From assembly GCF_012317585.1 (NCBI RefSeq), contig NZ_CP042909.1:992001-1056000 (forward strand): a stretch of DNA of 64,000 bases, in the 5' to 3' direction. Positions 1-64,000 of the stretch are shown one piece after another. The notes under the pieces were generated by a model. The model was not told where the DNA came from, did not search any database, and worked only from the letters and a program-made list of their open reading frames with translations. This stretch comes from Thermosulfurimonas marina. GTDB lineage: Bacteria > Desulfobacterota > Thermodesulfobacteria > Thermodesulfobacteriales > Thermodesulfobacteriaceae. How positions within the stretch are numbered: position 1 is the stretch's first letter; every line of letters starts with the position of its first letter. The translations under genes and the position numbers were made by a program.

Positions 1-559
1 TTTGGAGGTGGACTTCGTAATGCCCTTTCCGGATTCCGGAAACTATGCGGCCATCGGCTACGCCCAGGCCACGGGGCTGCCCTTTGAGATGGGGGTTATC
101 CGTAACCACTATGTGGGTCGGACCTTTATTCAGCCTTCGGCCGGCATGCGGGACTTTTCCGTGCGGGTGAAACTCAATCCGGTGCGGGAGATCCTGCGGG
201 GGAAACGGGTGGCGGTGGTGGACGATTCCTTGGTGCGGGGGACTACCAGCCGCACCCGGGTTAAGGCCATCCGGGAGACCGGGGCCCTCGAGATCCACAT
301 GCTCATAAGTTGTCCGCCCATCCGCTATCCCTGCTTTTACGGGATCGACTTTCCCACTCCCGGAGAACTCATCGCCGCCAAGCATTCCGTGGAAGAGATT
401 CGGCGCTATCTGGAGTTGGACGGCCTGTATTATCTTTCCCTCGAGGGACTGATCGCCGCCGCCGGCGGAGACGGGAAGCGTTTCTGCCTAGCCTGTTTCA
501 CCGGAGAGTACCCCGTTCCGGTGCGGGAGGGCCTGCGCAAGGACATCCTGGAAAGATAG
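1..559 (+). CDS. purF: Amidophosphoribosyltransferase, C-terminal part (5' end outside window)
   Basis: This enzyme makes 5-phosphoribosylamine from PRPP and glutamine, the first step of purine synthesis. About 185 C-terminal residues are present and the start lies before the window. The type I phosphoribosyltransferase loop [13 protein letters not shown] is at residues 71-83 of the fragment. The C-terminal [11 protein letters not shown] carries the cysteine pair that binds a 4Fe-4S cluster in Bacillus-type PurF. The purine gene purM lies 3.4 kb away in a different operon. The gene ends three bases before a nucleotidyltransferase gene, so the two are probably co-transcribed. Confidence 0.95.
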
Positions 560-562
560 AAA

Positions 563-1063
563 ATGACTCAGGGATATCGGGAATTTTACCGCCGGGTCCT
601 GGAAGACCTCTGTGAGAGGCTCAAGGAGTTTTACGGCCCGCGACTGGTTTCCGTGGCGGTCTTTGGCTCTGTAGCTCGAGGGACCTTCCGGCCGGACTCC
701 GACATTGATCTCCTGGTGGTGGCGCGGGCGCTTCCCCGGGGTCGGAGACGCCGGGTGGAGGAGTTCATTTCCGGAGTGGAGGAGCCCCTGGAGCGGATCT
801 GGGCCGAGCGCGGCCAGCCCTATCTTCCGGAGATCACCCCCCTCATCAAGACCCCGGAAGAAGTGCGCTTGGGCTCTCCGGTCTTTTTAGACATGACCGA
901 GGAGGCCCTGATCCTTTATGATCCGGAGGGTTTTCTACAGGAATATTTGGAAGATCTGCGCCGTAAGCTCAAGGCCCTGGGGGCCCGGAGGGTCTTTAGC
1001 GGCGGGGGTTGGTATTGGATCCTCAAGCCGGATTATCGCCCCGGGGAGGTGATCGAACTTTGA
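563..1063 (+). CDS. Minimal nucleotidyltransferase (MNT) domain protein
   Basis: This is a 166-residue protein with a pol-beta-type nucleotidyltransferase core. The signature GSVARGTFRPDSDIDLL is at about residues 35-51; GS-35/36 and the metal-binding D47 and D49 are intact. It sits directly before a HEPN gene and the two overlap at TTGA. That is the usual MNT-HEPN two-gene arrangement, known in toxin-antitoxin pairs where MNT AMPylates or otherwise modifies the HEPN partner. It is longer than the smallest MNT antitoxins (about 100-140 residues). Placement between purF and ubiD is unusual. Whether this pair acts as a toxin-antitoxin or only in nucleotide metabolism cannot be read from the sequence. 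Confidence 0.85.
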   Translation: MTQGYREFYRRVLEDLCERLKEFYGPRLVSVAVFGSVARGTFRPDSDIDLLVVARALPRGRRRRVEEFISGVEEPLERIWAERGQPYLPEITPLIKTPEEVRLGSPVFLDMTEEALILYDPEGFLQEYLEDLRRKLKALGARRVFSGGGWYWILKPDYRPGEVIEL

Positions 1064-1473
1064 CCAATCTGGCCTTGGCCCGGAGCTACCTGTTTAAGGC
1101 TCAAAAACGCCTCAAGATCCTCCCCGTGCTTTTAGAAGAAGAGGACTTTTCGGATGTGGTAAGGGAGGCCCAGGAAGTTGTGGAATTAGCCCTTAAGGCC
1201 ATGTTGCGCTATGTGGGCGTGGATCCTCCTAAATGGCACGATGTGGGTCGGGTGCTTTTGGAAAATGCGGATTTGTTCCCTGAAGATATACGCTTGGAAC
1301 TTCCAGAATTGGCCCGGATTTCCAAACGGTTACGCAAGGAAAGAGAGCTGGCCTTTTACGGGGATATCGATTTCATCCCTACAGAAGAGTATGGCCCGGA
1401 GGAGGCCCGGGAAGCCATGGCCGAGGCCGAAAAGGTGGTGCGGGTGGCCCGGGAGCTTATAGGAGGAGATTAG
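1060..1473 (+). CDS. HEPN domain protein, partner of the upstream nucleotidyltransferase
   Basis: This is a 137-residue all-alpha protein. The segment REAQEVVELALKAMLRYVG followed by PKWHDVG matches the HEPN (PF05168) pattern of an amphipathic helix, then a conserved His-Asp. I chose the TTG at 1060 because it overlaps the stop of the preceding gene and has a GGGGAGG ribosome site about 10 bases upstream; no ATG fits better. HEPN proteins are often RNases using an Rx4-6H motif. Here the motif is not clear-cut, so catalytic activity is uncertain. The next gene, ubiD, starts immediately after the stop. Confidence 0.8.
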   Translation: MTNLALARSYLFKAQKRLKILPVLLEEEDFSDVVREAQEVVELALKAMLRYVGVDPPKWHDVGRVLLENADLFPEDIRLELPELARISKRLRKERELAFYGDIDFIPTEEYGPEEAREAMAEAEKVVRVARELIGGD

Positions 1474-2940
1474 ATGGCCTATAAGAACCTGCAGGAGTTT
1501 GTAAAGCGTCTTGAGGCCGAAGGGGAGCTTCTGCGCATAAAAGAAGAAGTCTCTGCCGAGCTGGAGATTACGGAAATTACCGACCGGGTGGTCAAGGCCG
1601 GAGGGCCGGCCCTCCTTTTTGAGCGGGTCAAAGGCCATAATCTGCCGGTCCTCACCAACGCCTTTGGTTCCCTGCGACGTATGGCGCTGGCCCTGGGGGT
1701 GGAAAGTCTGGAGGAGCTGGCGGAGGAGATCGCGGACTTTCTTCAGGTGGAGGCCCCGGATTCCCTTTTCAAAAAGCTTAAATTGGTCCCCAAGCTTTCC
1801 CGGATGAAAAACATGTTTCCCCAGATGGTCAAAAAGGCCCCCTGCCAGGAGATCGTCTTTAAGGGGGACCAGGTGGACCTTACCCGGCTTCCGGTCCTCA
1901 AGTGCTGGCCCAAGGACGGGGGACCTTTCATTACCCTTCCGGTGGTCATTACCAAGCACCCGGAGACCGGGGTGCGCAACGCCGGGATGTACCGTATGCA
2001 GGTCTTCGATCGGCGGACCACCGGAATGCACTGGCACACCCACAAGGGCGGGGCCCATCACTACCGGGTGGCCGAGCGCCGGGGGGAACGCCTTCCGGTG
2101 GCTGTGGCCTTGGGGCCGGATCCGGCGGTAACCTATGCCGCTACGGCCCCGCTTCCCGAGGACGTAGACGAGATGGTCTTTGCCGGTTTCCTGCGGGGAA
2201 AACCGGTGGAACTTGTGCGCTGTCTTACCGTGCCCCTGGAGGTGCCGGCCGAAAGCCAGATTGTGCTTGAGGGCTATGTGGAGCCCGGAGAACGACGGCT
2301 TGAGGGGCCCTTCGGGGACCATACCGGCTACTATTCCCTTCCGGATTATTACCCGGTCTTTCATGTGACCTGCATGACCATGCGCCGGGAGGCCCTTTAT
2401 CCGGCCACCATTGTGGGGCGCCCGCCGCAGGAAGATTGCTTTATGGCCAAGGCCACGGAAAGACTCTTTCTCCCCCTCATCAAAAAGACCCTGCCAGAGA
2501 TTGTGGATATCAACCTTCCCCTAGAGGGGGTCTTTCATAACCTGGCCCTAGTTTCCATTGACAAACGCTATCCCGGGCACGCCCGCAAGGTGGCCTGCGC
2601 CCTCTGGGGGCTGGGGCAGATGATGTTCACCAAGATCATCGTTATCTTCGACAAAGAGGTCAATGTGCAGGATCTTTCGGAGTGCCTCTGGCGGCTGGGC
2701 AATAACATCGATCCGGCCCGGGACGTCTTCTTCGTCCAGGGGCCGGTGGACGCCCTAGACCACGCCTCCCCCTATCCCTTTTACGGCTCGAAGATGGCCA
2801 TCGACGCCACCCGCAAGTGGCCGGAGGAGGGCTTCGGTCGTGACTGGCCGGAGGTCATTGAAATGACCCCGGAGGTAAAGGAGCGAGTGGACCGCCTCTG
2901 GAAAACCCTGGGACTGGAAAAATACCTTTCCGGGCGTTAA
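1474..2940 (+). CDS. ubiD: UbiD-family prenylated-FMN decarboxylase
   Basis: This 488-residue protein has the full length of UbiD decarboxylases, which remove an aromatic or unsaturated carboxylate using prenylated FMN. The family residues are visible: Arg in NAGMYRMQVFD, and Glu residues in VLEGYVEPGE and in EGPFGDHTGYYS. In this type of anaerobe it most likely acts in quinone synthesis, but the substrate cannot be fixed from sequence. No UbiX partner is seen in the window. The ATG follows GGAGGAG and abuts the HEPN gene stop, so it is the last gene of the purF-side operon. Its 3' end overlaps the convergent Uma2 gene by four bases. Confidence 0.9.
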   Translation: MAYKNLQEFVKRLEAEGELLRIKEEVSAELEITEITDRVVKAGGPALLFERVKGHNLPVLTNAFGSLRRMALALGVESLEELAEEIADFLQVEAPDSLFKKLKLVPKLSRMKNMFPQMVKKAPCQEIVFKGDQVDLTRLPVLKCWPKDGGPFITLPVVITKHPETGVRNAGMYRMQVFDRRTTGMHWHTHKGGAHHYRVAERRGERLPVAVALGPDPAVTYAATAPLPEDVDEMVFAGFLRGKPVELVRCLTVPLEVPAESQIVLEGYVEPGERRLEGPFGDHTGYYSLPDYYPVFHVTCMTMRREALYPATIVGRPPQEDCFMAKATERLFLPLIKKTLPEIVDINLPLEGVFHNLALVSIDKRYPGHARKVACALWGLGQMMFTKIIVIFDKEVNVQDLSECLWRLGNNIDPARDVFFVQGPVDALDHASPYPFYGSKMAIDATRKWPEEGFGRDWPEVIEMTPEVKERVDRLWKTLGLEKYLSGR

Positions 2941-3488
2941 GGAAGGTCCTTTAGAGAGAGCCTGACCCCGGGAAGGACTTCCACCTCTTCTTCGGTGGAA
3001 TGGAAGGAGACCCGCCCCTCGGAGGTGTAAAGGGCTAGGGTCTTTTCCTCGGGATTAATCACCAGGACCCGGGAGACGCCGAAAGAAAAGTAATCCCGAA
3101 GTTTGGCGTGGATATCTCCGGCTCCCGGTCTTTCAATCTCCACCACCAGGTCAGGGGGTATCTCCAGATACCCTCGGGGCCGCTCCGGGCATCTTTCCCG
3201 GGAGAGGAAAACGATGTCCGCGGCCCGCAGGGTGAGGGGCTCCTTAGAGATCACCAACCCCACCTCTCCCACCGCTAGCCACCCCTTGTGCCCCAGGAGC
3301 TGTTTAAGCCGATAATAGACTTCTCCTTCCCAATCTCCGTGGACGAACCCCGCCGGAGCCATGCGCACGACCTCCCCGCCCACAATCTCGTAAAGCCCGG
3401 AAGGGAGTCGGCCCTCCAGGAGATCCCGATAGGTATAGCGTCTTCGGGAGACCGCCGGAGAGAGAATTTCCGTCCGGGAAAGGGCCAT
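2937..3488 (-). CDS. Uma2-family (DUF820) putative endonuclease
   Basis: This 183-residue protein of the Uma2/DUF820 family has a predicted PD-(D/E)XK fold. Landmarks are YEIVGGEVVRM (about residues 33-43), RAADIVFLS and PDLVVEIERPGAGD, followed by LRDYFSFGVSRVLVINPEEK. The usual catalytic EV.SPS segment is altered here to EIERPGAG. The biological role of the family is unsettled despite its abundance in cyanobacteria and thermophiles. It is monocistronic or weakly linked to DUF523 (31 bases upstream). A second Uma2 gene lies near 61 kb. Confidence 0.8.
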   Translation of the reverse strand: MALSRTEILSPAVSRRRYTYRDLLEGRLPSGLYEIVGGEVVRMAPAGFVHGDWEGEVYYRLKQLLGHKGWLAVGEVGLVISKEPLTLRAADIVFLSRERCPERPRGYLEIPPDLVVEIERPGAGDIHAKLRDYFSFGVSRVLVINPEEKTLALYTSEGRVSFHSTEEEVEVLPGVRLSLKDLP

Positions 3489-3519
3489 AAATCGCGCCTC
3501 CTTAAACCATTTTAATCCT

Positions 3520-3927
3520 CTAGGCCCATTCGTAAACTTCCAGCCCTTCCCGAAGAAGGAGGGCGGCGGTTACCCCGAGGGGGTGGAGGCCGCAGGAGGG
3601 GCTTTGGGCCTTGAGGAAGGCCTGGCGGGCCCCGAGAAGGCGAGCAAGCCGCAGGACCTCCTCGGCCCCCCGCAGGAAGGCCCCGGTCACGTCTTCCCCC
3701 CGGGCATTTATCACCCGAGCGGCTCCGGAAAGGACGGCCCCTCCATCCCCTCCCAGGATCTCCGCTGGGGGCCGGGGCGTGGGAAGCCCCCCGAGTTGTT
3801 CCGGACAGACGGGAACCACTCGATAGCGCTCGAGAAGGTCCCGGGCTCGGGGCTCCAAAAGGCGCTTTCCGTCATAACGCGTGGCTAATCCGAGAAGACA
3901 GGCGGAAACGAGAACCGTCTCTCTCAC
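3520..3927 (-). CDS. DUF523 family protein
   Basis: This 135-residue protein matches DUF523 (YbbK-like), a small family of unknown function. Conserved cysteine motifs are visible: SACLLG at residues 8-13, CPEQLGGLPTPRPPAEI, and SPSCG near residues 109-113. It is slightly shorter than the typical 150 residues. Its start overlaps the purM stop by four bases (ATGA-type), so it is the last gene of the glutamate synthase/purM operon. The conserved cysteines suggest metal or thiol chemistry, but this is only inference. Confidence 0.8.
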   Translation of the reverse strand: MRETVLVSACLLGLATRYDGKRLLEPRARDLLERYRVVPVCPEQLGGLPTPRPPAEILGGDGGAVLSGAARVINARGEDVTGAFLRGAEEVLRLARLLGARQAFLKAQSPSCGLHPLGVTAALLLREGLEVYEWA

Positions 3928-4976
3928 ACCAAGATTACCCGGGCCTCGCGCTTCTTGCAGGCCTCGATGGTCCCCAATCGATAGACCTTTTCTCCTAAAC
4001 CCCGACAGACGGCCTCTACCTCCTCCACTTGCTCCTCAGGAATGATCAATACGAAACCTATTCCACAATTGAAGACCCGGTAGAATTCTTCTTCCGCAAG
4101 GCCTCCGGCCTCTTTGAGGAAACGAAAGATGGGTGGGATCTCCCAGGCGCTCTTTTCGATCACCGCCTTGACCCCTTTGGGCAGCACCCGAGAGAGGTTG
4201 TCGTAGAAGCCTCCGCCGGTGATGTGGGCCATGGCCTTTAGGCGAATGCCTCGGTTGAGGAGGTTAAGGACGGTTTTTACGTAGATGCGGGTGGGCTCAA
4301 GGAGTTCCTCGCCCAGGGGACGCTCAAGCCCCGCGGGTTGATCTTCGAGGGAAAGCCCCAATTCCTCAAAGACCACCTTGCGCACCAGGGAAAAACCGTT
4401 GGCATGGAGCCCGCTTGAGGCCAGTCCCAGGATGACGTCTCCCACGGAGACCTCGGAGCCGTCCACGATGCGGTTGCGGTCCACCACTCCCACGGCAAAT
4501 CCCGCACAGTCGTACTCCCCCGGGGGATACATTCCTGGCATCTCCGCGGTTTCCCCGCCAAGAAGGGCACAATCGGCCTGCCGGCAGCCCTCGGTGATCC
4601 CCTCGAGGAGTTCGAGATAGATCTTTTCCTCTAGCCTTCCGAAGGCCAGGTAGTCGAGGAAAAAGAGGGGCTTGGCCCCGCAGACCACCAGGTCGTTCAC
4701 GCACATAGCCACGAGATCGATCCCGATTCCCCGGTGGGCCCCTGCGGCCAGGGCCACCTTGATCTTCGTGCCCACCCCATCGGTGGTGGCCGCAAGCACC
4801 GGCTCCCGGTAATGGGCCAGATCCAGGGCGAAAAGCCCGGAAAAGCCTCCGATGTCCGAAAGGACCCCCAGCCGCGGGGTGCTTTTCACCAGCCGGCGGA
4901 CTTCTTCCACCAGCCGATTGGCCTTGTCGATATCCACTCCGGCTTCGGCGTATCGACTCTTACCCTCAGTAGGCAT
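3924..4976 (-). CDS. purM: Phosphoribosylformylglycinamidine cyclo-ligase (AIR synthetase)
   Basis: This enzyme closes the imidazole ring in purine synthesis, converting FGAM to AIR with ATP. The 350-residue length is typical. Family segments are GVGTKIKVA, VNDLVVCGAKPLFFLDYLA, LLGGETAEMPGMY, ASSGLHANGFSLVRKV and AHITGGGFYDNLSRVLP. The ATG lies 11 bases inside the preceding glutamate-synthase GXGXG gene. It therefore belongs to a glutamate/purine operon, which links two glutamine-using pathways. Confidence 0.95.
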   Translation of the reverse strand: MPTEGKSRYAEAGVDIDKANRLVEEVRRLVKSTPRLGVLSDIGGFSGLFALDLAHYREPVLAATTDGVGTKIKVALAAGAHRGIGIDLVAMCVNDLVVCGAKPLFFLDYLAFGRLEEKIYLELLEGITEGCRQADCALLGGETAEMPGMYPPGEYDCAGFAVGVVDRNRIVDGSEVSVGDVILGLASSGLHANGFSLVRKVVFEELGLSLEDQPAGLERPLGEELLEPTRIYVKTVLNLLNRGIRLKAMAHITGGGFYDNLSRVLPKGVKAVIEKSAWEIPPIFRFLKEAGGLAEEEFYRVFNCGIGFVLIIPEEQVEEVEAVCRGLGEKVYRLGTIEACKKREARVILV

Positions 4977-5709
4977 AGAGCTTCCCGTAAGGACGGTGCG
5001 TGTAGGGTTCGATCTTTACGAAGGGTTCCTTCATGATCTCTTCCAGGTCCAGGTTGAAGTCCTCGCAGTACTCCGAAAGGTGCCGGCGCAGAAGGGCCTC
5101 GTCTTCTTCGGTGAGCTTGTGGGGCTTCAAGCCCAGGCCCAGCTGGTGTTCCGAAACCCGTCCCCGCACATAGATGGTCCCCCCGTGCATACCCGTTCCC
5201 AGATAGATTCCGGCGATGGGCCGTTCCGGATAGCGGGAGAACATCCCCAGAAGGATGATGATGCCTCCGGCCATGTATTCCCCGAGGAAGTCTCCGGCCT
5301 TGCCCCCGATAACGATCACCGGGACCTTGTCTATATAGGCCTTCATGTGGATGCCCACCCGGTAACCTACATCCGAGTAAACATGGATCTTTCCTCCACG
5401 CATGGCGTAGCCCACCACATCCCCGGCCATGCCGTGAATGACAATCTTGCCCTCATCCATGGTGTTTCCGGCCCCGTCCTGGGTGTTCCCGTGGACGATG
5501 ATCTCCGGCCCCCGCATGAAGGCCCCCAGGTCGAGCCCCGGGGTCCCATAGATCTCAAGGCGGACCTTCTCCGAGACCCCGGCGGCAATATAGCGCTGGC
5601 CGTTCACGTTGCGCAGGATGAACTCCCGCTCTCCTTCGGCGATTTTGGCCCGCAGGAGGCGATTGAGGTCCCGGTAATGGAGATCTTTGGCGTCGATTTC
5701 CGTGGGCAT
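4966..5709 (-). CDS. Glutamate synthase GXGXG-domain subunit (archaeal-type GltB3)
   Basis: This 247-residue protein corresponds to the C-terminal beta-helix domain of glutamate synthase, encoded separately as in archaea. Repeated G-x-x-G-x-x-x-G turns are visible, for example GRVSEHQ, GGKIHVYSDVGYRVG and GGTIYVRG. ATG at 5709 was chosen because it has an AGGAGG ribosome site a few bases upstream and lies 12 bases after the amidotransferase gene; a much longer reading frame upstream is only a shadow of that gene. In the holoenzyme this domain supports the ammonia channel and inter-domain signalling. Its 3' end overlaps purM. Confidence 0.88.
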   Translation of the reverse strand: MPTEIDAKDLHYRDLNRLLRAKIAEGEREFILRNVNGQRYIAAGVSEKVRLEIYGTPGLDLGAFMRGPEIIVHGNTQDGAGNTMDEGKIVIHGMAGDVVGYAMRGGKIHVYSDVGYRVGIHMKAYIDKVPVIVIGGKAGDFLGEYMAGGIIILLGMFSRYPERPIAGIYLGTGMHGGTIYVRGRVSEHQLGLGLKPHKLTEEDEALLRRHLSEYCEDFNLDLEEIMKEPFVKIEPYTHRPYGKLYAY

Positions 5710-5720
5710 CCCTACCTCCT

Positions 5721-6896
5721 TTACTCTCCTGGATAGCGGCAGGCCGCGGCTCCGGTGCCTCTTTCCGGGCCCCGGAGGTAACTCCTCTGGTTGGGGATCA
5801 CCCCGGGCTCCAGCTCCACGATCACCGGCTCTCCGGCCTTGGGGGCCCAGACCCGGTCCGGATCCGGACAGATGGCCCGGATGGCCGCCTCCTCGCTGGC
5901 CATATAGACCAGGTCCCCTTTCTCCGCGGCCACGAGGGGCCGAAGCTTTACCCGATCGTTGAGCCCTACCAGGCCACCGTTGTAGGCAAAAAGGATGGCA
6001 AAGGGCCCGTTGAGCATGGCCGCTCCATAGACTGTCCGCACCGCTCGGGCCAGCTCCCGCTCCTCCTCGGGCATCCGGTCGATCTCCTCCCAGAAGGGCG
6101 GGGCCAGGGCCATACAGGCCACCTCGATGGGCAGCCCGTGCCGCCGAATAAGGAGATCCAGAAGGTAGGCCACCACCTCCGTGTCCGTAAGGAGGGTGCA
6201 GTGGTAGCCAAACATTTCCAGATACCGCCGGTTGGTGCCGTAGCTGGAGATCTCTCCATTGTGCACTATGGACCAGTCCAGGATGGTAAAAGGATGGGCC
6301 CCGCCCCACCAGCCCGGGGTGTTGGTGGGAAAGCGGTTGTGGGCGGTCCAGATAAAGGCCCGGTATTCCTCAATGCGGAAAAAGTCCGCAATCTGGGCCG
6401 GAAAGCCCACCCCCTTGAAGGCCCCCATGTTTTTCCCCGAGGAGATCACATAGGCCCCGGGGATCCGGGTGTTGATTTCCATCACCAGGGAGACCATGTA
6501 GTCGTCTTCATCTTCCGGGCCACAGACCTCCCGCACTTCCCCTTCATACTTGGGCTTTACGAAATAGCGCTTGAACAGCGGGGGATTCTCGATCCCCGGG
6601 GTGCGCCGGGTGGGGATGGGTTCCTCGTGAGCCATGTAAGTGCGGTGGGCCAGGAGTTCCTCCACCTCCTCCAGGGCCTTTTTATGATCCGCCATGATGT
6701 GGAGGGCGTAATGGTCCGCAAAGTCCGGGTAGATGCCGTAGGCGGCAAAGCCGGCCCCCAGGCCGTTTCCCCGCTCCTCCTGACAGCAGATGGACTTTAC
6801 GATGACCTCGCCCGGGATGAGTTCTCCCTTGCGGTGGATGACCCCGGAAAGCCCGCAGCCTGAGATGTCCTTGCTTAATCCCCTGAGAAAGTCCAT
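5721..6896 (-). CDS. Glutamate synthase class II glutamine amidotransferase subunit (archaeal-type GltB1)
   Basis: This 391-residue Ntn-hydrolase glutaminase supplies ammonia to the FMN subunit. The likely nucleophile is the Cys in SGCGLSGVI at residues 13-21, preceded by a short leader that would need removal to expose Cys14. Further glutaminase landmarks are [18 protein letters not shown] and a nearby [15 protein letters not shown]. The gene lies between the FMN subunit (3-base gap) and the GXGXG subunit. Together the three genes rebuild the parts of a bacterial GltB as separate polypeptides. Confidence 0.88.
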
Positions 6897-6899
6897 GGC

Positions 6900-8456
6900 C
6901 TACTCCCCTGCGTGTTTTACTCCCAGGATTTCCATTTCTTTTTCCGTAAGTCCCACGGCCCGGAGTTTGTCCCGGTTGCCCCGCAAGCTCTCGATGGCGT
7001 TGATTCCCATGGCCCCGAGCATCTCTTTCATCTCGTGGGCCCAGCCGTGGACCAGGTTGTAAATCTTTTCGTAGGCCACCTCCGGAGGAAGCCGCTTGAT
7101 GAGTTCCGGCTGATTGGTGGCGATTCCCCAGGGGCATTTCCCGGTAAAACAGTGCTGGCACATGGTGCAGCCCACGGCGATAAGGGCCGGCGTGCCGATA
7201 TAGACCGCGTCGGCCCCCAGGGCGATAAGTTTGATCACGTCGGCACTGTTGCGGATCCCCCCGGAGGCGATGACCGAGGCCCAATTGCGGATGCCTTCTT
7301 CCCGCAAACGCTGATCCACCGCGGCCACAGCCAGCTCGATGGGTATCCCGATGTTGTCCCGGAACATGGTCGGGGCCGCCCCGGTGCCTCCCTTGAGACC
7401 ATCAATGACCACGGCGTCGGCCCCGGCCCGCACAATGCCCGAGGCGATGGCCGCCACGTTGTGTACCGCGGCAATTTTCACGAAGACCAGCTTTTGATAT
7501 TCCGTAGCCTCCTTGAGGGCAAAGATGAGGCCCCGAAGATCCTCAATGGAATAAATGTCATGGTGCGGAGCCGGGGAGAGGGCGTCCGAGCCCACGGGAA
7601 TCATCCGGGTCTTAGAGATCTCCTCCGTGACCTTTTCTCCGGGAAGGTGCCCTCCGATTCCGGGCTTGGCCCCCTGGCCGATCTTGATCTCGATGGCCAC
7701 TCCGGCATTCAGGTAGTCCACGTGGAGACCGAAGCGCCCGGAGGCGCACTGGACAATGGTGTTCGAACCGTATTCATAAAGGGAGGCGTGAAGCCCGCCT
7801 TCCCCGGTGTTGTAAAGGGTTCCCAGGTCGCGGGCCGCCCGGGCCAGCCCCTGGTGCACGTGCAGACTTATGGCCCCATAGCTCATGGCCGCAAACATGA
7901 TGGGCACCTCGAGCTGGATCTGCCGCGGGAGGGGTCTTTTGAGGCGGAACTTCCCGTCCCGGACCTCCACCTCGAGGGCGTCGGGCTTAGGCCCCAGGAA
8001 GGTACGCAGCTCCATGGGCTCCCGCAGAGGATCGATGGGCGGGTTGGTCACCTGGCAGGCGTCAAGCACCAGGTGATCAAAATAGGTCCGGATGGGTTTG
8101 GCACAGCCGGTGGAGGAAAGGAGCACGCCGCCCTGGTCGGCCTGCTTGTAGACATTTTTGATATGCCAGGGGGTCCAGACGGCGTGCTCCCGAAACTCCG
8201 AGGGGTTGCGCCGGATGACAATGGCCCGCGTGGGGCACATGGCCTCGCACCGATGACAACCCACGCACTTGGTGGGATCCTCGGAGAGTTCCTTCTTTTT
8301 GGCGTTCCAGATATGGGCCCCGTAGGAGCACTCCCGCACACAGATCCGGCACTTAATGCACTTTTCCGGATCGCGTTCAATGACAAAATCCGGGAAAAAC
8401 TTGGCCCACTGGGGGACCTTTTTCTTCGGGGAATCTTTTTTAGTGCGCTCTCCCAC
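6900..8456 (-). CDS. Glutamate synthase FMN/3Fe-4S catalytic subunit with N-terminal ferredoxin domain
   Basis: This 518-residue protein converts 2-oxoglutarate plus ammonia to glutamate. It begins with a dicluster 4Fe-4S domain (CIKCRICVREC and CVGCHRCEAMCP), followed by the FMN barrel (GEGGLHASLYEYGSNTIV, KIGQGAKPGIGGHLPG, DGLKGGTGAAP). The 3Fe-4S ligands are in GCTMCQHCFTGKCPWGI. The GTG at 8456 is preferred because GGAGGAGG lies nine bases upstream and a promoter maps the transcript start near 8501; the in-frame ATG at 8501 would leave no leader. No GltD-type NADPH subunit is nearby, so electrons probably come from ferredoxin. First gene of a five-gene operon. Confidence 0.88.
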   Translation of the reverse strand: MGERTKKDSPKKKVPQWAKFFPDFVIERDPEKCIKCRICVRECSYGAHIWNAKKKELSEDPTKCVGCHRCEAMCPTRAIVIRRNPSEFREHAVWTPWHIKNVYKQADQGGVLLSSTGCAKPIRTYFDHLVLDACQVTNPPIDPLREPMELRTFLGPKPDALEVEVRDGKFRLKRPLPRQIQLEVPIMFAAMSYGAISLHVHQGLARAARDLGTLYNTGEGGLHASLYEYGSNTIVQCASGRFGLHVDYLNAGVAIEIKIGQGAKPGIGGHLPGEKVTEEISKTRMIPVGSDALSPAPHHDIYSIEDLRGLIFALKEATEYQKLVFVKIAAVHNVAAIASGIVRAGADAVVIDGLKGGTGAAPTMFRDNIGIPIELAVAAVDQRLREEGIRNWASVIASGGIRNSADVIKLIALGADAVYIGTPALIAVGCTMCQHCFTGKCPWGIATNQPELIKRLPPEVAYEKIYNLVHGWAHEMKEMLGAMGINAIESLRGNRDKLRAVGLTEKEMEILGVKHAGE

Positions 8457-8479
8457 TTTTCGGAACCTCCTCCGGGCTT

Positions 8480-8499
8480 GCCTGCGGCACACCGCAGGC
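8480..8499 (-). promoter_or_regulatory. 5' leader hairpin before the glutamate synthase operon
   Basis: A perfect 8-base-pair inverted repeat (GCCTGCGG and CCGCAGGC with a 4-base loop) lies at the very start of the predicted transcript, just upstream of the GGAGGAGG site. It may stabilise the 5' end or modulate translation. There is no following U-run, so it is not an intrinsic terminator. Confidence 0.5.
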
Positions 8500-8507
8500 A
8501 ATTTGCC

Positions 8508-8536
8508 ACTTTAATGAAACTTTAAGCGCCCTTCAA
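8508..8536 (-). promoter_or_regulatory. Putative sigma-70 promoter for the glutamate synthase operon
   Basis: On the minus strand, TTGAAG (8536-8531) and TAAAGT (8513-8508) are separated by exactly 17 bases. Each matches the consensus at four of six positions. This predicts a transcript start near 8501, about 45 bases before the GTG start. Confidence 0.5.
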
Positions 8537-8615
8537 GCCCTGATTCCTTCCTTCCTGGTTGCCCGGCCTTTCTCGGTAGTGGTAGCCTTAACCGAAGCCT
8601 TAAAGGAGGCCTGAG

Positions 8616-9014
8616 ATGCGGATCTGGTACCGGGTGATTTACGGAGACACGGATTGTGGGGGCGTGATGTACTACGGAAATTACCTCCGGCTTTTTGAGA
8701 TCGGGCGCACCGAACTTCTGCGGGCTGCAGGGATCACCTACCGCCAGATTGAGGAAGAAAGGGGGCTAATCCTTCCGGTGGTGGAGGTCCAGGTGCGGTA
8801 CAAGGCCCCGGCCCGCTACGACGATCTCCTGGCGCTTGAGACCCGGCTTTCCGAGGTTCGGCCGCATCGAGTGCGCTTCGACTACCGGGTGGCCTCCGAA
8901 GAAGGCCGCACCTTGGCCACCGGCTATACGGTGCATGCCCCGGTCAATCGCCAGGGCCGACTTACCCGCTTTCCCCAGGATCTTCTGGTCTGCCTCGAAA
9001 AACTTTGCCGTTGA
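8616..9014 (+). CDS. ybgC: YbgC-type acyl-CoA thioesterase
   Basis: This 132-residue hot-dog-fold thioesterase carries the active-site segment [16 protein letters not shown] at residues 9-24. The Asp is the catalytic base of the 4-hydroxybenzoyl-CoA/YbgC family. The ATG has an AAAGGAGG site at spacing about 7. In proteobacteria ybgC often sits with tol-pal; that context is absent here, and the gene precedes the rpsU operon. Its stop codon lies inside the -35 box of the rpsU promoter. It may act on short-chain acyl-CoA or acyl-ACP linked to phospholipid synthesis. Confidence 0.88.
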
Positions 9015-9038
9015 CAGGTTTCCGAGGGGTGTTAATAT
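9011..9038 (+). promoter_or_regulatory. Strong sigma-70 promoter of the rpsU-mutS2-dnaG-rpoD operon
   Basis: A perfect TTGACA (9011-9016) and TAATAT (9033-9038) are separated by 16 bases. The predicted transcript starts near 9045 and reaches the rpsU start after a leader of about 26 bases with AAAGGAGGGG. The -35 element overlaps the ybgC stop codon. Confidence 0.75.
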
Positions 9039-9070
9039 GCCGCAAATTCCAACGAAAGGAGGGGATTCCT

Positions 9071-9274
9071 TTGCCGGGAGTGATCGTAAGAGAGGACGAG
9101 CCCTTTGAGCAGGCTCTTAAGCGGTTCAAGAAGATGGTAGAGCGGGACAAGATCCTTTCCGAGGTGAAAAAGCGCGAATTCTACGAAAAGCCCGGAGTGC
9201 GTCGGCGGAAAAAGCTCATGGCCGCCCGCAAGCGCTATCTTAAAAAACTCAAGAAGATGCGTCAGTATGATTGA
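9071..9274 (+). CDS. rpsU: Small ribosomal subunit protein bS21
   Basis: This 67-residue basic protein begins [18 protein letters not shown] after its start codon, matching bS21, with a Lys/Arg-rich helical tail ([19 protein letters not shown]). TTG at 9071 was chosen because the AAAGGAGGGG site is 7-8 bases upstream and it gives the standard length; the longer upstream frame crosses the promoter. bS21 aids translation initiation on the 30S subunit. It opens the macromolecular-synthesis operon with dnaG and rpoD. Confidence 0.92.
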
Positions 9275-9278
9275 TTGA

Positions 9279-11561
9279 ATGCCGGGCACCCTGGAAAAGC
9301 TCGAATGGCCCGGACTGCTAGCCCATCTTAAAAAAAGACTGCGCACTGCCGCCGGGGAAGCCCTCTTGGAGGGTCTGTCCCCGGCCTTTTCTTTTGAACA
9401 AGCCCAGGCCCGTCAAGAACGCTTCCGGGAAGTCTTTCGGTTCCGCGAAAAGCGCACGGATTTTTCCCTGCCCAGACTTCCGGCCCTGGCCCCTCTGGTA
9501 AAGAAGGCCCAGCGGGGCGGGCTCCTTTATCCCGAGGAACTTTACGCCCTGGCCGAGGCCTTTTCTGCGGGAAAGGCCCTGGGGGAGCTTTCCTTTTTCC
9601 CGGAGGTCTCTCCTCTGGAGCCCCTCCTGCGGGAACTCGAAAGGGCGCTGGCGCCCGGGGGAAAGGATCTTGCGGACGAGGCCTCCTGGGAGCTGGCCGA
9701 GGCCCGGAGGCGATATCGCCGCCTTTTTGAGAGGCTGCATGCCCTGATGGAAGATCTCCTGCGGCGCTATGCCCGGGCCGGGGTCCTGCGGGAGGAACTC
9801 ATCTTTCAGCGCAAGGGACGCCTGGTGCTTCCGGTGCGTTCCGAATATCGGGCCCGGGTGCCGGGGATCCTGCACGATGTTTCCCAGACCGGGGCCACGG
9901 TCTTCATCGAGCCGGCCGAAGCCGTGCCCGTGGCCAATGAACTGGAACGGGCCCGCCTGGAGGAAGAACGGGCCAAAAGAAAGGTCCTGGCCCGCTTGAG
10001 CGCCCTGGTGGCCGAAAGGGCTCCGGAGATCTACCGTCTGGAGGAAGCCCTGGCGGAGGTGGACCTGGCTTTGGCCCTCTTTGAACTCTCTCGCTCTTGG
10101 CGGGGGCGCTTTCCCCGGCTCAAGCCTTCGGGGAGCCTGCGCCTCCTTTCGGCGGCCCATCCCTTCTTTTTTCTGGCCGGAGAGACCCCGGTGCGGAACG
10201 ACTTTCGGCTTTCTCCGGAAAGGCCCGTGCTGGTAATAAGCGGGCCCAACTTCGGGGGCAAGACTGTGGCCGCCAAGACCGTGGGGCTCTGTGTCCTCAT
10301 GGCCCAGGCGGGCTTTCCCCTTCCGGCCTCGGAGGACTCGGAGATTCCGGTCTTTTCCCGGGTGCTTGCAGACCTGGGAGACGAGCAGGAACTTTCCTCC
10401 GGGGAGAGCACCTTTTCCGCCCATCTGCGGGAGCTGGCCGAGATCCTGGAGGGCGCCGGTCCGGGGTCTCTGGTGATCCTCGATGAGCCGGGCAGAGGAA
10501 CCGATCCTCGGGAAGGAGCCGCCCTGTCCGTGGCGGTGTTGGAGAGACTGGAGACCTCCGGGGCCTTTATCGTGGCCACCACCCATTTTTCCGAGGTCAA
10601 GCGCTATGCCTTGTCCTCGCCCCGGGCCCGGCCCGCGGGGATGCTCTTTGACGAAAGGTTCGGCCGGCCTACCTATCGCCTGGTTTACGGATTGGTGGGG
10701 GCCTCCCACGGCCTGGGCCTGGCCCGCCGCAGGCTTCCGGAAGAGGTGGTGGACCGGGCCGAGGCCCTCCTTTCCGGGGGTGAAGACTATGAACGGCTTT
10801 TGGCGGAGATCCGGCGTCTGGAAGAGACCCTTCGGGAAAAAGAGGCGCTCCTGGCGGAGAAGGAAAGGGCTCTAGCCCTTGAGGAGAGCCGGCTTGCGGA
10901 AAGGAGGCGAGAGGTCGAAAGACATCTTACGGAAGAGAGGGAGCGCTTGCGCGCGGAGGTTTGGGAGCGCTTGCGGAAACTAGAGGCCGAAATGGCCCCC
11001 CTGGCCCGCAAGGCCGAAGGACCTCGGACCCGGGAAAGGGTCTTTCGGGAGCAGGTGGAGGAGGTGCTGGCTCCGCTTCAGGAGAGGGTCCCCGAAAGGC
11101 TTCAGCCGGGCCAGAAGGTCTATCTCCTCGATCTTCGGAAGGAAGCCGAGGTCCTGCGGGATCTGGGCCGGGAGGTGGAGGTGCGGGCCGGGGCCTTTAG
11201 ACTTGCAGTCCCGCGAAAAAGTATTAAAGTCCTTTCGGATGTTCGGCCAGAACCCCGGGTACGGATCTCGGTCTCGGCTTCTCCTGCGCAAAGCGACTCC
11301 CTCCATCTACTCGGTCTCCGGGTGGACGAGGCCCTGGCCCAGCTGGAGACTTTTCTCAACCGGGCCTTATTAGAAGGCCGAAGGGAGGTGCGCATCGTTC
11401 ACGGCCTGGGTACGGGGAGGCTGCTGACCGCCGTGAGGGCCTATCTCGAAGGCCACGAGGCGGTGGAGGCCCTGCGCCCCGGCTCGCCCCTGGAAGGGGG
11501 AGAAGGGGTGACCGTGGTGCGCTTGGCCTCTCCGGCGGCCACTAAAGGGAGGGGGGTGTGA
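9279..11561 (+). CDS. mutS2: Endonuclease MutS2
   Basis: This 760-residue protein has the MutS2 layout: N-terminal core and clamp helices, an ABC-type ATPase with Walker A GPNFGGKT (about residues 323-330), the ABC signature region SSGESTFSAHL, Walker B LVILDEPGRGTDP, then a long coiled coil (about 500-600). It ends in a C-terminal Smr nuclease domain with LHLLGLRVDEAL and IVHGLGTGRL. MutS2 suppresses recombination or rescues collided ribosomes, depending on the species. It lies four bases after rpsU and overlaps dnaG by four bases, an unusual insertion into the rpsU-dnaG-rpoD operon. Confidence 0.93.
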   Translation: MPGTLEKLEWPGLLAHLKKRLRTAAGEALLEGLSPAFSFEQAQARQERFREVFRFREKRTDFSLPRLPALAPLVKKAQRGGLLYPEELYALAEAFSAGKALGELSFFPEVSPLEPLLRELERALAPGGKDLADEASWELAEARRRYRRLFERLHALMEDLLRRYARAGVLREELIFQRKGRLVLPVRSEYRARVPGILHDVSQTGATVFIEPAEAVPVANELERARLEEERAKRKVLARLSALVAERAPEIYRLEEALAEVDLALALFELSRSWRGRFPRLKPSGSLRLLSAAHPFFFLAGETPVRNDFRLSPERPVLVISGPNFGGKTVAAKTVGLCVLMAQAGFPLPASEDSEIPVFSRVLADLGDEQELSSGESTFSAHLRELAEILEGAGPGSLVILDEPGRGTDPREGAALSVAVLERLETSGAFIVATTHFSEVKRYALSSPRARPAGMLFDERFGRPTYRLVYGLVGASHGLGLARRRLPEEVVDRAEALLSGGEDYERLLAEIRRLEETLREKEALLAEKERALALEESRLAERRREVERHLTEERERLRAEVWERLRKLEAEMAPLARKAEGPRTRERVFREQVEEVLAPLQERVPERLQPGQKVYLLDLRKEAEVLRDLGREVEVRAGAFRLAVPRKSIKVLSDVRPEPRVRISVSASPAQSDSLHLLGLRVDEALAQLETFLNRALLEGRREVRIVHGLGTGRLLTAVRAYLEGHEAVEALRPGSPLEGGEGVTVVRLASPAATKGRGV

Positions 11562-13300
11562 GTCTTCGGGAGGCGGCCCTCCGCCTTCGAGAAAGCATAA
11601 ATATCGTGGATCTGATCTCCGAGTTCGTGGCCCTAAAGAAAAGGGGCCGCAACTATGTGGGGCTTTGTCCCTTCCATTCCGAGACCAAGCCCTCCTTTAC
11701 GGTAAGCGAGGAAAAACAGATTTTTTATTGCTTTGGTTGCGGGGCCGGAGGAGACGTTATCGGTTTTTACATGCGGGTAAACGGGCTCTCCTTCGGGGAG
11801 GCGGTGCGCGAGCTGGCCCGCAGGTACCATCTTCCTTTGCCCTCGGAGCTCCGGGAGTCTGCGGAAAGCGGCGAACATCGGGAGCTTTACCGTATAAACG
11901 AGCGGGCGGTGCGTTTTTTTGAGAGGATGCTTGGGGCCCCGGAGGGGAAGGCGGCCCGGGAATATCTTCGGGGCCGCGGTCTTTCCGAGGACCTCCGGCG
12001 GACCTTCCTTCTGGGCTACGCCCCCTCCGACGGAGGGGCCCTTACCTCTCATCTACGTCTGGCCGGGGTGGATCTGGCTCTGGCGGAAAAGGCCGGGGTG
12101 CTGGCCCGGCGCGAGGATGGCACCTATTACGACCGCTTCCGGGGTCGGCTCATTTTTCCTATTCGGGATCTTTCCGGGCGGGTGGTGGCCTTCGGAGGCC
12201 GGATCGTGGGGGAGGGAGAACCCAAGTATCTCAACTCCCCCGAAAGTCCCATTTATCATAAGAGCCGCGTTCTTTACGGACTTTACGAGGCCCGTCCTTT
12301 TATTCGGGAAAAGGGCCACGGCCTGGTGGTGGAGGGTTATTTTGACCTCCTTTCCCTCTGGGAGCACGGTTTTCGCCACACGGTGGCCACCTGCGGCACC
12401 GCTCTGACCGAAGACCATGTGCGCCTTTTGAAGAGGTTTTCCCGGGACTGGTATCTGGTCTTTGACGGGGATGAGGCCGGCCGCAAGGCGGCGGCCCGGG
12501 CCGTGGGGCTTTTTTTCTCTCAAGGGCTCTTTCCCCGGGTGGTCTTTCTCCCCGAGGGAGAAGATCCGGACAGCCTGGTGCGCAAGGCCCCGGCGGCCCT
12601 CTCCGAGGCCCTGGAGCAGGCGGAAGAGCCCCTTTCCTTTTTGGTGGAGTATCTCCTCAGGATTTACGGTCGGGGACCGGAGGGCAAGGCCCAGGTGGTA
12701 CGCGAGATCCGGGAAATCCTGGGGCGCCTTCCGGATCCGGTTCTCCGTCACGAATATCTGCGTCGGGCGGCCCGCAAACTGGATCTCCCTGAAGGATTGC
12801 TTCTCTCTCCTCGGTGCCCTCAGAGGGAGACCCTTTCCCAGGAGAGGGAGGGGGCCCCCTGGGGACGGCTCCTCCTTCAATTTCTCCTCCAGTGGCCCTC
12901 CCGGGCCGAGGAGTTGGCGGCCCTTTCTCCCGAGGAATTCTTGGAGGATCCGGAAAAGACCCTTTATGAAGAAGTCCTTTCGGCCCTGCGGGAGGGGATT
13001 TCTCCGGAGCGGCTCACCTTTGTCGAGGGCATACTGCAGTCCCTTTTCAGCGAGCTTCTGTTTTCTCCTCCGCTGGAGGCTTCTCCCGAGGAGGTCCTGG
13101 CTCAGATTCGTGCCTGGATCCTGCGCCGACGGTTTGAGGCCCAGGCCCGAGATCTTCGGCGGACCATTCGAGAACTTGAGGCCCGAGGACGCCACCAGGA
13201 GGTGGCCGGACTCCTCCGGGCCTATACGGAGCTTTGTCGTAGATTTCCTAAAGAATGCCAAGGGGAGGGGGTGTATGAGCCGCTCCAAAAAGGGTCTTGA
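11558..13300 (+). CDS. dnaG: DNA primase
   Basis: This 580-residue primase lays RNA primers for replication. The N-terminal CHC2 zinc finger is [11 protein letters not shown] with [11 protein letters not shown] (about residues 38-67). The catalytic core has EYLRGRGLS and [17 protein letters not shown]. The TOPRIM residues are in [12 protein letters not shown] and [10 protein letters not shown]. The GTG start overlaps the mutS2 stop (GTGA). The C-terminal helicase-binding region is divergent. The 3' end overlaps the rpoD start by 26 bases. Confidence 0.95.
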
Positions 13301-14852
13301 ATTGTTGGAAAAAGAAGAACCTAGCTGTCTTACCGAGGTAGGGGCCCTTTATGGGTTAGAGGAGGATCTGGAGGCCTTAGAGGCCCGAGAATTTGATCCC
13401 GTGCGTTATTACCTCAAGGATATGGGGGACATCCCCCTCCTTACCCGGGAAGAGGAGGTAGAGCTGGCCCGGGCCATGGAGGAGGGAGAGATCCAGGCCC
13501 TGGCGGCGGCCCTTTCTCTGCCCTGGACCCTGCGGAAGCTCGCGCATCTTCTGGCGGATTTCGAGAAGGGAAAGGTGCGTCTGCGGGAAATCCTGCGGGA
13601 TGTGGACGAGTTTTCCGAAGACTCTGGGGAAACCTCTTCCACCAAAGAATGGCTGGAGCAATTGAGGGGGACCTTAAAGGAGATGCTCTCCCTCCTGGAA
13701 GACCTCCCTCAGGAAAAGGGGCCACGGATCGGAGCCTACCGCCGCCTTTATCTCCTGCGGAGGAGTTTGAGCGAGGTCCTTTTTACCAGGAGGCTTTCCC
13801 GCAGGCTCGTCGAAGAACTGGTGAAAGAGCCCCTGGAGGTGGCCTGCGAACTTTCGCGGGCCGAAAGGGCCCTCAAAGAAATGGAGGAGCGCACCGGATA
13901 CCAGCTGGCGGTCCTCATCCAGCATTTTGTAAAAAGCAACGGAGAATTTTCCCGGGTGGAGGCGGCCTCGGCCAAACTGGGGCTTTCTGCCGAGGAGTTT
14001 CTGCGCCTTCGCGAAAAATATCTGGCCTTTCAGCGGCTGCGTCGGGAGATCCCGGAGCGCTTTGGGGTGCCGCTTCTCCGATTCCGGAAGGTGATCGAGG
14101 AGATGCAGGCCGGGCTTTCCCGGGCCCGGGAAGCCAAAGAACGCCTGGTGCGGGCCAATCTGCGTCTGGTGGTCTCGGTGGCCAAAAAGTATGTGGGCCG
14201 GGGGCTTCCCTTCCTGGATCTCATCCAGGAGGGCAATATCGGCCTCATGAAGGCGGTGGAAAAATTTGACTGGCGCCGGGGATATAAGTTCAGCACCTAT
14301 GCCACTTGGTGGATTCGGCAGGCCATTACCCGAGCCATTGCCGACCAGGCCCGCACCATCCGCATTCCGGTGCATATGATTGAACTGGTGAACAAGCTGG
14401 TGCGCACCTCTCTGCGTTACTACCAGGAAAAGGGTGAGGAGCCCACTCCGGAGGTTCTGGCCCAGGAAATGGGGCTTCCGGTGGAAAAGGTCAAGACCAT
14501 TCTCAAGGTTACCAAGGACCCGGTATCCCTGGAGACCCCGGTGGGAGACGATGAGGATTCTCTTCTGGGGGATTTTATCGAGGACGAAATGATTTTGGGG
14601 CCGGACGAGGCGGCGGAGGACCTTTCTATGATGGAAGAAGTGCGCAAACTTCTTTCTCTACTTACCCCGCGAGAGGAGAAGGTGCTTCGGCTGCGTTTCG
14701 GCATCGGGGAAAGACACGAACACACCCTGGAGGAGGTGGGGCGGGCCTTCGGGGTCACCCGGGAACGCATTCGCCAGATCGAGTCCAAGGCCCTGCGCAA
14801 GCTTCGGCATCCGCAGCGGAGTAAATTTCTGAAAATTTACCTGACTTCCTGA
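13275..14852 (+). CDS. rpoD: Primary RNA polymerase sigma factor (sigma-70, RpoD)
   Basis: This 525-residue housekeeping sigma factor is shorter than the E. coli protein because region 1.1 and part of the non-conserved region are reduced. Region 1.2 is [21 protein letters not shown] (about residues 41-61). Region 2 contains [19 protein letters not shown] and the -10-recognition helix [13 protein letters not shown]. Region 4 ends [19 protein letters not shown], the -35 helix. The ATG at 13275 has GGGGAGGGGG upstream and lies inside the dnaG end. It ends the rpsU-mutS2-dnaG-rpoD operon. Confidence 0.95.
14821..14840 (+). repeat. AT-rich inverted repeat at the rpoD 3' end
   Basis: GTAAATTT and AAATTTAC form a perfect 8-base-pair stem around a CTGA loop inside the last codons of rpoD. 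There is no GC clamp or U-tract, so it is a weak candidate for a 3'-end structure rather than a clear terminator. Confidence 0.35.
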
Positions 14853-14856
14853 TTTC

Positions 14857-14884
14857 TTGACAGAAAAGGAGGCCCGACTACATT
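14857..14884 (+). promoter_or_regulatory. Sigma-70 promoter of the CAU-anticodon tRNA gene
   Basis: A perfect TTGACA (14857-14862) and TACATT (14879-14884) are separated by 16 bases. The predicted start, about seven bases later, is two or three bases before the mature tRNA 5' end. This fits the short leaders of tRNA genes. Confidence 0.7.
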
Positions 14885-14893
14885 AGAAGCGGT

Positions 14894-14967
14894 GGGCCTG
14901 TAGCTCAGCTGGTTAGAGCCACCGGCTCATAACCGGGAGGTCGGAGGTTCGAATCCTCCCAGGCCCA
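14894..14967 (+). tRNA. tRNA with CAU anticodon (tRNA-Met or lysidine-type tRNA-Ile2)
   Basis: The cloverleaf is complete: acceptor GGGCCTG/CAGGCCC, D-arm GCTC/GAGC, anticodon loop CTCATAA, and T-arm GGAGG-TTCGAAT-CCTCC. The discriminator A is followed by CCC, so CCA is not fully encoded. The anticodon is CAU. The first anticodon-stem pair (A921-G937) is mismatched. The acceptor stem GGGCCTG with discriminator A resembles isoleucine tRNAs, so this may be the AUA-reading tRNA modified by TilS rather than elongator Met. Confidence 0.9.
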
Positions 14968-14984
14968 CCCTTGATCTTTTGGAG

Positions 14985-15785
14985 ATGGAGATCGCGGTAG
15001 AAGACATATGTCAGTGGGTGGAGGAGTGGGCCCCGGCCGGCTGGGCGGAGGAGTGGGATAATGTAGGTCTGCAGTTCGGCTCCCTCCGGGCTCCGGTTCG
15101 CCATCTGGGCCTGGCCCTGGAGCTCACCCCGGCGGTGGCGAAATGGGTGCGCGAGGAGAAGATAGATTGCCTTCTCACCCACCATCCCGTCTTTTTCCGG
15201 CCCCTTAAAAGGCTTTCAGCGGAGGACCCCTGGGAGGCCCTCATTTTGGGGCTCATCCGGGAGGGGGTCACCGTGGTCTCCTATCACACCAATCTGGATG
15301 TGGCCCCGGGAGGGGTTACAGAGGCCTTAGGTAAAGGGCTTGGCCTCCGGATGGGGGAGCCTCTTCGGCCCCGGAAGGAAGATCCTCGGGTAGGGCTGGG
15401 GCGTTTGGCCGAGGTTCCGGAGCCCCTCTCTCTGGCCGAGCTCGCGGAGCGTCTGGCCAGGCTGGTGAAGGCCCCGGTCTTTCTGGTGGGAGAGGGGGAG
15501 TTGCGGCTGCGGCGGGTGGCCCTTTGTGCCGGCTCCGGGATGGACCTTCTTCCGGAGGTCTTGCAAAACCAGGCTCAGGCGTTTATAACCGGCGATGTCA
15601 AACATCATGCGGCCCGGGTGGCCGAAGTCTCCGGAGTGGCCCTGGTGGTAAGCGATCACTATGCCCTAGAGGAATATTTTTGGCAAAAGCTGGCCCGGAA
15701 AATAGCCCAGGAGTTTCCCGCCATCCGGGTGAGTTACTTCCGAGGGAAGGGTCCCTTTCAACAAATATTACCCAAGGAGGCTTGA
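14985..15785 (+). CDS. Nif3-like dinuclear metal centre protein (GTP cyclohydrolase 1 type 2 family)
   Basis: This 266-residue protein of the NIF3/YbgI/YqfO family forms toroidal hexamers with two metals per subunit. Metal-ligand segments are EWDNVGLQFGS near the N-terminus, LTHHPVFFRPLKRL (about residues 63-76), SYHTNLDVAPGG, and ITGDVKHHAARV with VSDHYALEEYFWQKL near the C-terminus. The exact reaction is unknown. The start is uncertain: ATG at 14985 gives the family-like N-terminus, and TTG at 14979 is also possible. The next gene begins two bases after its stop, the usual deltaproteobacterial pairing with a zinc-ribbon coiled-coil protein. Confidence 0.88.
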   Translation: MEIAVEDICQWVEEWAPAGWAEEWDNVGLQFGSLRAPVRHLGLALELTPAVAKWVREEKIDCLLTHHPVFFRPLKRLSAEDPWEALILGLIREGVTVVSYHTNLDVAPGGVTEALGKGLGLRMGEPLRPRKEDPRVGLGRLAEVPEPLSLAELAERLARLVKAPVFLVGEGELRLRRVALCAGSGMDLLPEVLQNQAQAFITGDVKHHAARVAEVSGVALVVSDHYALEEYFWQKLARKIAQEFPAIRVSYFRGKGPFQQILPKEA

Positions 15786-15786
15786 A

Positions 15787-16539
15787 GTGCGTCAGGAAAT
15801 TGCCAGCCTCATCCGGCTTCAGGAGTTGGATCTGAAAATTTTGGAGTTAGACCGACAGAGGGAGGAGCTTCCCGCGGCCCTGCGGGCGGCCGAGGCCGAG
15901 TTGGCGGAAAAGAAAAGCCGCTTAGAAGAGATTTCTCGGCGTCTGGAGGAGATCGATCTCAAACGCCGGGCCGAAGAGGAGGAGCTCGAGGAGGAGATGC
16001 AGCGCCTGCGCAAGACCCAGACCCGACTCATGCAGATCAGGGGCACCCGAGAGTACCAGGCCCTCCTGCGGGAGATGGAGGAGATCAAGAGGGCCAATAA
16101 GGAGCGGGAGGAGAACCTTCTTAAGCTCATGGAGGAGCAGGAAAAGCTCAAGCAGGAGAAGGAGGCCCTGGAGAAAGAGATCGCCGAGGTTGAAAAACGG
16201 GTGGCTGAAGAGAGGACCCGGTATGAGGCCCTGTGTGGGGAGCTTGAGGCGGAGAAGAAAAAGCATCTTGAGGAAAGGACTCGGTTACTTCAGGAGATTC
16301 CCCAGACCCTGCTGCGACGCTACGAATTCATCCGGGAGAGGAAAGGGGGGCTGGCCATTGTGGCCGTAGAAAACGGGACTTGCGGAGGGTGCCACATGCA
16401 CATCCCGCCCCAGCTCTTCAACGAGCTTCAGCGGGACGACAAGTATTACGAATGTCCTCTCTGCCGGCGTCTGATCTATTACAAGAAGATCTACTTCCCG
16501 GAGCCCGAGGAGGCCGAGGAGGCTCCGGCTGAGGAATAG
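15787..16539 (+). CDS. C4-type zinc ribbon coiled-coil protein (DUF164 family)
   Basis: This 250-residue protein consists of a long charged coiled coil (about residues 15-175, rich in EE/RR/LEE heptads) followed by a C4 zinc ribbon, CGGCHMH and CPLCRRLIYY (about 199-235). It matches the CT398/DUF164 family, often found next to Nif3-like genes and suggested to work in nucleic-acid or flagellar/type III contexts. The GTG start (15787) lies just after the Nif3 stop, with AAGGAGG upstream. The 3' end overlaps a convergent glycosyltransferase gene by 49 bases. Confidence 0.85.
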   Translation: MRQEIASLIRLQELDLKILELDRQREELPAALRAAEAELAEKKSRLEEISRRLEEIDLKRRAEEEELEEEMQRLRKTQTRLMQIRGTREYQALLREMEEIKRANKEREENLLKLMEEQEKLKQEKEALEKEIAEVEKRVAEERTRYEALCGELEAEKKKHLEERTRLLQEIPQTLLRRYEFIRERKGGLAIVAVENGTCGGCHMHIPPQLFNELQRDDKYYECPLCRRLIYYKKIYFPEPEEAEEAPAEE

Positions 16540-17858
16540 ACCCGCAGGACCTTCCCTTTCCGGTAAAAGGGGGAGATCTCTCTTAAGAATTGCAGGCCTT
16601 GGTCAAGAGGGGCCAGGCCTTGGCGAGTCTCTTGGAGAATAATTCCGGGGGGAAAGGGCGGGCCTTTTAAGACCGGGATGGGGCCTCCCCGATAAAAGAC
16701 CAGAAGGTAATTCGGCCGGCCGTAAAAATAGACCTTGGGGGCCGAGAGATAAGGCCGAGCCCGTTTGAGGGACTCAAAGCGCAGGGCATTTCCCCGGATT
16801 TCTGAAAAGAGGGCCCCAACAAGAAGCCCCAGGGCCAGAAAGAGGGCTACCTGACGCACCAGTCTTTCCTTCTCCCGGAACCAGTTTGCGGCCGCAAGGG
16901 CCAGGGAGATAGCGAAAAAGGGATAAAGTGAAAGGAGATACTTACTGAATTTGGCGGCGGTGAAGCTGAGGAGGAGGAGGGGCACAAGCCAGCAAAGGAG
17001 GAGAAAGAGCCGGTCTCTTTCGGCCAGATGTAGCCGGAGGAAGGCCTGGGCTCGCAAGAGGAGGAGGCTTTCGGGAAGAAAACCCAGGAGGAGGGCCCCG
17101 GCGTAGTGATAAAAGGGGTCGCGCTTCCCGGTGGTCAGCCTCCCTAGGAGATCTACCCGGACAAACTCTCCGAAGTTCCCTCCCCCGAGTCGGTGATAAA
17201 GGTAGAGGTACCAGGCGAGGGCCGGGGTTGCGGAAAGGAGGAGAGCCAGGGGGTGGAGGAGGGAAAGGGTCCGGCGTTCCCGGGTGAGGAATCCGAAGGC
17301 CACCACCGGGGACAAGGCCAGAAGAATGAAGGGCCCCTTGGTAAGAAGGCCCGCGGAAAAGCTCAGAAAGGCCCAGAGGAGGGGCCGCAGGTTTCCGGAC
17401 CGGAGATAGAGGAAAGCCCCGTAAAGATAGGCCGTGAAGAAGAAGGCGAGAAGCATCTCCAGTTCCACCCGGTGGGCGAAAAAGTAAAAGCGCGGGGCGG
17501 CCAGGAGGAAAAGGAGCGCCAGGAAGGCGGCCAGGGTCCCTCCCAGCCTGCGGGCCAGGAGATAGGTGAGGGCCAGGATCCCGGCCGCAGAAAGAAGGGA
17601 AGGAAGCCGCAGCACCGGTTCACTTAGTCCCAGGGCCCAGGCCAGGGCCCCGGCGAGCCAGGGATGGAGCGGAGGCTTGGTGACGTAGGGCTGGCCGTTT
17701 AGGTGCGGGACGAGCCAGTGGCCGAAACGGACCGCCTCCTGTACGATCTCCGCCCGTCGGGCCTCCTGAACGGAGGTCAAGGGTAAAAAGAGAGGAACTA
17801 TGTATAGTCCTAAGATTGCCAGACAGAAAGCCCCAAAAGCTCTAAAAGCCGCCTTCAT
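16491..17858 (-). CDS. ArnT-like/GT39-83 family membrane glycosyltransferase
   Basis: This 455-residue protein with about 10-12 membrane helices belongs to the ArnT/PMT superfamily, which transfers sugars from polyprenyl phosphate at the periplasmic face. The N-terminal loop contains the signature QEARRAEIVQEAVRFGHWLV then HLNGQPYVTKPPLHPWL (about residues 31-70). It is the last gene of the leftward RND/two-component region, 15 bases after an RND pump gene. This placement suggests lipid A or envelope glycan modification within the same regulon. The donor and acceptor are unknown. Confidence 0.85.
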   Translation of the reverse strand: MKAAFRAFGAFCLAILGLYIVPLFLPLTSVQEARRAEIVQEAVRFGHWLVPHLNGQPYVTKPPLHPWLAGALAWALGLSEPVLRLPSLLSAAGILALTYLLARRLGGTLAAFLALLFLLAAPRFYFFAHRVELEMLLAFFFTAYLYGAFLYLRSGNLRPLLWAFLSFSAGLLTKGPFILLALSPVVAFGFLTRERRTLSLLHPLALLLSATPALAWYLYLYHRLGGGNFGEFVRVDLLGRLTTGKRDPFYHYAGALLLGFLPESLLLLRAQAFLRLHLAERDRLFLLLCWLVPLLLLSFTAAKFSKYLLSLYPFFAISLALAAANWFREKERLVRQVALFLALGLLVGALFSEIRGNALRFESLKRARPYLSAPKVYFYGRPNYLLVFYRGGPIPVLKGPPFPPGIILQETRQGLAPLDQGLQFLREISPFYRKGKVLRVYSSAGASSASSGSGK

Positions 17859-17873
17859 TTGGATTGCCCTTAG

Positions 17874-20800
17874 CTAATTTCTCCCCAAAACCTCCAGGCA
17901 GGGTACCAGAACAAACGAAACCAGAGTAGCCGTCACGAGGCCTCCTATGACGGCTATAGCAAATCCTCGAAAGTACTCAGCCCCCGCTCCGAGGCCTACG
18001 GCTGTAGGAATAAGGGCAAAGATGGTTGTCAGGCTGGTGAGGAGGATTGGCCTGAGCCTGGTCTGAGCCGCTTCAATTAGGGCCTCCTTTCTGTCCATCC
18101 CTTCCCTTATTTTTTGTTCGGCAAAGTCGAGAAGGACGATGGCATTGTTGACACAGATTCCTATAAGGGTGAGCACGCCCATGGCTACCGAGATATTCAG
18201 GCCCTGACGGGTTATCCAGAGGGCCAGGATAGCCCCTACCAAGGAAAAAGGGGCCGTAGTCAATATCACCAAAGGGCGTTTCCAGGACTTAAACTCCGCA
18301 AACAATATAAGATAAACAAAAATGATCGCCCCGGAAAGGATAAAAACCATCTCCCATAGGCTCCTTTTGAGAACCTTGTATTGTCCGGTCACCTCCACCC
18401 GGTAGCCCCGGGGAAGCGAAAGGGCCGCAAGACGCCTCTTGAGGCTTGAGGCCACCTTGAATAGGTTCCCCTCCACCTCGGCCAGCAGGGTGACCTCCCG
18501 TTCGCCGTTGAGCCTGGTGATCTCTCCGGGTAGGTGTTCCACCCGGATATCAGCCACCTTCCTGAGGGGTACCAGTTCCCCTTTCGCTGTTCGGATAGGG
18601 AGAAGGGCAAGCCTTTTTAGGCCGAGAGCCTCGGGCCGATCAAATTCGAGAAGGACATCGATCTCCTCCCGCTGTCTCACGATGCGTGTGGCCTCAAGGC
18701 CCCAAAAGGTGGCCCTCAGGGTAGAAAACACCTCTTCCAGGCTCACCCCGAAACGGGCAAGGTCGGGATACCTCAGCCTTACTACGATCTGAGGCCTTTT
18801 TATCTTTAGAGGATTGACCACATTGGTAATGGCCGGATCCTCGTCCATGATCTCTTCTACTTTTCCGGCCAGGTACGCCAGGGTGTCGAGGTCTTCACCG
18901 TAGACAGTCACCCCGAAGAGGGCCGGAAGCCCAGAAAGACTCTCGTCCATCATCTCCTGGGTGGGCTGGTGATAAAGAAAGACCACCCCGGGAAAACGAG
19001 CATAAGCCCTCTTGAGATCGGCCATGATCTCTTCTGCTCCCCGGTAACGTTTCCCCTTGGGCTTGAGCTTGATCATAATCTCTCCCCGGTTGACACCCTC
19101 GATCTGATAACCCACCTCCGGGGAGCCGGTGCGACGATATACACAGGCCACATCGGGATCGGTCATGGCTAGGCGGACAAGCTCTTCTCCAATTCGATTG
19201 CTCTCCCTGAGAGAGGTGCCTGGGGGCATGATGTATTCTACCAGGATGGCCCCCTCGTCCACTGGAGGGAGGAGCTTTGCCGAGCCGAGAAAGACCGAAA
19301 GACCGGCCAAGGTAAGGCCCCCCATACTCAGAACGATCACTTTCCGGGGATGGTCAAGGCTATAGGAGAGGACCCGGGATAGGAGACCCCTCAGACCCGT
19401 GAGAAGCCTCCCGGCCGGGGGCCGGAGGGGGTCCCGCACCGGGGGCATATCCCCGAGAAGCACCGGGACGAACGAGAGGGAAAGGATGAGAGAGACCAGG
19501 AGGGCCAGACTCACCACCAGACCGAAGGGCCGCAGGAAAAGGCCGGCGATACCGGTCACCAGGGCCAGGGGGAGAAAGGCCGCCACAGTGGTGAAGGTCC
19601 CGGCGGCGTCGGGCGGGGCGATTTCTACCGTGCCTGCCAAGGCCGCCTCTGGGGGTGCTTTCCCCATTTCCAGGTGTCGGAAGACGTTCTCCGTGACCAC
19701 AATGGCGTCGTCCACGATCATCCCCACGGCAAGCGTGAGCGCCGAAAAAGTGATAACATTGAGCGAAAGCCCCAAGATCTTCATTAGGACTAGGGTGACC
19801 AGCAGGGTGAGGGGGATGGTGGCGGCCACTATGAGGGTAGGCCTCATCGTCCCCATGAAAAGATAGAGGACGGTCACTGCCAGGGCCGCCCCGAGCAAAA
19901 GATCACTGGAAATGGTTTCCCGGGCCTCTTTTATGATCTCTGATTGATCGTAGAATTTTTTGATCTTTGTTCCCGGAGGAAGGAGGGCCTTGAATTCCTC
20001 CACCGCGGTTTCCACGGCCCGTGCGACCTCAATAGAACTAGCACCGGGTTGCTTACGCACGTAAAAGGCCACTGCCGGTTGACCGTCTCCCCTGACCTCG
20101 TAATGCTTGGGAACCACTCCTTCAAAGACTTCGGCCACCGCCGAAAGAGGAACCGCCTCCCCATCGGCGCTCTTTAGATAGAGGTTTTTCAAGTCTTCAA
20201 TAGTTTGCAGACGGGCATCTCCACGGATCACATACTCCCGTCCACCTCTAGTAAGGAAACCGGCTATCTCAGAGGCATTGTGGCGTCTTAGAGCTAGCTC
20301 GAGATCCGAAATGCCGAGTCCGAGACGGGCAAGGGCCTCTGGCCTTACCCGGATAATAAAGGCCCGCCTATCACCCCCAAAGACCTCCACCGAGGAGACC
20401 CCGGGAATACCCATGAGCCGATTGGTGAGGGTAAACCGGATGAGATTTCGCAGTTCCACGAGGTCCTTCGAACCGTAGACCACATATCCGAGCACCTCCT
20501 GAAGGGTGGTACCGATGTTTTCGAGCCTGGGGACGGCTCCACGCGGCAAGAGACCAGCGGTCCGGGCGAGCCTCGCTTGAACGAGTTCTCGGGCCTCTCT
20601 GACCGAAATACCAGGGCCGAACTCCACCGTGACCTTGGAGATGCCCTGAACCGAGACCGAGGCCACCCGTTTGACCCCTGGTAGGCCTCGCATTTCGTCT
20701 TCAATAGGGCGGGTAACGAGAAGTTCCATATCCTCGGGAGCAGCCCCGGGATAATGAGTAACAATGTTTACCACCGGAAGATCAAGATTGGGGAAAAGAT

Positions 20801-20906
20801 CTACCGGCAGGTGCCAACGGGCGTACAACCCGGCAAAAACGATGGATGCAACCAAAAGAAGCATGAGGGGCGGTCTGTCAATAAGCCAGCGCAGAAATCC
20901 CCTCAT
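17874..20906 (-). CDS. RND-family efflux pump, inner membrane subunit (second pump)
   Basis: This is a 1010-residue AcrB/MdtB-type proton-driven transporter with the usual duplicated architecture: TM1, periplasmic porter loop, TM2-7, second loop, TM8-12. The proton-relay Asp pair lies in TM4 (LAVGMIVDDAIVVTENVFR). ATG at 20906 was chosen because it overlaps the upstream metallophosphoesterase stop (ATGA) and begins MRGFLRWLIDRPPL, typical of the family; the longer frame adds 28 non-family residues. It is distinct in sequence from the first pump in the operon, so the two may form a heteromeric trimer like MdtBC. Confidence 0.9.
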   Translation of the reverse strand: MRGFLRWLIDRPPLMLLLVASIVFAGLYARWHLPVDLFPNLDLPVVNIVTHYPGAAPEDMELLVTRPIEDEMRGLPGVKRVASVSVQGISKVTVEFGPGISVREARELVQARLARTAGLLPRGAVPRLENIGTTLQEVLGYVVYGSKDLVELRNLIRFTLTNRLMGIPGVSSVEVFGGDRRAFIIRVRPEALARLGLGISDLELALRRHNASEIAGFLTRGGREYVIRGDARLQTIEDLKNLYLKSADGEAVPLSAVAEVFEGVVPKHYEVRGDGQPAVAFYVRKQPGASSIEVARAVETAVEEFKALLPPGTKIKKFYDQSEIIKEARETISSDLLLGAALAVTVLYLFMGTMRPTLIVAATIPLTLLVTLVLMKILGLSLNVITFSALTLAVGMIVDDAIVVTENVFRHLEMGKAPPEAALAGTVEIAPPDAAGTFTTVAAFLPLALVTGIAGLFLRPFGLVVSLALLVSLILSLSFVPVLLGDMPPVRDPLRPPAGRLLTGLRGLLSRVLSYSLDHPRKVIVLSMGGLTLAGLSVFLGSAKLLPPVDEGAILVEYIMPPGTSLRESNRIGEELVRLAMTDPDVACVYRRTGSPEVGYQIEGVNRGEIMIKLKPKGKRYRGAEEIMADLKRAYARFPGVVFLYHQPTQEMMDESLSGLPALFGVTVYGEDLDTLAYLAGKVEEIMDEDPAITNVVNPLKIKRPQIVVRLRYPDLARFGVSLEEVFSTLRATFWGLEATRIVRQREEIDVLLEFDRPEALGLKRLALLPIRTAKGELVPLRKVADIRVEHLPGEITRLNGEREVTLLAEVEGNLFKVASSLKRRLAALSLPRGYRVEVTGQYKVLKRSLWEMVFILSGAIIFVYLILFAEFKSWKRPLVILTTAPFSLVGAILALWITRQGLNISVAMGVLTLIGICVNNAIVLLDFAEQKIREGMDRKEALIEAAQTRLRPILLTSLTTIFALIPTAVGLGAGAEYFRGFAIAVIGGLVTATLVSFVLVPCLEVLGRN

Positions 20907-21907
20907 TTGCCGGGTCCTTTTCGAAATTTTTTCCAGATCAGGGGAAAGATTAGCCCCAAAACGATCATCCACAGGGCCGCTTCTAACCAATGAGGGTCAA
21001 AGAGATAGGTGTAGACAAAGGAAAGAGTATGATCGAACCATTTGGGGCCCGGAACGAAAATGGGTTTCACTTCTACGTCAAGAACACCGTTTACGAGTTT
21101 CACTTTGAGATAATGGTAGAAGAAATGTCTCGGATCCCCGCCGTAAAGTCTAGCTCCTGCCCCGCCGCTGATGGTGTAAGGAAGGCCATTCCAGTTTCCA
21201 TGAAAATAACCATGGATGTGTCCGGCAAATACGTGAGAGACCCCGTAGTCCCTGAAAACCCTCGAAAGAAATTTGGCCTCTTTTTCGGGTAGACAATGAT
21301 ATTCGTGAGGCCGGGGATCATAAAGGGGAATGTGGAGAAAAACCAAACGGTGGTCGCAAAGGTCCCGGCTCTTCCTGAGTTCTCCTTCAAGCCAGGATCT
21401 TTCTTTGAGGTTAAGCTTGCTTGCGGCATCATCTAGGATCAAGAAACAGGTCCTTCCGATACGAAAGGAGTAATAAGGCCGGCCGAAGATCCGAGTATAA
21501 AGCGGATAACCGCCTCCTTTTAGTTCGTGATTGCCGATGACCGTAACCAGGGGTTTATGAAGGTTCTTTTGGATAAGATCCAAAAAAAGAGAATACGATG
21601 TCTTGCTTCCCGAATGGACCATATCTCCCAAAGCAATGACAAAGGAGATTTCAGGATCCTGGTCAATCTCCCTTAAGAGGCTTTCAAAGGCATAGATGCT
21701 GAACTGGCTATCTCCAAATACGGCGAATGAAAAATCATGCGGATCCTTAACCCTTATTCTAGAAAGATTGCGAGTATTCCAATCTGTAGCTGGAAGGGCG
21801 CAAACATGTTCATAGAACTCAAGCCCGAGAATGGCTCCCAACGCACCCAGAAGAACAAAGAATCGCAGGGATATTCTCCTAGCTTCTTTAAGAGGCACCT
21901 CACGCAC
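20903..21907 (-). CDS. Membrane-anchored calcineurin-like metallophosphoesterase
   Basis: This 334-residue protein has an N-terminal membrane segment (residues about 12-30), a metallophosphoesterase domain and a second C-terminal membrane helix (about 306-325). Metal motifs are FGDSQ, LGDMVHSG, GNHE, FLHIPLYDP and GHIHGYF. The first motif has Gln where many members have His. The topology would place the catalytic domain in the periplasm. It lies between an adaptor gene and an RND pump gene, overlapping the latter by four bases. A phosphoesterase inside an RND operon is unusual; the substrate could be a phospholipid, undecaprenyl or sugar phosphate, which is speculation. Confidence 0.88.
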   Translation of the reverse strand: MREVPLKEARRISLRFFVLLGALGAILGLEFYEHVCALPATDWNTRNLSRIRVKDPHDFSFAVFGDSQFSIYAFESLLREIDQDPEISFVIALGDMVHSGSKTSYSLFLDLIQKNLHKPLVTVIGNHELKGGGYPLYTRIFGRPYYSFRIGRTCFLILDDAASKLNLKERSWLEGELRKSRDLCDHRLVFLHIPLYDPRPHEYHCLPEKEAKFLSRVFRDYGVSHVFAGHIHGYFHGNWNGLPYTISGGAGARLYGGDPRHFFYHYLKVKLVNGVLDVEVKPIFVPGPKWFDHTLSFVYTYLFDPHWLEAALWMIVLGLIFPLIWKKFRKGPGK

Positions 21908-21911
21908 CTTC

Positions 21912-22958
21912 CTAATCGGGAACTCTGTAAATCCGACTAAAATCTCGATAAAAGAGTTCGTAGGCCCCCTTAATCACCACCCTTTCCCCTTCTCGGAGAC
22001 CAGAGACGACCTCTACGAAACCATCCCCGGAAAGCCCGGTCTTGACCATCCGCTTCTCCAACCCCTTTTCGCTTTTGACGAAGACGTAAGCCCTTTCGGC
22101 TTCGTCATAGACGAGGGCCTCTTTGGGGACGGCCAGGGCCTTTCGATGTTCCTCGAGGATCACCACTCCCCTCACGGACTCACCCGGGGCCAGGGACCTT
22201 GAAATATCCCTCCCTTCGAGAAAGACCGTTATCCCTCCCGCCGGGGTCCGTTCGGGGGCCATCCTCGCCACCTTGGCGGAAAGGGTGCGGTCCGGAAGCT
22301 GGATCAGGGCCGGTTTGCCGGAGAGGCTGACGCCTTCCGGGGGGAAGATGATGGCCTTGACCCAGAGAGCCTTCGGGTCCAGGACTTCAGCCAGAACCGC
22401 TCCCTTTTCCACCCTCTGACCGATAGAGACCCTTCGCCGGGTAAAGATTCCCGAAATCGGGGCCCTGATCCGCAGCCGGGTTTCAAAAAGGTGTAGTTCG
22501 TTTTTCCGGGCCGCGAGTTCGTTTTTGAGTTGTAGAAGGTGTTCTTCGGCGTTAAGGAGCTCTCCGTAAGGGACGATCTTGGCCTTAACTCCTTCCCTCT
22601 TTAACCTCACAGCCTCCTCGGCCAGAAAGATTTCCTTTTCAAGAACGGCCACTTGTGACCTTAGGGTGGCAAGCCTTCTTTTCACCTCCGGGCCGCCCAG
22701 GACGAAGAGGACTTCTCCGGCCCTCACCTGGCTCTCATCGGGAACGCCTATCGAGACGATCCGACCCGGCGTGAGCGCCGTTATCCTTACGCTCTTTTTG
22801 GACAACACCTTCCCCACAAAAGGGACAGTCCGACGAAAGTCTCTTCTCACCGGGGTAGAAACTTTGATGAGAGACGGTTTGACTTTGGCCGCTTCTACGA
22901 ATTTGATCAAAGATATAATCAGAAAAAGTACGCAAGCGACCGAAAAGATAGTCCTCAT
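21912..22958 (-). CDS. RND periplasmic adaptor (membrane fusion protein), second copy
   Basis: This 348-residue HlyD/AcrA-type adaptor has an N-terminal signal anchor (about residues 4-24) and a lipoyl half-motif LTPGRIVSIGVPDESQVRAG. A helical hairpin (about 90-155, rich in Lys/Glu/Leu) comes next, then the second lipoyl half RAPISGIFTRR, beta-barrel and membrane-proximal domains ending KGAYELFYRDF. It links an RND pump to an outer-membrane channel. It lies six bases after the first pump gene and four bases before the metallophosphoesterase. Confidence 0.9.
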   Translation of the reverse strand: MRTIFSVACVLFLIISLIKFVEAAKVKPSLIKVSTPVRRDFRRTVPFVGKVLSKKSVRITALTPGRIVSIGVPDESQVRAGEVLFVLGGPEVKRRLATLRSQVAVLEKEIFLAEEAVRLKREGVKAKIVPYGELLNAEEHLLQLKNELAARKNELHLFETRLRIRAPISGIFTRRRVSIGQRVEKGAVLAEVLDPKALWVKAIIFPPEGVSLSGKPALIQLPDRTLSAKVARMAPERTPAGGITVFLEGRDISRSLAPGESVRGVVILEEHRKALAVPKEALVYDEAERAYVFVKSEKGLEKRMVKTGLSGDGFVEVVSGLREGERVVIKGAYELFYRDFSRIYRVPD

Positions 22959-22963
22959 TTTTC

Positions 22964-25900
22964 TTAACCTGTTGGATATTCTCTTTTAATAAGCGCCAAT
23001 AAGGCCGGCAAAACCACGAGAACCAGCGGCAATTGAAGACAGAGACCAGAAATTATGGCGATGGCCAGGGGCTTCAGCATAGCTGCTCCCTGACCAATTC
23101 CGAGAGCCAGGGGCATAAGGGCCAAAATGGCAGCCACCGTGGTCATGGCCACCGCCCGCAGGCGATTTCTCCCGGCAAGGATCAAGGCCGTTTTATACGG
23201 TACATGGCGCGGAAGCAAACGATATTCGGAGAGATAGAAAATGGCTGTTTCGGTAACAATGCCCACGATCATGGTAAGCCCCATCATGGAGGAGATATTG
23301 ATCTCGGTATGGGTAATCCAGAGACCTACAAAGACTCCCGCCAGAGACAAAAGGGTGGTTGCCATTACGGCGATAGCCATCCGGAAACTTTCATAGAGAA
23401 ATAGGAGAAGCAAAAAGACCAGAAGCACCGCGGACACGAAAACGGCCAAAAGCCCGGCAAAGGCAATTTGTTGCTGACGGTAAAGACCACCGAGCTCATA
23501 ATAGACCCCTTTGGGAATGAGTCCCGGACGATTAAGCACCCTCTTTACATCCCGGATGACCGATCCCATATCCCGACCGCTGATACGTCCGGTAACGGCC
23601 ACCATCCTCTTTAGGTCTTCGTGCATTATCTGGGGTTGACCGGTGAGCACCTCCACCCTGGCGATACGCCTCAAAGGGAAGAAATGTCCATCGGGAGCCC
23701 GCAGGCGGAGGGCCTCAACCTTGGAGGCGGTATCTCTGAGATGGCTTGGGATCCAGACTCGAACTCCCACCATTTTGGGAGTCTTCTGGATCTGGGTGGT
23801 GACCGTGCCACCAAGGTAATAAGAGAGCATTCTGGTTACCCATTCGGGATCCACCCCTTCAAGGGCCGCTCGATCCCGGTCCACATGGATGACCAGAGCG
23901 TCGCCGGCAAGGACGATCCCATCTCTTACATCCACCACGCCGGAGATCTTTCTTATTTCTTCAGCTACTTTGGGAGCCAGTTTCCGCAAGAGAGTACCGT
24001 TATCGGAAAAGAGCTTTATCTCTATGGGCTGCGGGACAGCCGTAAGATCTCCAATGAGATCTTCCATCAACTGGGCCATCTCGATCTCAAGCCCTGGGAC
24101 CCTGCGCTCGATACGGCCTCTTATGTCCTCCATCACAGCCTCGATATCCCTCCGGGGTGGGGGCTTCAACCGGACGAAGAAATCGCCCTCGTTGGCCTCA
24201 GTAATATGGCCCCCCAGAGAGAGTCCGGTCCTCCGGGAATAGGTCTCTACGTCTGGCGTCTCTTGCAATATCATCTCGACCTGACGCAGGAGACGATCCG
24301 TTTCGGTAAGGGAGGTCCCAGAAGGAGCTCGATAATCAAGTACAAACCCTCCCTCATCCATTTTAGGCATGAAGCCAGAGCCTAACCGATGATAAGCTAT
24401 CCAGCCGATACCCACCAAAATCAAAAGTACTGGAATAATGAGCCAGGGTCGAGCCATAATTCTCTTCATGAAACTTTCATATCTTTCATAGAACCAGGAA
24501 GCCCATCTCCCGGGCCTTTCCTTTTCGGCGTCTTTCTGGGTAAGCAGATGATTTGCCAGGATAGGAACCCCCAACCAGGCCACAAAAAAGGAGATCAGGA
24601 GGCTTGCGGCCATGGTAAGAGAGAGGGCCTTAAAAAAGGCCCCGGTTACCCCGGAGAGAAAGGCCAGGGGAGCAAAAATGATGGTCGTCGAGGCCGAGGA
24701 GCCGGCAAGCGGCCTAGAAAGCTCCCGAACGGCCGTGGCAATGCCAAGCTCCTGATTGGCCAGTTCTCCAAGCCTTCTTACGATATGTTCCTCCATGACG
24801 ATCATGTCGTCGATGATGAGACCCACGGCCGCGGCCAGGCCTCCCAGGGTCATGATGTTGAAGCTCATGTGGAGGACGTAGAGGAGGATAATGGTAGCTG
24901 CGAGGACACTCGGAACCAAGACGGCGGCAATAAAGGTCATCTTGAGATTTCGCAAAAACAGCCAAAGGACCAGGGCGGCAAAAAGGAGGCCTATAAGCAC
25001 CGCATCCCTTACGCTCCCGGCCGCCGAGAGGATGAGCTCGCTCTGGTCATACCACTTGGCAATTTTGATTCCTAGGGGAAGATGTTTGCGAAATTCAGCC
25101 AGCTTTTTCTTGACCTCCTTAGCTATTTCAACGGTATTACCCCGAGGTTGTTGATAAATTAGGAGGAGTACGGCATCGTGGCCGTCGGCTGTGACCCTGA
25201 TCCATTGAGGAGCGGTACCTCGGCGGACGGTGGCAATATCGTCCAGACGAACAAGTCCATTCTTGCCGGCCCGGATGATGGTCTCTTTGATTTCTTTCAG
25301 GCTCTGAAAGCGGGTGTCCGAGATGACTAGATAGAGTTTATAGTGGTCTTCCAAACGTCCTACGGCCTTGATGACATTGGCCGCTGAAAGGGCCCTGGCA
25401 ACATCGTCTATCGAAAGCCCCAAGGCATCCAGCTTGGCCGGATCGATCATGACCTCGTATTCTTCCTCCGCCCCTCCTTGGACTCCAACCTTGGCCACCC
25501 CTTTAACGGTGGAAACCAGAGGCCGTAACTGGTAAAGGGCTAGATCCCTCAGTTCAACCAGAGAATGGGTGTCAGAGGTGAGACTATAGGCCAAAACTGG
25601 AAAGACGGTGGGGTCCATGCGCCTTACGGTGAAAGAAGTTCCCCGGGGGAGGCGGGGAAGGACCTGGTTTATGGCCGATTCTACCTGAAGCATGGCCGCC
25701 ACCATGTCTTCTCCCCAATCGAAGTTGATGGAGATATCGGCGCTGCCTCGGCTGGTAGTGGAGCGGATGCTTCGTACTCCAGGAACAGACCTGATGGCCT
25801 CCTCCACCGGGCGGGTCACCTCAATGGCCATGCGTTCCGCGGGTCGGTCACCAGCCTCTAGTTTCACCTCCACGCGGGGAAAATCCACGTGGGGGAAGAG

Positions 25901-26005
25901 GGCCACCGGGAGTCTAAAACTGGCAGCCAGTCCTCCTAGAGCCAATATAGCAATCAAAAAGAGAATCGAACGGCGGTGGCTTTGCATCCACTCAACCACA
26001 TTCAC
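22964..26005 (-). CDS. RND-family efflux pump, inner membrane subunit (first pump)
   Basis: This 1013-residue AcrB/CusA superfamily transporter starts MNVVEWMQSHRRSILFLIAI. The porter domain contains VTRPVEEAIRSVPGV and SRGSADISINFDWG. TM4 carries the Asp pair in AAAVGLIIDDMIVMEEHIV, needed for proton flow. No Met-rich metal pathway typical of CusA is evident, so drugs, bile-like compounds or lipids are as likely as metals. The start overlaps the upstream adaptor stop by four bases. Together with a second pump, two adaptors and one outer-membrane channel it forms a large efflux operon. Confidence 0.92.
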   Translation of the reverse strand: MNVVEWMQSHRRSILFLIAILALGGLAASFRLPVALFPHVDFPRVEVKLEAGDRPAERMAIEVTRPVEEAIRSVPGVRSIRSTTSRGSADISINFDWGEDMVAAMLQVESAINQVLPRLPRGTSFTVRRMDPTVFPVLAYSLTSDTHSLVELRDLALYQLRPLVSTVKGVAKVGVQGGAEEEYEVMIDPAKLDALGLSIDDVARALSAANVIKAVGRLEDHYKLYLVISDTRFQSLKEIKETIIRAGKNGLVRLDDIATVRRGTAPQWIRVTADGHDAVLLLIYQQPRGNTVEIAKEVKKKLAEFRKHLPLGIKIAKWYDQSELILSAAGSVRDAVLIGLLFAALVLWLFLRNLKMTFIAAVLVPSVLAATIILLYVLHMSFNIMTLGGLAAAVGLIIDDMIVMEEHIVRRLGELANQELGIATAVRELSRPLAGSSASTTIIFAPLAFLSGVTGAFFKALSLTMAASLLISFFVAWLGVPILANHLLTQKDAEKERPGRWASWFYERYESFMKRIMARPWLIIPVLLILVGIGWIAYHRLGSGFMPKMDEGGFVLDYRAPSGTSLTETDRLLRQVEMILQETPDVETYSRRTGLSLGGHITEANEGDFFVRLKPPPRRDIEAVMEDIRGRIERRVPGLEIEMAQLMEDLIGDLTAVPQPIEIKLFSDNGTLLRKLAPKVAEEIRKISGVVDVRDGIVLAGDALVIHVDRDRAALEGVDPEWVTRMLSYYLGGTVTTQIQKTPKMVGVRVWIPSHLRDTASKVEALRLRAPDGHFFPLRRIARVEVLTGQPQIMHEDLKRMVAVTGRISGRDMGSVIRDVKRVLNRPGLIPKGVYYELGGLYRQQQIAFAGLLAVFVSAVLLVFLLLLFLYESFRMAIAVMATTLLSLAGVFVGLWITHTEINISSMMGLTMIVGIVTETAIFYLSEYRLLPRHVPYKTALILAGRNRLRAVAMTTVAAILALMPLALGIGQGAAMLKPLAIAIISGLCLQLPLVLVVLPALLALIKREYPTG

Positions 26006-27105
26006 TCTCTTTTCTCCGTCCGAACGGCTATTCCGTCTTCAAGTTCATAATTCCCAAGGATGACCACCAAATCTCCGGGATGGAGATCCTGGCCGATAAC
26101 CTCCACCTGAGATTCGGTTTCCAGACCCATCTTGACCGTGTGTTTCCGGGCTCGACCATCCTTGATGGTAAAAAGGACATAATGATCTCCTTCCGGAAGA
26201 ACCGCAGAACGAGGAACAAGGAGAGCTTCTTTAGCAGCAACGATTATCTCGCCCCGGACATACTCATTAAGAAGTAGGTCTTTGTGAGAGACAGGGACTA
26301 CAAAGACGTTCACCAGCCGAGTTGAAGGATTCACCGAGCGGGAGACGGCCCGGATAATGCCTTCTATGGCAGACTTAGCCGGTCTGTTAACCGGGAAGAG
26401 TCTTACTTTTTCTCCAGGTTTCAGGCGAGAAATATCCTCTGGTTCGACTCCTAGTCTGACTTCAAGGGCCCCTTCGGTTACGATCTCTAGCAAAGGGCCT
26501 CCTGCCGGGACGATGGCTCCTTCCTGGACATAAACCTTGCCGACGATCCCGTCTTGCGAGGCCTTGAGGGTCTTGGTCTTTCCGAGTCCCTTCTTCTTGA
26601 GACTTTCAAGCCTAAGTCTGGCCTCCTGAAAGGCCTGTTCCGCCTGAAGCAGTTCCTGATTGGTGGCCAATTTGAGAGCCTTTTTCTTTTTGAGCTGAGC
26701 GAGTTTCTTTTTGGCCATCTTGTAGGCCGTTTGGGCCACCTCAAGCTTCAAAAGGCTATCTGGACTTGGAGCGAGCTCAAGCAAGGGGGTTCCGGGGCTA
26801 ATCTCTTCGCCTTCACTCACAAAAATACGCCTTACCTGGCTTTCAAAGGGTATCGAGATAATCTCCACCGCTCCTGGAGCGGGGATGACCGTTCCGTAAG
26901 CTACTTCAGTCTCGAAGATCTTTCCCTTTCTTACTCGAGCAACCTTTACGGCGACCGTCTTTCTAAAAAATGTTTGGGGATAGCGGTTATCGTTTTTAGA
27001 ACTCGGAGAGGAGTAACCGGTTAAATGCCAGAAGATGGCCCCTATAAGAGGGACCAGGATTAGGATAGCCAACCTTTTTTTGTTTATCCCGAATCTATCT
27101 TTCAT
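26002..27105 (-). CDS. RND periplasmic adaptor (membrane fusion protein), first copy
   Basis: This 367-residue adaptor has an N-terminal membrane anchor (residues about 10-30). The first lipoyl half is around SIPFESQVRRIFVSEGEE, followed by a coiled-coil hairpin (about 120-170, with AQLKKKKALKLATNQE). The second lipoyl half is SQDGIVGKVYVQEG, and the beta-barrel and C-terminal domains follow. It begins one base after the stop of the outer-membrane channel gene and overlaps the first pump gene. It is only distantly similar to the second adaptor, so each pump may have its own adaptor or both may form a mixed hexamer. Confidence 0.9.
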   Translation of the reverse strand: MKDRFGINKKRLAILILVPLIGAIFWHLTGYSSPSSKNDNRYPQTFFRKTVAVKVARVRKGKIFETEVAYGTVIPAPGAVEIISIPFESQVRRIFVSEGEEISPGTPLLELAPSPDSLLKLEVAQTAYKMAKKKLAQLKKKKALKLATNQELLQAEQAFQEARLRLESLKKKGLGKTKTLKASQDGIVGKVYVQEGAIVPAGGPLLEIVTEGALEVRLGVEPEDISRLKPGEKVRLFPVNRPAKSAIEGIIRAVSRSVNPSTRLVNVFVVPVSHKDLLLNEYVRGEIIVAAKEALLVPRSAVLPEGDHYVLFTIKDGRARKHTVKMGLETESQVEVIGQDLHPGDLVVILGNYELEDGIAVRTEKRE

Positions 27106-28509
27106 CTACTTCATATCTCCTTTGGGATTAACAATTCCCAACGTCTTGCACCTCATCGGAAGGTAGACCCCGGAGGCGATCTCCAGGGCCACCCCGAGGT
27201 CGCTTTGTGTCTGCCTGAGCCTAAGAAGTTCGAGACGTTTGGCCAAAAGTTCGTTTTGCAGCCGGTAGTAACCAAGAAGATCGGCATTTCCCTGGTGGAG
27301 GGCCTCCTTGTAAGTGACAAGCAATCTTTGGAGGGCTGCTTTAGCCTCCTCGGAAGCAACGATCTTCCGGCGCACAAAGGCCATCTTTTCAAGGATTTCT
27401 GCCACCTCGGCTCGGGCGGAAAAGAGTCTCGCCAGGTATTCGTCGTAGAGCTTCTTGCGGGTGGCTTCCTCTAGGGCAATGTGGGCCTGGCCCCGGTCAA
27501 AGAAGGGAAGCTCTATGGAGACCGCCAGTCCGGTGGTGATCACGTCTCCGGTATCCTTGGCCCGAAGAAGACCGATTCCTATTTTGGGAAACTGGGAAAG
27601 TACCGCTGCCCGAAGACGTTCGTCCTGGGCCTGATAGCTCATCTTTAAGGCCAGGAGATCGAGTCTCCTTTCCGCAAGTCCAGAAAGAAGCTTCTCTCTT
27701 TTGATGGGTGGGGGCCAGGAGAGGAGCCGGACATCCTTTTGAATCTTCAGGTAAGTGTTCGGAGGAAAGCCGAGAATGCGGTTTAGCGTAAGCCTTTCCC
27801 GGGCCCTTTCCTCTCTCGCAGTTTCAAGGTCAAGCCTTATCTTCTGGTAGGCGGCCCTGGCAGCGGCCAGATCGAGAGCCGTCTTTTCTCCAAGGGAGAC
27901 GGCCCTTTCGACCAAGGTGAGGTTCTTCTTTAGCTCCCTTTCGGCCTCTCGTAAAAGGGCTACTTTCTTTTCGGCCCAGAGTAGACGCAAGGCGTGGAGT
28001 TTGGCGGCCTCGGCTACCTGCCATTCCTTCCAGGCCACGTTGAGATCAACCGCGGCCTTTTCCGCCCTGGCCGAAGAAACCCTGGCCCCCCTGGTAAGTA
28101 AGGCGGTTATCTCCCAATCAAGCTGGAAGGTGTAAGCATTTACCGTTCCGGAAGTCACTCCTGCTGTGGGAATCTCGTAACTTGCAGAAAGCTGAGGGTT
28201 GGGAAGGAGGCCGGCCTGAAGTAACTGGGCGGAGGCTATCTTCTTTTCGTCCCTTACCGCCCGGAGCTCGGGATTGGCCACCACGGCCAAAATGGCGGCC
28301 TCATCCGGAGAGAGCCCGTCCTTTAGATCGAACTTTACGGGTTTGAGAAGGGGATGTTTTATCCGAGAGATCTCTATTCCCAGAGCTTTAATATCCGGGC
28401 CTTTAAGGACCGTCTCCTCCGCCTTTCGGTCAAGAGGCAAAGGATGATAGACCGCACAGCCCGAAAGCACAAAGAAAACTAAGATCCAAAACTTCCAATA
28501 TTTTTTCAT
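27106..28509 (-). CDS. TolC-type outer membrane efflux lipoprotein
   Basis: This 467-residue outer-membrane factor has a lipobox (VLSGC, Cys18), so the mature protein is probably N-acylated like OprM/CusC. Two repeats of long amphipathic helices (about residues 130-230 and 340-430) match the TolC/OEP fold. It provides the exit duct for the two RND pumps encoded after it. The start overlaps the upstream small gene by four bases, giving the order small periplasmic protein, channel, adaptor, pump, adaptor, phosphoesterase, pump. Confidence 0.9.
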   Translation of the reverse strand: MKKYWKFWILVFFVLSGCAVYHPLPLDRKAEETVLKGPDIKALGIEISRIKHPLLKPVKFDLKDGLSPDEAAILAVVANPELRAVRDEKKIASAQLLQAGLLPNPQLSASYEIPTAGVTSGTVNAYTFQLDWEITALLTRGARVSSARAEKAAVDLNVAWKEWQVAEAAKLHALRLLWAEKKVALLREAERELKKNLTLVERAVSLGEKTALDLAAARAAYQKIRLDLETAREERARERLTLNRILGFPPNTYLKIQKDVRLLSWPPPIKREKLLSGLAERRLDLLALKMSYQAQDERLRAAVLSQFPKIGIGLLRAKDTGDVITTGLAVSIELPFFDRGQAHIALEEATRKKLYDEYLARLFSARAEVAEILEKMAFVRRKIVASEEAKAALQRLLVTYKEALHQGNADLLGYYRLQNELLAKRLELLRLRQTQSDLGVALEIASGVYLPMRCKTLGIVNPKGDMK

Positions 28510-28985
28510 GGTAAGCTGTCAGGAATTTCTTGTCTCTCGGCAGTAATCTTGAGAATAATCTTCCTGGCCTTCGAGGAATAAGGCAGCTTGATGGTAAAGT
28601 AGCCGAATTTGTGCCGTTTACTTCCAAGGATCTCTGGCACGGTAAGGACATCCTGTCGGGCCAGAATCGCATTCCCGGCATCTACCAGGACCGCTTCCAC
28701 CTCCACCCCGGAGAGTACGGTATGGGAAAGGTTGTGAACTTCTCCTTTGATGATCAAAGTGTTTCCCTTGAGTTCACAATAGGGGTTATTGAGAACGGCC
28801 TTTTTCTCGAGTTTATTCTCCAGTAAGACCGGGAGAAGACAGTTTTTTGCGCTCACCGTTTCATTGCCTACCGGTTCGTGTTCCTTATCCTGGCTTGCCC
28901 ATGAAGCTTTTCCCATAACTAACCCCAAGCCGATAAGCAAAGCAATCAGGAATCTTAACCCCTGGCATTGACTCTTTCCCTTCAT
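28506..28985 (-). CDS. Small secreted protein of unknown function heading the efflux operon
   Basis: This 159-residue protein has a signal peptide (hydrophobic residues about 11-27, likely cleaved after ASWA). The mature part contains two cysteines (NCLLP and NPYCE) and a beta-rich domain with GNTLIIKGEVHNLSHTVLSG and GYFTIKLPY. It resembles FxLYD-type immunoglobulin-like folds that add short beta-sandwiches to cell-surface proteins, though this is pattern-based only. ATG at 28985 is preceded by AAAGGAGG. It is probably translated with the TolC gene and may sense the envelope or bind the channel. I do not recognise a named family. Confidence 0.6.
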   Translation of the reverse strand: MKGKSQCQGLRFLIALLIGLGLVMGKASWASQDKEHEPVGNETVSAKNCLLPVLLENKLEKKAVLNNPYCELKGNTLIIKGEVHNLSHTVLSGVEVEAVLVDAGNAILARQDVLTVPEILGSKRHKFGYFTIKLPYSSKARKIILKITAERQEIPDSLP

Positions 28986-29066
28986 GACAACCTCCTTTGG
29001 TAAAGGTCTATAGGGAAAGGTTAAAACGGCACAATTAGAGAAAGATTGAAAATAAATAAAGGATTT

Positions 29067-30476
29067 TTAATCTTGTACGATCTCTTTTGCAGGATGGGTC
29101 GTTTCGACTGGTGATGTCTGGGGCAGGACTATGTAAAAGACGGAACCCCGGCCGGGTTCGCTTTCTACTCTAATCTCTCCTCCGTGGGCCTCTATGTAGG
29201 CCCGCACCAAGGCCAGGCCCAGTCCCCGCCCTTTCGGGCCTTTTCTTCCGGTATAAAACCGGTCAAAGATCCGCGGGATTTCCTCTGGAGAAAGCCCTGG
29301 ACCGGCATCTTCCACCTTGATCCTTACCATACGATCTTTTTCAGTAGCCTCCACCCTCACCCGCCTGCCGGAGGGAGTGTATTTGAAGGCGTTGTCCACC
29401 AAATTGAAGAGGGCTTGAAGTAGGCGGGCACGATCACCGAGGATCACGAGCTCTTTTTCTGGCAGACAGACCTCGAACTGCAGATTTTTTTCTGCAGCCA
29501 GGGGCTCGAAGACCTGGCGGATTTCCGCCAGAAGATCCTTTAAGGGAAAACGTTCCCAGCGCAGTCTGAGGAGGCCGGTTTCGGCCTCGGAAAGGTCGAG
29601 GAGGAGGTCCAAGAGATGGAGGAAACGGTCGCTTTCATAGAGAATGTTCACCAGGAGCTCTTCCCTTTCAGAGCCTTCCCTCTCCAGGGCCCTTTCCGCC
29701 AAAAGTCTTACGTGGGCTAATAAATTCTTGAAATCGTGGGCTAGGTTATCGAAGATCTGGAGCAGTTCTCGAAAATATATCTCTAGCCGGCTTAGAAGAA
29801 GATTGAAGGTCTCGGCCAAACGGTCGGCCTCATCTCCCCGTCCGGAAAGGGGGACCCGCCTGGAGAAGTCCCGACTTTCCATGATTTCCCGGGAAACCCT
29901 TTCCATCTCCCGGATAGGTCGTAGAGAACGTCGAGAGAGCCAGAAACCAAGGGGAAGAGTTAAAAGCAGGGCCAGCCCTCCAGACCAGAGAAAGGCCCGG
30001 TGTACTTCCCGCAGAGTCCGACCCTCAAAACGCAGGGACACGGCCATCTCCGCCCGGTAGGGCCCTAGTTGGAAGACCACTCCCCTTATCTTGACTCCCG
30101 AGGGGGCCCGAAAGAGATAAAATGTCGGCACAGCCGGGGTCTTTTCGGGCCAGGGGAGACGGGAAAACCAAGAGGAACCCTCGATGAAGATCACCCGTTT
30201 CCGGGCATCTCTCAGGCGAAAAAAATAATGTCCAGGCCCCTTTTCCCTTGCTTCGGCTGCGGCTAGGTCTTTAAGTCCGGGTAGCCCCTTGCGCTCGTAA
30301 AGGGTGAAGATTTCGCGCAGATCCTCCTGGAGATCCTGGTCCTGGTTCTGAAGGAGACGCTGGCTCAAGATGAGATGAACCGCACCGAAGAGCCCAACCA
30401 AACTTCCCAAGAAAAGCAAGGCATAGAGGGTGGCCAGGCGGAAAGCCAGGGAACGGAAGAGGGATTTAGGTCTCAT
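29067..30476 (-). CDS. Sensor histidine kinase (two-component system)
   Basis: This 469-residue membrane sensor has TM1 at about residues 11-33, a periplasmic sensor of about 125 residues, TM2 at about 162-180 and HAMP at about 181-234. The DHp domain carries the phospho-acceptor His247 in NLAHDFKNLLAHV. The ATPase boxes are NLVDNAFKYTP, EDAGPGLSPEEI and GRGLGLALVRAYIEAHGG. The usual Pro after the phospho-acceptor helix is missing (HDFKNLL instead of HDLRTPL), as in some CusS/PmrB relatives. Its start overlaps the response regulator stop by 11 bases. It lies directly upstream of the efflux operon and probably controls it. Confidence 0.92.
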   Translation of the reverse strand: MRPKSLFRSLAFRLATLYALLFLGSLVGLFGAVHLILSQRLLQNQDQDLQEDLREIFTLYERKGLPGLKDLAAAEAREKGPGHYFFRLRDARKRVIFIEGSSWFSRLPWPEKTPAVPTFYLFRAPSGVKIRGVVFQLGPYRAEMAVSLRFEGRTLREVHRAFLWSGGLALLLTLPLGFWLSRRSLRPIREMERVSREIMESRDFSRRVPLSGRGDEADRLAETFNLLLSRLEIYFRELLQIFDNLAHDFKNLLAHVRLLAERALEREGSEREELLVNILYESDRFLHLLDLLLDLSEAETGLLRLRWERFPLKDLLAEIRQVFEPLAAEKNLQFEVCLPEKELVILGDRARLLQALFNLVDNAFKYTPSGRRVRVEATEKDRMVRIKVEDAGPGLSPEEIPRIFDRFYTGRKGPKGRGLGLALVRAYIEAHGGEIRVESEPGRGSVFYIVLPQTSPVETTHPAKEIVQD

Positions 30477-31155
30477 CAGTTAAAATATAGCCCACCTCCC
30501 TTATGGTGCGGATGCTGGGGCGTTCACCCTTCTTTAGACCCAGTTTTTCTCGAAGCCGGCAGATGTAGACCTCTACGATATTGGATTCCGGCGAGAAATG
30601 ATACCCCCAGATCCGTTCTAGGATCTGAATCTTGGTGAGGACGCGCCCTTGATTACGCAGGAGATACTCCAGAAGGGCGAATTCTTTGGGGGAAAGGTCC
30701 ACCGGTCTGCCGTGCATACGCACTTCCCGGCGCAAGAGGTCCATCTCCAGAGATCCAGCCCGCAAGACCGTCTCCTCCCCTTCGCTCGGGCGGGAGGCCC
30801 GCCGTAAGAGGGCCTTTACCCGAGCCAGAAGTTCGGCAAAGGAAAAGGGTTTGGTGAGGTAATCATCGCTTCCCAGTTCCAAGCCCCGTACCCGGTCTTC
30901 CACCGAGCTTCGGGCGCTCAGAATGAGGACCGGAAGCTGTGGCCAGCGCCTGCGGACGCGCTGTAAAAATTCAAAGCCATTCATATCCGGAAGCATGAGG
31001 TCTAGGATCATGAGGTCTATTTCCGTTCCGGAAAGAATAGTTTGGGCGGTCAAGGCGTCCGGGGCCTCCTCCACCGAAAAACCGGCCTCTCGCAGCCCCC
31101 GAGAGATGAATTCCAGAAGGTTTCGATCATCTTCCACGATCAGGATTTTACGCAT
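30466..31155 (-). CDS. OmpR-family response regulator
   Basis: This 229-residue regulator has a receiver domain with Asp9/Asp10, the phosphorylation site Asp52 (MILDLMLPD) and Lys102 (LTKPF). A winged-helix DNA-binding domain follows (about residues 130-229; ending RPSIRTIREVGYILTDE). It is the partner of the downstream histidine kinase. No clear ribosome site precedes the ATG. A predicted -10 (TAAGAT) and a pair of CTTAA half-sites lie just upstream, suggesting autoregulation and control of the divergent glycosyltransferase operon. Confidence 0.93.
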   Translation of the reverse strand: MRKILIVEDDRNLLEFISRGLREAGFSVEEAPDALTAQTILSGTEIDLMILDLMLPDMNGFEFLQRVRRRWPQLPVLILSARSSVEDRVRGLELGSDDYLTKPFSFAELLARVKALLRRASRPSEGEETVLRAGSLEMDLLRREVRMHGRPVDLSPKEFALLEYLLRNQGRVLTKIQILERIWGYHFSPESNIVEVYICRLREKLGLKKGERPSIRTIREVGYILTDET

Positions 31156-31189
31156 GTGTCTAAGATAACATGGGACATCTTAGAGAGAG

Positions 31190-31219
31190 CTTAAGGAAAG
31201 CTTAAAACATTTTAAGCTT
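31190..31219. promoter_or_regulatory. PmrA-box-like direct repeat and palindrome in the divergent promoter
   Basis: CTTAAG-GAAAG-CTTAAA (31190-31206) is a direct repeat of CTTAA with an 11-base period, the layout of PmrA-type OmpR-family boxes. The second half-site is also part of a 10-base inverted repeat (AAGCTTAAAA/TTTTAAGCTT around CA, 31198-31219). It lies between the response regulator (-) and the ArnT-like gene (+). A minus-strand TAAGAT (31182-31177) sits eight bases beyond it as a possible -10. Confidence 0.55.
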
Positions 31220-31275
31220 CCTTTCATTTAGCCTCAAAGGAAGAGGTTCAGGATGGCCAAGAGAAGAGGTTTTTG

Positions 31276-32343
31276 ATGTCTAAAGAAATCTTGAAAGTAT
31301 TTTTGTTGGCCTTGTTTCTGGGCCTTTGGTTTCAGGGGACGCGGCCCTTCATGGGGCGAGACGAGCACCGCTATCCGCAGGTCGCCCGTACTATGCGGAG
31401 TCGGGGCGAGTGGCTCGTTCCTTACTGGGAGAAGCATCCGCATCTCACCAAACCCCCAGTTATCTACTGGATGATAGCCGCAGGGGAGAAGCTCTTCGGG
31501 TCCGGGCCCTGGGGGGCGCGTATTCCCCACGCCCTGGCCCTGGCCGTTACTGCCGCGGCAATAGCGGCCCTCGGGGCAAAACTTTTCGGGGAAGAGGGTT
31601 TTAAGGCGGGCTTCCTTTATGCTGTGACCCTCACCCCCTTTGTGGCGGCTAACATTGTCACCCCAGACACCCCCTTAGTGATGTGGGAGGTCCTTGCGGC
31701 CTGGGCCTTTTTCACCAGGCCTCTCCTTGCTTGGGTCTTCTGGGGCTTGGCCTTCATGACCAAGGGCACGGCGGTATTCCCGGTCATGCTCCCTTTTGTC
31801 TGGTATGGCTGGCTGGCCAAAAAAGATCTCCGGGGCCTAACTAAGGGATTGGCCCTTTTCCTGCTGGTGGCGCTTCCCTGGCATCTTTACATTCAGATGC
31901 GCTTTCCCTATTTCTGGAAGATCTTTCTTAAAGAGGAAATAAGCGGAAGACTTTTACATAATTATTATCATCGTAACAGCGCCTGGTATGCCCCCTTTTA
32001 TATTTATCTTCCCCTACTTACCGTAGGGGCCCTTCCCGGATTCGTGTGGTTTATAAGGGATTTTAAGGGCCTTCGGGATCTCTGGCGGGAGATCCACCTC
32101 CGGGTGATCCTTTTGTGGTACGCGGTCCCTCTTACGGTTTTTTGGCTGGCCAAATCCCGCCTTCCTCTCTACATTCTGCCTCTTTTTGCCCCCTTTTCCT
32201 TGATGGTGGTGGGTTTGCGGTTAAAGAGAGGCAGGGCCCTCCCCGGTCCCCCGTTTTGGGGTTTTTGGATTGCCGGGCTTTTAGTCCTTAAGGCCGCGCT
32301 TTCCTGGTACTTCAAAAGTCATGGTATATTTCCTGAGCCATGA
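31276..32343 (+). CDS. ArnT-like membrane glycosyltransferase (short form)
   Basis: This 355-residue multi-spanning protein belongs to the ArnT/PMT superfamily. The catalytic first loop contains RDEHRYPQVARTMRSRGEW and then HLTKPPVIYWMIAAGEKLFG (about residues 31-75). It has about 10 helices but lacks the C-terminal periplasmic domain seen in full-length ArnT (about 550 residues). ATG at 31276 follows AAGAGAAGAGG. It is the first gene of a rightward operon and overlaps the next ArnT-like gene at ATGA. It probably moves a sugar from a polyprenyl carrier to lipid A or a glycan. Confidence 0.85.
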   Translation: MSKEILKVFLLALFLGLWFQGTRPFMGRDEHRYPQVARTMRSRGEWLVPYWEKHPHLTKPPVIYWMIAAGEKLFGSGPWGARIPHALALAVTAAAIAALGAKLFGEEGFKAGFLYAVTLTPFVAANIVTPDTPLVMWEVLAAWAFFTRPLLAWVFWGLAFMTKGTAVFPVMLPFVWYGWLAKKDLRGLTKGLALFLLVALPWHLYIQMRFPYFWKIFLKEEISGRLLHNYYHRNSAWYAPFYIYLPLLTVGALPGFVWFIRDFKGLRDLWREIHLRVILLWYAVPLTVFWLAKSRLPLYILPLFAPFSLMVVGLRLKRGRALPGPPFWGFWIAGLLVLKAALSWYFKSHGIFPEP

Positions 32344-33953
32344 AGCGGGAGCGATTTCTGATTTTTGCGCTGATCCTGGGCTGCGGGGTTTTCCTTTTCT
32401 GGAATCTAGGAGAGCGCCCCCTCTGGGGGGTGGAGGGGCGGTGGGCCGAAGGGGTGCGGGAGATGATCCTCCGGGGGGACTGGTGGGTCCCCACCCTAAA
32501 CGGTGTGCCCCACATCACTAAACCCCTTATCCCCTACTGGCTTATCCGCCTCGCGGCTCTGGTTTTCGGAGGGCTCAACGAGTTTACGGTGCGACTCCCG
32601 GTAGCCCTTTGTGCCGCCGGCACCCTCGGGGCCTTTTATTTTCTGGCCCGGACCTTTTTTGAGCCCTTCTGGGCCCTCACGGCCACCGGGCTAATGGCCA
32701 CCACTTGGGGCTTTGTGGCCTACGCCCGGGTGGCTCAGAGCGAGATCTACCAGCTTTTCGGGATCACCGCCGCCCTGGCCTTCTACTTCCGCTTTCGGGA
32801 GCGGGAGAGCCTTTGGGGGTATTTAGGGTTCTGGCTTTCGGCGGTCTTCGCCGCCCTTTCCAAGGGGCTTCCCGGGCTGGTAGTACCCTTAATGATCGCC
32901 GCCCTGGAGCTTTTCTGGCGGCGCAATTTCCGGCACCTCAACCCCAAAAACCTAACGGTAGGTCTCCTCGCCTTGGGTCTTTATTTTGGCCATTATTATG
33001 CCCTCTCTCGGGCTACCCATAGCGAACTCCCTTTTTATCTCTTTTTCCGGGAAAATGTGCTCCAGGCGGTCTCCCCCTATGACAATCGTGAACCCTTCTA
33101 TGTGTACTTTTATTATGTGCCCCTCCTCCTTCTTCCCTGGACCCCCTTTTTCTTGGTGGGAGGGCTGTGGGCGGTAAGGGGCTGGCGGAGAATTTCGGAA
33201 GCCGAGAAGCTGGTACTCCTGGCGATCGGGGCCATCTTTATCCTTTTCACCCTGGCCCGGGCCCGTCGCTCTTACTATATCCTGCCCATCGTTCCCCTGT
33301 GCCTTCTGGTAACCACGGCCTATTTACGGAGGGCTCTGAGGGAGCCGGATCCTCTTTCTCGGGCCCTCTTTTACCTTTATGGCCTCTTGACCTTTCTTCT
33401 GGGGCTTGGGGCCGTACTTTTGCCCTTTCTCTGGCCTCATGCAGGGCTTCCTTTTCCTCTCAAACTTGCCGTTGGATTTTCGGGGCTGGCCCTTCTTTTG
33501 GCCCTGGCCCTCTGTATGGCCTGGGATCTAGCTCCCTGGGGACTTATCTGGTCGTATCTTATAGCGGCCATCTGCGGGCTTGCGCTTCTTACCCCGCAGC
33601 TTACTCCCCCCTCGGAAAAGGTCTTCGGGAGGGCCCTGCGAAAGATAGCCCGGGCGGAAAAGACTTCTCCCTGTGCCCTGGGCAAAGTCTCGGCCAATCT
33701 CCTATTCTATCTTTCCTGGCCGGAACCTGTCCCCTCTTTCCGAAAGCCAGAGGAGCTCTCCCCTTCCTGCAGGCTTGTCTTTTTTAGGGAAAAGTTTTAT
33801 AAGAAGGAGGGCCGCATAAAGGAAATTGTGAAAGAAAGGGGCTTAAGGCTTTACGGTTTGCCTGCAAGATGGCGTTCTAGGGATGAAAACAAGAACTATC
33901 TCTTAGCCAGCCCTTCGGAAGTCCCCTCGGAGGATTTGAGACCTTGTCCATGA
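32340..33953 (+). CDS. ArnT-like membrane glycosyltransferase (long form)
   Basis: This 537-residue protein begins with a signal anchor and carries the ArnT signature WGVEGRWAEGVREMILRGDW then LNGVPHITKPLIPYWL (about residues 28-66). About 12 membrane helices are followed by a soluble C-terminal region of roughly 130 residues, as in true ArnT. It overlaps both neighbours by four bases. The paired short and long ArnT-like proteins may act on different acceptors or form a complex. The family usually uses a Glu/Asp in the first loop, here present as E-G-R-W. Confidence 0.87.
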   Translation: MKRERFLIFALILGCGVFLFWNLGERPLWGVEGRWAEGVREMILRGDWWVPTLNGVPHITKPLIPYWLIRLAALVFGGLNEFTVRLPVALCAAGTLGAFYFLARTFFEPFWALTATGLMATTWGFVAYARVAQSEIYQLFGITAALAFYFRFRERESLWGYLGFWLSAVFAALSKGLPGLVVPLMIAALELFWRRNFRHLNPKNLTVGLLALGLYFGHYYALSRATHSELPFYLFFRENVLQAVSPYDNREPFYVYFYYVPLLLLPWTPFFLVGGLWAVRGWRRISEAEKLVLLAIGAIFILFTLARARRSYYILPIVPLCLLVTTAYLRRALREPDPLSRALFYLYGLLTFLLGLGAVLLPFLWPHAGLPFPLKLAVGFSGLALLLALALCMAWDLAPWGLIWSYLIAAICGLALLTPQLTPPSEKVFGRALRKIARAEKTSPCALGKVSANLLFYLSWPEPVPSFRKPEELSPSCRLVFFREKFYKKEGRIKEIVKERGLRLYGLPARWRSRDENKNYLLASPSEVPSEDLRPCP

Positions 33954-35017
33954 AAGTGGTAAAACTGGCCCTTATAGGTTGTGGAAAGGCGGCCACCCGC
34001 CACCAGCGGCTTTTCCGGGAGATGCCGGAAGCAAAAGTGGTGGCGGTCTCGGATCTTGATCCGGCGAAGGCCCGGGCCTTTGCCGAGGCCCTCTCTGCGG
34101 AACCTTTTACCGACTGGCGGGAGATGCTCGCCCGCCACCCCGAGGTCGAGGTGGTGGATATTGCCGTGCCTTCCGGATTGCACGCCCGGGTAGCCCTCTC
34201 GGTAATGCGGGAGTTCCGCAAACATGTTCTTCTGGAAAAGCCCATCGCCCTTCTTCTGGACGAAGCTCAAGAGATGGTGGAGACGGCCCGCAGCCTGGGG
34301 CTCAAGCTGGTCACGGTGTATCAGAATCGTTTCAACCTCCCGGTGAAACTCGTGCGGGAGGCCCTTCAGGGCGGACATTTCGGAAAACCGGTCCTTTTTT
34401 CCGCACGCTTTTATTGGTGTCGCCGGCAGGACTATTACGACAGTGCGGCCTGGCGGGGGACCTGGGCCCTTGACGGAGGGGCTCTGGCCCAGCAGGGGGC
34501 CCACCATGTGGACATGCTTCGCTGGCTCGGAGGAGAGGTGGAAAGCGTCTATGCGGAGATGGCCACACGGCTCAATCGCTTGGAGGCCGAAGATCTCCTG
34601 GTGGGGACCATAAGATTCAGAAATGGAGCCCTTGGGACCATTGAGGCCACCACCTGTGCCCGTCCTCGGGACCTGGGGGCCGAACTGGTGGTACTGGGGG
34701 AGAAGGGCTCGGCCCGCCTGGGAGGCTTTGCCATGAACGAACTCCTGCATCTAGAGTTTGAGGACGGCTTCCCCCCGCCGGAACTTCTAGAGGCCCATCG
34801 CCGCAATCCAGAAGATCCCTTGGGGTTTGCCCATCGTGAGTGTCTGCGGGCCGCTCTGCGCTATTTCGCCGGGGAAGGCCCTGACCCGCGACTCTGTTTG
34901 GGGGAGGAGGCGGTGGCCTCTCTGGAACTGATTCAGGCCCTCTACGAGTCTGCCGAACGGGGAGAACCGGTGAGGTTCCCCTTTCGACCCGAAAAATCTC
35001 GCCTGGGGAGAGGGTAA
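33950..35017 (+). CDS. Gfo/Idh/MocA-family sugar dehydrogenase (WlbA/GnnA-like)
   Basis: This 355-residue NAD(P)-dependent oxidoreductase has the Rossmann motif ALIGCGKAATRH at residues 6-17 and the catalytic EKPIAL motif (about 96-101). The later segment VYQNRFN ... WRGTWALDGGALAQQGAHHVD is characteristic of WlbA/WbpB/GnnA-type enzymes that oxidise C3 of UDP-N-acetyl sugars. The following gene is the matching aminotransferase, as in the gnnAB and wlbA/wlbE pairs that make 3-amino sugars. It overlaps the previous gene at ATGA. The substrate assignment is inference from motifs and pairing. Confidence 0.85.
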   Translation: MKVVKLALIGCGKAATRHQRLFREMPEAKVVAVSDLDPAKARAFAEALSAEPFTDWREMLARHPEVEVVDIAVPSGLHARVALSVMREFRKHVLLEKPIALLLDEAQEMVETARSLGLKLVTVYQNRFNLPVKLVREALQGGHFGKPVLFSARFYWCRRQDYYDSAAWRGTWALDGGALAQQGAHHVDMLRWLGGEVESVYAEMATRLNRLEAEDLLVGTIRFRNGALGTIEATTCARPRDLGAELVVLGEKGSARLGGFAMNELLHLEFEDGFPPPELLEAHRRNPEDPLGFAHRECLRAALRYFAGEGPDPRLCLGEEAVASLELIQALYESAERGEPVRFPFRPEKSRLGRG

Positions 35018-35018
35018 A

Positions 35019-36134
35019 ATGCCCGTGCCTCTTCTTGATCTTAAGCGTGACTGGCCGGAGATCCGCGAGGAGGTGGAGGCCGGCTGGCGGCGGGTGACGG
35101 AGACCATGCGGCTTCTCAACGGGGAAAACCTTCTGGCCTTTGAGGAGGAGGTGGCCCGGTTTTTCGGGGCCCGTTTTGCCTTCGGAGTGGGTTCCGGGAC
35201 CGCGGCCCTTTGGCTGGCTCTTTTAGCCTGCGGGGTCGGTCCGGGGGATGAGGTCCTCATCCAGGCCAACGGTTTTGTAGCCGATGTGGAGGCCGTCCTC
35301 TGGGCCGGGGCGCGTCCGGTGCTGGTAGAGTCCGAGGAGGAGTTTTTCGGGCCGGATCCCGAGGCCGTGGAGCGGGCCCTCGGTCCCCGCACCAAGGCCC
35401 TCATCGTGGTCCATATGTACGGGCATCCGGCCCGTATTAAGGAGCTTTCGGAGATCTGCGCCCGCCATGGGCTAATCCTCATCGAAGACGCCTCTCACGC
35501 CCACGGAGCCGAATACCAAGGTCGCAAGGTCGGGACCTTCGGGAAGGTGGGCTGTTTCAGTTGTGGGCCGGTTAAAAACCTGAACGCTCTGGGAGATGCG
35601 GGCTTCGTGCTTACGGACGATGAAGAAGTGGCCTATCGCCTGCGCTATCTTCGGGTGCACGGCCAGGTGCGGAAAAACGATCATCAGTTTTACGGATTTA
35701 ACAGCCGACTGGACGAGATCCAGGCCGTAGTCCTGAGGGCCAGACTTAAACGCCTTTCGGCCAAAAACGAGCGCCGGCGGGAGATCGCCGAGCTCTACCG
35801 ACGCGAGCTTTCGGGGATCTCCGACCTTAAACTTCCTCCGAAAGACGGCCCCGAACGTCTAAGTGTTTATCACCGGTTTGTGGTCTTTACTCCGCGACGG
35901 GACGAACTGCAGGCCTTCCTCAAGGAACGAGGGATCGGCACCGGGGTCTATTATCCCATACCCCTCCACCTCCAGCCCGCCTGGAGGGCCGCCGGTTTTC
36001 CGGATTTCCCCGAAGGGACCTTTCCGGTGGCCGAAAGACTCTGTCGGGAAGGACTGGCTCTTCCCATGTTTGCGGAGATGACCGAAGGCGAAATTCAGGA
36101 AGTTATTGAGGCGGTAAAGGCCTTTTTCAGATGA
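35019..36134 (+). CDS. DegT/DnrJ/EryC1-family sugar aminotransferase
   Basis: This 371-residue PLP enzyme transfers an amino group to a keto-sugar nucleotide. Landmarks are GSGTAALWLAL (about residues 55-65), EDASHAHGAEYQGRKVG, and the PLP lysine in GPVKNLNALGDAGF (about 186-199). The C-terminal motif RGIGTGVYYPIPLHLQPA fixes the sugar. Following a Gfo/Idh dehydrogenase it probably makes a 3-amino sugar nucleotide (GnnB/WlbE-like); in a lipid A setting this is also analogous to ArnB. Its end overlaps the GT2 gene at ATGA. Confidence 0.9.
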   Translation: MPVPLLDLKRDWPEIREEVEAGWRRVTETMRLLNGENLLAFEEEVARFFGARFAFGVGSGTAALWLALLACGVGPGDEVLIQANGFVADVEAVLWAGARPVLVESEEEFFGPDPEAVERALGPRTKALIVVHMYGHPARIKELSEICARHGLILIEDASHAHGAEYQGRKVGTFGKVGCFSCGPVKNLNALGDAGFVLTDDEEVAYRLRYLRVHGQVRKNDHQFYGFNSRLDEIQAVVLRARLKRLSAKNERRREIAELYRRELSGISDLKLPPKDGPERLSVYHRFVVFTPRRDELQAFLKERGIGTGVYYPIPLHLQPAWRAAGFPDFPEGTFPVAERLCREGLALPMFAEMTEGEIQEVIEAVKAFFR

Positions 36135-37018
36135 TCTCCGTGGTCATCCCCGTCCACAACGAGGAAAAGAATATCGAGCCTCTTTTTCGAGAGATCGTCG
36201 CCGCCCTTGAACCCCTCGGGGAGCCTTTTGAGGTCCTCTTCGTGAATGACGGAAGCACCGACGGCACCGCCGAGGTTCTGCGCCGTCTGAAAGAGCGTGA
36301 CTCTCGGGTGCGGGTGCTTACCATGGACCGCAATCGGGGTGAGGCCGCGGCCTTGACCGCCGGCTTTTTCCATGCCCGGGGCGAGATCGTGGCCAGTATG
36401 GACGGCGACGGCCAGAACGACCCCGCCTATCTTCCGGAGATGATCCGAAGGCTCCGGGAGGGAGGCTACGCCGTGGTCTCGGGCTGGCGTATGAAGCGCA
36501 AGGAGCCCCTTCTTACCCGGCGCCTTCCCTCCTGGATCGCCAACCGGATTATCGGTCTGGTCACCGGTTTGAGGGTGCACGATAACGGTTGTAGTCTCAA
36601 GGTCTATCGGGCAGAGGTGGTCAAGAGGGTGCAGATCCCTCACGGATTTCACCGGTTTATCCCGGCCATTTTCGGGGTGAAAAACCACGAGGTGGCCGAG
36701 GTGCGCATCCTGGATCGTCCCCGCCGCTTCGGCCGCACCCACTACGGCCTCAAGCGCACCTTTGAGGTCCTTCGTGAACTGCTTACCATTCGGTTCGTCT
36801 TGGGGAATCGGGTTTTTTACGAAAAGGCGCTTCTGGCAGGCGGGTTAATCTCCGGGCTTTTGGCCGTAATTTCTCTTCTAAGCTCCCACAGACCTTTCTG
36901 GGCCCCCGGAGCCTTTCTGGGCGGCTCTTTCCTTTTCTTTTTTGTTTGGCACAATCTCCGCCGCTTCAATCAGGCCCAAAAGGAAGGAGTCTTTCATGTT
37001 CGAGAATTGGAGATTTAA
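36131..37018 (+). CDS. Polyprenyl-phosphate sugar transferase, GT2 (ArnC/DPM-like)
   Basis: This 295-residue protein has a GT-A fold: VVIPVHNEEKNI, VNDGSTDGT, the DxD-like DGDGQNDP (about residues 92-99) and SGWRMKRKEP. Two C-terminal membrane helices (about 236-257 and 261-280) follow. This layout is that of ArnC, which loads an amino sugar on undecaprenyl phosphate, and of dolichol-phosphate mannosyltransferase. The product would then feed the ArnT-like transferases encoded at the start of the operon. The order ArnT, ArnT, dehydrogenase, aminotransferase, GT2 supports an Arn-like pathway. Confidence 0.88.
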   Translation: MISVVIPVHNEEKNIEPLFREIVAALEPLGEPFEVLFVNDGSTDGTAEVLRRLKERDSRVRVLTMDRNRGEAAALTAGFFHARGEIVASMDGDGQNDPAYLPEMIRRLREGGYAVVSGWRMKRKEPLLTRRLPSWIANRIIGLVTGLRVHDNGCSLKVYRAEVVKRVQIPHGFHRFIPAIFGVKNHEVAEVRILDRPRRFGRTHYGLKRTFEVLRELLTIRFVLGNRVFYEKALLAGGLISGLLAVISLLSSHRPFWAPGAFLGGSFLFFFVWHNLRRFNQAQKEGVFHVRELEI

Positions 37019-37038
37019 ATACTACCAGTTTATTAAAA

Positions 37039-38316
37039 ATGACACCTAGTAACCGTGCTTTCATAAAAGAAAATCACAAATTTTTAGAGTTATTGTGGAT
37101 CATTGTCTATGCCGGTTTCTGGATCTCGGTCTTTTTTAAACATATGAGAGGTCTTCTTTATGTTGCGGGTTTTTTGGGAATTTTTTTACTTTTCTTTTAT
37201 AGAAAATCTATCTTCATTTGGAGCAAATCTTTTATAAATGTTGCTATTATTTTGCTGTTATTTTTGGCTTCTCTTCTTCCTGGTATTTTCTTGAGTCCTT
37301 TTCCTTGGGCTTCTGTGGATGCTTACTGTTTAAACTATTTCTTTCATGTGGTCCTCTTTTTTCTTTTAATTGCGAGATTCTCTCTGGTTTCCTCTTCAGG
37401 ATTCTCTCTGTGGCCTATTCCTTTTATGCTCCTTCTGGTAGCTTTCTTTCATTATGTGCTTATGGCTTACGAGGGATGTTTTTATAATTTCGTCTGCTGG
37501 TTACAGGCCGGAATGTCCTTGATGGAGGCCTCTTGGCTTAAGGGGTTGGTGAGTACTTCTTCAGCTTTTACTTTTACTTTTTTCCTTTTCGGAGGTCTTT
37601 CTTTAAAACTTTGTCGGCATCGTAAGATCTTGATGATTGGCTCTTTTCTATCTTTATTTTTTCTTTTTTGGTTTGCGCGCCGGGCGGCTATCTTGGGATT
37701 ATTTGTAGGATTGGTGATGGCAGGACTCCTTTGTCCCTCTAGAAAAATTTTTCGAACAACTTTGATAATGACTTGTCTGTTAGGGATGGTTTTAGCGGGT
37801 TTGCTTGCGTATCCTCTTGCTCGTAAGACTCTTTTGTTGAGGGGCGATAAAATTGACCTGATCCTTTCAGGGTCTCGGGAAGATCTTGCTCGTTCCGGTT
37901 CATTAGGAATGCGGCTTTACATCTGGCCGCTCTATCTGAAAGAGGCCTCAAAGAGGATTTTCAAGGGTACGGGGCTTGGCCGGCGGGTACAAAAAAGGGT
38001 TCTTTCCGATTTGAATAGGCGGGCCCTGAATCTGGAACATGCCCACAACTTGTTTTTAAATATGTGGCTCCAGGCCGGGCTCTTTCCGGTGTTTTTGTTC
38101 GTGATTTTTTACGGTTTGACCCTTAAGAGGGCCCTTTGGTGGCTCAAAAATTCTGGGGATCCGCTGGCGGTAGGAATGTTAGCCTTTTTGCTCGCCTTTC
38201 TCTTGATGTCTTTTTTTGAAGGGATGGAAGAGATGACCCGCTTTACCCCTTTTTGGATGGCCAGCGGAATAGTGTGGGGATATGCCGCTCCAGAAAGTAG
38301 CCTTCTTTCTCGATAG
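37039..38316 (+). CDS. O-antigen ligase-like membrane protein
   Basis: This 425-residue protein has about 11-12 hydrophobic helices and a large periplasmic loop containing GSREDLARSGSLGMRLYIWPLY and HAHNLFLNMWLQAG. These are typical of the WaaL/PF04932 ligase family, where the His in HNLFL is conserved. It would attach O-antigen or another polysaccharide to lipid A core. GC content drops sharply at its start compared with the preceding gene, suggesting horizontal acquisition. The ATG at 37039 has only a weak ribosome site. Its end overlaps the GT4 gene by 35 bases. Confidence 0.82.
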   Translation: MTPSNRAFIKENHKFLELLWIIVYAGFWISVFFKHMRGLLYVAGFLGIFLLFFYRKSIFIWSKSFINVAIILLLFLASLLPGIFLSPFPWASVDAYCLNYFFHVVLFFLLIARFSLVSSSGFSLWPIPFMLLLVAFFHYVLMAYEGCFYNFVCWLQAGMSLMEASWLKGLVSTSSAFTFTFFLFGGLSLKLCRHRKILMIGSFLSLFFLFWFARRAAILGLFVGLVMAGLLCPSRKIFRTTLIMTCLLGMVLAGLLAYPLARKTLLLRGDKIDLILSGSREDLARSGSLGMRLYIWPLYLKEASKRIFKGTGLGRRVQKRVLSDLNRRALNLEHAHNLFLNMWLQAGLFPVFLFVIFYGLTLKRALWWLKNSGDPLAVGMLAFLLAFLLMSFFEGMEEMTRFTPFWMASGIVWGYAAPESSLLSR

Positions 38317-39418
38317 CCCTGAAAAGGGAAATCGCAGGCACCATATTCAACTCCGAGCCCTTAAGGAGGCAGGATTTCACCCCAAGGTAATTTTTCTTTC
38401 CGGGGATCCCTCTGGAAGCTACCTCGCCTTTAAGGGGCACAAGGAAACCTTTATCCCCCTATTCCTTTCGCGGGAGAAGGCCTTTCATCACTTTTCGTGG
38501 AAGGCCTTACAAAAATTGACCAGAGTCCTAAAAGAAGAAAATATTGAGGTAATTTGGACTCATCGCTGGCGCCTGTTGCGCTATTTAATCGGGGCTAAAT
38601 TTTTCGTTCCTCAGCTACGCATTGTTTACTACATAGTAATTAAAGGGTTTCTTCGTTCTCCAGGAAGGCGATTTTTCTTTAGGATATTCCATCCCCGGAT
38701 AGATAAAATTTTGGTAAATAGTCAGGCTCTCCTGAAGGAAGTTCAGGAATTGGGTTATCTTCCAGAACATAAGGTAGATCTTCTTTATTCTGCGATAGAA
38801 CCCCAAGAATTTGAAGTAAAGCTTTTTAAAAGCGAAGCCCGGAGGCTCTTTGGTTTGCCCGAAAGAGACTTTCTTTTCGGGATGGTGGCCCGGTTTCGGA
38901 AAGAAAAAGACCATGGGGGTCTGCTTGAAGCCTTTTTTCGTTTTCTTCAGACGGGAAGGAGGGCTCGATTAGTGCTGGTAGGGGATGGTCCCCTCGAGGA
39001 CCTAATGCGGAAAAAGGCCAGGAAGTTACACATAGATAAGCAAGTACATTTCTTAGGAAGAATTCCTCTTTCCAAAGTACCGTCCCTCCTGAAAGCCCTG
39101 GATGTTTTTGTCTATCCGACCTTTCGTGAGGGAATGCCTATGGCGGTCATGGAAGCTATGGCTGCAGGGTTGCCCATAATTGCTACCGAAGCAGAAGGCT
39201 TGTCAGATCTCTTTGATTCATCTCTGACGTTTGGGAAGCTTCTTCCTCCTGGAAATCCCGAACTTCTGGCGCAGGCCCTCGTAGAACTTTACGACTTGGG
39301 GGAAGAAAAGCGAGCTCAACTGGGGGAGGCGGCCCGGCGGCGCATTCTAGAGGCCTTCTCCCCGGAGGTTTTGTCCCAGCGGACGATAGAAATAGTCACC
39401 CACCTCATGAAGACCTGA
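38282..39418 (+). CDS. Glycosyltransferase family 4
   Basis: This 378-residue GT-B enzyme begins FFLDSPEKGNRRHHIQLRAL, typical of retaining GT4 proteins working on polysaccharide or LPS. The C-terminal Rossmann half has FLFGMVARFRKEKDHGGLLEAF, the loop LVLVGDGPLEDLM, and the sugar-nucleotide-binding region VYPTFREGMPMAVMEAMAAG (about residues 278-297), with the EX7E motif E-GMPMAVM-E. It ends the rightward operon. Its stop overlaps the end of a convergent, disrupted gene by 14 bases. GC is lower than in the flanking core genes. Confidence 0.9.
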   Translation: MPLQKVAFFLDSPEKGNRRHHIQLRALKEAGFHPKVIFLSGDPSGSYLAFKGHKETFIPLFLSREKAFHHFSWKALQKLTRVLKEENIEVIWTHRWRLLRYLIGAKFFVPQLRIVYYIVIKGFLRSPGRRFFFRIFHPRIDKILVNSQALLKEVQELGYLPEHKVDLLYSAIEPQEFEVKLFKSEARRLFGLPERDFLFGMVARFRKEKDHGGLLEAFFRFLQTGRRARLVLVGDGPLEDLMRKKARKLHIDKQVHFLGRIPLSKVPSLLKALDVFVYPTFREGMPMAVMEAMAAGLPIIATEAEGLSDLFDSSLTFGKLLPPGNPELLAQALVELYDLGEEKRAQLGEAARRRILEAFSPEVLSQRTIEIVTHLMKT

Positions 39419-39639
39419 GATAGCGATTGTGGTTATACCAGGCCGAAAGGAGATAGAGCCTTACCCAAAGTTTGCGGTTCAAACGGTCTCCTTCTCGGGC
39501 TCGTCGATCCAAGCGGTCGAAGACCTTTCTTATTCCTTGAGGGGCCCACAAAGCACATTCTAAGATTTCTTCCATCGCTTTTTTGCGCATTTTCTGCAAA
39601 AACAGATAAGCGTTGAAGCCGTAAGAATACTTTCCGGTA

Positions 39640-39660
39640 GTGTTTCACAAATTGTGTCCG
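39640..39660 (+). repeat. Left terminal inverted repeat of the IS256-type element
   Basis: This 21-base end starts GTGTTTCACAA and finishes TGTGTCCG. It matches the reverse complement of the right end except at four internal positions. Confidence 0.8.
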
Positions 39661-39732
39661 AGGGGGTAAATAAAGAGGCCTTCCTCCTTGCGATAATAAG
39701 TGGGAGTCAAACCAAAGGGAAGGAGGAAGGCC

Positions 39733-40881
39733 ATGCAGGACAGAGAAATTATAGAAAAGCTGGAGGACCTCATCAAGGAGGCCATTAAAAGCGTGATTGA
39801 GCGACTGGCTATTGAGGAAAGAAGCCTTTACCTTGAGGAACACCCTGAAACCAAAGGCAATGGTTTCTACTCTCGCTCCCTTCTCACCAAATACGGGCCT
39901 ATTGAAGGCCTTATGGTTCCCAGAACTCGAGATGGAAACTTTAGAGCTCAGATTCTACCTCCTCCAAGGAGAAGAGCCGGTCTCGACTTGGGAGAAGCTG
40001 TATTGGCCTTGTACGCTTCGGGAGCCAGTACCAGGGCGGTTTCAAGATTTATCGAGACCATTTACGGGGCTTACTATTCGCCAGCCAGTATAAGCAGACT
40101 AACGGAGGTAGCCGAGGACCAAATTGAGTCCTGGAGAAAGCGAAGGCTTTCGGAGGAATACTTTGCCCTTTATCTGGATGCTACTTTTCTGCCGGTGAGG
40201 AGAGGAACTGTGGCCAGGGAGCCGGTGTATCTGGCTTTGGGGATAAGGCGAGATGGGACCAGAGAGATTGTGGGCTTTTGGACCAGTGGAGGGGAAGGTG
40301 AGAGCGCTCTGGTTTATCAGGAAATTTTCAACGAACTGCGCGAAAGAGGTCTCAAGAGGATTGAGGTGGTCATAGGGGACGGGCTATCAGGCTTGAAGGA
40401 GGCGGTTCTCAGGGTTTATCCTGGGGCCAGGTTTCAGAGATGCGTTCTTCACAGTCTCAAGTATAGCCTGAGGAAGGTTCGGAGGTCTCACCGAGAGGCG
40501 CTGGCTCAGGATTTGAGGAAAATTTATCGGGCTGGGAGGAGGTCCGAGGCCCTGGAGGCCTTCAGGGCTTTCAAGGCCCGGTGGCAAGGGAAGTATCCGG
40601 AAGTAGTGAAGCACTGGGAGGAGAACCTCGAGGATCTCTTGGTTTTTCTGGAATATCCGGAGCCTATTCGGAATTATATTTACACCACGAATCAGCTTGA
40701 AAGGCTGATTAAAGAGGTCAAGCGCAGGACCAAGGTGATAGAGGTTTTCTGTGAGCCTGGGGCACTTTACAAGGTAGTCTATCTGGTGCTTAGGGGTCTA
40801 GAGGAGAAATACCGTTCGCGAAAACTGAGAGGTTTTGAGGATCTTATGGAGGAAGGCCTCTTATCCTGCGGACACAGTTGA
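39733..40881 (+). CDS. IS256/mutator-family transposase
   Basis: This 382-residue DDE transposase has its catalytic residues in ALYLDATFLP, VIGDGLSGLKE and TTNQLERLIKEVKRR, and the mutator signature around CVLHSLKYSLRKV. ATG at 39733 is preferred over an upstream GTG because GGAAGGAGGAAGG lies just before it and the protein then begins MQDREIIEKLEDLIKEA. The stop lies inside the right inverted repeat. The frame is intact, so the element may still be mobile. Confidence 0.93.
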   Translation: MQDREIIEKLEDLIKEAIKSVIERLAIEERSLYLEEHPETKGNGFYSRSLLTKYGPIEGLMVPRTRDGNFRAQILPPPRRRAGLDLGEAVLALYASGASTRAVSRFIETIYGAYYSPASISRLTEVAEDQIESWRKRRLSEEYFALYLDATFLPVRRGTVAREPVYLALGIRRDGTREIVGFWTSGGEGESALVYQEIFNELRERGLKRIEVVIGDGLSGLKEAVLRVYPGARFQRCVLHSLKYSLRKVRRSHREALAQDLRKIYRAGRRSEALEAFRAFKARWQGKYPEVVKHWEENLEDLLVFLEYPEPIRNYIYTTNQLERLIKEVKRRTKVIEVFCEPGALYKVVYLVLRGLEEKYRSRKLRGFEDLMEEGLLSCGHS

Positions 40882-40889
40882 CGAAACAC
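40869..40889 (-). repeat. Right terminal inverted repeat of the IS256-type element
   Basis: This 21-base end reads CGGACACAGTT to GAAACAC on the plus strand and contains the transposase stop region. Its reverse complement matches the left end at 17 of 21 positions. Confidence 0.8.
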
Positions 40890-42036
40890 TATGATATTTT
40901 TCGGGAAGGCGCCCTATATAAGAGGCTACCTCTGGGGCTGTCCACGGAAGAATGAGATTTGCTCGATAGACCGCAGCAAAGTTTCGTGCCTTGCGCAAAA
41001 CGAGATCAAATTCGAAATTGGGCCCCCACAGATCGGCCTTAAGGTCAAAATAATCCCAGTCTTTATGTCTTTGGTCTTGGGCCTTCCAGTAATCTAATAG
41101 GTTTTCAGTCTCGGGATAAATGAGTCGGGCATCCCGGAGGGTAAGCCCCCAGGCTCCCACCATTTCGCTTCGTGTTCGAGCTATTTTTTTGTAAGGGATT
41201 GCCCGTGGGAAGCCTTTCAGCCAAAGGCCGCAGAAAAAGGAAGGAGGGATAAATTTTTTGTCGGTAATATTCGACAGGACGGGGCACATGGCCGAAATAG
41301 ATGTCATTTCCACTTCCATCAATAACGTTGGTTCCGGAAAAATCTACCTCGAGGGCATAGAGGGGATAGGCTAGAGAGGCTCCATCCACACAGGGTAGGG
41401 GAATTTCTCGAAAGAATCTTCCGATTTCTCTAAGAATGGAAGGGGAGATCTTCTGGGGGACTGGTAATCGGCGGTGACGAAAGCCCAACCGCTTAGCAAT
41501 TTTTTCCGCCACCGGACTTTCATCTTTGTAATCTCCAGTAGAGAGAGTAAGACAGGTAAGATCCCGGAACCCTGCTTCATGGAGGGCCAAAGCGATGGTA
41601 TTGCTATCTTTTCCCAAACTCTGGAAAAGATAAACCGGGGCCTGGGGGCGCCACCCCCGAAAGACTGCTTCGGCCAGGAGAGAAAGTAGTCGATTCTCGT
41701 CCGGCAAAAGAGATTGATCTCTTTCGGAAAGAGAAAAAGGAAAATAATGTCCAAAATGCAATATTAATTGGCCTTTTTCGGCATTAATTTCCACATAGTC
41801 CCCAATATTGAGAACAAATAGATTTTCGAAAATGGTCCAGGGGGTGGGGATAACTCCACTGAGCAGAAGAAAGGAAATCCCTCGGGGCGAAGGCCGGAGG
41901 GAGGGCCTTATTTGGGGGTGATGGTAAAGTTCCAAAAGGTCTTCGCTTACCCATACCCTTTGGCGATCGGGACTCCAGAAAAGGTAAAGGGGTCTTTCCC
42001 CTGCAAGAGGACCTTCTAGCTTCAAGGGGGTGTCTT

Positions 42037-42744
42037 TCAAAGTAATTTCTCGAACCATACCTTGAGCCATTCCTCTGGAATACCCTGTCGTCGTAAAGTG
42101 CGTCTTAAAACTTGGTAGTTTTTGAGGCGTAATTTTTGGGGAAGAGGTCTTCGGAAGAATTTTACTTGATCCAGATCGAAAAGGAGAGGTTCTTCTCCAG
42201 GACGGACTAAAAAGTTATTAACCTTTGTATCGCGAATATAGAGACCCGCTTCGTGAAGCTTCTGCAGTAGTTTCAGAATGTCTTGCATAAGGGACTCGAA
42301 CAAATTTCTTTCTTGGCGGGCTTTGTCCCATAGAGCAGGCAAGGTTTCAAATTCTAAATAATAAGGAGATAGAAGCCCTCCCCAGGCTTTTTGGCGGTAA
42401 GGATTTTTGAAGATAAAAAAACCCAGGGGAAGAATTACAGGAAACCCCCGTTCCGAGACCAGGAGGGCATTGAAGACGGCCTTAAAGGGGGGCCTATATT
42501 TCAATGGATATTTAAAGAGAAGTTTTGCTAGATTTTTTACATAAAAGATCTTCAAAAAGTAAAGTTTGTCCTCCAAGAGAATTTTTTCGGCTCGATGGAT
42601 CCGGCCCGCCTTGAGGCAGACTCTTTGTCCCGCTCCGTATAGTATATTTTCTAAGTGGGTCAAGACTCCCGGGCTCCGAGCCCAAAGATGGGCTTCAGCA
42701 GTAGCTTTTTGATGAATATAGAGATTTTTTAGGTTTTTTTCCAT
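42037..42744 (-). CDS. LPS kinase-like protein (Kdo/Wa-kinase fold)
   Basis: This 235-residue protein has a eukaryotic-like kinase fold reduced to its core, as in WaaP/KdkA lipopolysaccharide kinases. The catalytic loop is LHEAGLYIRDTKVNNFLV (about residues 166-183), with Asp as base and a conserved Asn. The metal-binding segment is LLFDLDQVKFF (about 190-200). The ATP-binding lysine region LYFLKIFYVKNLAKLLF is visible near residue 64. It likely phosphorylates an inner-core sugar. It is AT-rich, sits between GT39 (16-base overlap) and the broken asparagine synthase gene, and belongs to the leftward polysaccharide operon. Confidence 0.8.
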   Translation of the reverse strand: MEKNLKNLYIHQKATAEAHLWARSPGVLTHLENILYGAGQRVCLKAGRIHRAEKILLEDKLYFLKIFYVKNLAKLLFKYPLKYRPPFKAVFNALLVSERGFPVILPLGFFIFKNPYRQKAWGGLLSPYYLEFETLPALWDKARQERNLFESLMQDILKLLQKLHEAGLYIRDTKVNNFLVRPGEEPLLFDLDQVKFFRRPLPQKLRLKNYQVLRRTLRRQGIPEEWLKVWFEKLL

Positions 42745-44306
42745 AAAGTCAAAGGTCTGCGGCGGGCTTTAAAGTTTAAAAGGGGCTTAAATCCCTGAAG
42801 AGTTATTCCTTGAGGAGTTATTACCATTTTACATTTGTTAAGTTCGTTCGGGGATACCATCCTTATCCGGATTGGGGGAGAAGAAGTATAGCCCAAATAG
42901 TAGGTCAAATGAGGAGTATTTACTCCGTAGTCACAGAGAAGAGAGCCCCTGGAGAGGTATTTTTGGAGTAGGCGAGCGGCTCTGCGATAGTGGTCTCGAA
43001 AGCGATCCTGATAGGGAAAATAAACAGCGGAAAAGGCCAGTTTAGCCAGAAAAACAAAGACAAAAAGCCCCCATATTTTTTGCCGAGGGTCTCTGAGAAG
43101 GGACCATCCTATTCCTCCCAGAGAAAGAAGGCCCAGAAAAAATAATCCTCCTTCGTTTTCGTAAAGACGAAGTTTGTTCCAGGCACTTACAGCGAAAACA
43201 GGCCCTAAGAGGACCAAAACAATAACCAAGATTTTTAACGGCCATAGGATAACTTGAGGAATTTTGGATGTTTTTGCGGAATATTCCAAAACGGCAGAAA
43301 TCAGGAAGGTTAAGGCCCCTACCGTGGGTAAAAGATAACGCAGGCGGGCTCCAGGGGAAAGCCAGTAAAGGGGAAAGGATAGACCGACAAACAGCACAGA
43401 AAACAGGGCCAGGTTACGAAGAGGAACGGAAAGACTTTTTCTGAATTCTCGCGAAAAATATCCCAAGACAAAAAGGATCCAGGGAAGGTGGCCCTGAAGG
43501 TAGGCTAAGGGAAAGGAGAGCGCATGCCCCCAGAAACCCGAGGGTTCTAAAGGATTTTTTTTCGAAAGATACTCTCCTAGCCAGGCCCTGAGGATGGTGC
43601 GAGAGCCTACTTCGCGGGAGGCCGGAAGAAACCAGGCCAAGAAGATTAGGGCATAGATCCCCAACCCCGCAAGATGGGGAAGAGAGAAGAATTCCCGGAG
43701 GCGTTTTTTCCAAAGGAGATAAGGGAAGATAGGAGTATAGAAAAAGATCACCGCTTGAAAGGTCTTAGTGAGAGTGGCCAGAGCTGCTACCCCGAGTCCC
43801 ACGCTCCAGGCCCAGAAAGGTCTTCTACGGATTTCGTGAAAATAAAACCAGGAAAAGACGGAGACCGTTACCAGTAGGGTGTAAGTCATGTCGATTTCGG
43901 CCCGGCAGGCCTTGTCCAAGACCTCCGGGGTGGAAAGAAAGACCAGTCCGGGAAGGATCCAGAGAAGGCCGGGAGGACGGGCTACGGCCCGAAAAAGGAG
44001 GGCCAGGAAAAGGGCGGCCAGGGTGGCTGCGGTTACCGAAGAAAGCCGGGCTACAAATTCCGTGTGACTCCCAAAGAGCTTAAAAAAAACAATGAGCACC
44101 CAGTTATAGCCCGGAGGTTTCAGGAGGTAGGGACGGCCTTCGATATAGGGGATCAGGTAGTCCCCCCGTTCCATCATTTCCAGGGCCGCCACCACTCTGC
44201 GGGCGGCCTCTCCCTGAAACTCCCTTTCCCAAAGGAAAGGCAGATTTAAGGCCAGGGAATAGAGGATGATAGTGAAGATGCCGACAAGAAGGGTACGCCT
44301 ATCCAT
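42729..44306 (-). CDS. GT39/ArnT-like membrane glycosyltransferase
   Basis: This 525-residue protein with about 12 membrane helices has the first-loop signature FQGEAARRVVAALEMMERGD then YIEGRPYLLKPPGYNWVLI (about residues 35-75). The family moves sugars from polyprenyl-phosphate donors in the periplasm. A soluble C-terminal part (about 420-525) follows. It overlaps the neighbouring LPS kinase-like gene by 16 bases and the GT4 gene by 8 bases. It is the fourth ArnT-type transferase in the window, and the 3' half is AT-rich. Confidence 0.85.
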   Translation of the reverse strand: MDRRTLLVGIFTIILYSLALNLPFLWEREFQGEAARRVVAALEMMERGDYLIPYIEGRPYLLKPPGYNWVLIVFFKLFGSHTEFVARLSSVTAATLAALFLALLFRAVARPPGLLWILPGLVFLSTPEVLDKACRAEIDMTYTLLVTVSVFSWFYFHEIRRRPFWAWSVGLGVAALATLTKTFQAVIFFYTPIFPYLLWKKRLREFFSLPHLAGLGIYALIFLAWFLPASREVGSRTILRAWLGEYLSKKNPLEPSGFWGHALSFPLAYLQGHLPWILFVLGYFSREFRKSLSVPLRNLALFSVLFVGLSFPLYWLSPGARLRYLLPTVGALTFLISAVLEYSAKTSKIPQVILWPLKILVIVLVLLGPVFAVSAWNKLRLYENEGGLFFLGLLSLGGIGWSLLRDPRQKIWGLFVFVFLAKLAFSAVYFPYQDRFRDHYRRAARLLQKYLSRGSLLCDYGVNTPHLTYYLGYTSSPPIRIRMVSPNELNKCKMVITPQGITLQGFKPLLNFKARRRPLTLWKKT

Positions 44307-45429
44307 AGCCGTATCCTTTTAGAATTTTCAGCATCCTTCGGGTGCGAGCCGGCCAGTCAAAATATTGCGCACGTTTGAGGGCTTTGTGGGCCAGTTTTTG
44401 GGCTAGATCCTCGTTCCCCAGCACTATTTGGGCTTTTTGGGCTAGATCCTCGGGGTTCCCGGGTTCAAAAAGTAAGGCCTCGCCCTCTTCTATCTCTTCT
44501 CGCACGGAGGGGAGGTTGCTGGCCAAGACGGGACGGCCGGCCCCGAGATATTCATACAGTTTCTGGTGGGCTACATAGGGCTGCTTGCCTTCTGGAAGGG
44601 CCGGAAGTACTAAAAGGTCCGCCTTGAGTAACCAGGACCGGACCTGGGCCGGAGGGAGGTAGCCGGTAAATTTTACCCGTGAGGAAAGGTTCAGGGCCCG
44701 AGAAAGCCTTTGGAGTCGGTCAAGGTCTTTTTTCCTTCCTCCAATCACTACCAACCTTGCCGCAGGTAGGTACTTTAAGGCTTCGAGCACTACCTCCACT
44801 CCTTGGCCGGGATAAAGTTGGCCCGCATAGACCATAAGCGGGGGATGATTTTTATCCCGGGAGATTGTATCCGTAAGGGGTTCGGAGGCCAAAGGTAGGT
44901 GCTCCAGGGGGACAGAGGGGGCGTAGATCTCCTGAATAAGCTCTTTAAGGGCTCTGGTGGTAATCAGCCCCAGGGAGAGGGCCTCAAAGACCTTTTTTTC
45001 CTCCGGACAGGGGCCCCCTTTTTTAAAGTAGCGTAGTCCATGAATTTCCAAAATACGCGGTACTTCCGGGGCCAGGCGCAGAGCGAGGCGGACTAGTCTG
45101 GCTTCCGAAAAGAGAAAAAGACTCCCCTCGGAAGGAGGATGCCGGCGGAGATAAAGCCGCAAGAAGAGATCATAAATCGAATTAACCGCGAGTTTAAAAG
45201 GCCTTCTGATCCGCAGTACGGGGATAGGAACTATCTTTAGTTTTTCTGGAGGGGGGCCCAGACCGTAATATTTTAAGAGGGCCTCTGGCCGGCGGAAGGC
45301 CTTTTTTAAAGGAGCCAGAAGGAGAGTAGGGAGGCCTTCTCGGGCCAAATAATAGACCGTTTTGATGACATGCACATCATGGGCCCGCCCCCAGGGAAAG
45401 GGGAGATGGTGAAGATAAATGACCTTCAC
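44299..45429 (-). CDS. Glycosyltransferase family 4
   Basis: This 376-residue GT-B protein begins VKVIYLHHLPFPWGRAHDVHV and carries LMVYAGQLYPGQGVEVVLEAL, LVVIGGRKKDL and the donor-site loop HQKLYEYLGAGRPVLASNL. GTG at 45429 was chosen because it overlaps the stop of the preceding GT4 gene (GTGA) and gives a normal GT4 N-terminus; the longer frame adds 15 non-family residues. It lies in a leftward operon of envelope polysaccharide genes. Confidence 0.88.
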   Translation of the reverse strand: MKVIYLHHLPFPWGRAHDVHVIKTVYYLAREGLPTLLLAPLKKAFRRPEALLKYYGLGPPPEKLKIVPIPVLRIRRPFKLAVNSIYDLFLRLYLRRHPPSEGSLFLFSEARLVRLALRLAPEVPRILEIHGLRYFKKGGPCPEEKKVFEALSLGLITTRALKELIQEIYAPSVPLEHLPLASEPLTDTISRDKNHPPLMVYAGQLYPGQGVEVVLEALKYLPAARLVVIGGRKKDLDRLQRLSRALNLSSRVKFTGYLPPAQVRSWLLKADLLVLPALPEGKQPYVAHQKLYEYLGAGRPVLASNLPSVREEIEEGEALLFEPGNPEDLAQKAQIVLGNEDLAQKLAHKALKRAQYFDWPARTRRMLKILKGYGYG

Positions 45430-46454
45430 CCGAGAAGTCTCCGGAGGTGGTTTTCCCAACTCCAGGAGGCCCAATCCTGGGAAGAAATCGTCCCTCCTTT
45501 TTCCTCAAGAACCCTTTCAAGTTCGGTTTTCCACTTACCGGCTTCCCTGGGAAGTACACGTCCCCAACCTTCCGGGATCACTTCTGCGGCGCCGTTTTCC
45601 GGGGTGGTTATTACCGGAAGGCCGCAGGCCAAGGCCTCAAGCACCACGTTGGCGAAGGGATCGTACCGCGTGGGAAGGGTAAGGAGATCCGCCGCCCCGT
45701 AAAGTCTTTCCATCTCGCGCACCGGCCCTAGATAATAGACCCGGCCCTTCTGTCCCAAAGGTTTCCCGCCGGCCACCAAAAGTTTAAACTCCGGGGGCAA
45801 TTCCTCAAGCACCTCTAGGAGGAAAGGCAGTCCTTTCCTCCTCCAGTCCGAGCCCACAAAAAGGAGGGCCCGGTCTTTTTCGGAGAGAGAGAGTTCCCCT
45901 CTTACCTCGGCCCGGAAGCGCTGCACCGAAGGATTAAACCGCGCAAGATCCACCCCGTTATAAATAACTTCCGTCTTGGGGGAGGCGAAGGGGTAGAATT
46001 CCGCGATCTCCCGGGCCACCAGGCGGGAATTTACGATCACCCGGCGGGCTGCACGAAGACTCTGGACCTCGAGCCAGAGGAGGAGGCGATGTCGGGGACG
46101 AAGGGGCCAGAGAAAGGGCGGCCTTGCGTATCCCCGCCTAAGCCAGACGAGGTGGAGGGGGTCGGAGATCCTCAGCCAGTCCGCGGGGAAAAAACGCCCG
46201 GTGGCATAAACCAGGTCGAAAGATTCCTGCCGGAGCACACGCCGGGCGTTAAAAAAGAAAGAAAGGGTCTTGGCCAGGGACCCGCGGCCCACCACCGGGG
46301 CCCTTAGGAGGCGCACCCCGGGGACCTCGCAACGGTCGGCCACCACCGTGACCTCATGTCCCAGGCGGCTCAGTTCTCGGGCCACATAGGCCGTATAATT
46401 TTCGGCCCCCCCTAACCCGAAACCTACCCGGGGACGTACCAGGGCGATCTTCAT
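45426..46454 (-). CDS. Glycosyltransferase family 4 (WaaG-like)
   Basis: This 342-residue GT-B protein begins MKIALVRPRVGFGLGGAENYTA, typical of WaaG-type LPS core glucosyltransferases. Further landmarks are VIYNGVDLARFNP, LLFVGSDWRRKGLPFLLEVL, LLVAGGKPLGQ and TRYDPFANVVLEALACGLP (EX7E-like region). ATG at 46454 was preferred to a longer frame because it starts at the first beta strand of the fold. It is the first gene of the leftward polysaccharide operon and overlaps the next GT4 gene. Confidence 0.88.
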   Translation of the reverse strand: MKIALVRPRVGFGLGGAENYTAYVARELSRLGHEVTVVADRCEVPGVRLLRAPVVGRGSLAKTLSFFFNARRVLRQESFDLVYATGRFFPADWLRISDPLHLVWLRRGYARPPFLWPLRPRHRLLLWLEVQSLRAARRVIVNSRLVAREIAEFYPFASPKTEVIYNGVDLARFNPSVQRFRAEVRGELSLSEKDRALLFVGSDWRRKGLPFLLEVLEELPPEFKLLVAGGKPLGQKGRVYYLGPVREMERLYGAADLLTLPTRYDPFANVVLEALACGLPVITTPENGAAEVIPEGWGRVLPREAGKWKTELERVLEEKGGTISSQDWASWSWENHLRRLLG

Positions 46455-46491
46455 CGTCAAGACTTTACCGGGGCCGGGAAGAGGACACAAC

Positions 46492-47436
46492 TTACCCTTT
46501 TCCCGCGGCAAAAAGGGGAAGTTCTTCTTCCGGGAGTTCCCAGGGGAGGCAATCCTCGAAGGGGAGATCCGGATTCTTGCACCCGCAGATCTTTACTCTT
46601 ATTCCGTAAAGGCGGCCTATCTCCCGGAAGATACGATAGCCCTTTTCCCGAATTTCCTTCCGGGCCAATTTGGTGGTGGCGGAGGTGATGACCTTCTGCC
46701 AGGGTTCACCCCGATAAAATTTCAGGATCTCTCGCAGGAGGCCGGCCGGAAGCTCCCGGGCCATTTGCCGGAGAACCCCCGGACGGAGTACCAGGTAACT
46801 TACCGAGACCTCGCGCACCCCCACGGCGGAAAGTCTCCGGAAAAGGGCCTCCACCACCTCCTGCCGGTCGGTGAGACCGGGGATGACCGGGTCCACCCGC
46901 ACCGCCGGCGAAAGTCCCAAGGCGGAAAGGCGCTCCAGTTGTCTGAGGCGCAGGGCCGGCGGGGCGGTTCGAGGTTCAAAAAGCCGATGGTATTCCGGGA
47001 CCGAGGCCACCAGCCCTACCCGGGGGCGGACCCGCTGGCGCCAGTTGGCAAGAAGGGAAAAGACTTCCTCTGGAAGACGCCCTTTGGTGAGAAAGGAGAC
47101 TGCAAGCCCGGCCTCAAGCACCAAACGCAGGACCTCCAAGGCCTTTTTCTGGATTTCCGGATGAGGCTGAAAGAGATCGGAGGCCGTGGAAAAGGTCACC
47201 GCCGGGGGAACTTTTCCTCGGGCTTTACGCCGTCGGAGTTCTTCCCGCAATTTTTCGGGGAGATTGGCGTAAAGCCAGACCTCCCTTTCCGGAGTTTCGG
47301 GAAAGGCCCGGGCATAACAGTAAACACAGGCGTGGAGACAACCCCGGGTGAGGTTGATCGAAGGGACCCCCCGGAGGCAACCAAAGGCCGGGGGCTTAAG
47401 GATCGGACTTTTGCGGAGAACCTTCCGGAGGAACAC
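46492..47436 (-). CDS. Radical SAM protein of the spore-photolyase-like (SPL) family
   Basis: This 314-residue protein has the radical SAM cluster motif CLHACVYCYAR (CX3CX2C, about residues 33-43). The segments NLTRGC, FSTASDLFQPHPE and FLTKGRLP are characteristic of the SPL/Rv2578c group. True spore photolyase function is unlikely in a non-sporulating organism; repair or modification of nucleic acids is possible but unproven. A C-terminal ICGCKNPDLPFEDC carries extra cysteines for a second cluster. It lies just downstream of tRNA-Phe on the same strand. Confidence 0.85.
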   Translation of the reverse strand: MFLRKVLRKSPILKPPAFGCLRGVPSINLTRGCLHACVYCYARAFPETPEREVWLYANLPEKLREELRRRKARGKVPPAVTFSTASDLFQPHPEIQKKALEVLRLVLEAGLAVSFLTKGRLPEEVFSLLANWRQRVRPRVGLVASVPEYHRLFEPRTAPPALRLRQLERLSALGLSPAVRVDPVIPGLTDRQEVVEALFRRLSAVGVREVSVSYLVLRPGVLRQMARELPAGLLREILKFYRGEPWQKVITSATTKLARKEIREKGYRIFREIGRLYGIRVKICGCKNPDLPFEDCLPWELPEEELPLFAAGKG

Positions 47437-47450
47437 CGGGAAAATCGAGG

Positions 47451-47523
<73 letters not shown>

Positions 47524-47535
47524 ACTTTCATCCTT

Positions 47536-47563
47536 TTATTACCATGATTTGGGTCCCCTGCAA
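47536..47563 (-). promoter_or_regulatory. Putative promoter of tRNA-Phe
   Basis: On the minus strand TTGCAG (47563-47558) and TAATAA (47541-47536) are 16 bases apart. The predicted start is about six bases before the mature tRNA. The -35 match is weak. Confidence 0.4.
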
Positions 47564-47571
47564 GCCCCGCC

Positions 47572-48381
47572 CTAGAAGGGTTTGATCTTCTTCTCCCGGG
47601 GCACTTCCCGGCGCCGTTTGACCAGGTCCTCCCCGAAAAGGACGGTCTTAAGCCAACGAAAGCCGAACTGAAGGAGGGCCAGATCGTCCTCCCGGATGCG
47701 GGAGAGGGTTTCCTCATCCACCTCAAAGATCTCCAAAAATTTGCTCTCAAAGACAAAGCGCCGAAACCTTTCCGGGTTGGTGCTCACCAGGAAAAAGAGC
47801 TCCAGGCTCTTTTGGGGCACTTCGATAGGGCCGAGGGACTCCTTTTTCATGACGATTTCGGCCCACTCCTTGATAGGCTCTTCGGTCTCCGGAATACCCT
47901 GGCTCTGGCGGTATTCCTCCACGGTAATCTCCGGCCCGGAATCGAGCCCCTGACAGAAGCCCTCTTTCACCAGGTAATAGAAGTCCTCGTTGCGTCCCTC
48001 GTCCCGATTGCGGAAGATACCCAGCCCCAGGGGATAGTAACGACAGGCCAGGGGCCTTACCGGATAGACGGTGCAGCCCTCCTCTCCTAGGAAGGGGCAG
48101 GTCTTCTCAGCGTCGTCTCGCATTTTGAGCCGGGCCACCGGAAGCCCCGAACGGGGGAGGATAAAGGGCTCCGTGTAGAGGATCAGAAATTCGTCCGTGG
48201 TAAGCCCGAAGTGATCCCTCAGACGCAGGATGTCGTAAGGGGTAAGGGGAAGATAGAGGGCCGAACAGCAGAGTTTAAAACAAGGGACCCCGGGACCACA
48301 CTGAAAGACGAACTTGGTCCCGGGCTCCAGCTTAATGGGCACGATAATGCGGTCCAGACCGCGCAATTCGGTAATAGCCAT
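47572..48381 (-). CDS. YkgJ-family cysteine cluster protein
   Basis: This 269-residue protein has the Fe-S/zinc-type cysteine cluster of PF03692: FQCGPGVPCFKLCCSAL (about residues 26-42) and CPFLGEEGCTVYPVRPLACRYYPLG (split by short loops, about 95-119). The exact role of the family is unknown; metal binding is likely from the Cys pattern. The gene lies 10 bases downstream of rsmB in the same direction, so it probably belongs to the pncB-rsmB operon. Confidence 0.82.
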   Translation of the reverse strand: MAITELRGLDRIIVPIKLEPGTKFVFQCGPGVPCFKLCCSALYLPLTPYDILRLRDHFGLTTDEFLILYTEPFILPRSGLPVARLKMRDDAEKTCPFLGEEGCTVYPVRPLACRYYPLGLGIFRNRDEGRNEDFYYLVKEGFCQGLDSGPEITVEEYRQSQGIPETEEPIKEWAEIVMKKESLGPIEVPQKSLELFFLVSTNPERFRRFVFESKFLEIFEVDEETLSRIREDDLALLQFGFRWLKTVLFGEDLVKRRREVPREKKIKPF

Positions 48382-48391
48382 GGGGCACTCC

Positions 48392-49759
48392 TTAGGATCG
48401 TTTGCGTAATCTTACCCCGAAAAATCCGTCCAGGCCATGGCGATGGGGATAGGTATGGAGAAAACCCTGCTCGTCCACCAGTTCGGCCGCGGCCTCCGGG
48501 AGGACCTTTCGGGGGTCTTCTATTTCAAAGCCGCGGTGTCTTTCCCGGAAGCGGGCCACCACCTCTTCATTTTCTTCCGGTTCGAGGCTGCAGGTGGCGT
48601 AGACCAGGACCCCTCCGGGCTTGAGGACCCCGGCCAGTCCCTCAAGGAGGGCCAGCTGTTTCTGGGGTACGGTCACCAGATCCTCCGGCTTCCGGGCCCA
48701 TTTGATGTCCGGATGCCGGCGGATGACCCCGGTGCCGGTGCAAGGGGCGTCCACCAGGACGCGGTCGAAGAAATTTCCTCCCAGGGCCTTTACGGACTCC
48801 AGTACGTCCCCGGAGATGACCTCCACGTTGGTTATTCCTAGGCGGCGGGCGTTTTCTTGGAGGCGTTCAAGCCGCCAGGGGTAAAGATCGCAGGCATAGA
48901 TGCGGCCGGTATTGCGCATAAGCTGTGCGAGATGGGTGGTCTTGCCCCCTACCCCGGCACAGGCGTCCAGCACCCGCTCTCCGGGCCGGGGAGAGACCAG
49001 GTAAGAAACCAACTGGCTGGCCTCGTCCTGTACTTGGAGCCAGCCGGCCCGAAAGGCCCGCAGGGCGGTAATGGGGCCTCGGAAGCCGTGGAGGATAATC
49101 CCCTCCGGGCTATAACGACAGGGTTCGGCCTCCGGGATCTCGGATCGGAGATAAGCCAGGAGCTGTTGCCGGGTGACCCGCAGGGTGTTGGTCCGCACCA
49201 CCAGAGGGGGTTTCTCGTTCCCGGCGGCCAAAAGTCTTTCGGTCTCTTCCTCTCCGAAGCGGGAGAGCCATCTCTCTACCAACCATTCGGGATAGGAGTA
49301 GCGTATCGAAAGATAGGTTACCGGGTTCATCTCCCGGGGAGGTTCCGGAGGGTTGTCCCGCACTTCGGCGATGCGCCGGAGTACGGCATTCACAAAGGAA
49401 ACTACCCACGGACCTCGGCCGCGTTTGAGGAGTTTTACCGCCTCGGCCACCGCGGCTCGGGCCGGCACCCGGGTAAAAAGGAGCTGATAGGCCGAAAGAC
49501 GCAGGAGATTGCGCACCTGAGGGTCCATGCGCTCCAGGGGCTCTTCGGAAAATCGAGAAAGCACATAGTCTAAATAATAGAGGTGGCGGACGACGCCGTT
49601 TACCAGTTCCCCACAGAAGGCTCGATCTCGAGGATCGGGAAGGACACTTTTTACCAAGACCTCGGAAAGGATCTCGTCCAAGAGGGGCTTTCCCTTCTCC
49701 CAGCGGATGAGGGTCTTTAAGGCCATAGCGCGGGGATTGCGGCGGGGAAGCTTGGGCAT
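48392..49759 (-). CDS. rsmB: 16S rRNA (cytosine-967-C5)-methyltransferase
   Basis: This 455-residue enzyme methylates C967 of 16S rRNA. The N-terminal NusB-like RNA-binding domain (about residues 1-145) contains DRAFCGELVNGVVR and LLFTRVPARAAVAEAV. The C-terminal Rossmann methyltransferase has DACAGVGGKTTHLAQL, the catalytic Cys in DAPCTGTGVIRRHPDI, and YATCSLEPEENE. The length and order match RsmB. It starts three bases after pncB ends. Confidence 0.93.
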   Translation of the reverse strand: MPKLPRRNPRAMALKTLIRWEKGKPLLDEILSEVLVKSVLPDPRDRAFCGELVNGVVRHLYYLDYVLSRFSEEPLERMDPQVRNLLRLSAYQLLFTRVPARAAVAEAVKLLKRGRGPWVVSFVNAVLRRIAEVRDNPPEPPREMNPVTYLSIRYSYPEWLVERWLSRFGEEETERLLAAGNEKPPLVVRTNTLRVTRQQLLAYLRSEIPEAEPCRYSPEGIILHGFRGPITALRAFRAGWLQVQDEASQLVSYLVSPRPGERVLDACAGVGGKTTHLAQLMRNTGRIYACDLYPWRLERLQENARRLGITNVEVISGDVLESVKALGGNFFDRVLVDAPCTGTGVIRRHPDIKWARKPEDLVTVPQKQLALLEGLAGVLKPGGVLVYATCSLEPEENEEVVARFRERHRGFEIEDPRKVLPEAAAELVDEQGFLHTYPHRHGLDGFFGVRLRKRS

Positions 49760-49762
49760 AAC

Positions 49763-51106
49763 TTAATTCCCCCGGCGCAGGGCCTCTTCGGTGCGCTGCC
49801 GCAGTTCCGCGAGTTTTTTGGAGATGCGGGGGTTGGGAGTGCGCCGCCCTTCCCGGATGTCTGCCGGGAGGTAGCGCAACTGCTCGGCGGCATACTGCCG
49901 GATCTCGGAAAGTGCAGGCGGCCGGGAAAGAAGGCGCCCCTCTTTCATGAAACACCGCAAAAGAGGCTCTCCGGGTAGATCTTCTTCCCGCAGCCCCAGT
50001 TCGTCCTCGTAAAAGACCCCGGCCACATCCCGGCGTCGGAAGACCTGTTTGCGTCCGGGATAGGTGAGCTTGCCCTCCGAGAGTTTCATCCTGGGGCGGC
50101 CGTCATATTCCACGAGCTTGTAGGCCAGGTCCAAGTAAGGGGCATCGGCCGAGACCCCCATTTTGGTCCCCACTCCAAAGGCCTCCACCGGGGCCCCGGA
50201 TTCTACAATTTCGGCGATCTTTTCCTCGTCCAGCCCCCCGGAGACGAAGATCTTTATCTCTGGAAGCCCGGCTTCGTCGAGAAGACGTCGGACCTCCCGG
50301 GACAGTTCGATCACGTTTCCGGAGTCCAGCCTCACTCCCCGCACATAGATACCCCGAGCGGCCAGTTCCCGGGCCACCTGGGCCGCCACCTCCGCTCCCC
50401 GCAGGGTATCGTAGGTATCGATGAGAAAGACCGTCCTTTCCGGAAAGTTTTCGGCAAAGGCCCGGAAGGCTTCGGCCTCGGTGGGGAAGCTTTCCACAAA
50501 GGAGTGGGCCATAGTCCCGGTGACCGGAATACCGAAGAGTTTTCCCGCCAGCACATTGCTGGTGGCGGTAAAGCCTGCAACATAGGAGGCTCGGGCCGCA
50601 TGCAGGCTGGCTTCCAGGCCGTGAGTGCGCCGGGCCCCAAAATCCACACAGGCCCTTCCCCGGGCCGCAAGCACGCACCGGGCCGCCTTGGTGGCCACCG
50701 CCGTCTCCACATTGATGAGATTGATGGCCAGGGTCTCGATCAGCTGGGCCTCAGGCAGCGGGGCAGTGACCTCCAGCACGGGTTCGTTTTCAAAAAAGAC
50801 CGTCCCCTCCGGCAGGGCCCAGATCTCCCCGGTAAAACGGAATTGGCGCAGATAGTCCAAAAAGGTAGGTTTGAAGAGCTTTAGGGATTCGAGATAGGCC
50901 AGATCCTCTTCGGAAAAACGGAGTTTTTCCAGGGCTTCAAGGAGGGGCCCAAGGCCTGCGGCCAAAAGAAAAGAACGTCGCCGAGGGAGCTTGCGGACAA
51001 AGAGGGAAAAGGTGGCCGGGGCCAGCATCTCCCTTTCCACATAAACCTGGGCCATGGTGAGCTCATAGAGATCCGTAAGAAGCGGAGAGAGGTTGAGCCA
51101 ATTCAT
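49763..51106 (-). CDS. pncB: Nicotinate phosphoribosyltransferase
   Basis: This 447-residue enzyme joins nicotinate and PRPP in NAD salvage. Landmarks are LLTDLYELTMAQVY at the N-terminus, FGARRTHGLEASLHAARA, GTMAHSFVESF and GVRLDSGNVIELS, then the C-terminal FGVGTKMGVSADAPYLDL. The length fits the short PncB2-type group. It begins the leftward pncB-rsmB-ykgJ operon. nadA and a nicotinamidase-like gene lie a few kb away, giving de novo and salvage NAD routes in the same region. Confidence 0.92.
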   Translation of the reverse strand: MNWLNLSPLLTDLYELTMAQVYVEREMLAPATFSLFVRKLPRRRSFLLAAGLGPLLEALEKLRFSEEDLAYLESLKLFKPTFLDYLRQFRFTGEIWALPEGTVFFENEPVLEVTAPLPEAQLIETLAINLINVETAVATKAARCVLAARGRACVDFGARRTHGLEASLHAARASYVAGFTATSNVLAGKLFGIPVTGTMAHSFVESFPTEAEAFRAFAENFPERTVFLIDTYDTLRGAEVAAQVARELAARGIYVRGVRLDSGNVIELSREVRRLLDEAGLPEIKIFVSGGLDEEKIAEIVESGAPVEAFGVGTKMGVSADAPYLDLAYKLVEYDGRPRMKLSEGKLTYPGRKQVFRRRDVAGVFYEDELGLREEDLPGEPLLRCFMKEGRLLSRPPALSEIRQYAAEQLRYLPADIREGRRTPNPRISKKLAELRQRTEEALRRGN

Positions 51107-51165
51107 AGTCCTCGGCCTTGCGGCTGGTTTGGGTTAGCCTACCACAGAGAGGCTCGGACCTTCAA

Positions 51166-51201
51166 GGCTTGGGCTGAGATCTGCCCAGCCCACAAGAAGC
51201 C
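51166..51201. other. Inverted repeat in the pncB/yhcC divergent promoter
   Basis: GGCTT and AAGCC outside GGGCTG and CAGCCC form a bulged hairpin with a nine-base loop. It sits between the leftward pncB gene and the rightward radical SAM gene. It could be an operator or RNA structure; no family is recognised. Confidence 0.35.
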
Positions 51202-51218
51202 CTTATCATTATAAGTAG

Positions 51219-52130
51219 ATGAGGCGCTACTACAGCTTTAACCAGTTTTTACGGGAAAGATTCGGGGAGCGGGTCCAGAAGGTGCCGCTTGATGCGGGCT
51301 TCACCTGCCCCAATCGGGACGGCACCAAGGGCCACGGGGGATGTATTTATTGTAATGCCTACGGTTCGGGGACCGGGGCCTTCAGGCAGGGGATCTCCGT
51401 CCGGGAACAGATGCTCTCCGGCATGGAGAAGATGGCCCGGCGCTACGGGGCCCGCAAATTCTTGGCCTATTTTCAGGCCTTCTCCAACACTTACGGGCCG
51501 CCGGAGGTCCTGCGGGCCCGCTATGAGGAGGCCCTGGTGGACGAGAGGGTGGTGGGGCTCTGTGTGGGGACCCGTCCGGACTGTGTGAACGAGGAAGTGG
51601 CCGAGGTCCTGGCGGAGTTTGAGTCTCGGGGCCTGATGGTCTGGGTGGAGTTGGGTCTCCAGAGCGTCCACAACGAGACCCTGGCCCGGATCCGTCGGGG
51701 GCACACCTTTGAGGACTTTCTGGCTGCACTGGAGATCCTCAAAAGGCGCCCTCTCCTGGTTTGCGTGCACCTCATCTTCGGGCTTCCGGGGGAGGGTCCT
51801 CTCGAAATGTTAGAGACGGTGCGCAAACTTGCGGAACTTCCGGTGGACGGAATCAAATTTCATGAACTCTACGTGGTGCGGGGCTCGGCCCTGGAGGCCC
51901 TTTATCGCCAAGGGCATTACCGGCCGCTCACCCAGGGGGAGTATGCGGATCTGGTGGCCGAGGCCATCGCCCATCTTCCTCCGCGGGTGGTCATTCAGCG
52001 CCTTACCGGGGACCCTCGGCCAGAGGAACTGGTGGCCCCGGATTGGGCTCGGGACAAGAGCGGCACCCGCCGCCTCATTGAGGAGACCCTTCTCAACCGC
52101 GGGCTCTATCAGGGGAAGTATCTCTCCTGA
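51219..52130 (+). CDS. Radical SAM protein, YhcC/TIGR01212 type
   Basis: This 303-residue protein starts MRRYYSFNQFLRERFG and has the radical SAM motif CPNRDGTKGHGGCIYC (about residues 29-44) with the unusual long spacing of the YhcC family. Following segments are AYFQAFSNTYGPPEVLRARY, VWVELGLQSVHNETL and HLIFGLPGEG. A role in tRNA modification has been suggested for relatives but not proven. It is transcribed divergently from pncB, with an AT-rich -10-like region (TTATCATTATAAG) just before the start. Confidence 0.85.
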   Translation: MRRYYSFNQFLRERFGERVQKVPLDAGFTCPNRDGTKGHGGCIYCNAYGSGTGAFRQGISVREQMLSGMEKMARRYGARKFLAYFQAFSNTYGPPEVLRARYEEALVDERVVGLCVGTRPDCVNEEVAEVLAEFESRGLMVWVELGLQSVHNETLARIRRGHTFEDFLAALEILKRRPLLVCVHLIFGLPGEGPLEMLETVRKLAELPVDGIKFHELYVVRGSALEALYRQGHYRPLTQGEYADLVAEAIAHLPPRVVIQRLTGDPRPEELVAPDWARDKSGTRRLIEETLLNRGLYQGKYLS

Positions 52131-52175
52131 TTTCCGGGGATTCCAAAGGGCGCAATTTTTAATTAGGCTATTAAT

Positions 52176-54182
52176 ATGAGAGGTTTTTGGCGAAAATTGG
52201 CCGGGCTTTGGTGGGCCGGAGCGGGCCTCTTTCTCCTCTTGGCCCTGGTCTCTTATCATCCTCCGGATCCGGGATTCGGGAGGGCGGGGGCCGAAGGAGT
52301 GCACAACTGGGGAGGACTCCTTGGGGCCTATCTGGCCTCCCTCCTTCTCACCCTCTTTGGGGCCGCGGCCTTTCTCCTTCCTCCGGCCTTTTTTTATTTG
52401 GCCCGGAGCTTTCTCCGGGCCCCTAGAGTTCTTCCTCCGGTCTTGGGGATCTTCTGCCTGGTGCTGGCGGCCAGTCTTCTTCTGGGGTTTGTCCCGGAGG
52501 CCTGGTGGGGGCGTTGGCGCTGGCCCCTTCACGGAGGCCTGGTGGGCTTTTTGGGGCAGGCCGCCCTCCCTTACATTGGGGTTCCGGGGCTTGTTCTGGG
52601 CACTTTGGTGCTGGGAGGAATAGGGTGGGGGCTCCTTTGGGGGCCTGAAGGTTGGCCACGAGGCCCTTCCTGGAAGGCCCTTTTCCGCAGGCCCCGGGCC
52701 CGAAAATCTTCCGGAAAAAGAGAAAGGGTCTCCAAAGAAGAAGGGCCTTCTCCTTTGGGGGAAACTCCGGCGCCTTCCCTCAAGGCCCGGGGACTCCCCC
52801 CTCCGCTCTCCCTTCTTTCCCCCCCTCCGCGTAGGGCCCAAGGACCTTCTTCGGAGATCCTGGAGCGCCTGGGGCGGACCCTTCAGGAAAAGCTACGGGA
52901 GTTCGGGGTGCACGGAGAGGTGGTGGGGGTGCATCCCGGACCGGTGATCACGGTCTACGAGTTCCGTCCGGCGCCGGGGGTGAAGATCAACCGTATTGCG
53001 GCCCTGGCCGACGATCTGGCCCTGGGCCTTTCGGCCGAAAGTGTGCGCATCGTGGCCCCTATTCCGGGGCGCGACGTGGTGGGGATCGAGGTCTCCAACC
53101 CTGAAAGGGAAACGGTCTGGCTCCGAGAGATCCTGGAATCCGAAGCCTTTCGGAAGTCTCCCTCTCCCCTCACCCTGGCCCTGGGAAAGGATCAGTCCGG
53201 ACGCCCGGTGGTGGCCGATCTCCTGCGCATGCCGCATCTTCTCATCGCCGGGGCCACCGGGACCGGAAAGAGTGTTTTTATTCACTCCGTTATTCTGGGT
53301 CTCATCTTTAAGAACCCTCCGGAAAGGGTGCGCTTTCTTTTGGTCGATCCCAAGCGCATAGAGCTTTCGATCTATGAGGATATTCCCTACCTCTTGCATC
53401 CGGTGGTGCTTGAGCCCCGTACGGCTACCAAGGCCTTGCGCTGGGCGGTCTCGGAGATGGAGCGCCGCTACCAGCTGCTGGAGGAATCCCGGGCCCGGAA
53501 TCTCGATTCTTACAACCAGAGGGCCGAAGAAAAGCTACCCTACATCGTGATCATCATTGACGAATTGGCGGACCTCATGGTGGTGGCCTCGAAGGAGGTG
53601 GAGACCCTCCTTACGCGGCTGGCCCAGATGGCCCGGGCCTCTGGAATTCATCTCCTTTTGGCCACACAGCGTCCCTCGGTGGACGTCATCACCGGGCTGA
53701 TCAAGGCCAACTTTCCGGCCCGCATTTCCTTCCAGGTGTCTTCGAGGACCGACTCCAGGACCATTCTCGACACTCAAGGGGCCGAAAGGTTGCTGGGGGC
53801 CGGAGATATGCTTTTCCTGCCTCCGGGAGGCTCTAAGCTTCAACGTATTCACGGTCCGTATGTTTCCGAGGAGGAAGTCCGGCAGGTGGTGGAGTATCTG
53901 CGGGCCCAGGGAGAGCCGGACTATTTGGCGGACTTTGAAAGCTTAGAGGAGGAGGATCTGGAAACTTCCTTTTCCGACGAGGAGGCCGACGATGAACTCT
54001 ACCGAGAGGCCGTGCGCATTGCCCTAGAGCGGGGTAAAATTTCAGTCTCCATGTTACAGCGCCGCTTGCGCATAGGCTACAACCGGGCGGCTCGCCTGGT
54101 GGAACGTATGGAAGAGGAGGGGATCGTTGGTCCGAGCGATGGTGTGCGTCCTCGTCCTGTGCTGGTGGGTCGCAAGCCTTGA
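52176..54182 (+). CDS. ftsK: DNA translocase FtsK
   Basis: This 668-residue DNA motor segregates chromosome ends at division. It has four N-terminal membrane helices (within residues 1-155) and a short linker. The ATPase has Walker A GATGTGKS (about 365-372) and Walker B VIIIDELADLMVVA. It ends in a winged-helix gamma domain (SVSMLQRRLRIGYNRAAR to the C-terminus) that reads polar KOPS sequences. The length is short compared with E. coli FtsK but typical of SpoIIIE-like proteins. Its 3' end overlaps lolA. Confidence 0.94.
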   Translation: MRGFWRKLAGLWWAGAGLFLLLALVSYHPPDPGFGRAGAEGVHNWGGLLGAYLASLLLTLFGAAAFLLPPAFFYLARSFLRAPRVLPPVLGIFCLVLAASLLLGFVPEAWWGRWRWPLHGGLVGFLGQAALPYIGVPGLVLGTLVLGGIGWGLLWGPEGWPRGPSWKALFRRPRARKSSGKRERVSKEEGPSPLGETPAPSLKARGLPPPLSLLSPPPRRAQGPSSEILERLGRTLQEKLREFGVHGEVVGVHPGPVITVYEFRPAPGVKINRIAALADDLALGLSAESVRIVAPIPGRDVVGIEVSNPERETVWLREILESEAFRKSPSPLTLALGKDQSGRPVVADLLRMPHLLIAGATGTGKSVFIHSVILGLIFKNPPERVRFLLVDPKRIELSIYEDIPYLLHPVVLEPRTATKALRWAVSEMERRYQLLEESRARNLDSYNQRAEEKLPYIVIIIDELADLMVVASKEVETLLTRLAQMARASGIHLLLATQRPSVDVITGLIKANFPARISFQVSSRTDSRTILDTQGAERLLGAGDMLFLPPGGSKLQRIHGPYVSEEEVRQVVEYLRAQGEPDYLADFESLEEEDLETSFSDEEADDELYREAVRIALERGKISVSMLQRRLRIGYNRAARLVERMEEEGIVGPSDGVRPRPVLVGRKP

Positions 54183-54777
54183 GGCCGCTCCCACCCCCCA
54201 GGAGGTCCTGAAGAAGGTAGAGGCCTTTTACCGCGGAATTACCTCCGTGTCCGGAAGCTTCAGCCAGGAGGTCTACTGGCGAAAGGGCCTTACGGTGGAG
54301 GCCTCAAGCGGGCGTTTCTGGTTTGAAAAGCCCCGGCGCCTGCGGTGGGAATACCTTTCCCCGGAAAGGCTTCTCCTGGTCTCCGACGGTAAACGGGTCT
54401 ACTTTTACGTCGAAGCCGACCGACAGGTAACCATTCTTTCGCCGGACAAGGCCTTCTCCCGCCCGGTACTCAAACTCCTTTCCGGGACCGGAGACCTCGC
54501 CCAGGAGTTCGAAATCCTTTCCGGAGTCCCCGAGGGTCCGGAGGACTACCTTTTGGAACTCAAGCCGCGCCACGAGGAGCAGATCAGCCGCCTGAGGATC
54601 AGGGTGCACCTTCCCCAAGGGGAGATCCGGGAAGTCTGGTATTGGGACCCTCTGGGCAATCTGACCCACCTTAGTCTGGAAAATCTTTGCGTAAACCCTA
54701 AAATAAAACCCAAGCTCTTTGTCTTTGTTCCTCCCCCGGAGGTGGAGATTCTCGACCAGACCCAGGGAGGTTCTTGA
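54127..54777 (+). CDS. lolA: Outer-membrane lipoprotein carrier LolA
   Basis: This 216-residue periplasmic chaperone carries lipoproteins from LolCDE to the outer membrane. The signal peptide is about residues 1-20 (cleavage near SLEA). The mature part has GSFSQEVYWRKG, GRFWFEKPRRLRWEY and SDGKRVYFYVEADRQVT, the usual LolA beta-barrel segments. TTG at 54127 has GAGGAGGG about five bases upstream; ATG at 54139 is an alternative. It overlaps ftsK by 56 bases, the common ftsK-lolA pairing, and its stop overlaps nadA. Confidence 0.9.
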   Translation: MVRAMVCVLVLCWWVASLEAAPTPQEVLKKVEAFYRGITSVSGSFSQEVYWRKGLTVEASSGRFWFEKPRRLRWEYLSPERLLLVSDGKRVYFYVEADRQVTILSPDKAFSRPVLKLLSGTGDLAQEFEILSGVPEGPEDYLLELKPRHEEQISRLRIRVHLPQGEIREVWYWDPLGNLTHLSLENLCVNPKIKPKLFVFVPPPEVEILDQTQGGS

Positions 54778-55694
54778 TGGAGAAAGAAAAACTTTCGGCC
54801 GAGATTCGGCGTCTGGCTAAGGACCGCAAGGCCCTTATCCTGGCCCATAACTATCAACCCCCAGAGATCCAAGATATTGCGGATCTGGTGGGAGATTCTC
54901 TGGAACTTTCCCTGAAGGCAGCCCAGACCGAGGCCGAGGTGATCGTCTTTTGCGGGGTGCTTTTTATGGCCGAGACGGCCCACATCGTGTCTCCGGAAAA
55001 GATCGTCCTTTTCCCGGCCCCCCAGGCCTGCTGCGCCATGGCCAGCATGATCACCCCCGAGGACGTCCGGGCCCTAAGAGAGGCCCATCCCGGGGCCCCG
55101 GTGGTCACCTATGTGAATTCCTACGCGGAGGTCAAGGCCGAAAGCGATATCTGTTGCACCTCGGCCAACGTGGTGCGGGTCATCGCCACTCTTCCGGAAA
55201 AGGAGATTATCTGCCTTCCGGATATGAATCTCGCCCAATATGCCCAGAGATTTTTCCCGGACAAAAAGATTATCTACTTTGAGGGGTTTTGTCCCTTCCA
55301 TCATCTTCTTACTCCAGAGGAGGTGAAGAGGGCCAAAGAGGCCCATCCGGAAGCCCTGTTTATCGCCCATCCCGAGTGTCGCCCGGAAGTCATCGATCTT
55401 GCCGATCACGTGGCCTCCACCAGCGGAATGCTCAAGTTCTGCCGGGAATCAGAACATCGGGAATTCATCATCGGGACTGAAGTGGGGCTTCTTTATCCGT
55501 TGCGCAAGCAGAATCCAGACAAAAAGTTCTATCCGGCCTCAGAAAATATGGTCTGTGAGGCCATGAAACTTACCACTTTAGAGCTGGTTTATCAGGCCTT
55601 AGAGAAGATGGAGCCCCGGGTGGAGGTGCCGGAAGATATTCGTAAGCGGGCTCTGAGGGCCGTCAAGCGCATGTTGGAGATCCCCCGGGGTTAA
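54777..55694 (+). CDS. nadA: Quinolinate synthase
   Basis: This 305-residue 4Fe-4S enzyme condenses iminoaspartate and dihydroxyacetone phosphate to quinolinate in NAD synthesis. Landmarks are LAHNYQPPEIQDIADLVGDS at residues 22-41, the first cluster Cys in VFCGVLFMAETAHI, SDICCTSANVV, and the later HPECRPEVIDLADHVAST. The start overlaps the lolA stop by one base. No nadB is nearby in the window. Confidence 0.94.
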   Translation: MEKEKLSAEIRRLAKDRKALILAHNYQPPEIQDIADLVGDSLELSLKAAQTEAEVIVFCGVLFMAETAHIVSPEKIVLFPAPQACCAMASMITPEDVRALREAHPGAPVVTYVNSYAEVKAESDICCTSANVVRVIATLPEKEIICLPDMNLAQYAQRFFPDKKIIYFEGFCPFHHLLTPEEVKRAKEAHPEALFIAHPECRPEVIDLADHVASTSGMLKFCRESEHREFIIGTEVGLLYPLRKQNPDKKFYPASENMVCEAMKLTTLELVYQALEKMEPRVEVPEDIRKRALRAVKRMLEIPRG

Positions 55695-55696
55695 GG

Positions 55697-56212
55697 CTAC
55701 CGGATCTCGGCCTTGTAGATCCGCTGCATACGTTTAAGGGCAAAGGCGTGGGCCTCGGGATCAAAGTCACCCACGGCCTTCTCCGGCACCACCACTTTGA
55801 AGCCCCGGAAGAAGGCCCCGGCCGCGGTGTCCATCACGCAGATACTGGTACAGACCCCGCAGAGCCAGACCTCAGAGACCCCCAGCTCCTGCAGGACTTC
55901 TTCGAGATTGGTGCGGAAGAAGGCGTCAAACCGGGTCTTTTCGATTACCCTCTCCCCGGGTTTGGGGGCGATCTCCGGGATAACTTCCGCCCCCCAGGTG
56001 CCCTTCACACAGTGGGCCGGGAAGGCTTGGAACTCCGCATCCTCAGGGTCATGGGCGTCACAGACATAGATTACCGGTTCCCCCCGGGAGCGGAATTCCT
56101 CAAGGAGCCGCTGCACCTCGGGAATGATGGCCCGGGCCCTCTGACCACAATAAAGGACCCCTCTGGGGTCCAAAAAGTCATTCAACATGTCGATCACCAC
56201 CAGAGCCCGCAT
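55697..56212 (-). CDS. Isochorismatase-family hydrolase, nicotinamidase-like
   Basis: This 171-residue enzyme has the cysteine hydrolase triad: Asp8 (VIDMLNDFL), Lys in ERVIEKTRFDAFF and Cys in WLCGVCTSICVMDTAAGA. VYCCDAHDP-type metal segments are present as IYVCDAHDPEDAEF. The composition and size fit nicotinamidase, which would turn nicotinamide into nicotinate for PncB. It converges with nadA, with two bases between the stops. The isochorismatase family also includes other amidases, so the substrate is inferred from context. Confidence 0.8.
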   Translation of the reverse strand: MRALVVIDMLNDFLDPRGVLYCGQRARAIIPEVQRLLEEFRSRGEPVIYVCDAHDPEDAEFQAFPAHCVKGTWGAEVIPEIAPKPGERVIEKTRFDAFFRTNLEEVLQELGVSEVWLCGVCTSICVMDTAAGAFFRGFKVVVPEKAVGDFDPEAHAFALKRMQRIYKAEIR

Positions 56213-56319
56213 ACTTTTTTTATAAAAACACCCCCTTACCCCTGCAACCCCGGAAAGTTATCCTAATTTTTAGCCGAAGAGTTTTCGAGAGGAGAAAGTT
56301 GAGTTAGAAAGGAGAGGCT

Positions 56320-56721
56320 ATGGAAAGGCGCGAGATCTTGAAATGGACCGTGGGTGCGGTGGCCCTGGGAGTGGCGGGCTATGCGGGCCTTTCGGTCATC
56401 AGGCGTTTTGTCCCCCATCCCCCGAAAAAGATCCTGGTCAAGGAAAAGGATCTTCCCACGGAAATGATACCGGTCAAGGTGGGGCCGGAGTATTTTCTGG
56501 TGAGGCTTCCTGGAGGAAAGCTTCTTGCCCTTTCCCGAAGGTGTCCCCATCTCGGCTGCACGGTTAACTATTTTCCCCAGAAGAATCTTTTTATCTGCCC
56601 CTGCCATCAGAGCCGCTTTGCCCTCTCCGGGGCCTATCTTTCCGGGCCGGCTCCCCGGGGGCTTTACCCCCTCAAATGGGAGAAAAGTGAAGGCGGGATC
56701 CTCCTCGAGATACCGGGTTAG
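56320..56721 (+). CDS. Rieske iron-sulfur protein
   Basis: This 133-residue protein has an N-terminal twin-arginine-like anchor (MERREILKWTV then a hydrophobic stretch at about 10-28). The Rieske domain has cluster ligands CPHLGC (about residues 75-80) and CPCHQS (about 94-99). ATG 56320 follows AGAAAGGAGAG. It is co-encoded with cytochrome b6 (35-base overlap) and a multihaem cytochrome c, forming a quinol-oxidising module. It is shorter than the Rieske subunits of bc1 complexes. Confidence 0.9.
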   Translation: MERREILKWTVGAVALGVAGYAGLSVIRRFVPHPPKKILVKEKDLPTEMIPVKVGPEYFLVRLPGGKLLALSRRCPHLGCTVNYFPQKNLFICPCHQSRFALSGAYLSGPAPRGLYPLKWEKSEGGILLEIPG

Positions 56722-57523
56722 TCCTCGTCTCTCCTGGGGGCTTGCGGCCACCCTAGTAGTGGTGGTGGTAAGCGGGCTGGTCCTGGCCTATCCTTACCGG
56801 GAGGCCTTTCCCTTTCTTTCTACCCTGGCCATCGAAAATGTGGTGCCCTTTGGAAGGCTCTTCCGGCGGATCCACTACCTGAGCGGTCTCCTTTTTGTGG
56901 TCCTTCTTTTGTGGCATGGGGTGGAGGCCCTTCTTTCCGAAAGTTATCAACGTCGAAGCTGGCTGCGCTGGACAGCCCTTACCGCCACCCTTCCCCTGGG
57001 ACTCCTTTTGGCCTTCACCGGATATGTGGCCCGGGGGGACGAGACCGGGCGGCTGGCCGGCTATATTGCCGAGACTTTGAGCCTCAAGATCCCCTTTCTG
57101 GGGCCCCTCCTTAACGCCCTCTTTTTCGGCGTGCGCGAGGAAGGGGTTCACCGGGCCTATCTCTTTCATATTTACGGCACCGGGGCTCTGCTCCTCCTTT
57201 CGGGGATCTGGCATTTTCGCCTGCGGCGGCTTCCTCTGGAAGACCTCCTTTTCTGGGCCACCTTGACCCTTGCGGCCGTGCCCTTTCTCCCCCTGGGCCT
57301 CCACGGCCCGGGTTTCCATCTTTTGGTAAAGGGTCCGTGGTTTTTTGTAGGAATCCAGGAGGCCCTGCGGCACCTCCCTCCGCGCCTGGCGGGGATAGTC
57401 TTTCCGGCCCTGGGGCCTATGCTCTACCTGGGAACCAAGGCCTGGCCCCGGGCCTGCGGGAGGGCCCTTCTCCTCTGGACCCTCCTTTATGGAGGGCTCA
57501 CCGTGGTGGGACTTGTGCGATGA
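56687..57523 (+). CDS. Cytochrome b6-type membrane subunit
   Basis: This 278-residue protein has about six membrane helices. The haem-ligating His pairs are spaced as in cytochrome b6: IHYLSGLLFVVLLLWH and FHIYGTGALLLLSGIWH. GTG at 56687 overlaps the Rieske gene and gives a start just before the first helix; the exact start is uncertain. It would oxidise menaquinol together with the Rieske protein and pass electrons to the multihaem cytochrome encoded next (ATGA overlap). Confidence 0.87.
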   Translation: MKAGSSSRYRVSPRLSWGLAATLVVVVVSGLVLAYPYREAFPFLSTLAIENVVPFGRLFRRIHYLSGLLFVVLLLWHGVEALLSESYQRRSWLRWTALTATLPLGLLLAFTGYVARGDETGRLAGYIAETLSLKIPFLGPLLNALFFGVREEGVHRAYLFHIYGTGALLLLSGIWHFRLRRLPLEDLLFWATLTLAAVPFLPLGLHGPGFHLLVKGPWFFVGIQEALRHLPPRLAGIVFPALGPMLYLGTKAWPRACGRALLLWTLLYGGLTVVGLVR

Positions 57524-59205
57524 GAAAGGGGCTTCCAGGGCTCTTTTTAGTGGTGCTCCTTGCGGTCCTTTTCTGGGAGGCCCGCTTCCGGCGTGCCCCG
57601 GAGGTGCCGGTCCTTACCTCTGGAAGACCTGATCTCTGCCTCACCTGCCATAAAAAGGAACGACCCGGCCCGGCCCATGCCCGTGGGGTGGTGGGCTGTG
57701 CGGACTGCCACCTGGGAGACCCTCTTACCGTGGAAAAGGCTCGAGCCCATCGGGGAATGGTGAAAAATCCTGCGGACCTCCGCTATGCCGAGCGCACCTG
57801 CGGCCGGCCGGAGTGTCACCCAGGCTACCCTGAAAGGGTCAAAAAGAGCCTCATGGCCACCAACCGGGGGATCATCACCACCCTGCGCTACTACTGGGGA
57901 GAGAGCCCGAATTTCCGGGAGAAGATCTCGGTTAAGGCCCTTCTCAAGACGGGGAAGGATTCTCCGGCCCTAGATTACTTCCGCAAGCTCTGTGGGACCT
58001 GTCACCTCTGGCTCCCCCGGGAAAAGCTTCCGGGCTTTCTCAAAGAAAAGGGCGGAGGCTGTGCGGCCTGCCATTTAATCCCCGGAAAGGGCCCGGGGAA
58101 AAAGCCCCATCCGGTCCTGACCCGGAAAATCCCGGTGGAAAACTGCGCCCGCTGTCACAACCGTAGCGGACGCCTAGGCCTTACCTATCAGGGGCTTTAC
58201 GAGGATGAACAGTACGGGGCTCCCATCCGGGAGGGGACCTTCGGGGCCCAGGAGTTGCCCGATGGGCGCTTCGTAGAACGCATCCCCCCTGATGTCCATT
58301 TTAAGGCCGGCATGGCCTGCATCGACTGCCACACCCAGAACGAAACCATGGGCGACGGTAAGGCCTACGCCCACTTTGAAGAGTCCTTGGAGATCACCTG
58401 TGAGGCCTGCCATGAGGGCCTGGGACGCACCGCTAAGGGAAAGCCCCTTCCCAATCTGGTGGTCCGGGAAGGGAAGCTTTTCTGGAAGGCCAAGCTTACG
58501 GGAAAACTCCTTCCGGTAAAAAGGCCCGATCCCGTGGCCTGCAAACATCCGGTGCACCGGAGGCTTACCTGCTGGGCCTGCCACGACCGGCGGGTTCCTC
58601 AATGTTTCGGCTGTCACGTGCGCCGGAGCGCCGGGGAAAAACAACTTGACAAGCTCACCTTTAAGGAGACTCCCGGGCTCTGGGAGGAATTCCGGAGCTA
58701 TATGCGCCTTAAGCGGCCCACCCTGGGCCTTTTTAAAGGCCGGGTCACGGTGCTGGTTCCGGGCTGACAGGACTTTGTAACCTTTCTTTCCCCGGAGGGG
58801 AAGGTCCAACGGGAGGTCCGGCGCATCACCTGGTCCCACATGTATCCCCACAGCACGGGCCAGGCCCGCTCCTGCGAAGACTGTCACGCCGACCCCAAGG
58901 CCCTGGGCCTGGGGTATGGAAGCCTGACCTATAAAGGGGGCTGGCGTTTCACCCCGGCAGAGGCCCCGGCCGAACTCCTAGGAATAGAGCACGGGCTCTC
59001 CCAGGTGGTGACCCTTTCCGGAAAGGCCCTGGTTAACTTCCGGCCGGGGGTGCGGGCCTTCAACGGAACCGAAATCCGGCGCATCCTCCGGGTGGGACTC
59101 TGCCTTCCCTGCCACCGGGACTTTTCCGATCCGGTGATGCGCCACTGGCCCCCACAAGGGCCCTGCCCGGTATTTAAAATTGGAGTATCCTCGAGGAAGA
59201 ATTAG
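57520..59205 (+). CDS. 12-haem c-type cytochrome with in-frame UGA at codon 416 (candidate selenoprotein)
   Basis: This is a 561-residue reading frame if the UGA at 58765-58767 is read as an amino acid, or 415 residues if it stops there. An N-terminal membrane anchor (residues about 5-20) is followed by haem sites CLTCH, CADCH, CGRPECH (CX4CH), CGTCH, CAACH, CARCH, CIDCH, CEACH, CWACH and CFGCH. The UGA in VLVPG-U-QDFVTFL comes next, then CEDCH and CLPCH. The downstream 145 codons stay in frame, keep the same codon style and have no start of their own. ATG 57520 overlaps the cytochrome b stop. It probably accepts electrons from the Rieske/b6 pair. The alternative is a recent nonsense mutation. 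Confidence 0.8.
58786..58804 (+). promoter_or_regulatory. Candidate SECIS-like hairpin downstream of the in-frame UGA
   Basis: An 8-base-pair stem (CTTTCCCC with GGGGAAGG, one G-U pair) encloses a GGA loop. The loop begins 26 bases after the UGA, within the 16-37-base range described for bacterial SECIS elements, and starts with G. An additional weak outer pairing (GGACTTT with AAGGTCC) is possible. It is a candidate only; the loop differs from the E. coli fdhF GGU loop. Confidence 0.45.
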
Positions 59206-59229
59206 TCCGAGGGAGTCCGTATTTTTAAT

Positions 59230-59802
59230 TTGTGGTCCCTCTGGGAAAACCGGGAAGCTCTGCGGGCCTTCGTGGAGGCCCAGGGGGCTCTGGCGCCTCT
59301 GGCCTTTGTGGCCCTCCAGGCCCTGCAGGTGGTCCTGGCTCCGCTCCCGGGAGAGGTCACCGGTTTTCTGGCCGGCTATCTCTTTGGCCCCTGGGAGGGT
59401 TTTTTCCTGGCCATGTCCGGACTGGCTCTGGGCTCAAGTGCGGCCTTTGGTCTGGCCCGCCTCTTCGAAAGATCCCTTGAAGCCCACTTCCGGGAAAGGC
59501 CCTTTTACCAGCGAACGGTCCGTTTTACCCGAAGACACGGGCCCACGGCGGCCTTTCTCCTCTTTTTATTTCCGGGCCTCCCCAAGGACTATCTGTGCTA
59601 CGCTCTGGGGCTTCTCCCCTTTCCCTTTCGGCTTTTCTTTCCGGTAATGCTCCTGGGCCGGGCCCCGGCCACTCTGGCCCTCACCTTCCAGGGGGACGCC
59701 CTCTATCGGGCCGACTGGCGGCGGCTCTTCTGGGTGGGGCTTGCCGTGGGGCTGGCCCTTTGCGGTTTTTTGATCCTAAAAAGACGCCTGGAGGGGGAAT
59801 GA
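59230..59802 (+). CDS. VTT/TVP38-family membrane protein (DedA-like)
   Basis: This 190-residue protein has about five to six hydrophobic segments and the SNARE-associated/VTT core: LPGEVTGFLAGYLFG (about residues 39-53), then GSSAAFGLARLFERS and FLFPGLPKDYLCYALGL. The family is thought to transport or scramble lipids or affect membrane energisation. TTG at 59230 was chosen as the first plausible start in frame; a GAGGGAG site lies about 14 bases upstream. It follows the multihaem cytochrome by 25 bases and overlaps larC at ATGA. Confidence 0.8.
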   Translation: MWSLWENREALRAFVEAQGALAPLAFVALQALQVVLAPLPGEVTGFLAGYLFGPWEGFFLAMSGLALGSSAAFGLARLFERSLEAHFRERPFYQRTVRFTRRHGPTAAFLLFLFPGLPKDYLCYALGLLPFPFRLFFPVMLLGRAPATLALTFQGDALYRADWRRLFWVGLAVGLALCGFLILKRRLEGE

Positions 59803-60980
59803 AGCGGGCCTGGCTTCAGGCGGTAGGCGGGGTAGCCGGAGACATGTTCCTGGCCGCCCTCCTTTCGGCAGGGCTTCCAGAGGAGGAGCTGGCGCGCTTT
59901 CTCTCCGAGCTTCCGGGGGGGCTCCGCCTTGAGACAAGAACGGTTTCGGTCTCGGGAATTTCGGCCCTAAGGGTCGAGCTTTCGGCCACCGCCCCCGGGA
60001 ATCTCCCCACCCGCCTTTCGGACTTTCTCGCCCTTCTCGAAGGTCTTGGGCTTGCCCCGAGGATCCTTTCGGCGGCCCGCAAGATCTTTCGGCTAATCTT
60101 TGAGGCCGAGGCCCGGGTCCACGGAAGGACTCCCGAGGAGGTAAATCTTCACGAGCTTTCGGCCTGGGATACCCTGGGGGATGTCCTGGGAGTGCTTTGG
60201 GGGCTTGAGCGTCTGGGGATCGCCGAACTCTACGTTTCGGCCCTCCCCCTGGGCTCCGGCCTTCTTGAGACCGCCCACGGGAGGCTGCCTCATCCGGCCC
60301 CGGCCACGCTGGAGATCCTGAAGGGGGTTCCGGTCTACGGGGTGCCCGAGAAGTTTGAAACCGTAACCCCCACCGGGGCGGCCCTGGTAAGGGTTCTGGC
60401 CCGGGGCTTTGGTCCGCCCCCGCCCATGGAAATAGAAGCGGTGGGGTCCGGGGCGGGGACTTTCCCTCTGGCCACCCGCCCCAACCTCCTGAGGCTTCTC
60501 GTGGGGCGACCTCCGGGAGAGGTCTTTTCCGAGGAAGTGGTGGAGATAGTCACCGATCTCGACGACGAAACTCCGGAGACCCTGGCCCAGGTGGCCGAAA
60601 GGCTCCTTTCCGCCGGGGCCTTGGATGTGGGTTTTCTTCCACGGACCATGAAAAAAGGCCGCCCCGGGCTGAAACTTGAGGTCCTGGCCCCCCCGGAAGC
60701 GGCCGAAGAGCTGGCCCGCCTCCTCTTGGAGGAGACCGTGACCCTGGGGGTGCGGCTGAGGCGCCTTGAGCGCCGGGTCCTTTTGCGCCAGACCCGTACG
60801 GTGGAGACCCCTTGGGGCCCGGTGCGGGTGAAGTTGGCCCGAAGCCCTTCGGGAAAACTCAAGGTCAAGCCCGAGTTTGAAGACCTGCGGACCCTCTCCC
60901 AGAAGACGGGGCTTTCCCTGCGGGAAATACGGGAGGCGGTGCAGTCCCGAATTTCAGGATTAAAATGGGAAAGAGACTGA
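59799..60980 (+). CDS. larC: Nickel-pincer cofactor biosynthesis protein LarC
   Basis: This 393-residue protein inserts nickel into the pyridinium bisthiocarboxylate precursor of the lactate racemase cofactor. Visible segments are AVGGVAGDMFLAAL at residues 6-19, NLHELSAWDTLGDVLG, LPHPAPATLEILKGVPVYG and VTPTGAALVRVLA. Here LarC is one uninterrupted frame, unlike Lactobacillus where it needs a frameshift. larB, larE and larA are not in the window. ATG 59799 overlaps the VTT stop. Confidence 0.9.
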   Translation: MKRAWLQAVGGVAGDMFLAALLSAGLPEEELARFLSELPGGLRLETRTVSVSGISALRVELSATAPGNLPTRLSDFLALLEGLGLAPRILSAARKIFRLIFEAEARVHGRTPEEVNLHELSAWDTLGDVLGVLWGLERLGIAELYVSALPLGSGLLETAHGRLPHPAPATLEILKGVPVYGVPEKFETVTPTGAALVRVLARGFGPPPPMEIEAVGSGAGTFPLATRPNLLRLLVGRPPGEVFSEEVVEIVTDLDDETPETLAQVAERLLSAGALDVGFLPRTMKKGRPGLKLEVLAPPEAAEELARLLLEETVTLGVRLRRLERRVLLRQTRTVETPWGPVRVKLARSPSGKLKVKPEFEDLRTLSQKTGLSLREIREAVQSRISGLKWERD

Positions 60981-61000
60981 ATTTTTTACGCAGGGGTTCC

Positions 61001-61564
61001 ATGGGCGAAAAGGGACGCTTAAAAGTGCTTCCCCATTACACCTACGAGGACTATCGGCATTGGGAGGGGCGCTGGGAACTTATTGGCGGGGTGCCCTATG
61101 CCATGGCCCCTATACCGCGGCCCCGGCATCAGCTCCTGAGCAGCCGGATCGCTCGTCTCCTGGACGAAGCCCTGGAAAGGGCCGCCTGTCCGGAATGTGT
61201 GGCCCTTCTTCCCGTAGATTGGAAGATCTCCGAGGACACCGTGGTCCAGCCGGACAACCTGGTGGTCTGTGGAGACCTTCCGGAGGAGGACTATCTTTCC
61301 GAGCCTCCGGTCCTGATCTTTGAAGTCCTTTCCCCCTCCACTCTGGAAAAGGATCGAGTCCTTAAGTTCCGCCTCTATGAGGAAGTGGGGGTAAAATACT
61401 ATGTGATGGTGGACCCGGAGCGGCTAGAGGCTGAAATTTTCGAAAACAAAGGGGGGCGTTTTCGGGCCCGGGGGACCTTTCAAAAGGAAAGCTTCACCTT
61501 TGACCTCGGCCCCTGCCGAATTTCCTTCGACTTTGCGCGCCTTTTTGCGGTGGTTTCCCGCTAA
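61001..61564 (+). CDS. Uma2-family (DUF820) putative endonuclease
   Basis: This 187-residue Uma2 protein has YTYEDYRHWEG and WELIGGVPYAM near the N-terminus, TVVQPDNLVVC, and FEVLSPSTLEKDRVLKFRLY followed by YYVMVDPE. This keeps the E-x-LSPST...K pattern of the PD-(D/E)XK fold better than the copy at 2.9 kb. ATG 61001 gives the family N-terminus and has AGGGG upstream; an ATG at 60965 is an alternative overlapping larC. The function of the family is unknown. uvrB follows three bases later. Confidence 0.8.
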   Translation: MGEKGRLKVLPHYTYEDYRHWEGRWELIGGVPYAMAPIPRPRHQLLSSRIARLLDEALERAACPECVALLPVDWKISEDTVVQPDNLVVCGDLPEEDYLSEPPVLIFEVLSPSTLEKDRVLKFRLYEEVGVKYYVMVDPERLEAEIFENKGGRFRARGTFQKESFTFDLGPCRISFDFARLFAVVSR

Positions 61565-61567
61565 GCC

Positions 61568-63592
61568 ATGTTTTACGGTCCCCGCCCTCGGGAAGAAAAA
61601 TTTAAGCTGGTGGCCGATTTCGAGCCCACCGGAGACCAACCCCAGGCCATAGAACGCCTGGTAGAGGGGGTCCTCTCCGGGGTCAAGCATCAGGTCCTTT
61701 TAGGGGTCACCGGCTCCGGGAAGACCTTCACCATGGCCAATGTTATCGCCCGGGTCAACCGCCCCACCCTGGTCATCGCCCCGAATAAGACCCTTGCGGC
61801 CCAACTCTACAATGAATTCCGGCGGTTTTTTCCGGAAAACGCCGTGGAGTATTTTGTCTCCTACTACGATTATTACCAGCCGGAGGCCTATATTCCGGCC
61901 ACCGACACCTACATCGAAAAAGACGCCTCCATCAACGATCTCATCGACCGCTTGCGGCATGCGGCCACCTCCGCCGTCCTTTCCCGGCGGGACGTCATTG
62001 TGGTGGCCAGTGTTTCCTGCATTTACGGTCTGGGTTCTCCGGAGGAATACGCCCGGTTTCACCTCTATCTCCGGGTGGGAGACACGGTAAGCCGGGATCA
62101 GCTCCTCCGGCGCCTGGTCACCATGCATTACGAAAGAAACGACTATGATTTTCGGCGCGGGACCTTCCGGGTGCGTGGGGATGTGATCGAGGTCTTTCCG
62201 GCCAGCGAGGAAAAACGCGCCCTGAGGATCGAACTTTTCGGAGACGAGGTAGAGGCCCTTAAGGTTATCGATCCCTTTCGGGGAAAGGTCCTGGGGCGTT
62301 TGCGGGAGACGGTGATCTTTCCGGCCACCCATTACGTTACCGGGGAGGATCGCCTGCGCCGGGCCATCGAGGAGATCCGCAAGGAGCTTGAGGAGCGCGT
62401 GCGCTGGTTTGAGGAGCGAGGCCAGCACCTTTACGCCGAACGCCTCAAAAAGCGTACCCTCTACGATCTCGAAATGCTCGAGGAGATGGGCTATTGTCAT
62501 GGAATCGAAAATTACAGCCGTTACCTAGACGGCCGGCGTCCGGGGGAGCCCCCCTACACCCTGCTTGACTATTTCCCCGACGACTTCCTGATCTTTATCG
62601 ATGAAAGCCACATCACCATCCCCCAGTTGGCCGGGATGTACCGAGGGGATCGCTCCCGGAAGGAGACCCTGGTGGAGTATGGCTTCCGCCTTCCCTCGGC
62701 CTTGGACAACCGGCCGCTCACCTTCGAGGAATTTGAGGCCCGGGTCCATCAGGTCATCTATGTTTCGGCCACTCCGGGACCTTACGAGCTGGAAAAGGCC
62801 GGGGGGCGGGTGGTGGAGCAGATCATAAGACCCACGGGGCTCCTGGACCCCAAGGTGGAGGTGCGCCCGGCCCAAAATCAGGTGGACGATCTCCTTTCGG
62901 AGATCCGTAAACGGGTGGCTCGGGGCGAGCGGGTCCTGGTCTGCACCCTTACCAAGCGTATGGCCGAGGAGCTTACGGAATACTATGCGGACCTGGGGAT
63001 CCGGGTGAAGTATCTCCACTCGGATATCAAGACCCTGGAGCGGGCCCGGATCATCCGCGACCTGCGCAAGGGGGTCTTCGACGTCCTGGTAGGGATCAAT
63101 CTCCTGCGGGAGGGGCTGGATATCCCGGAGGTCTCCTTGGTGGCCATTCTGGATGCGGACAAGGAGGGTTTTTTGCGTTCCGAGCGGGCGCTTATTCAGA
63201 TGATGGGGCGTGCGGCCCGAAATGTAAACGGCACGGTCATCCTTTATGCGGACCAGGTTACCCCTTCCATGCGGAGGGCCATAGAGGAGACCGAACGCCG
63301 GCGGCGCCTTCAGGAAGAATACAACCGCCGGCACGGAATTACTCCCCAGACCATCCACAAGAAGGTGGAGGATACCCTGGCCCGAATCGCGGAAGCCGAC
63401 TACGTGGATCTTCCCAAACTCCTTGAGGTGGAAGAGGAGGAGAAATTTGAAAGCCTGGAGGAACTCCGGGCAGAGATCCGGCGCCTGGAGCGGGAGATGA
63501 AAAAGGCGGCCAGGAATCTCGAATTTGAGAGGGCCGCAGCCCTGCGCGATCGTCTCTTCGCCCTGCGCCAGCGCCTTTTGGAGTGGCAGTAG
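61568..63592 (+). CDS. uvrB: UvrABC excision nuclease subunit B
   Basis: This 674-residue helicase-like protein verifies DNA damage and loads UvrC. The N-terminal helicase has Walker [13 protein letters not shown] (about residues 41-52). The beta-hairpin region has [21 protein letters not shown] motif [13 protein letters not shown], later [16 protein letters not shown], and a C-terminal UVR domain ([18 protein letters not shown]) follow. Length and order match UvrB. It follows the Uma2 gene and is followed by a cinA-type gene. Confidence 0.96.
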
Positions 63593-63635
63593 AGGGCTTT
63601 TTATTTTTAAACCTTTCTGTGATAACTTAGAAAGG

Positions 63636-64000
63636 ATGGTCAGAGGGGCCTTGGTTGCGGTAGGGGATGAGTTGGTCTCCGGGCGGGTGTTGAACACCAC
63701 CAGTTTTGAGGCCGCCCGGATCCTCTCCTCCTATGGCTATCGTATCCTGGAAATGGTAAGCGTGGGCGATGAAAAGGAGGTCATCGCCTATCACCTCCAG
63801 CGACTCCTCCGAGAGGTGGATTTTCTGGTAGTGAGCGGAGGCCTGGGGCCTACCGAGGACGATCTCACGGTGGAGGCCGCGGCCCGGGCCCTGGGGCTTC
63901 CCCTGCGCCTTCACCAGGGCATCCTCGTCCGCATCCGGGAGAACGAAAAGGCCCAGGGGCTTGCCGAAAATCCTCTGCGGGACAAAATGGCCTATCTTCC
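63636..64000 (+). CDS. CinA/MoaB-like competence-damage family protein, N-terminal part (runs off the window)
   Basis: The first 121 codons are present. The N-terminal segment VAVGDELVSGRVLNTTS and DFLVVSGGLGPTEDDLTVEA are typical of the CinA/MoCF domain, which includes nicotinamide-nucleotide amidase and ADP-ribose pyrophosphatase proteins. ATG 63636 has AGAAAGG upstream. The 3' end lies beyond the window, so the presence of the C-terminal amidase domain cannot be judged. The 43-base gap after uvrB is AT-rich and could hold a promoter. Confidence 0.85.
   Translation, partial: MVRGALVAVGDELVSGRVLNTTSFEAARILSSYGYRILEMVSVGDEKEVIAYHLQRLLREVDFLVVSGGLGPTEDDLTVEAAARALGLPLRLHQGILVRIRENEKAQGLAENPLRDKMAYL

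Follow-up and report, generated by a model that had tools for sequence, protein, structure and literature searches.

The region between a two-component system and a divergent ArnT-like gene in Thermosulfurimonas marina contains six nTTAA units in tandem, and judging from the sequence these probably (at roughly 0.78) constitute a six-half-site operator of the adjacent OmpR/PhoB-family response regulator (RR). The array spans positions 31179-31237 of the window, by which we mean the whole 64,000-nucleotide stretch analysed, and its units recur every 11 bp with a single 10-bp step (spacings of 11, 11, 10, 11 and 11; Table 1). An earlier note on this DNA had described an 11-base-period repeat, CTTAAG-N5-CTTAAA, between the RR gene and the first ArnT-like gene, and an exact copy is indeed found at 31190-31206 (CTTAAG at 31190-31195, five bases, then CTTAAA at 31201-31206), 35 bases before the RR start (31155, minus strand) and 70 bases before the ArnT-like start (ATG 31276, plus strand). 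This repeat corresponds to units 2-3, nearly all of it being held in the left half of the array. The minus-strand TAAGAT which the note placed nearby is also present (plus-strand ATCTTA, 31178-31183), not as a separate element but as the complement of half-site CTTAG at 31179, which shares the 11-base register of the repeat. OmpR/PhoB-family direct-repeat operators have this layout, in which repeats with a period of about 11 bp run head-to-tail next to an OmpR-family RR. Tandem 11-bp half-sites are also the build of PhoB pho-box arrays, from which the present array differs in its half-site word (TTAA) and in that no phosphate genes were seen nearby.

Table 1. Features of the array locus in the window, with the array units as they read in five genomes (order: window/G005/G003/G008/G030)
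Feature	Position	Strand	Details
Array left half, units 1-3	31179..31205	+	CTTAG-N6-CTTAA-N6-CTTAA; in-register TTAA units in 5/5 RR-orthologue genomes
Array right half, units 4-6	31211..31237	+	TTTAA-N6-TTTCA-N6-CTCAA; begins 10 bp after unit 3; overlays RR promoter
Unit 1			CTTAG/TTTAA/CTTAA/CTTAA/CTGAA
Unit 2			CTTAA/CTTGC/ATGAA/ATTAA/ATTAA
Unit 3			CTTAA/TTTAA/CTGAA/ATTGA/ATGAC
Unit 4			TTTAA in 5/5
Unit 5			TTTCA/TTTCA/CTTAA/TTTAA/CTTAA
Unit 6			CTCAA/CTCAA/TTCAA/CTCAA/TTTAA
Sigma70-type promoter, RR operon	31209..31237	-	-35 TTGAGG (31237-31232), 17-bp spacer, -10 TAAAAT (31214-31209); promoter scoring
OmpR/PhoB-family RR, likely array binder	30466..31155	-	Response_reg + Trans_reg_C
Sensor histidine kinase	29067..30476	-	HisKA/HAMP/HATPase; best NCBIfam cztS_silS_copS, 187.5 bits (cut-off 292.55)
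DUF3426-like small protein, same gene run as RR-kinase	28506..28985	-	24.1 bits, below cut-off 27.7
Efflux genes: outer-membrane factor, adaptor, RND pump, second adaptor, metallophosphoesterase, second RND pump	17874..28509	-	
Second adaptor	21912-22958	-	Named by eye and by tblastn likeness
Second RND pump	17874-20990	-	Named by eye and by tblastn likeness
Third ArnT-like (PMT_2) glycosyltransferase, end of RR-efflux run	16491..17858	-	
First divergent ArnT-like (PMT_2) glycosyltransferase	31276..32343	+	355 aa; ArnT structure 5ezm, E 5.7e-14 over residues 9-340
Second divergent ArnT-like glycosyltransferase	32340..33953	+	537 aa
Gfo/Idh/MocA dehydrogenase, DegT aminotransferase, GT2 (ArnC-like) glycosyltransferase	33944..37018	+	Activated amino-sugar genes

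The conservation of the array carries this reading. RR orthologues (E<=1e-70) were present in five of the 41 genomes of the class that were searched, namely the window genome (G000) and G005, G003, G008 and G030, whose RRs are 89%, 81%, 76% and 65% identical to that of the window, G030 belonging to another family. With the five intergenic regions aligned on the conserved TTTAA (window 31211), the array is in register in every one of them. Units 1-3 agree with TTAA at 51 of 60 letters in the five species (0 of 2000 dinucleotide shuffles reach this, with free offset and period 8-14), and at 30 of 36 letters in the three most diverged species, G003, G008 and G030 (0 of 5000 shuffles). Because shuffles ignore descent, and the five species are related by descent, the contrast between TTAA columns and spacers is more telling: leaving out the window-G005 pair as too close, between-species identity is 71% versus 31% for units 1-3 and 91% versus 38% for units 4-6. 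In units 4 and 6 the letters belong to the promoter as well, which would keep them conserved in any case. The poor units are G005 unit 2 (CTTGC) and G030 unit 3 (ATGAC), and the second position is T in all 30 units (five genomes by six).

A 58-nt pattern of the array (<=3 mismatches) has matches in 13 of 60 genomes. In the five RR-orthologue genomes it occurs at one place each, the RR promoter, with 0 matches for the backwards control; in the other eight (genera g5 and g6) the backwards control matches about equally often. The same-genus genomes G001, G002 and G004 (86-90% complete), which lack an RR orthologue, have no match to this pattern. When regions upstream of RR genes were scanned for three in-phase TTAA units (92 of 110 RR loci scored; left out were 13 whole-genome loci, 4 contig loci including L112, and 1 by a length/N filter), the five RR orthologues ranked among the top six, with one unrelated locus (L055) tying, and the 87 regions other than the orthologues were chance-like (4 at p<0.05).

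Taken alone, the two-unit repeat is no more than chance would supply; it is as part of the conserved six-unit array that it goes beyond chance. Exact CTTAA-N6-CTTAA occurs at 4 sites in the window genome (1,763,258 bases) against 2+3 = 5 for the backwards-pattern control. Allowing one mismatch, there are 6 matches within the window versus 2.76 expected (a figure of 6 was reached in 10 of 100 shuffles), and genome-wide the three-unit pattern with <=2 mismatches yields 25 matches versus 47 in the backwards control. The other three exact sites (genes named by eye from translations) fall inside thrS, inside an ABC-transporter ATPase gene, and in the gap that separates a J-domain gene from a radical-SAM methylthiotransferase-like gene, and an envelope gene lies downstream of none of the three. 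The note had pointed to a lipid A-modification regulon, to be checked by seeing whether such repeats precede envelope genes across the genome; the distribution looks random, which disfavours a genome-wide regulon, and we reject one built on either the two-unit or the three-unit repeat, as neither exceeds its backwards control. The conserved signal sits mostly on the RR's own promoter. The best candidate elsewhere in the window, TTTAA-N6-TTTAA-N6-TTCAA at 8510-8536, is upstream of a glutamate synthase gene and likely a chance match; this segment also has a TTGAAG-17-TAAA promoter-like layout resembling units 4-6.

The promoter of the RR operon sits exactly over units 4-6, with units 4 and 6 doubling as -10/-35 letters, and is the top minus-strand promoter in four of the five array genomes (scores of 10.0 in the window, 10.0 in G005, 11.3 in G003 and 10.0 in G008); the G030 counterpart, TTAAAG-17-TAAAAA, is weaker, was read by eye and falls outside the top promoter matches. 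Dimers of the RR would probably sit head-to-tail on the nTTAA half-sites at their 11-bp intervals, and such binding may damp or gate transcription of the RR-kinase-efflux run (and with it the third ArnT-like gene). Negative autoregulation is the simplest inference, since on the RR promoter the array reaches from -35 to about +25. The same binding might, more tentatively, activate the divergent ArnT-like/amino-sugar operon and thereby couple pump and surface-sugar expression, because the half-sites read toward that operon, itself without a good conserved promoter. In the five array genomes the best plus-strand candidates toward the ArnT-like gene score 4.2-8.3, weaker than the minus-strand promoter, promoter scoring detected no conserved plus-strand -10 before that gene, and we regard none of these candidates as convincing. 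The distance from the array to the ArnT-like start is also variable (by eye, some 23 bp at the shortest and more than 50 bp at the longest), which together with the missing plus-strand -10 tells against an activator bound in a fixed geometry. That the array controls the divergent operon is plausible, at about even odds.

A real possibility, if at less than even odds, is that the array is purely the autoregulatory operator of a Cus/Czc-like efflux two-component system and that its ArnT-like neighbours are transcribed independently. The minus-strand genes run in the order RR, kinase, DUF3426-like protein, outer-membrane factor, adaptor, RND pump, adaptor, metallophosphoesterase, second RND pump and third ArnT-like gene, so that efflux genes follow the RR-kinase pair on the same strand as in CusRS/CzcRS/SilRS systems, with whose models the kinase and RR rank highly. 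In contrast to those systems, ArnT-like and amino-sugar genes are attached here, and all scores stay below the curated cut-offs (RR, kinase and first pump at 201.3/279.2, 187.5/292.55 and 445.2/701.45 against TIGR01387, TIGR01386 and TIGR00914), placing the locus outside Cus/Czc/Sil membership. A further point in favour of pure autoregulation comes from G030, where the array is present although the RR-kinase pair has an asparagine synthase gene opposite it instead of an ArnT-like gene and is followed by genes for a DUF4352 protein and an M54 peptidase, with no efflux genes directly beside the RR. Since G030 keeps its array without ArnT-like or efflux neighbours, preservation of the array does not depend on the divergent operon. 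A broken ArnT-like gene (L118 14776-16292, split by an in-frame stop or frameshift) lies about 4 kb from the G030 RR-kinase pair. Independent transcription fits poorly with the lack of a good plus-strand promoter, with the divergent RR/ArnT-like arrangement, pair included, conserved in four of the five array genomes (window, G005, G003 and G008), and with the ArnT-like genes on both sides of the system in the window, G005 and G008, in each of which the third ends the pump run (the G003 stretch examined stops before that point). Three of the five PMT_2 genes of the window genome flank the RR-kinase system. In G031, from another family, neither a two-component system nor a pump separates the first and third ArnT-like genes, which are directly divergent, and of the array only a -10-like TTTAA is left; this gene order represents either a deletion or an older arrangement. 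The G031 pair (L120 1501-4036) is 67-68% identical to the window's counterparts.

The efflux cassette itself (17713-28522, outer-membrane factor to second RND pump, ~10.8 kb) shares ~97% DNA identity with that of G008, a member of another genus. Outside it the two loci are far more diverged (kinase/RR 66-77% in DNA, third ArnT-like protein 47% in amino acids), pointing to a pump block that was exchanged recently, with the framework around it conserved. On the plus strand the order is two ArnT-like genes, Gfo/Idh dehydrogenase, DegT aminotransferase, ArnC-like GT2 and O-antigen ligase. Against the ArnT model NF009784 the two divergent ArnT-like proteins score 100.7 and 76.2 bits (cut-off 567), which leaves them outside ArnT proper. 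The nearest structures to the dehydrogenase are 3q2k and 3q2i, which we take to be WlbA-type, and those to the aminotransferase are 7b0d, 2oga and QdtB (3frk), followed slightly lower by WbpE and lower still by ArnB entries. These likenesses suggest a 3-amino sugar and not L-Ara4N, making the dehydrogenase and C3-type aminotransferase (33944-36134) a candidate UDP-3-amino-sugar pair beside the ArnT-like genes; 3-amino sugars are made by Wlb/Wbp or GnnA/GnnB pathways. With LpxC and LpxK present in the genome, the organism likely makes lipid A; that lipid A is also what the modification finally acts on is doubtful.

The note had proposed a PmrA-like box driving arnT-type lipid A modification genes. 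Part of this stands: an OmpR-family RR does adjoin a conserved direct repeat of the PmrA/PhoB type facing ArnT-like genes, in a neighbourhood kept in four genomes. According to PMC3973317 and PMC4660055, PmrA (BasR) half-sites are nTTAAn, 5 bp apart and bound head-to-tail, and the box given in the former is CTTAAG-N5-XTTAAT, with CTTAAG as the Salmonella half1. The window has half1 exactly and a half2 that ends in A instead of T, and G030 has an exact box (CTTAAG-N5-TTTAAT). Unlike the PmrA box with its two units, the array has six; it also overlies the promoter of the RR itself and is not spread through the genome. The base-contacting residues listed in PMC4660055 are Asn188 and Asn196, with Thr187, Val192, His195 and Arg210; aligned by eye to BasR (42% identity to the E. 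coli protein), the RR retains Asn188, Val192 and Arg210 and has Thr187 changed to Ser, His193 to Tyr (His in G030), His195 to Cys and Asn196 to Arg. One of the two base-specific residues is thus replaced, and Arg at this position recalls PhoB, whose Arg201 aligns with it (PMC3973317). The RR scores 193.7 bits against the PmrA equivalog (cut-off 330), lower than against PhoB (204.2) or cztR/silR/copR (201.3), both also under their cut-offs, and a domain search found no EptA_B_N (PF08019) in the window genome, its positive control in E. coli being detected. The system is not PmrA by membership and is PmrA-like partly in working principle: its RR is far below the cut-off, a base-specific residue is changed, EptA is absent, the kinase and pumps are Cus/Czc-like, and the sugar genes point to a 3-amino sugar rather than L-Ara4N. 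A true PmrA-like box with lipid A genes as targets is accordingly unlikely, the absence of genome-wide enrichment and the G030 array without ArnT neighbours telling against it as well.

It is very unlikely that the array is no regulator site but a set of phased A/T steps that curve the DNA or act as an UP-like element of the promoter: its units are AT-rich, near the helical period and partly over a promoter, but the conserved word is TTAA with its TpA step and not an A-tract, the array is confined to the RR-orthologue group in the 92-region scan, and it is missing from G031, where the promoter -10 is kept. We reject a dyad site or hairpin formed by AAGGAAAGCTTAAAA/TTTTAAGCTTCCTTT (31193-31224) as barely credible, since its 15-nt arms, although 87% complementary, are partly kept in the nearest relative G005 alone and lost in G003, G008 and G030 (by eye), where the direct repeats remain.

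A six-half-site operator of the local RR remains our preferred reading. In Pseudomonas aeruginosa a single two-component system, ParRS, is tied both to an RND pump (mexXY) and to LPS sugar modification (arn), according to PMC3848899. The locus shares this logic of one system linked to both pump and sugar genes; it differs in that the sugar genes are contiguous with the regulator here, in place of an arn operon, and in that control is inferred. Tentatively, and with the odds well against it, the locus could be a self-contained envelope-defence switch that reached a PmrA/ParRS-like logic independently. One array between two operons would then couple RND efflux to the work of three ArnT-like enzymes that place a 3-amino sugar on the cell surface, and the efflux cassette would be the one part exchanged between genera. 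In the open-licence PMC literature we found neither this array locus described nor any account of how such a lineage regulates lipid A. For a lineage without described lipid A regulation in that literature, the array provides a defined operator candidate for a two-component system, and G031 a natural control that lacks the system. Should the array also govern the divergent operon, a single DNA element would link pump expression to the modification of surface sugars.

Follow-up and report, generated by a model that had tools for sequence, protein, structure and literature searches.

In a 64-kb window of the Thermosulfurimonas marina genome (the whole stretch of DNA that was analysed, taken from a host genome that forms one contig of 1.76 Mb), we characterized a pair of overlapping genes encoding a b-type and a c-type cytochrome, the second of which carries an in-frame TGA codon. 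The features of this locus are listed below in order of position.

56525..57523, + strand: di-haem cytochrome b, start codon uncertain; H-X13-H and H-X14-H helices; Pfam Cytochrome_B
57520..59205, + strand: gene for a 12-haem c-type cytochrome with a predicted selenocysteine (Sec); 561 residues, N-terminal signal/anchor helix
57637..58617, + strand: ten haem sites upstream of the Sec codon; CXXCH at residues 40, 60, 158, 181, 209, 267, 294, 351 and 362, CX4CH at 94
58765..58767, + strand: codon 416, UGA with predicted reading as Sec; UGA in 44/57 and Cys in 13/57 orthologues, Cys in curated ExtM and in the own-genome paralogue
58785..58804, + strand: bSECIS-like hairpin, stem 58785-58792 / 58797-58804, loop 58793-58796; homologous hairpins covary
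58873..58887, + strand: haem motif CEDCH, residues 452-456, beyond the UGA
59101..59115, + strand: haem motif CLPCH, residues 528-532, beyond the UGA

The cytochrome c frame is interrupted exactly once, by the TGA at codon 416 in the context VLVPG-U-QDF, and then continues for 145 codons to a TAG, just as the first-pass annotation had described; if all standard stops are respected, the protein ends at residue 415. Our motif count of 11 CXXCH and one CX4CH (C94-H100) agrees with the 12-haem cytochrome proposed there, including the two motifs beyond the TGA. All 12 motif histidines are kept across 57 orthologues, with a gap at H532 in one of them. The part of the gene 3' of the UGA is under purifying selection, with pairwise dN/dS values mostly of 0.05-0.19 that are similar to those of the 5' part, and a value of 0.34 in one very close orthologue pair with few changes. 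The named near relatives of the protein are found in Thermosulfurimonas and Thermodesulfatator.

The stop codon of the cytochrome b gene overlaps the start of the cytochrome c gene in the sequence ATGA (57520-57523). Because of this overlap, and by analogy with ExtP and ExtM of the Geobacter ext cluster (PMC5877670), the two genes are likely to encode a quinone-linked periplasmic electron-transfer module, in which the cytochrome b is the probable quinone-side partner and which would connect the quinone pool with periplasmic partners by electron exchange; the cytochrome c itself would be a membrane-anchored periplasmic 12-haem protein. The resemblance of the cytochrome b to the NCBIfam model for ExtP is weak (66.1 bits, below the 290-bit cut-off). 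The gene pair is kept at most, not all, loci of the class (those of T. marina's part of the class), and in most other families no cytochrome b partner was found adjoining the orthologues, so that the cytochrome b is not essential to the family. Besides the cytochrome b, the neighbours in the window include a VTT protein, LarC and NadA, and PADLOC returned no match. No convincing further case of frames joined by a TGA emerged when the 64-kb window was scanned. At 52177-52179, where the ftsK ORF begins, a TGA links that ORF with an open frame lying upstream, whose third-position GC is similar; this is probably an adjacent gene and not a case of recoding.

Conservation of the UGA codon among relatives

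The first-pass annotation had proposed aligning homologues at the UGA as a check on recoding. A search of 60 related genomes yielded 30 full-length homologues in the class, in which the codon homologous to 416 is TGA in 29 cases and TGC in one (G017, L030). When the set was widened to 395 genomes of the phylum, we recovered 57 full-length orthologues, with TGA at site 416 in 44 and a Cys codon in 13, always within PG-[U/C]-QD. Among these 57 sequences there was no other residue at the site (Trp included), no gap, and neither TAA nor TAG. The recurrence of TGA in 44 of them far exceeds what chance would give. The TGA-bearing orthologues reach down to roughly 45-50% identity, the Cys-form orthologues are each one uninterrupted ORF, and conservation at the protein level extends from PG-[UC]-QD on to residue 440.

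The motif PG-C-Q is also found in curated ExtM proteins (six compared), in a paralogue encoded by the same genome and in paralogues of relatives. Site 416 is therefore the position of an invariant Cys of the wider ExtM-type family, which Sec416 would replace in one branch. To place the Sec forms we built a maximum-likelihood tree (quick search, SH-aLRT support) from an alignment that excluded site 416, using Cys paralogues as the outgroup. The 44 Sec proteins fall in one clade, in which two Cys rows are nested (L030 and L099) and whose sister is an all-Cys clade of 11. The tree requires three changes between Sec and Cys, versus 14.3 with shuffled labels, and the history would most simply be one gain of Sec followed by two reversions to Cys.

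Selenocysteine insertion and competing readings of codon 416

The second check proposed in the first-pass annotation concerned the machinery for selenocysteine, all of which we found in the T. marina genome: SelA (620.5 bits), SelB (379.4 bits), SelD (359.7 bits) and a tRNA-Sec with anticodon TCA. The selD gene has its own canonical in-frame TGA, giving Sec in GUAAK. We considered and rejected the idea that Cys forms mark lost Sec machinery, since SelA is present in 28/28 genomes tested, Cys-form and Sec-form alike.

Bacterial SECIS elements (bSECIS) are hairpins just past the UGA, with a loop about 16-37 nt off and a G in the first two loop positions. The cytochrome c gene has such a hairpin about 18-37 nt past the UGA, and our analysis confirms the 8-bp stem and the early G in the loop that had been noted before. 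Counted from the U of UGA, the stem pairs positions 21-28 with 33-40; the loop is of 3-4 nt with G within its first two positions and lies about 25-26 nt past the UGA, and an alternative RNAfold register places a GGA loop at 58794-58796. The stability of the hairpin is specific to Sec genes, and its stem covaries. As a measure of stability we computed a z score for the 45 nt past the codon, the reference being shuffled sequences in which the protein was unchanged and codons were sampled according to the usage of the gene itself. The mean z was -2.02 for Sec genes of the class (n=29; 28/29 negative) and -0.93 for Sec genes of other families (n=15; 15/15 negative), values from rows related by descent, so that the tests are not independent. 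Background levels were seen in the Cys clade (-0.42, n=11) and in Cys paralogues and ExtM-like genes (-0.39, n=15), with a mean of -0.33 for control windows within Sec genes (n=189). For the T. marina gene alone, z against synonymous shuffles is an unexceptional -0.7; the statistical support for the hairpin comes from the family, and the single sequence gives weak support. The two Cys reversions differ in this respect, L030 having kept the hairpin (z -3.2) and L099 having lost it (z +0.4).

In the second Sec group, 4/7 stem pairs show changes on both sides, a number of such cells reached by 1/500 shuffles, and the true register exceeds every slid register on the score for pairing and covariation. 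Compensatory stem changes also occur in the hairpins of other groups. The register differs by clade (register sums of 61, 52 and 50 in three groups), and because the position slides in this way there is no single family-wide structure; such drift would be unsurprising, because a bacterial SECIS lies inside coding sequence. In Rfam we found nothing SECIS-like near the gene, the two matches being miRNA families below threshold.

Taken with the Sec/Cys-only site, the full Sec machinery and the Sec in SelD, the Sec-gene-specific hairpin bears out the first-pass proposal of recoding, and we regard the translation of UGA codon 416 as selenocysteine as very probable. By the normal bacterial route, SelB and Sec-tRNA would be recruited by the hairpin just past the UGA and would place Sec at codon 416. 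Since 44 relatives retain the recoded codon and Cys is its only replacement elsewhere, we are dealing with a real selenoprotein family and not a broken gene. A nonsense mutation or sequencing error, that is, a recent pseudogene in which an ancestral Cys (TGC/TGT) or Trp (TGG) codon became TGA, would need but one base change from TGC or TGT, and a Cys form does exist. However, the TGA is retained in 44 orthologues on long branches and in many independent assemblies, TAA and TAG never occur at the site, the sequence 3' of the TGA is under purifying selection and the hairpin is specific to TGA genes; this reading has next to no probability left, as the conservation of the TGA refutes it.

Readthrough that does not involve selenium, by a near-cognate tRNA for Trp or another residue, would yield a short 10-haem and a long 12-haem form, and it would accord with the complete haem motifs in both parts. 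A short form may also coexist with Sec insertion, the efficiency of which is incomplete (in E. coli 30-40%; PMC4513850). That Cys is the sole substitute and never Trp, that the genomes tested have Sec machinery and that the hairpin is of the Sec type all speak against selenium-free readthrough, which we judge very improbable. Even less credible is the production of two proteins by termination at the UGA and internal restart. The earlier statement that the frame has no plausible restart signal needs qualification, as an ATG-started ORF of 121 aa is present at 58840 and could encode a di-haem protein; what stands is that a restart is unnecessary, because codons around the UGA are conserved. The stretch from PG-[UC]-QD to residue 440 is conserved as protein, and the Cys orthologues are one continuous ORF, both at odds with a restart.

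Relation to known multihaem cytochromes

The cytochrome c stays below the cut-off of every NCBIfam model (June 2026). The best match is ExtM (NF040943) at 290.8 bits, below the 800-bit cut-off, versus 970-1084 bits for genuine ExtM members, which we found above the cut-off in 8 genomes. ExtM, encoded in the Geobacter extHIJKLMNOPQS cluster, resembles the T. marina protein in having 12 haems, a similar length and homology over most of that length, PG-C-Q at the Sec position, equivalents of Met112 and Met277, and a b-type cytochrome (ExtP) in its cluster. It has Cys, however, where the T. marina cytochrome has Sec, whereas the latter lacks a surrounding ext cluster (porin ExtI, ExtKL, ExtN) and possesses an additional invariant Cys341. 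A 12-haem PGCQ paralogue in T. marina itself (G000:C1:1314871-1316580) likewise has 12 CXXCH motifs, with about 44% identity over residues 148-539 and the same site, but it has Cys at that site, no TGA, and His for Met112 and Met277. Because this second 12-haem, ExtM-like cytochrome of the genome (also recorded at L040:6695-8677) has Cys, one cell would carry both Sec and Cys versions.

ExtKL (NF040886), first flagged in 2007 as GSU2937 and GSU2936 (PMC1914089), is also a predicted Sec multihaem c-type cytochrome and is common in the genomes of relatives, but it has 5 haems and its Sec lies in GHxIPDG-U-PTPNR in the C-terminal part, so the Sec sites are dissimilar. We rejected an identity of the cytochrome c with ExtKL, as there is no match to NF040886 to E 0.01 and the Sec context differs. 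The Sec form of octahaem tetrathionate reductase (TIGR04315; PMC13188914) is a Sec multihaem cytochrome too, although of a different family and with 8 haems versus 12; its model gave no hit for the T. marina protein up to E 0.01.

The inventory in a review of 2026 comprises 119 prokaryotic selenoprotein families and subfamilies; cytochrome-related entries such as ExtKL (NF040886), a GSU2204-family protein and the Sec form of octahaem tetrathionate reductase are included, and an ExtM-type family is absent among the 119 (PMC13188914). Our searches of the open-access literature turned up no description of a 12-haem cytochrome with Sec; beyond that scope lie subscription papers, preprints and supplementary tables, where an earlier mention is possible. 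This is thus apparently a new, unlisted Sec family, Sec multihaem cytochromes as such being already known from ExtKL and octahaem tetrathionate reductase. The selenoprotein inventory would gain one well-supported family among large multihaem cytochromes, for which few Sec cases are listed. The occurrence of Sec and Cys forms in one orthologous group, with two apparent reversions, would provide natural pairs for assessing the benefit of selenium in a haem protein. Standard gene callers would report truncated 10-haem proteins or two fragments in sulfur-metabolising thermophiles, and such misannotation would distort counts of their electron-transfer machinery.

In the course of these searches we also observed ExtKL-type Sec cytochromes above the cut-off in 26/60 related genomes, nearly all with one TGA. 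Three copies (G013:C21:66645-67838, G019:C1:60940-62142 and G011:C11:70622-71821) depart from this, two being without a stop and one having TAA, and may be Cys forms or a decayed copy. Two ExtKL matches (G015:C6:42783-44000 and G035:C135:2637-3899) have two in-frame TGA codons, one of which may be the true stop or a second Sec. The T. marina genome has no clear ExtKL (best 18 bits); several congeneric relatives have a TGA-bearing one. Tandem pairs of ExtM-like cytochromes (L110-L118) have SP-CQ at the site and a full haem set in the first member, and RPx[Y/H]Q, 10 haems and Ser for the haem histidine 366 in the second. Naming them ExtM and ExtN is unsupported, the tested pair scoring 208 and 307 bits, and we call them ExtM-like.

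Possible role of residue 416

Residue 416 lies between the haem sites at 366 and 456. AlphaFold2, run on the cytochrome c and 7 homologues, gave a pLDDT of 36 and tentative secondary structure only; a search against solved structures brought up nothing beyond nitrite-reductase-type cytochromes, marginal hits of about 60 residues (E 7e-4 at best), and there is accordingly no structural template. Of the histidines that belong to no haem motif, just six are invariant (H53, H77, H197, H260, H346 and H444). Met112 and Met277 do not vary within the family but are replaced by His in many paralogues, the pattern of axial-ligand swaps. In some orthologues non-motif His are as few as 9 for 12 haems, so that at least 3 haems are not bis-His in them. 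Each of the residues that occupy the site across the superfamily (Cys, Sec, Tyr, His) could ligate a haem, and the residue is Tyr or His in the 10-haem tandem paralogues, which have neither haem 366 nor haem 532.

From these patterns, we put the odds at about even that Sec416 sits at or near a haem and acts as a functional redox or coordinating group, not a structural one, and a role as haem ligand is plausible. The more specific reading, in which Sec416 is the distal axial selenolate ligand of one c-type haem, or is so in one redox state, would fit, because the haems are not all bis-His, the site takes ligand-capable residues, and the Tyr/His form appears where haems 366 and 532 are missing; we nevertheless hold it to be unlikely, and if true it would be a naturally occurring selenocysteine-ligated haem. 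Sec416 might alternatively ligate no haem, its selenol being paired with Cys341 or acting on a substrate in a thiol-disulfide-like relay. The invariance of C341 in 57/57 orthologues, along with its absence in ExtM and the paralogues, would favour pairing with Cys341; on the other hand, the Cys clade shows the same invariance, and ExtM has Cys416 without C341. We consider the relay doubtful. Cys341 (58540-58542) lies outside any haem motif, as does Cys549 (59164-59166), near the C-terminus, which is invariant in the aligned class members.
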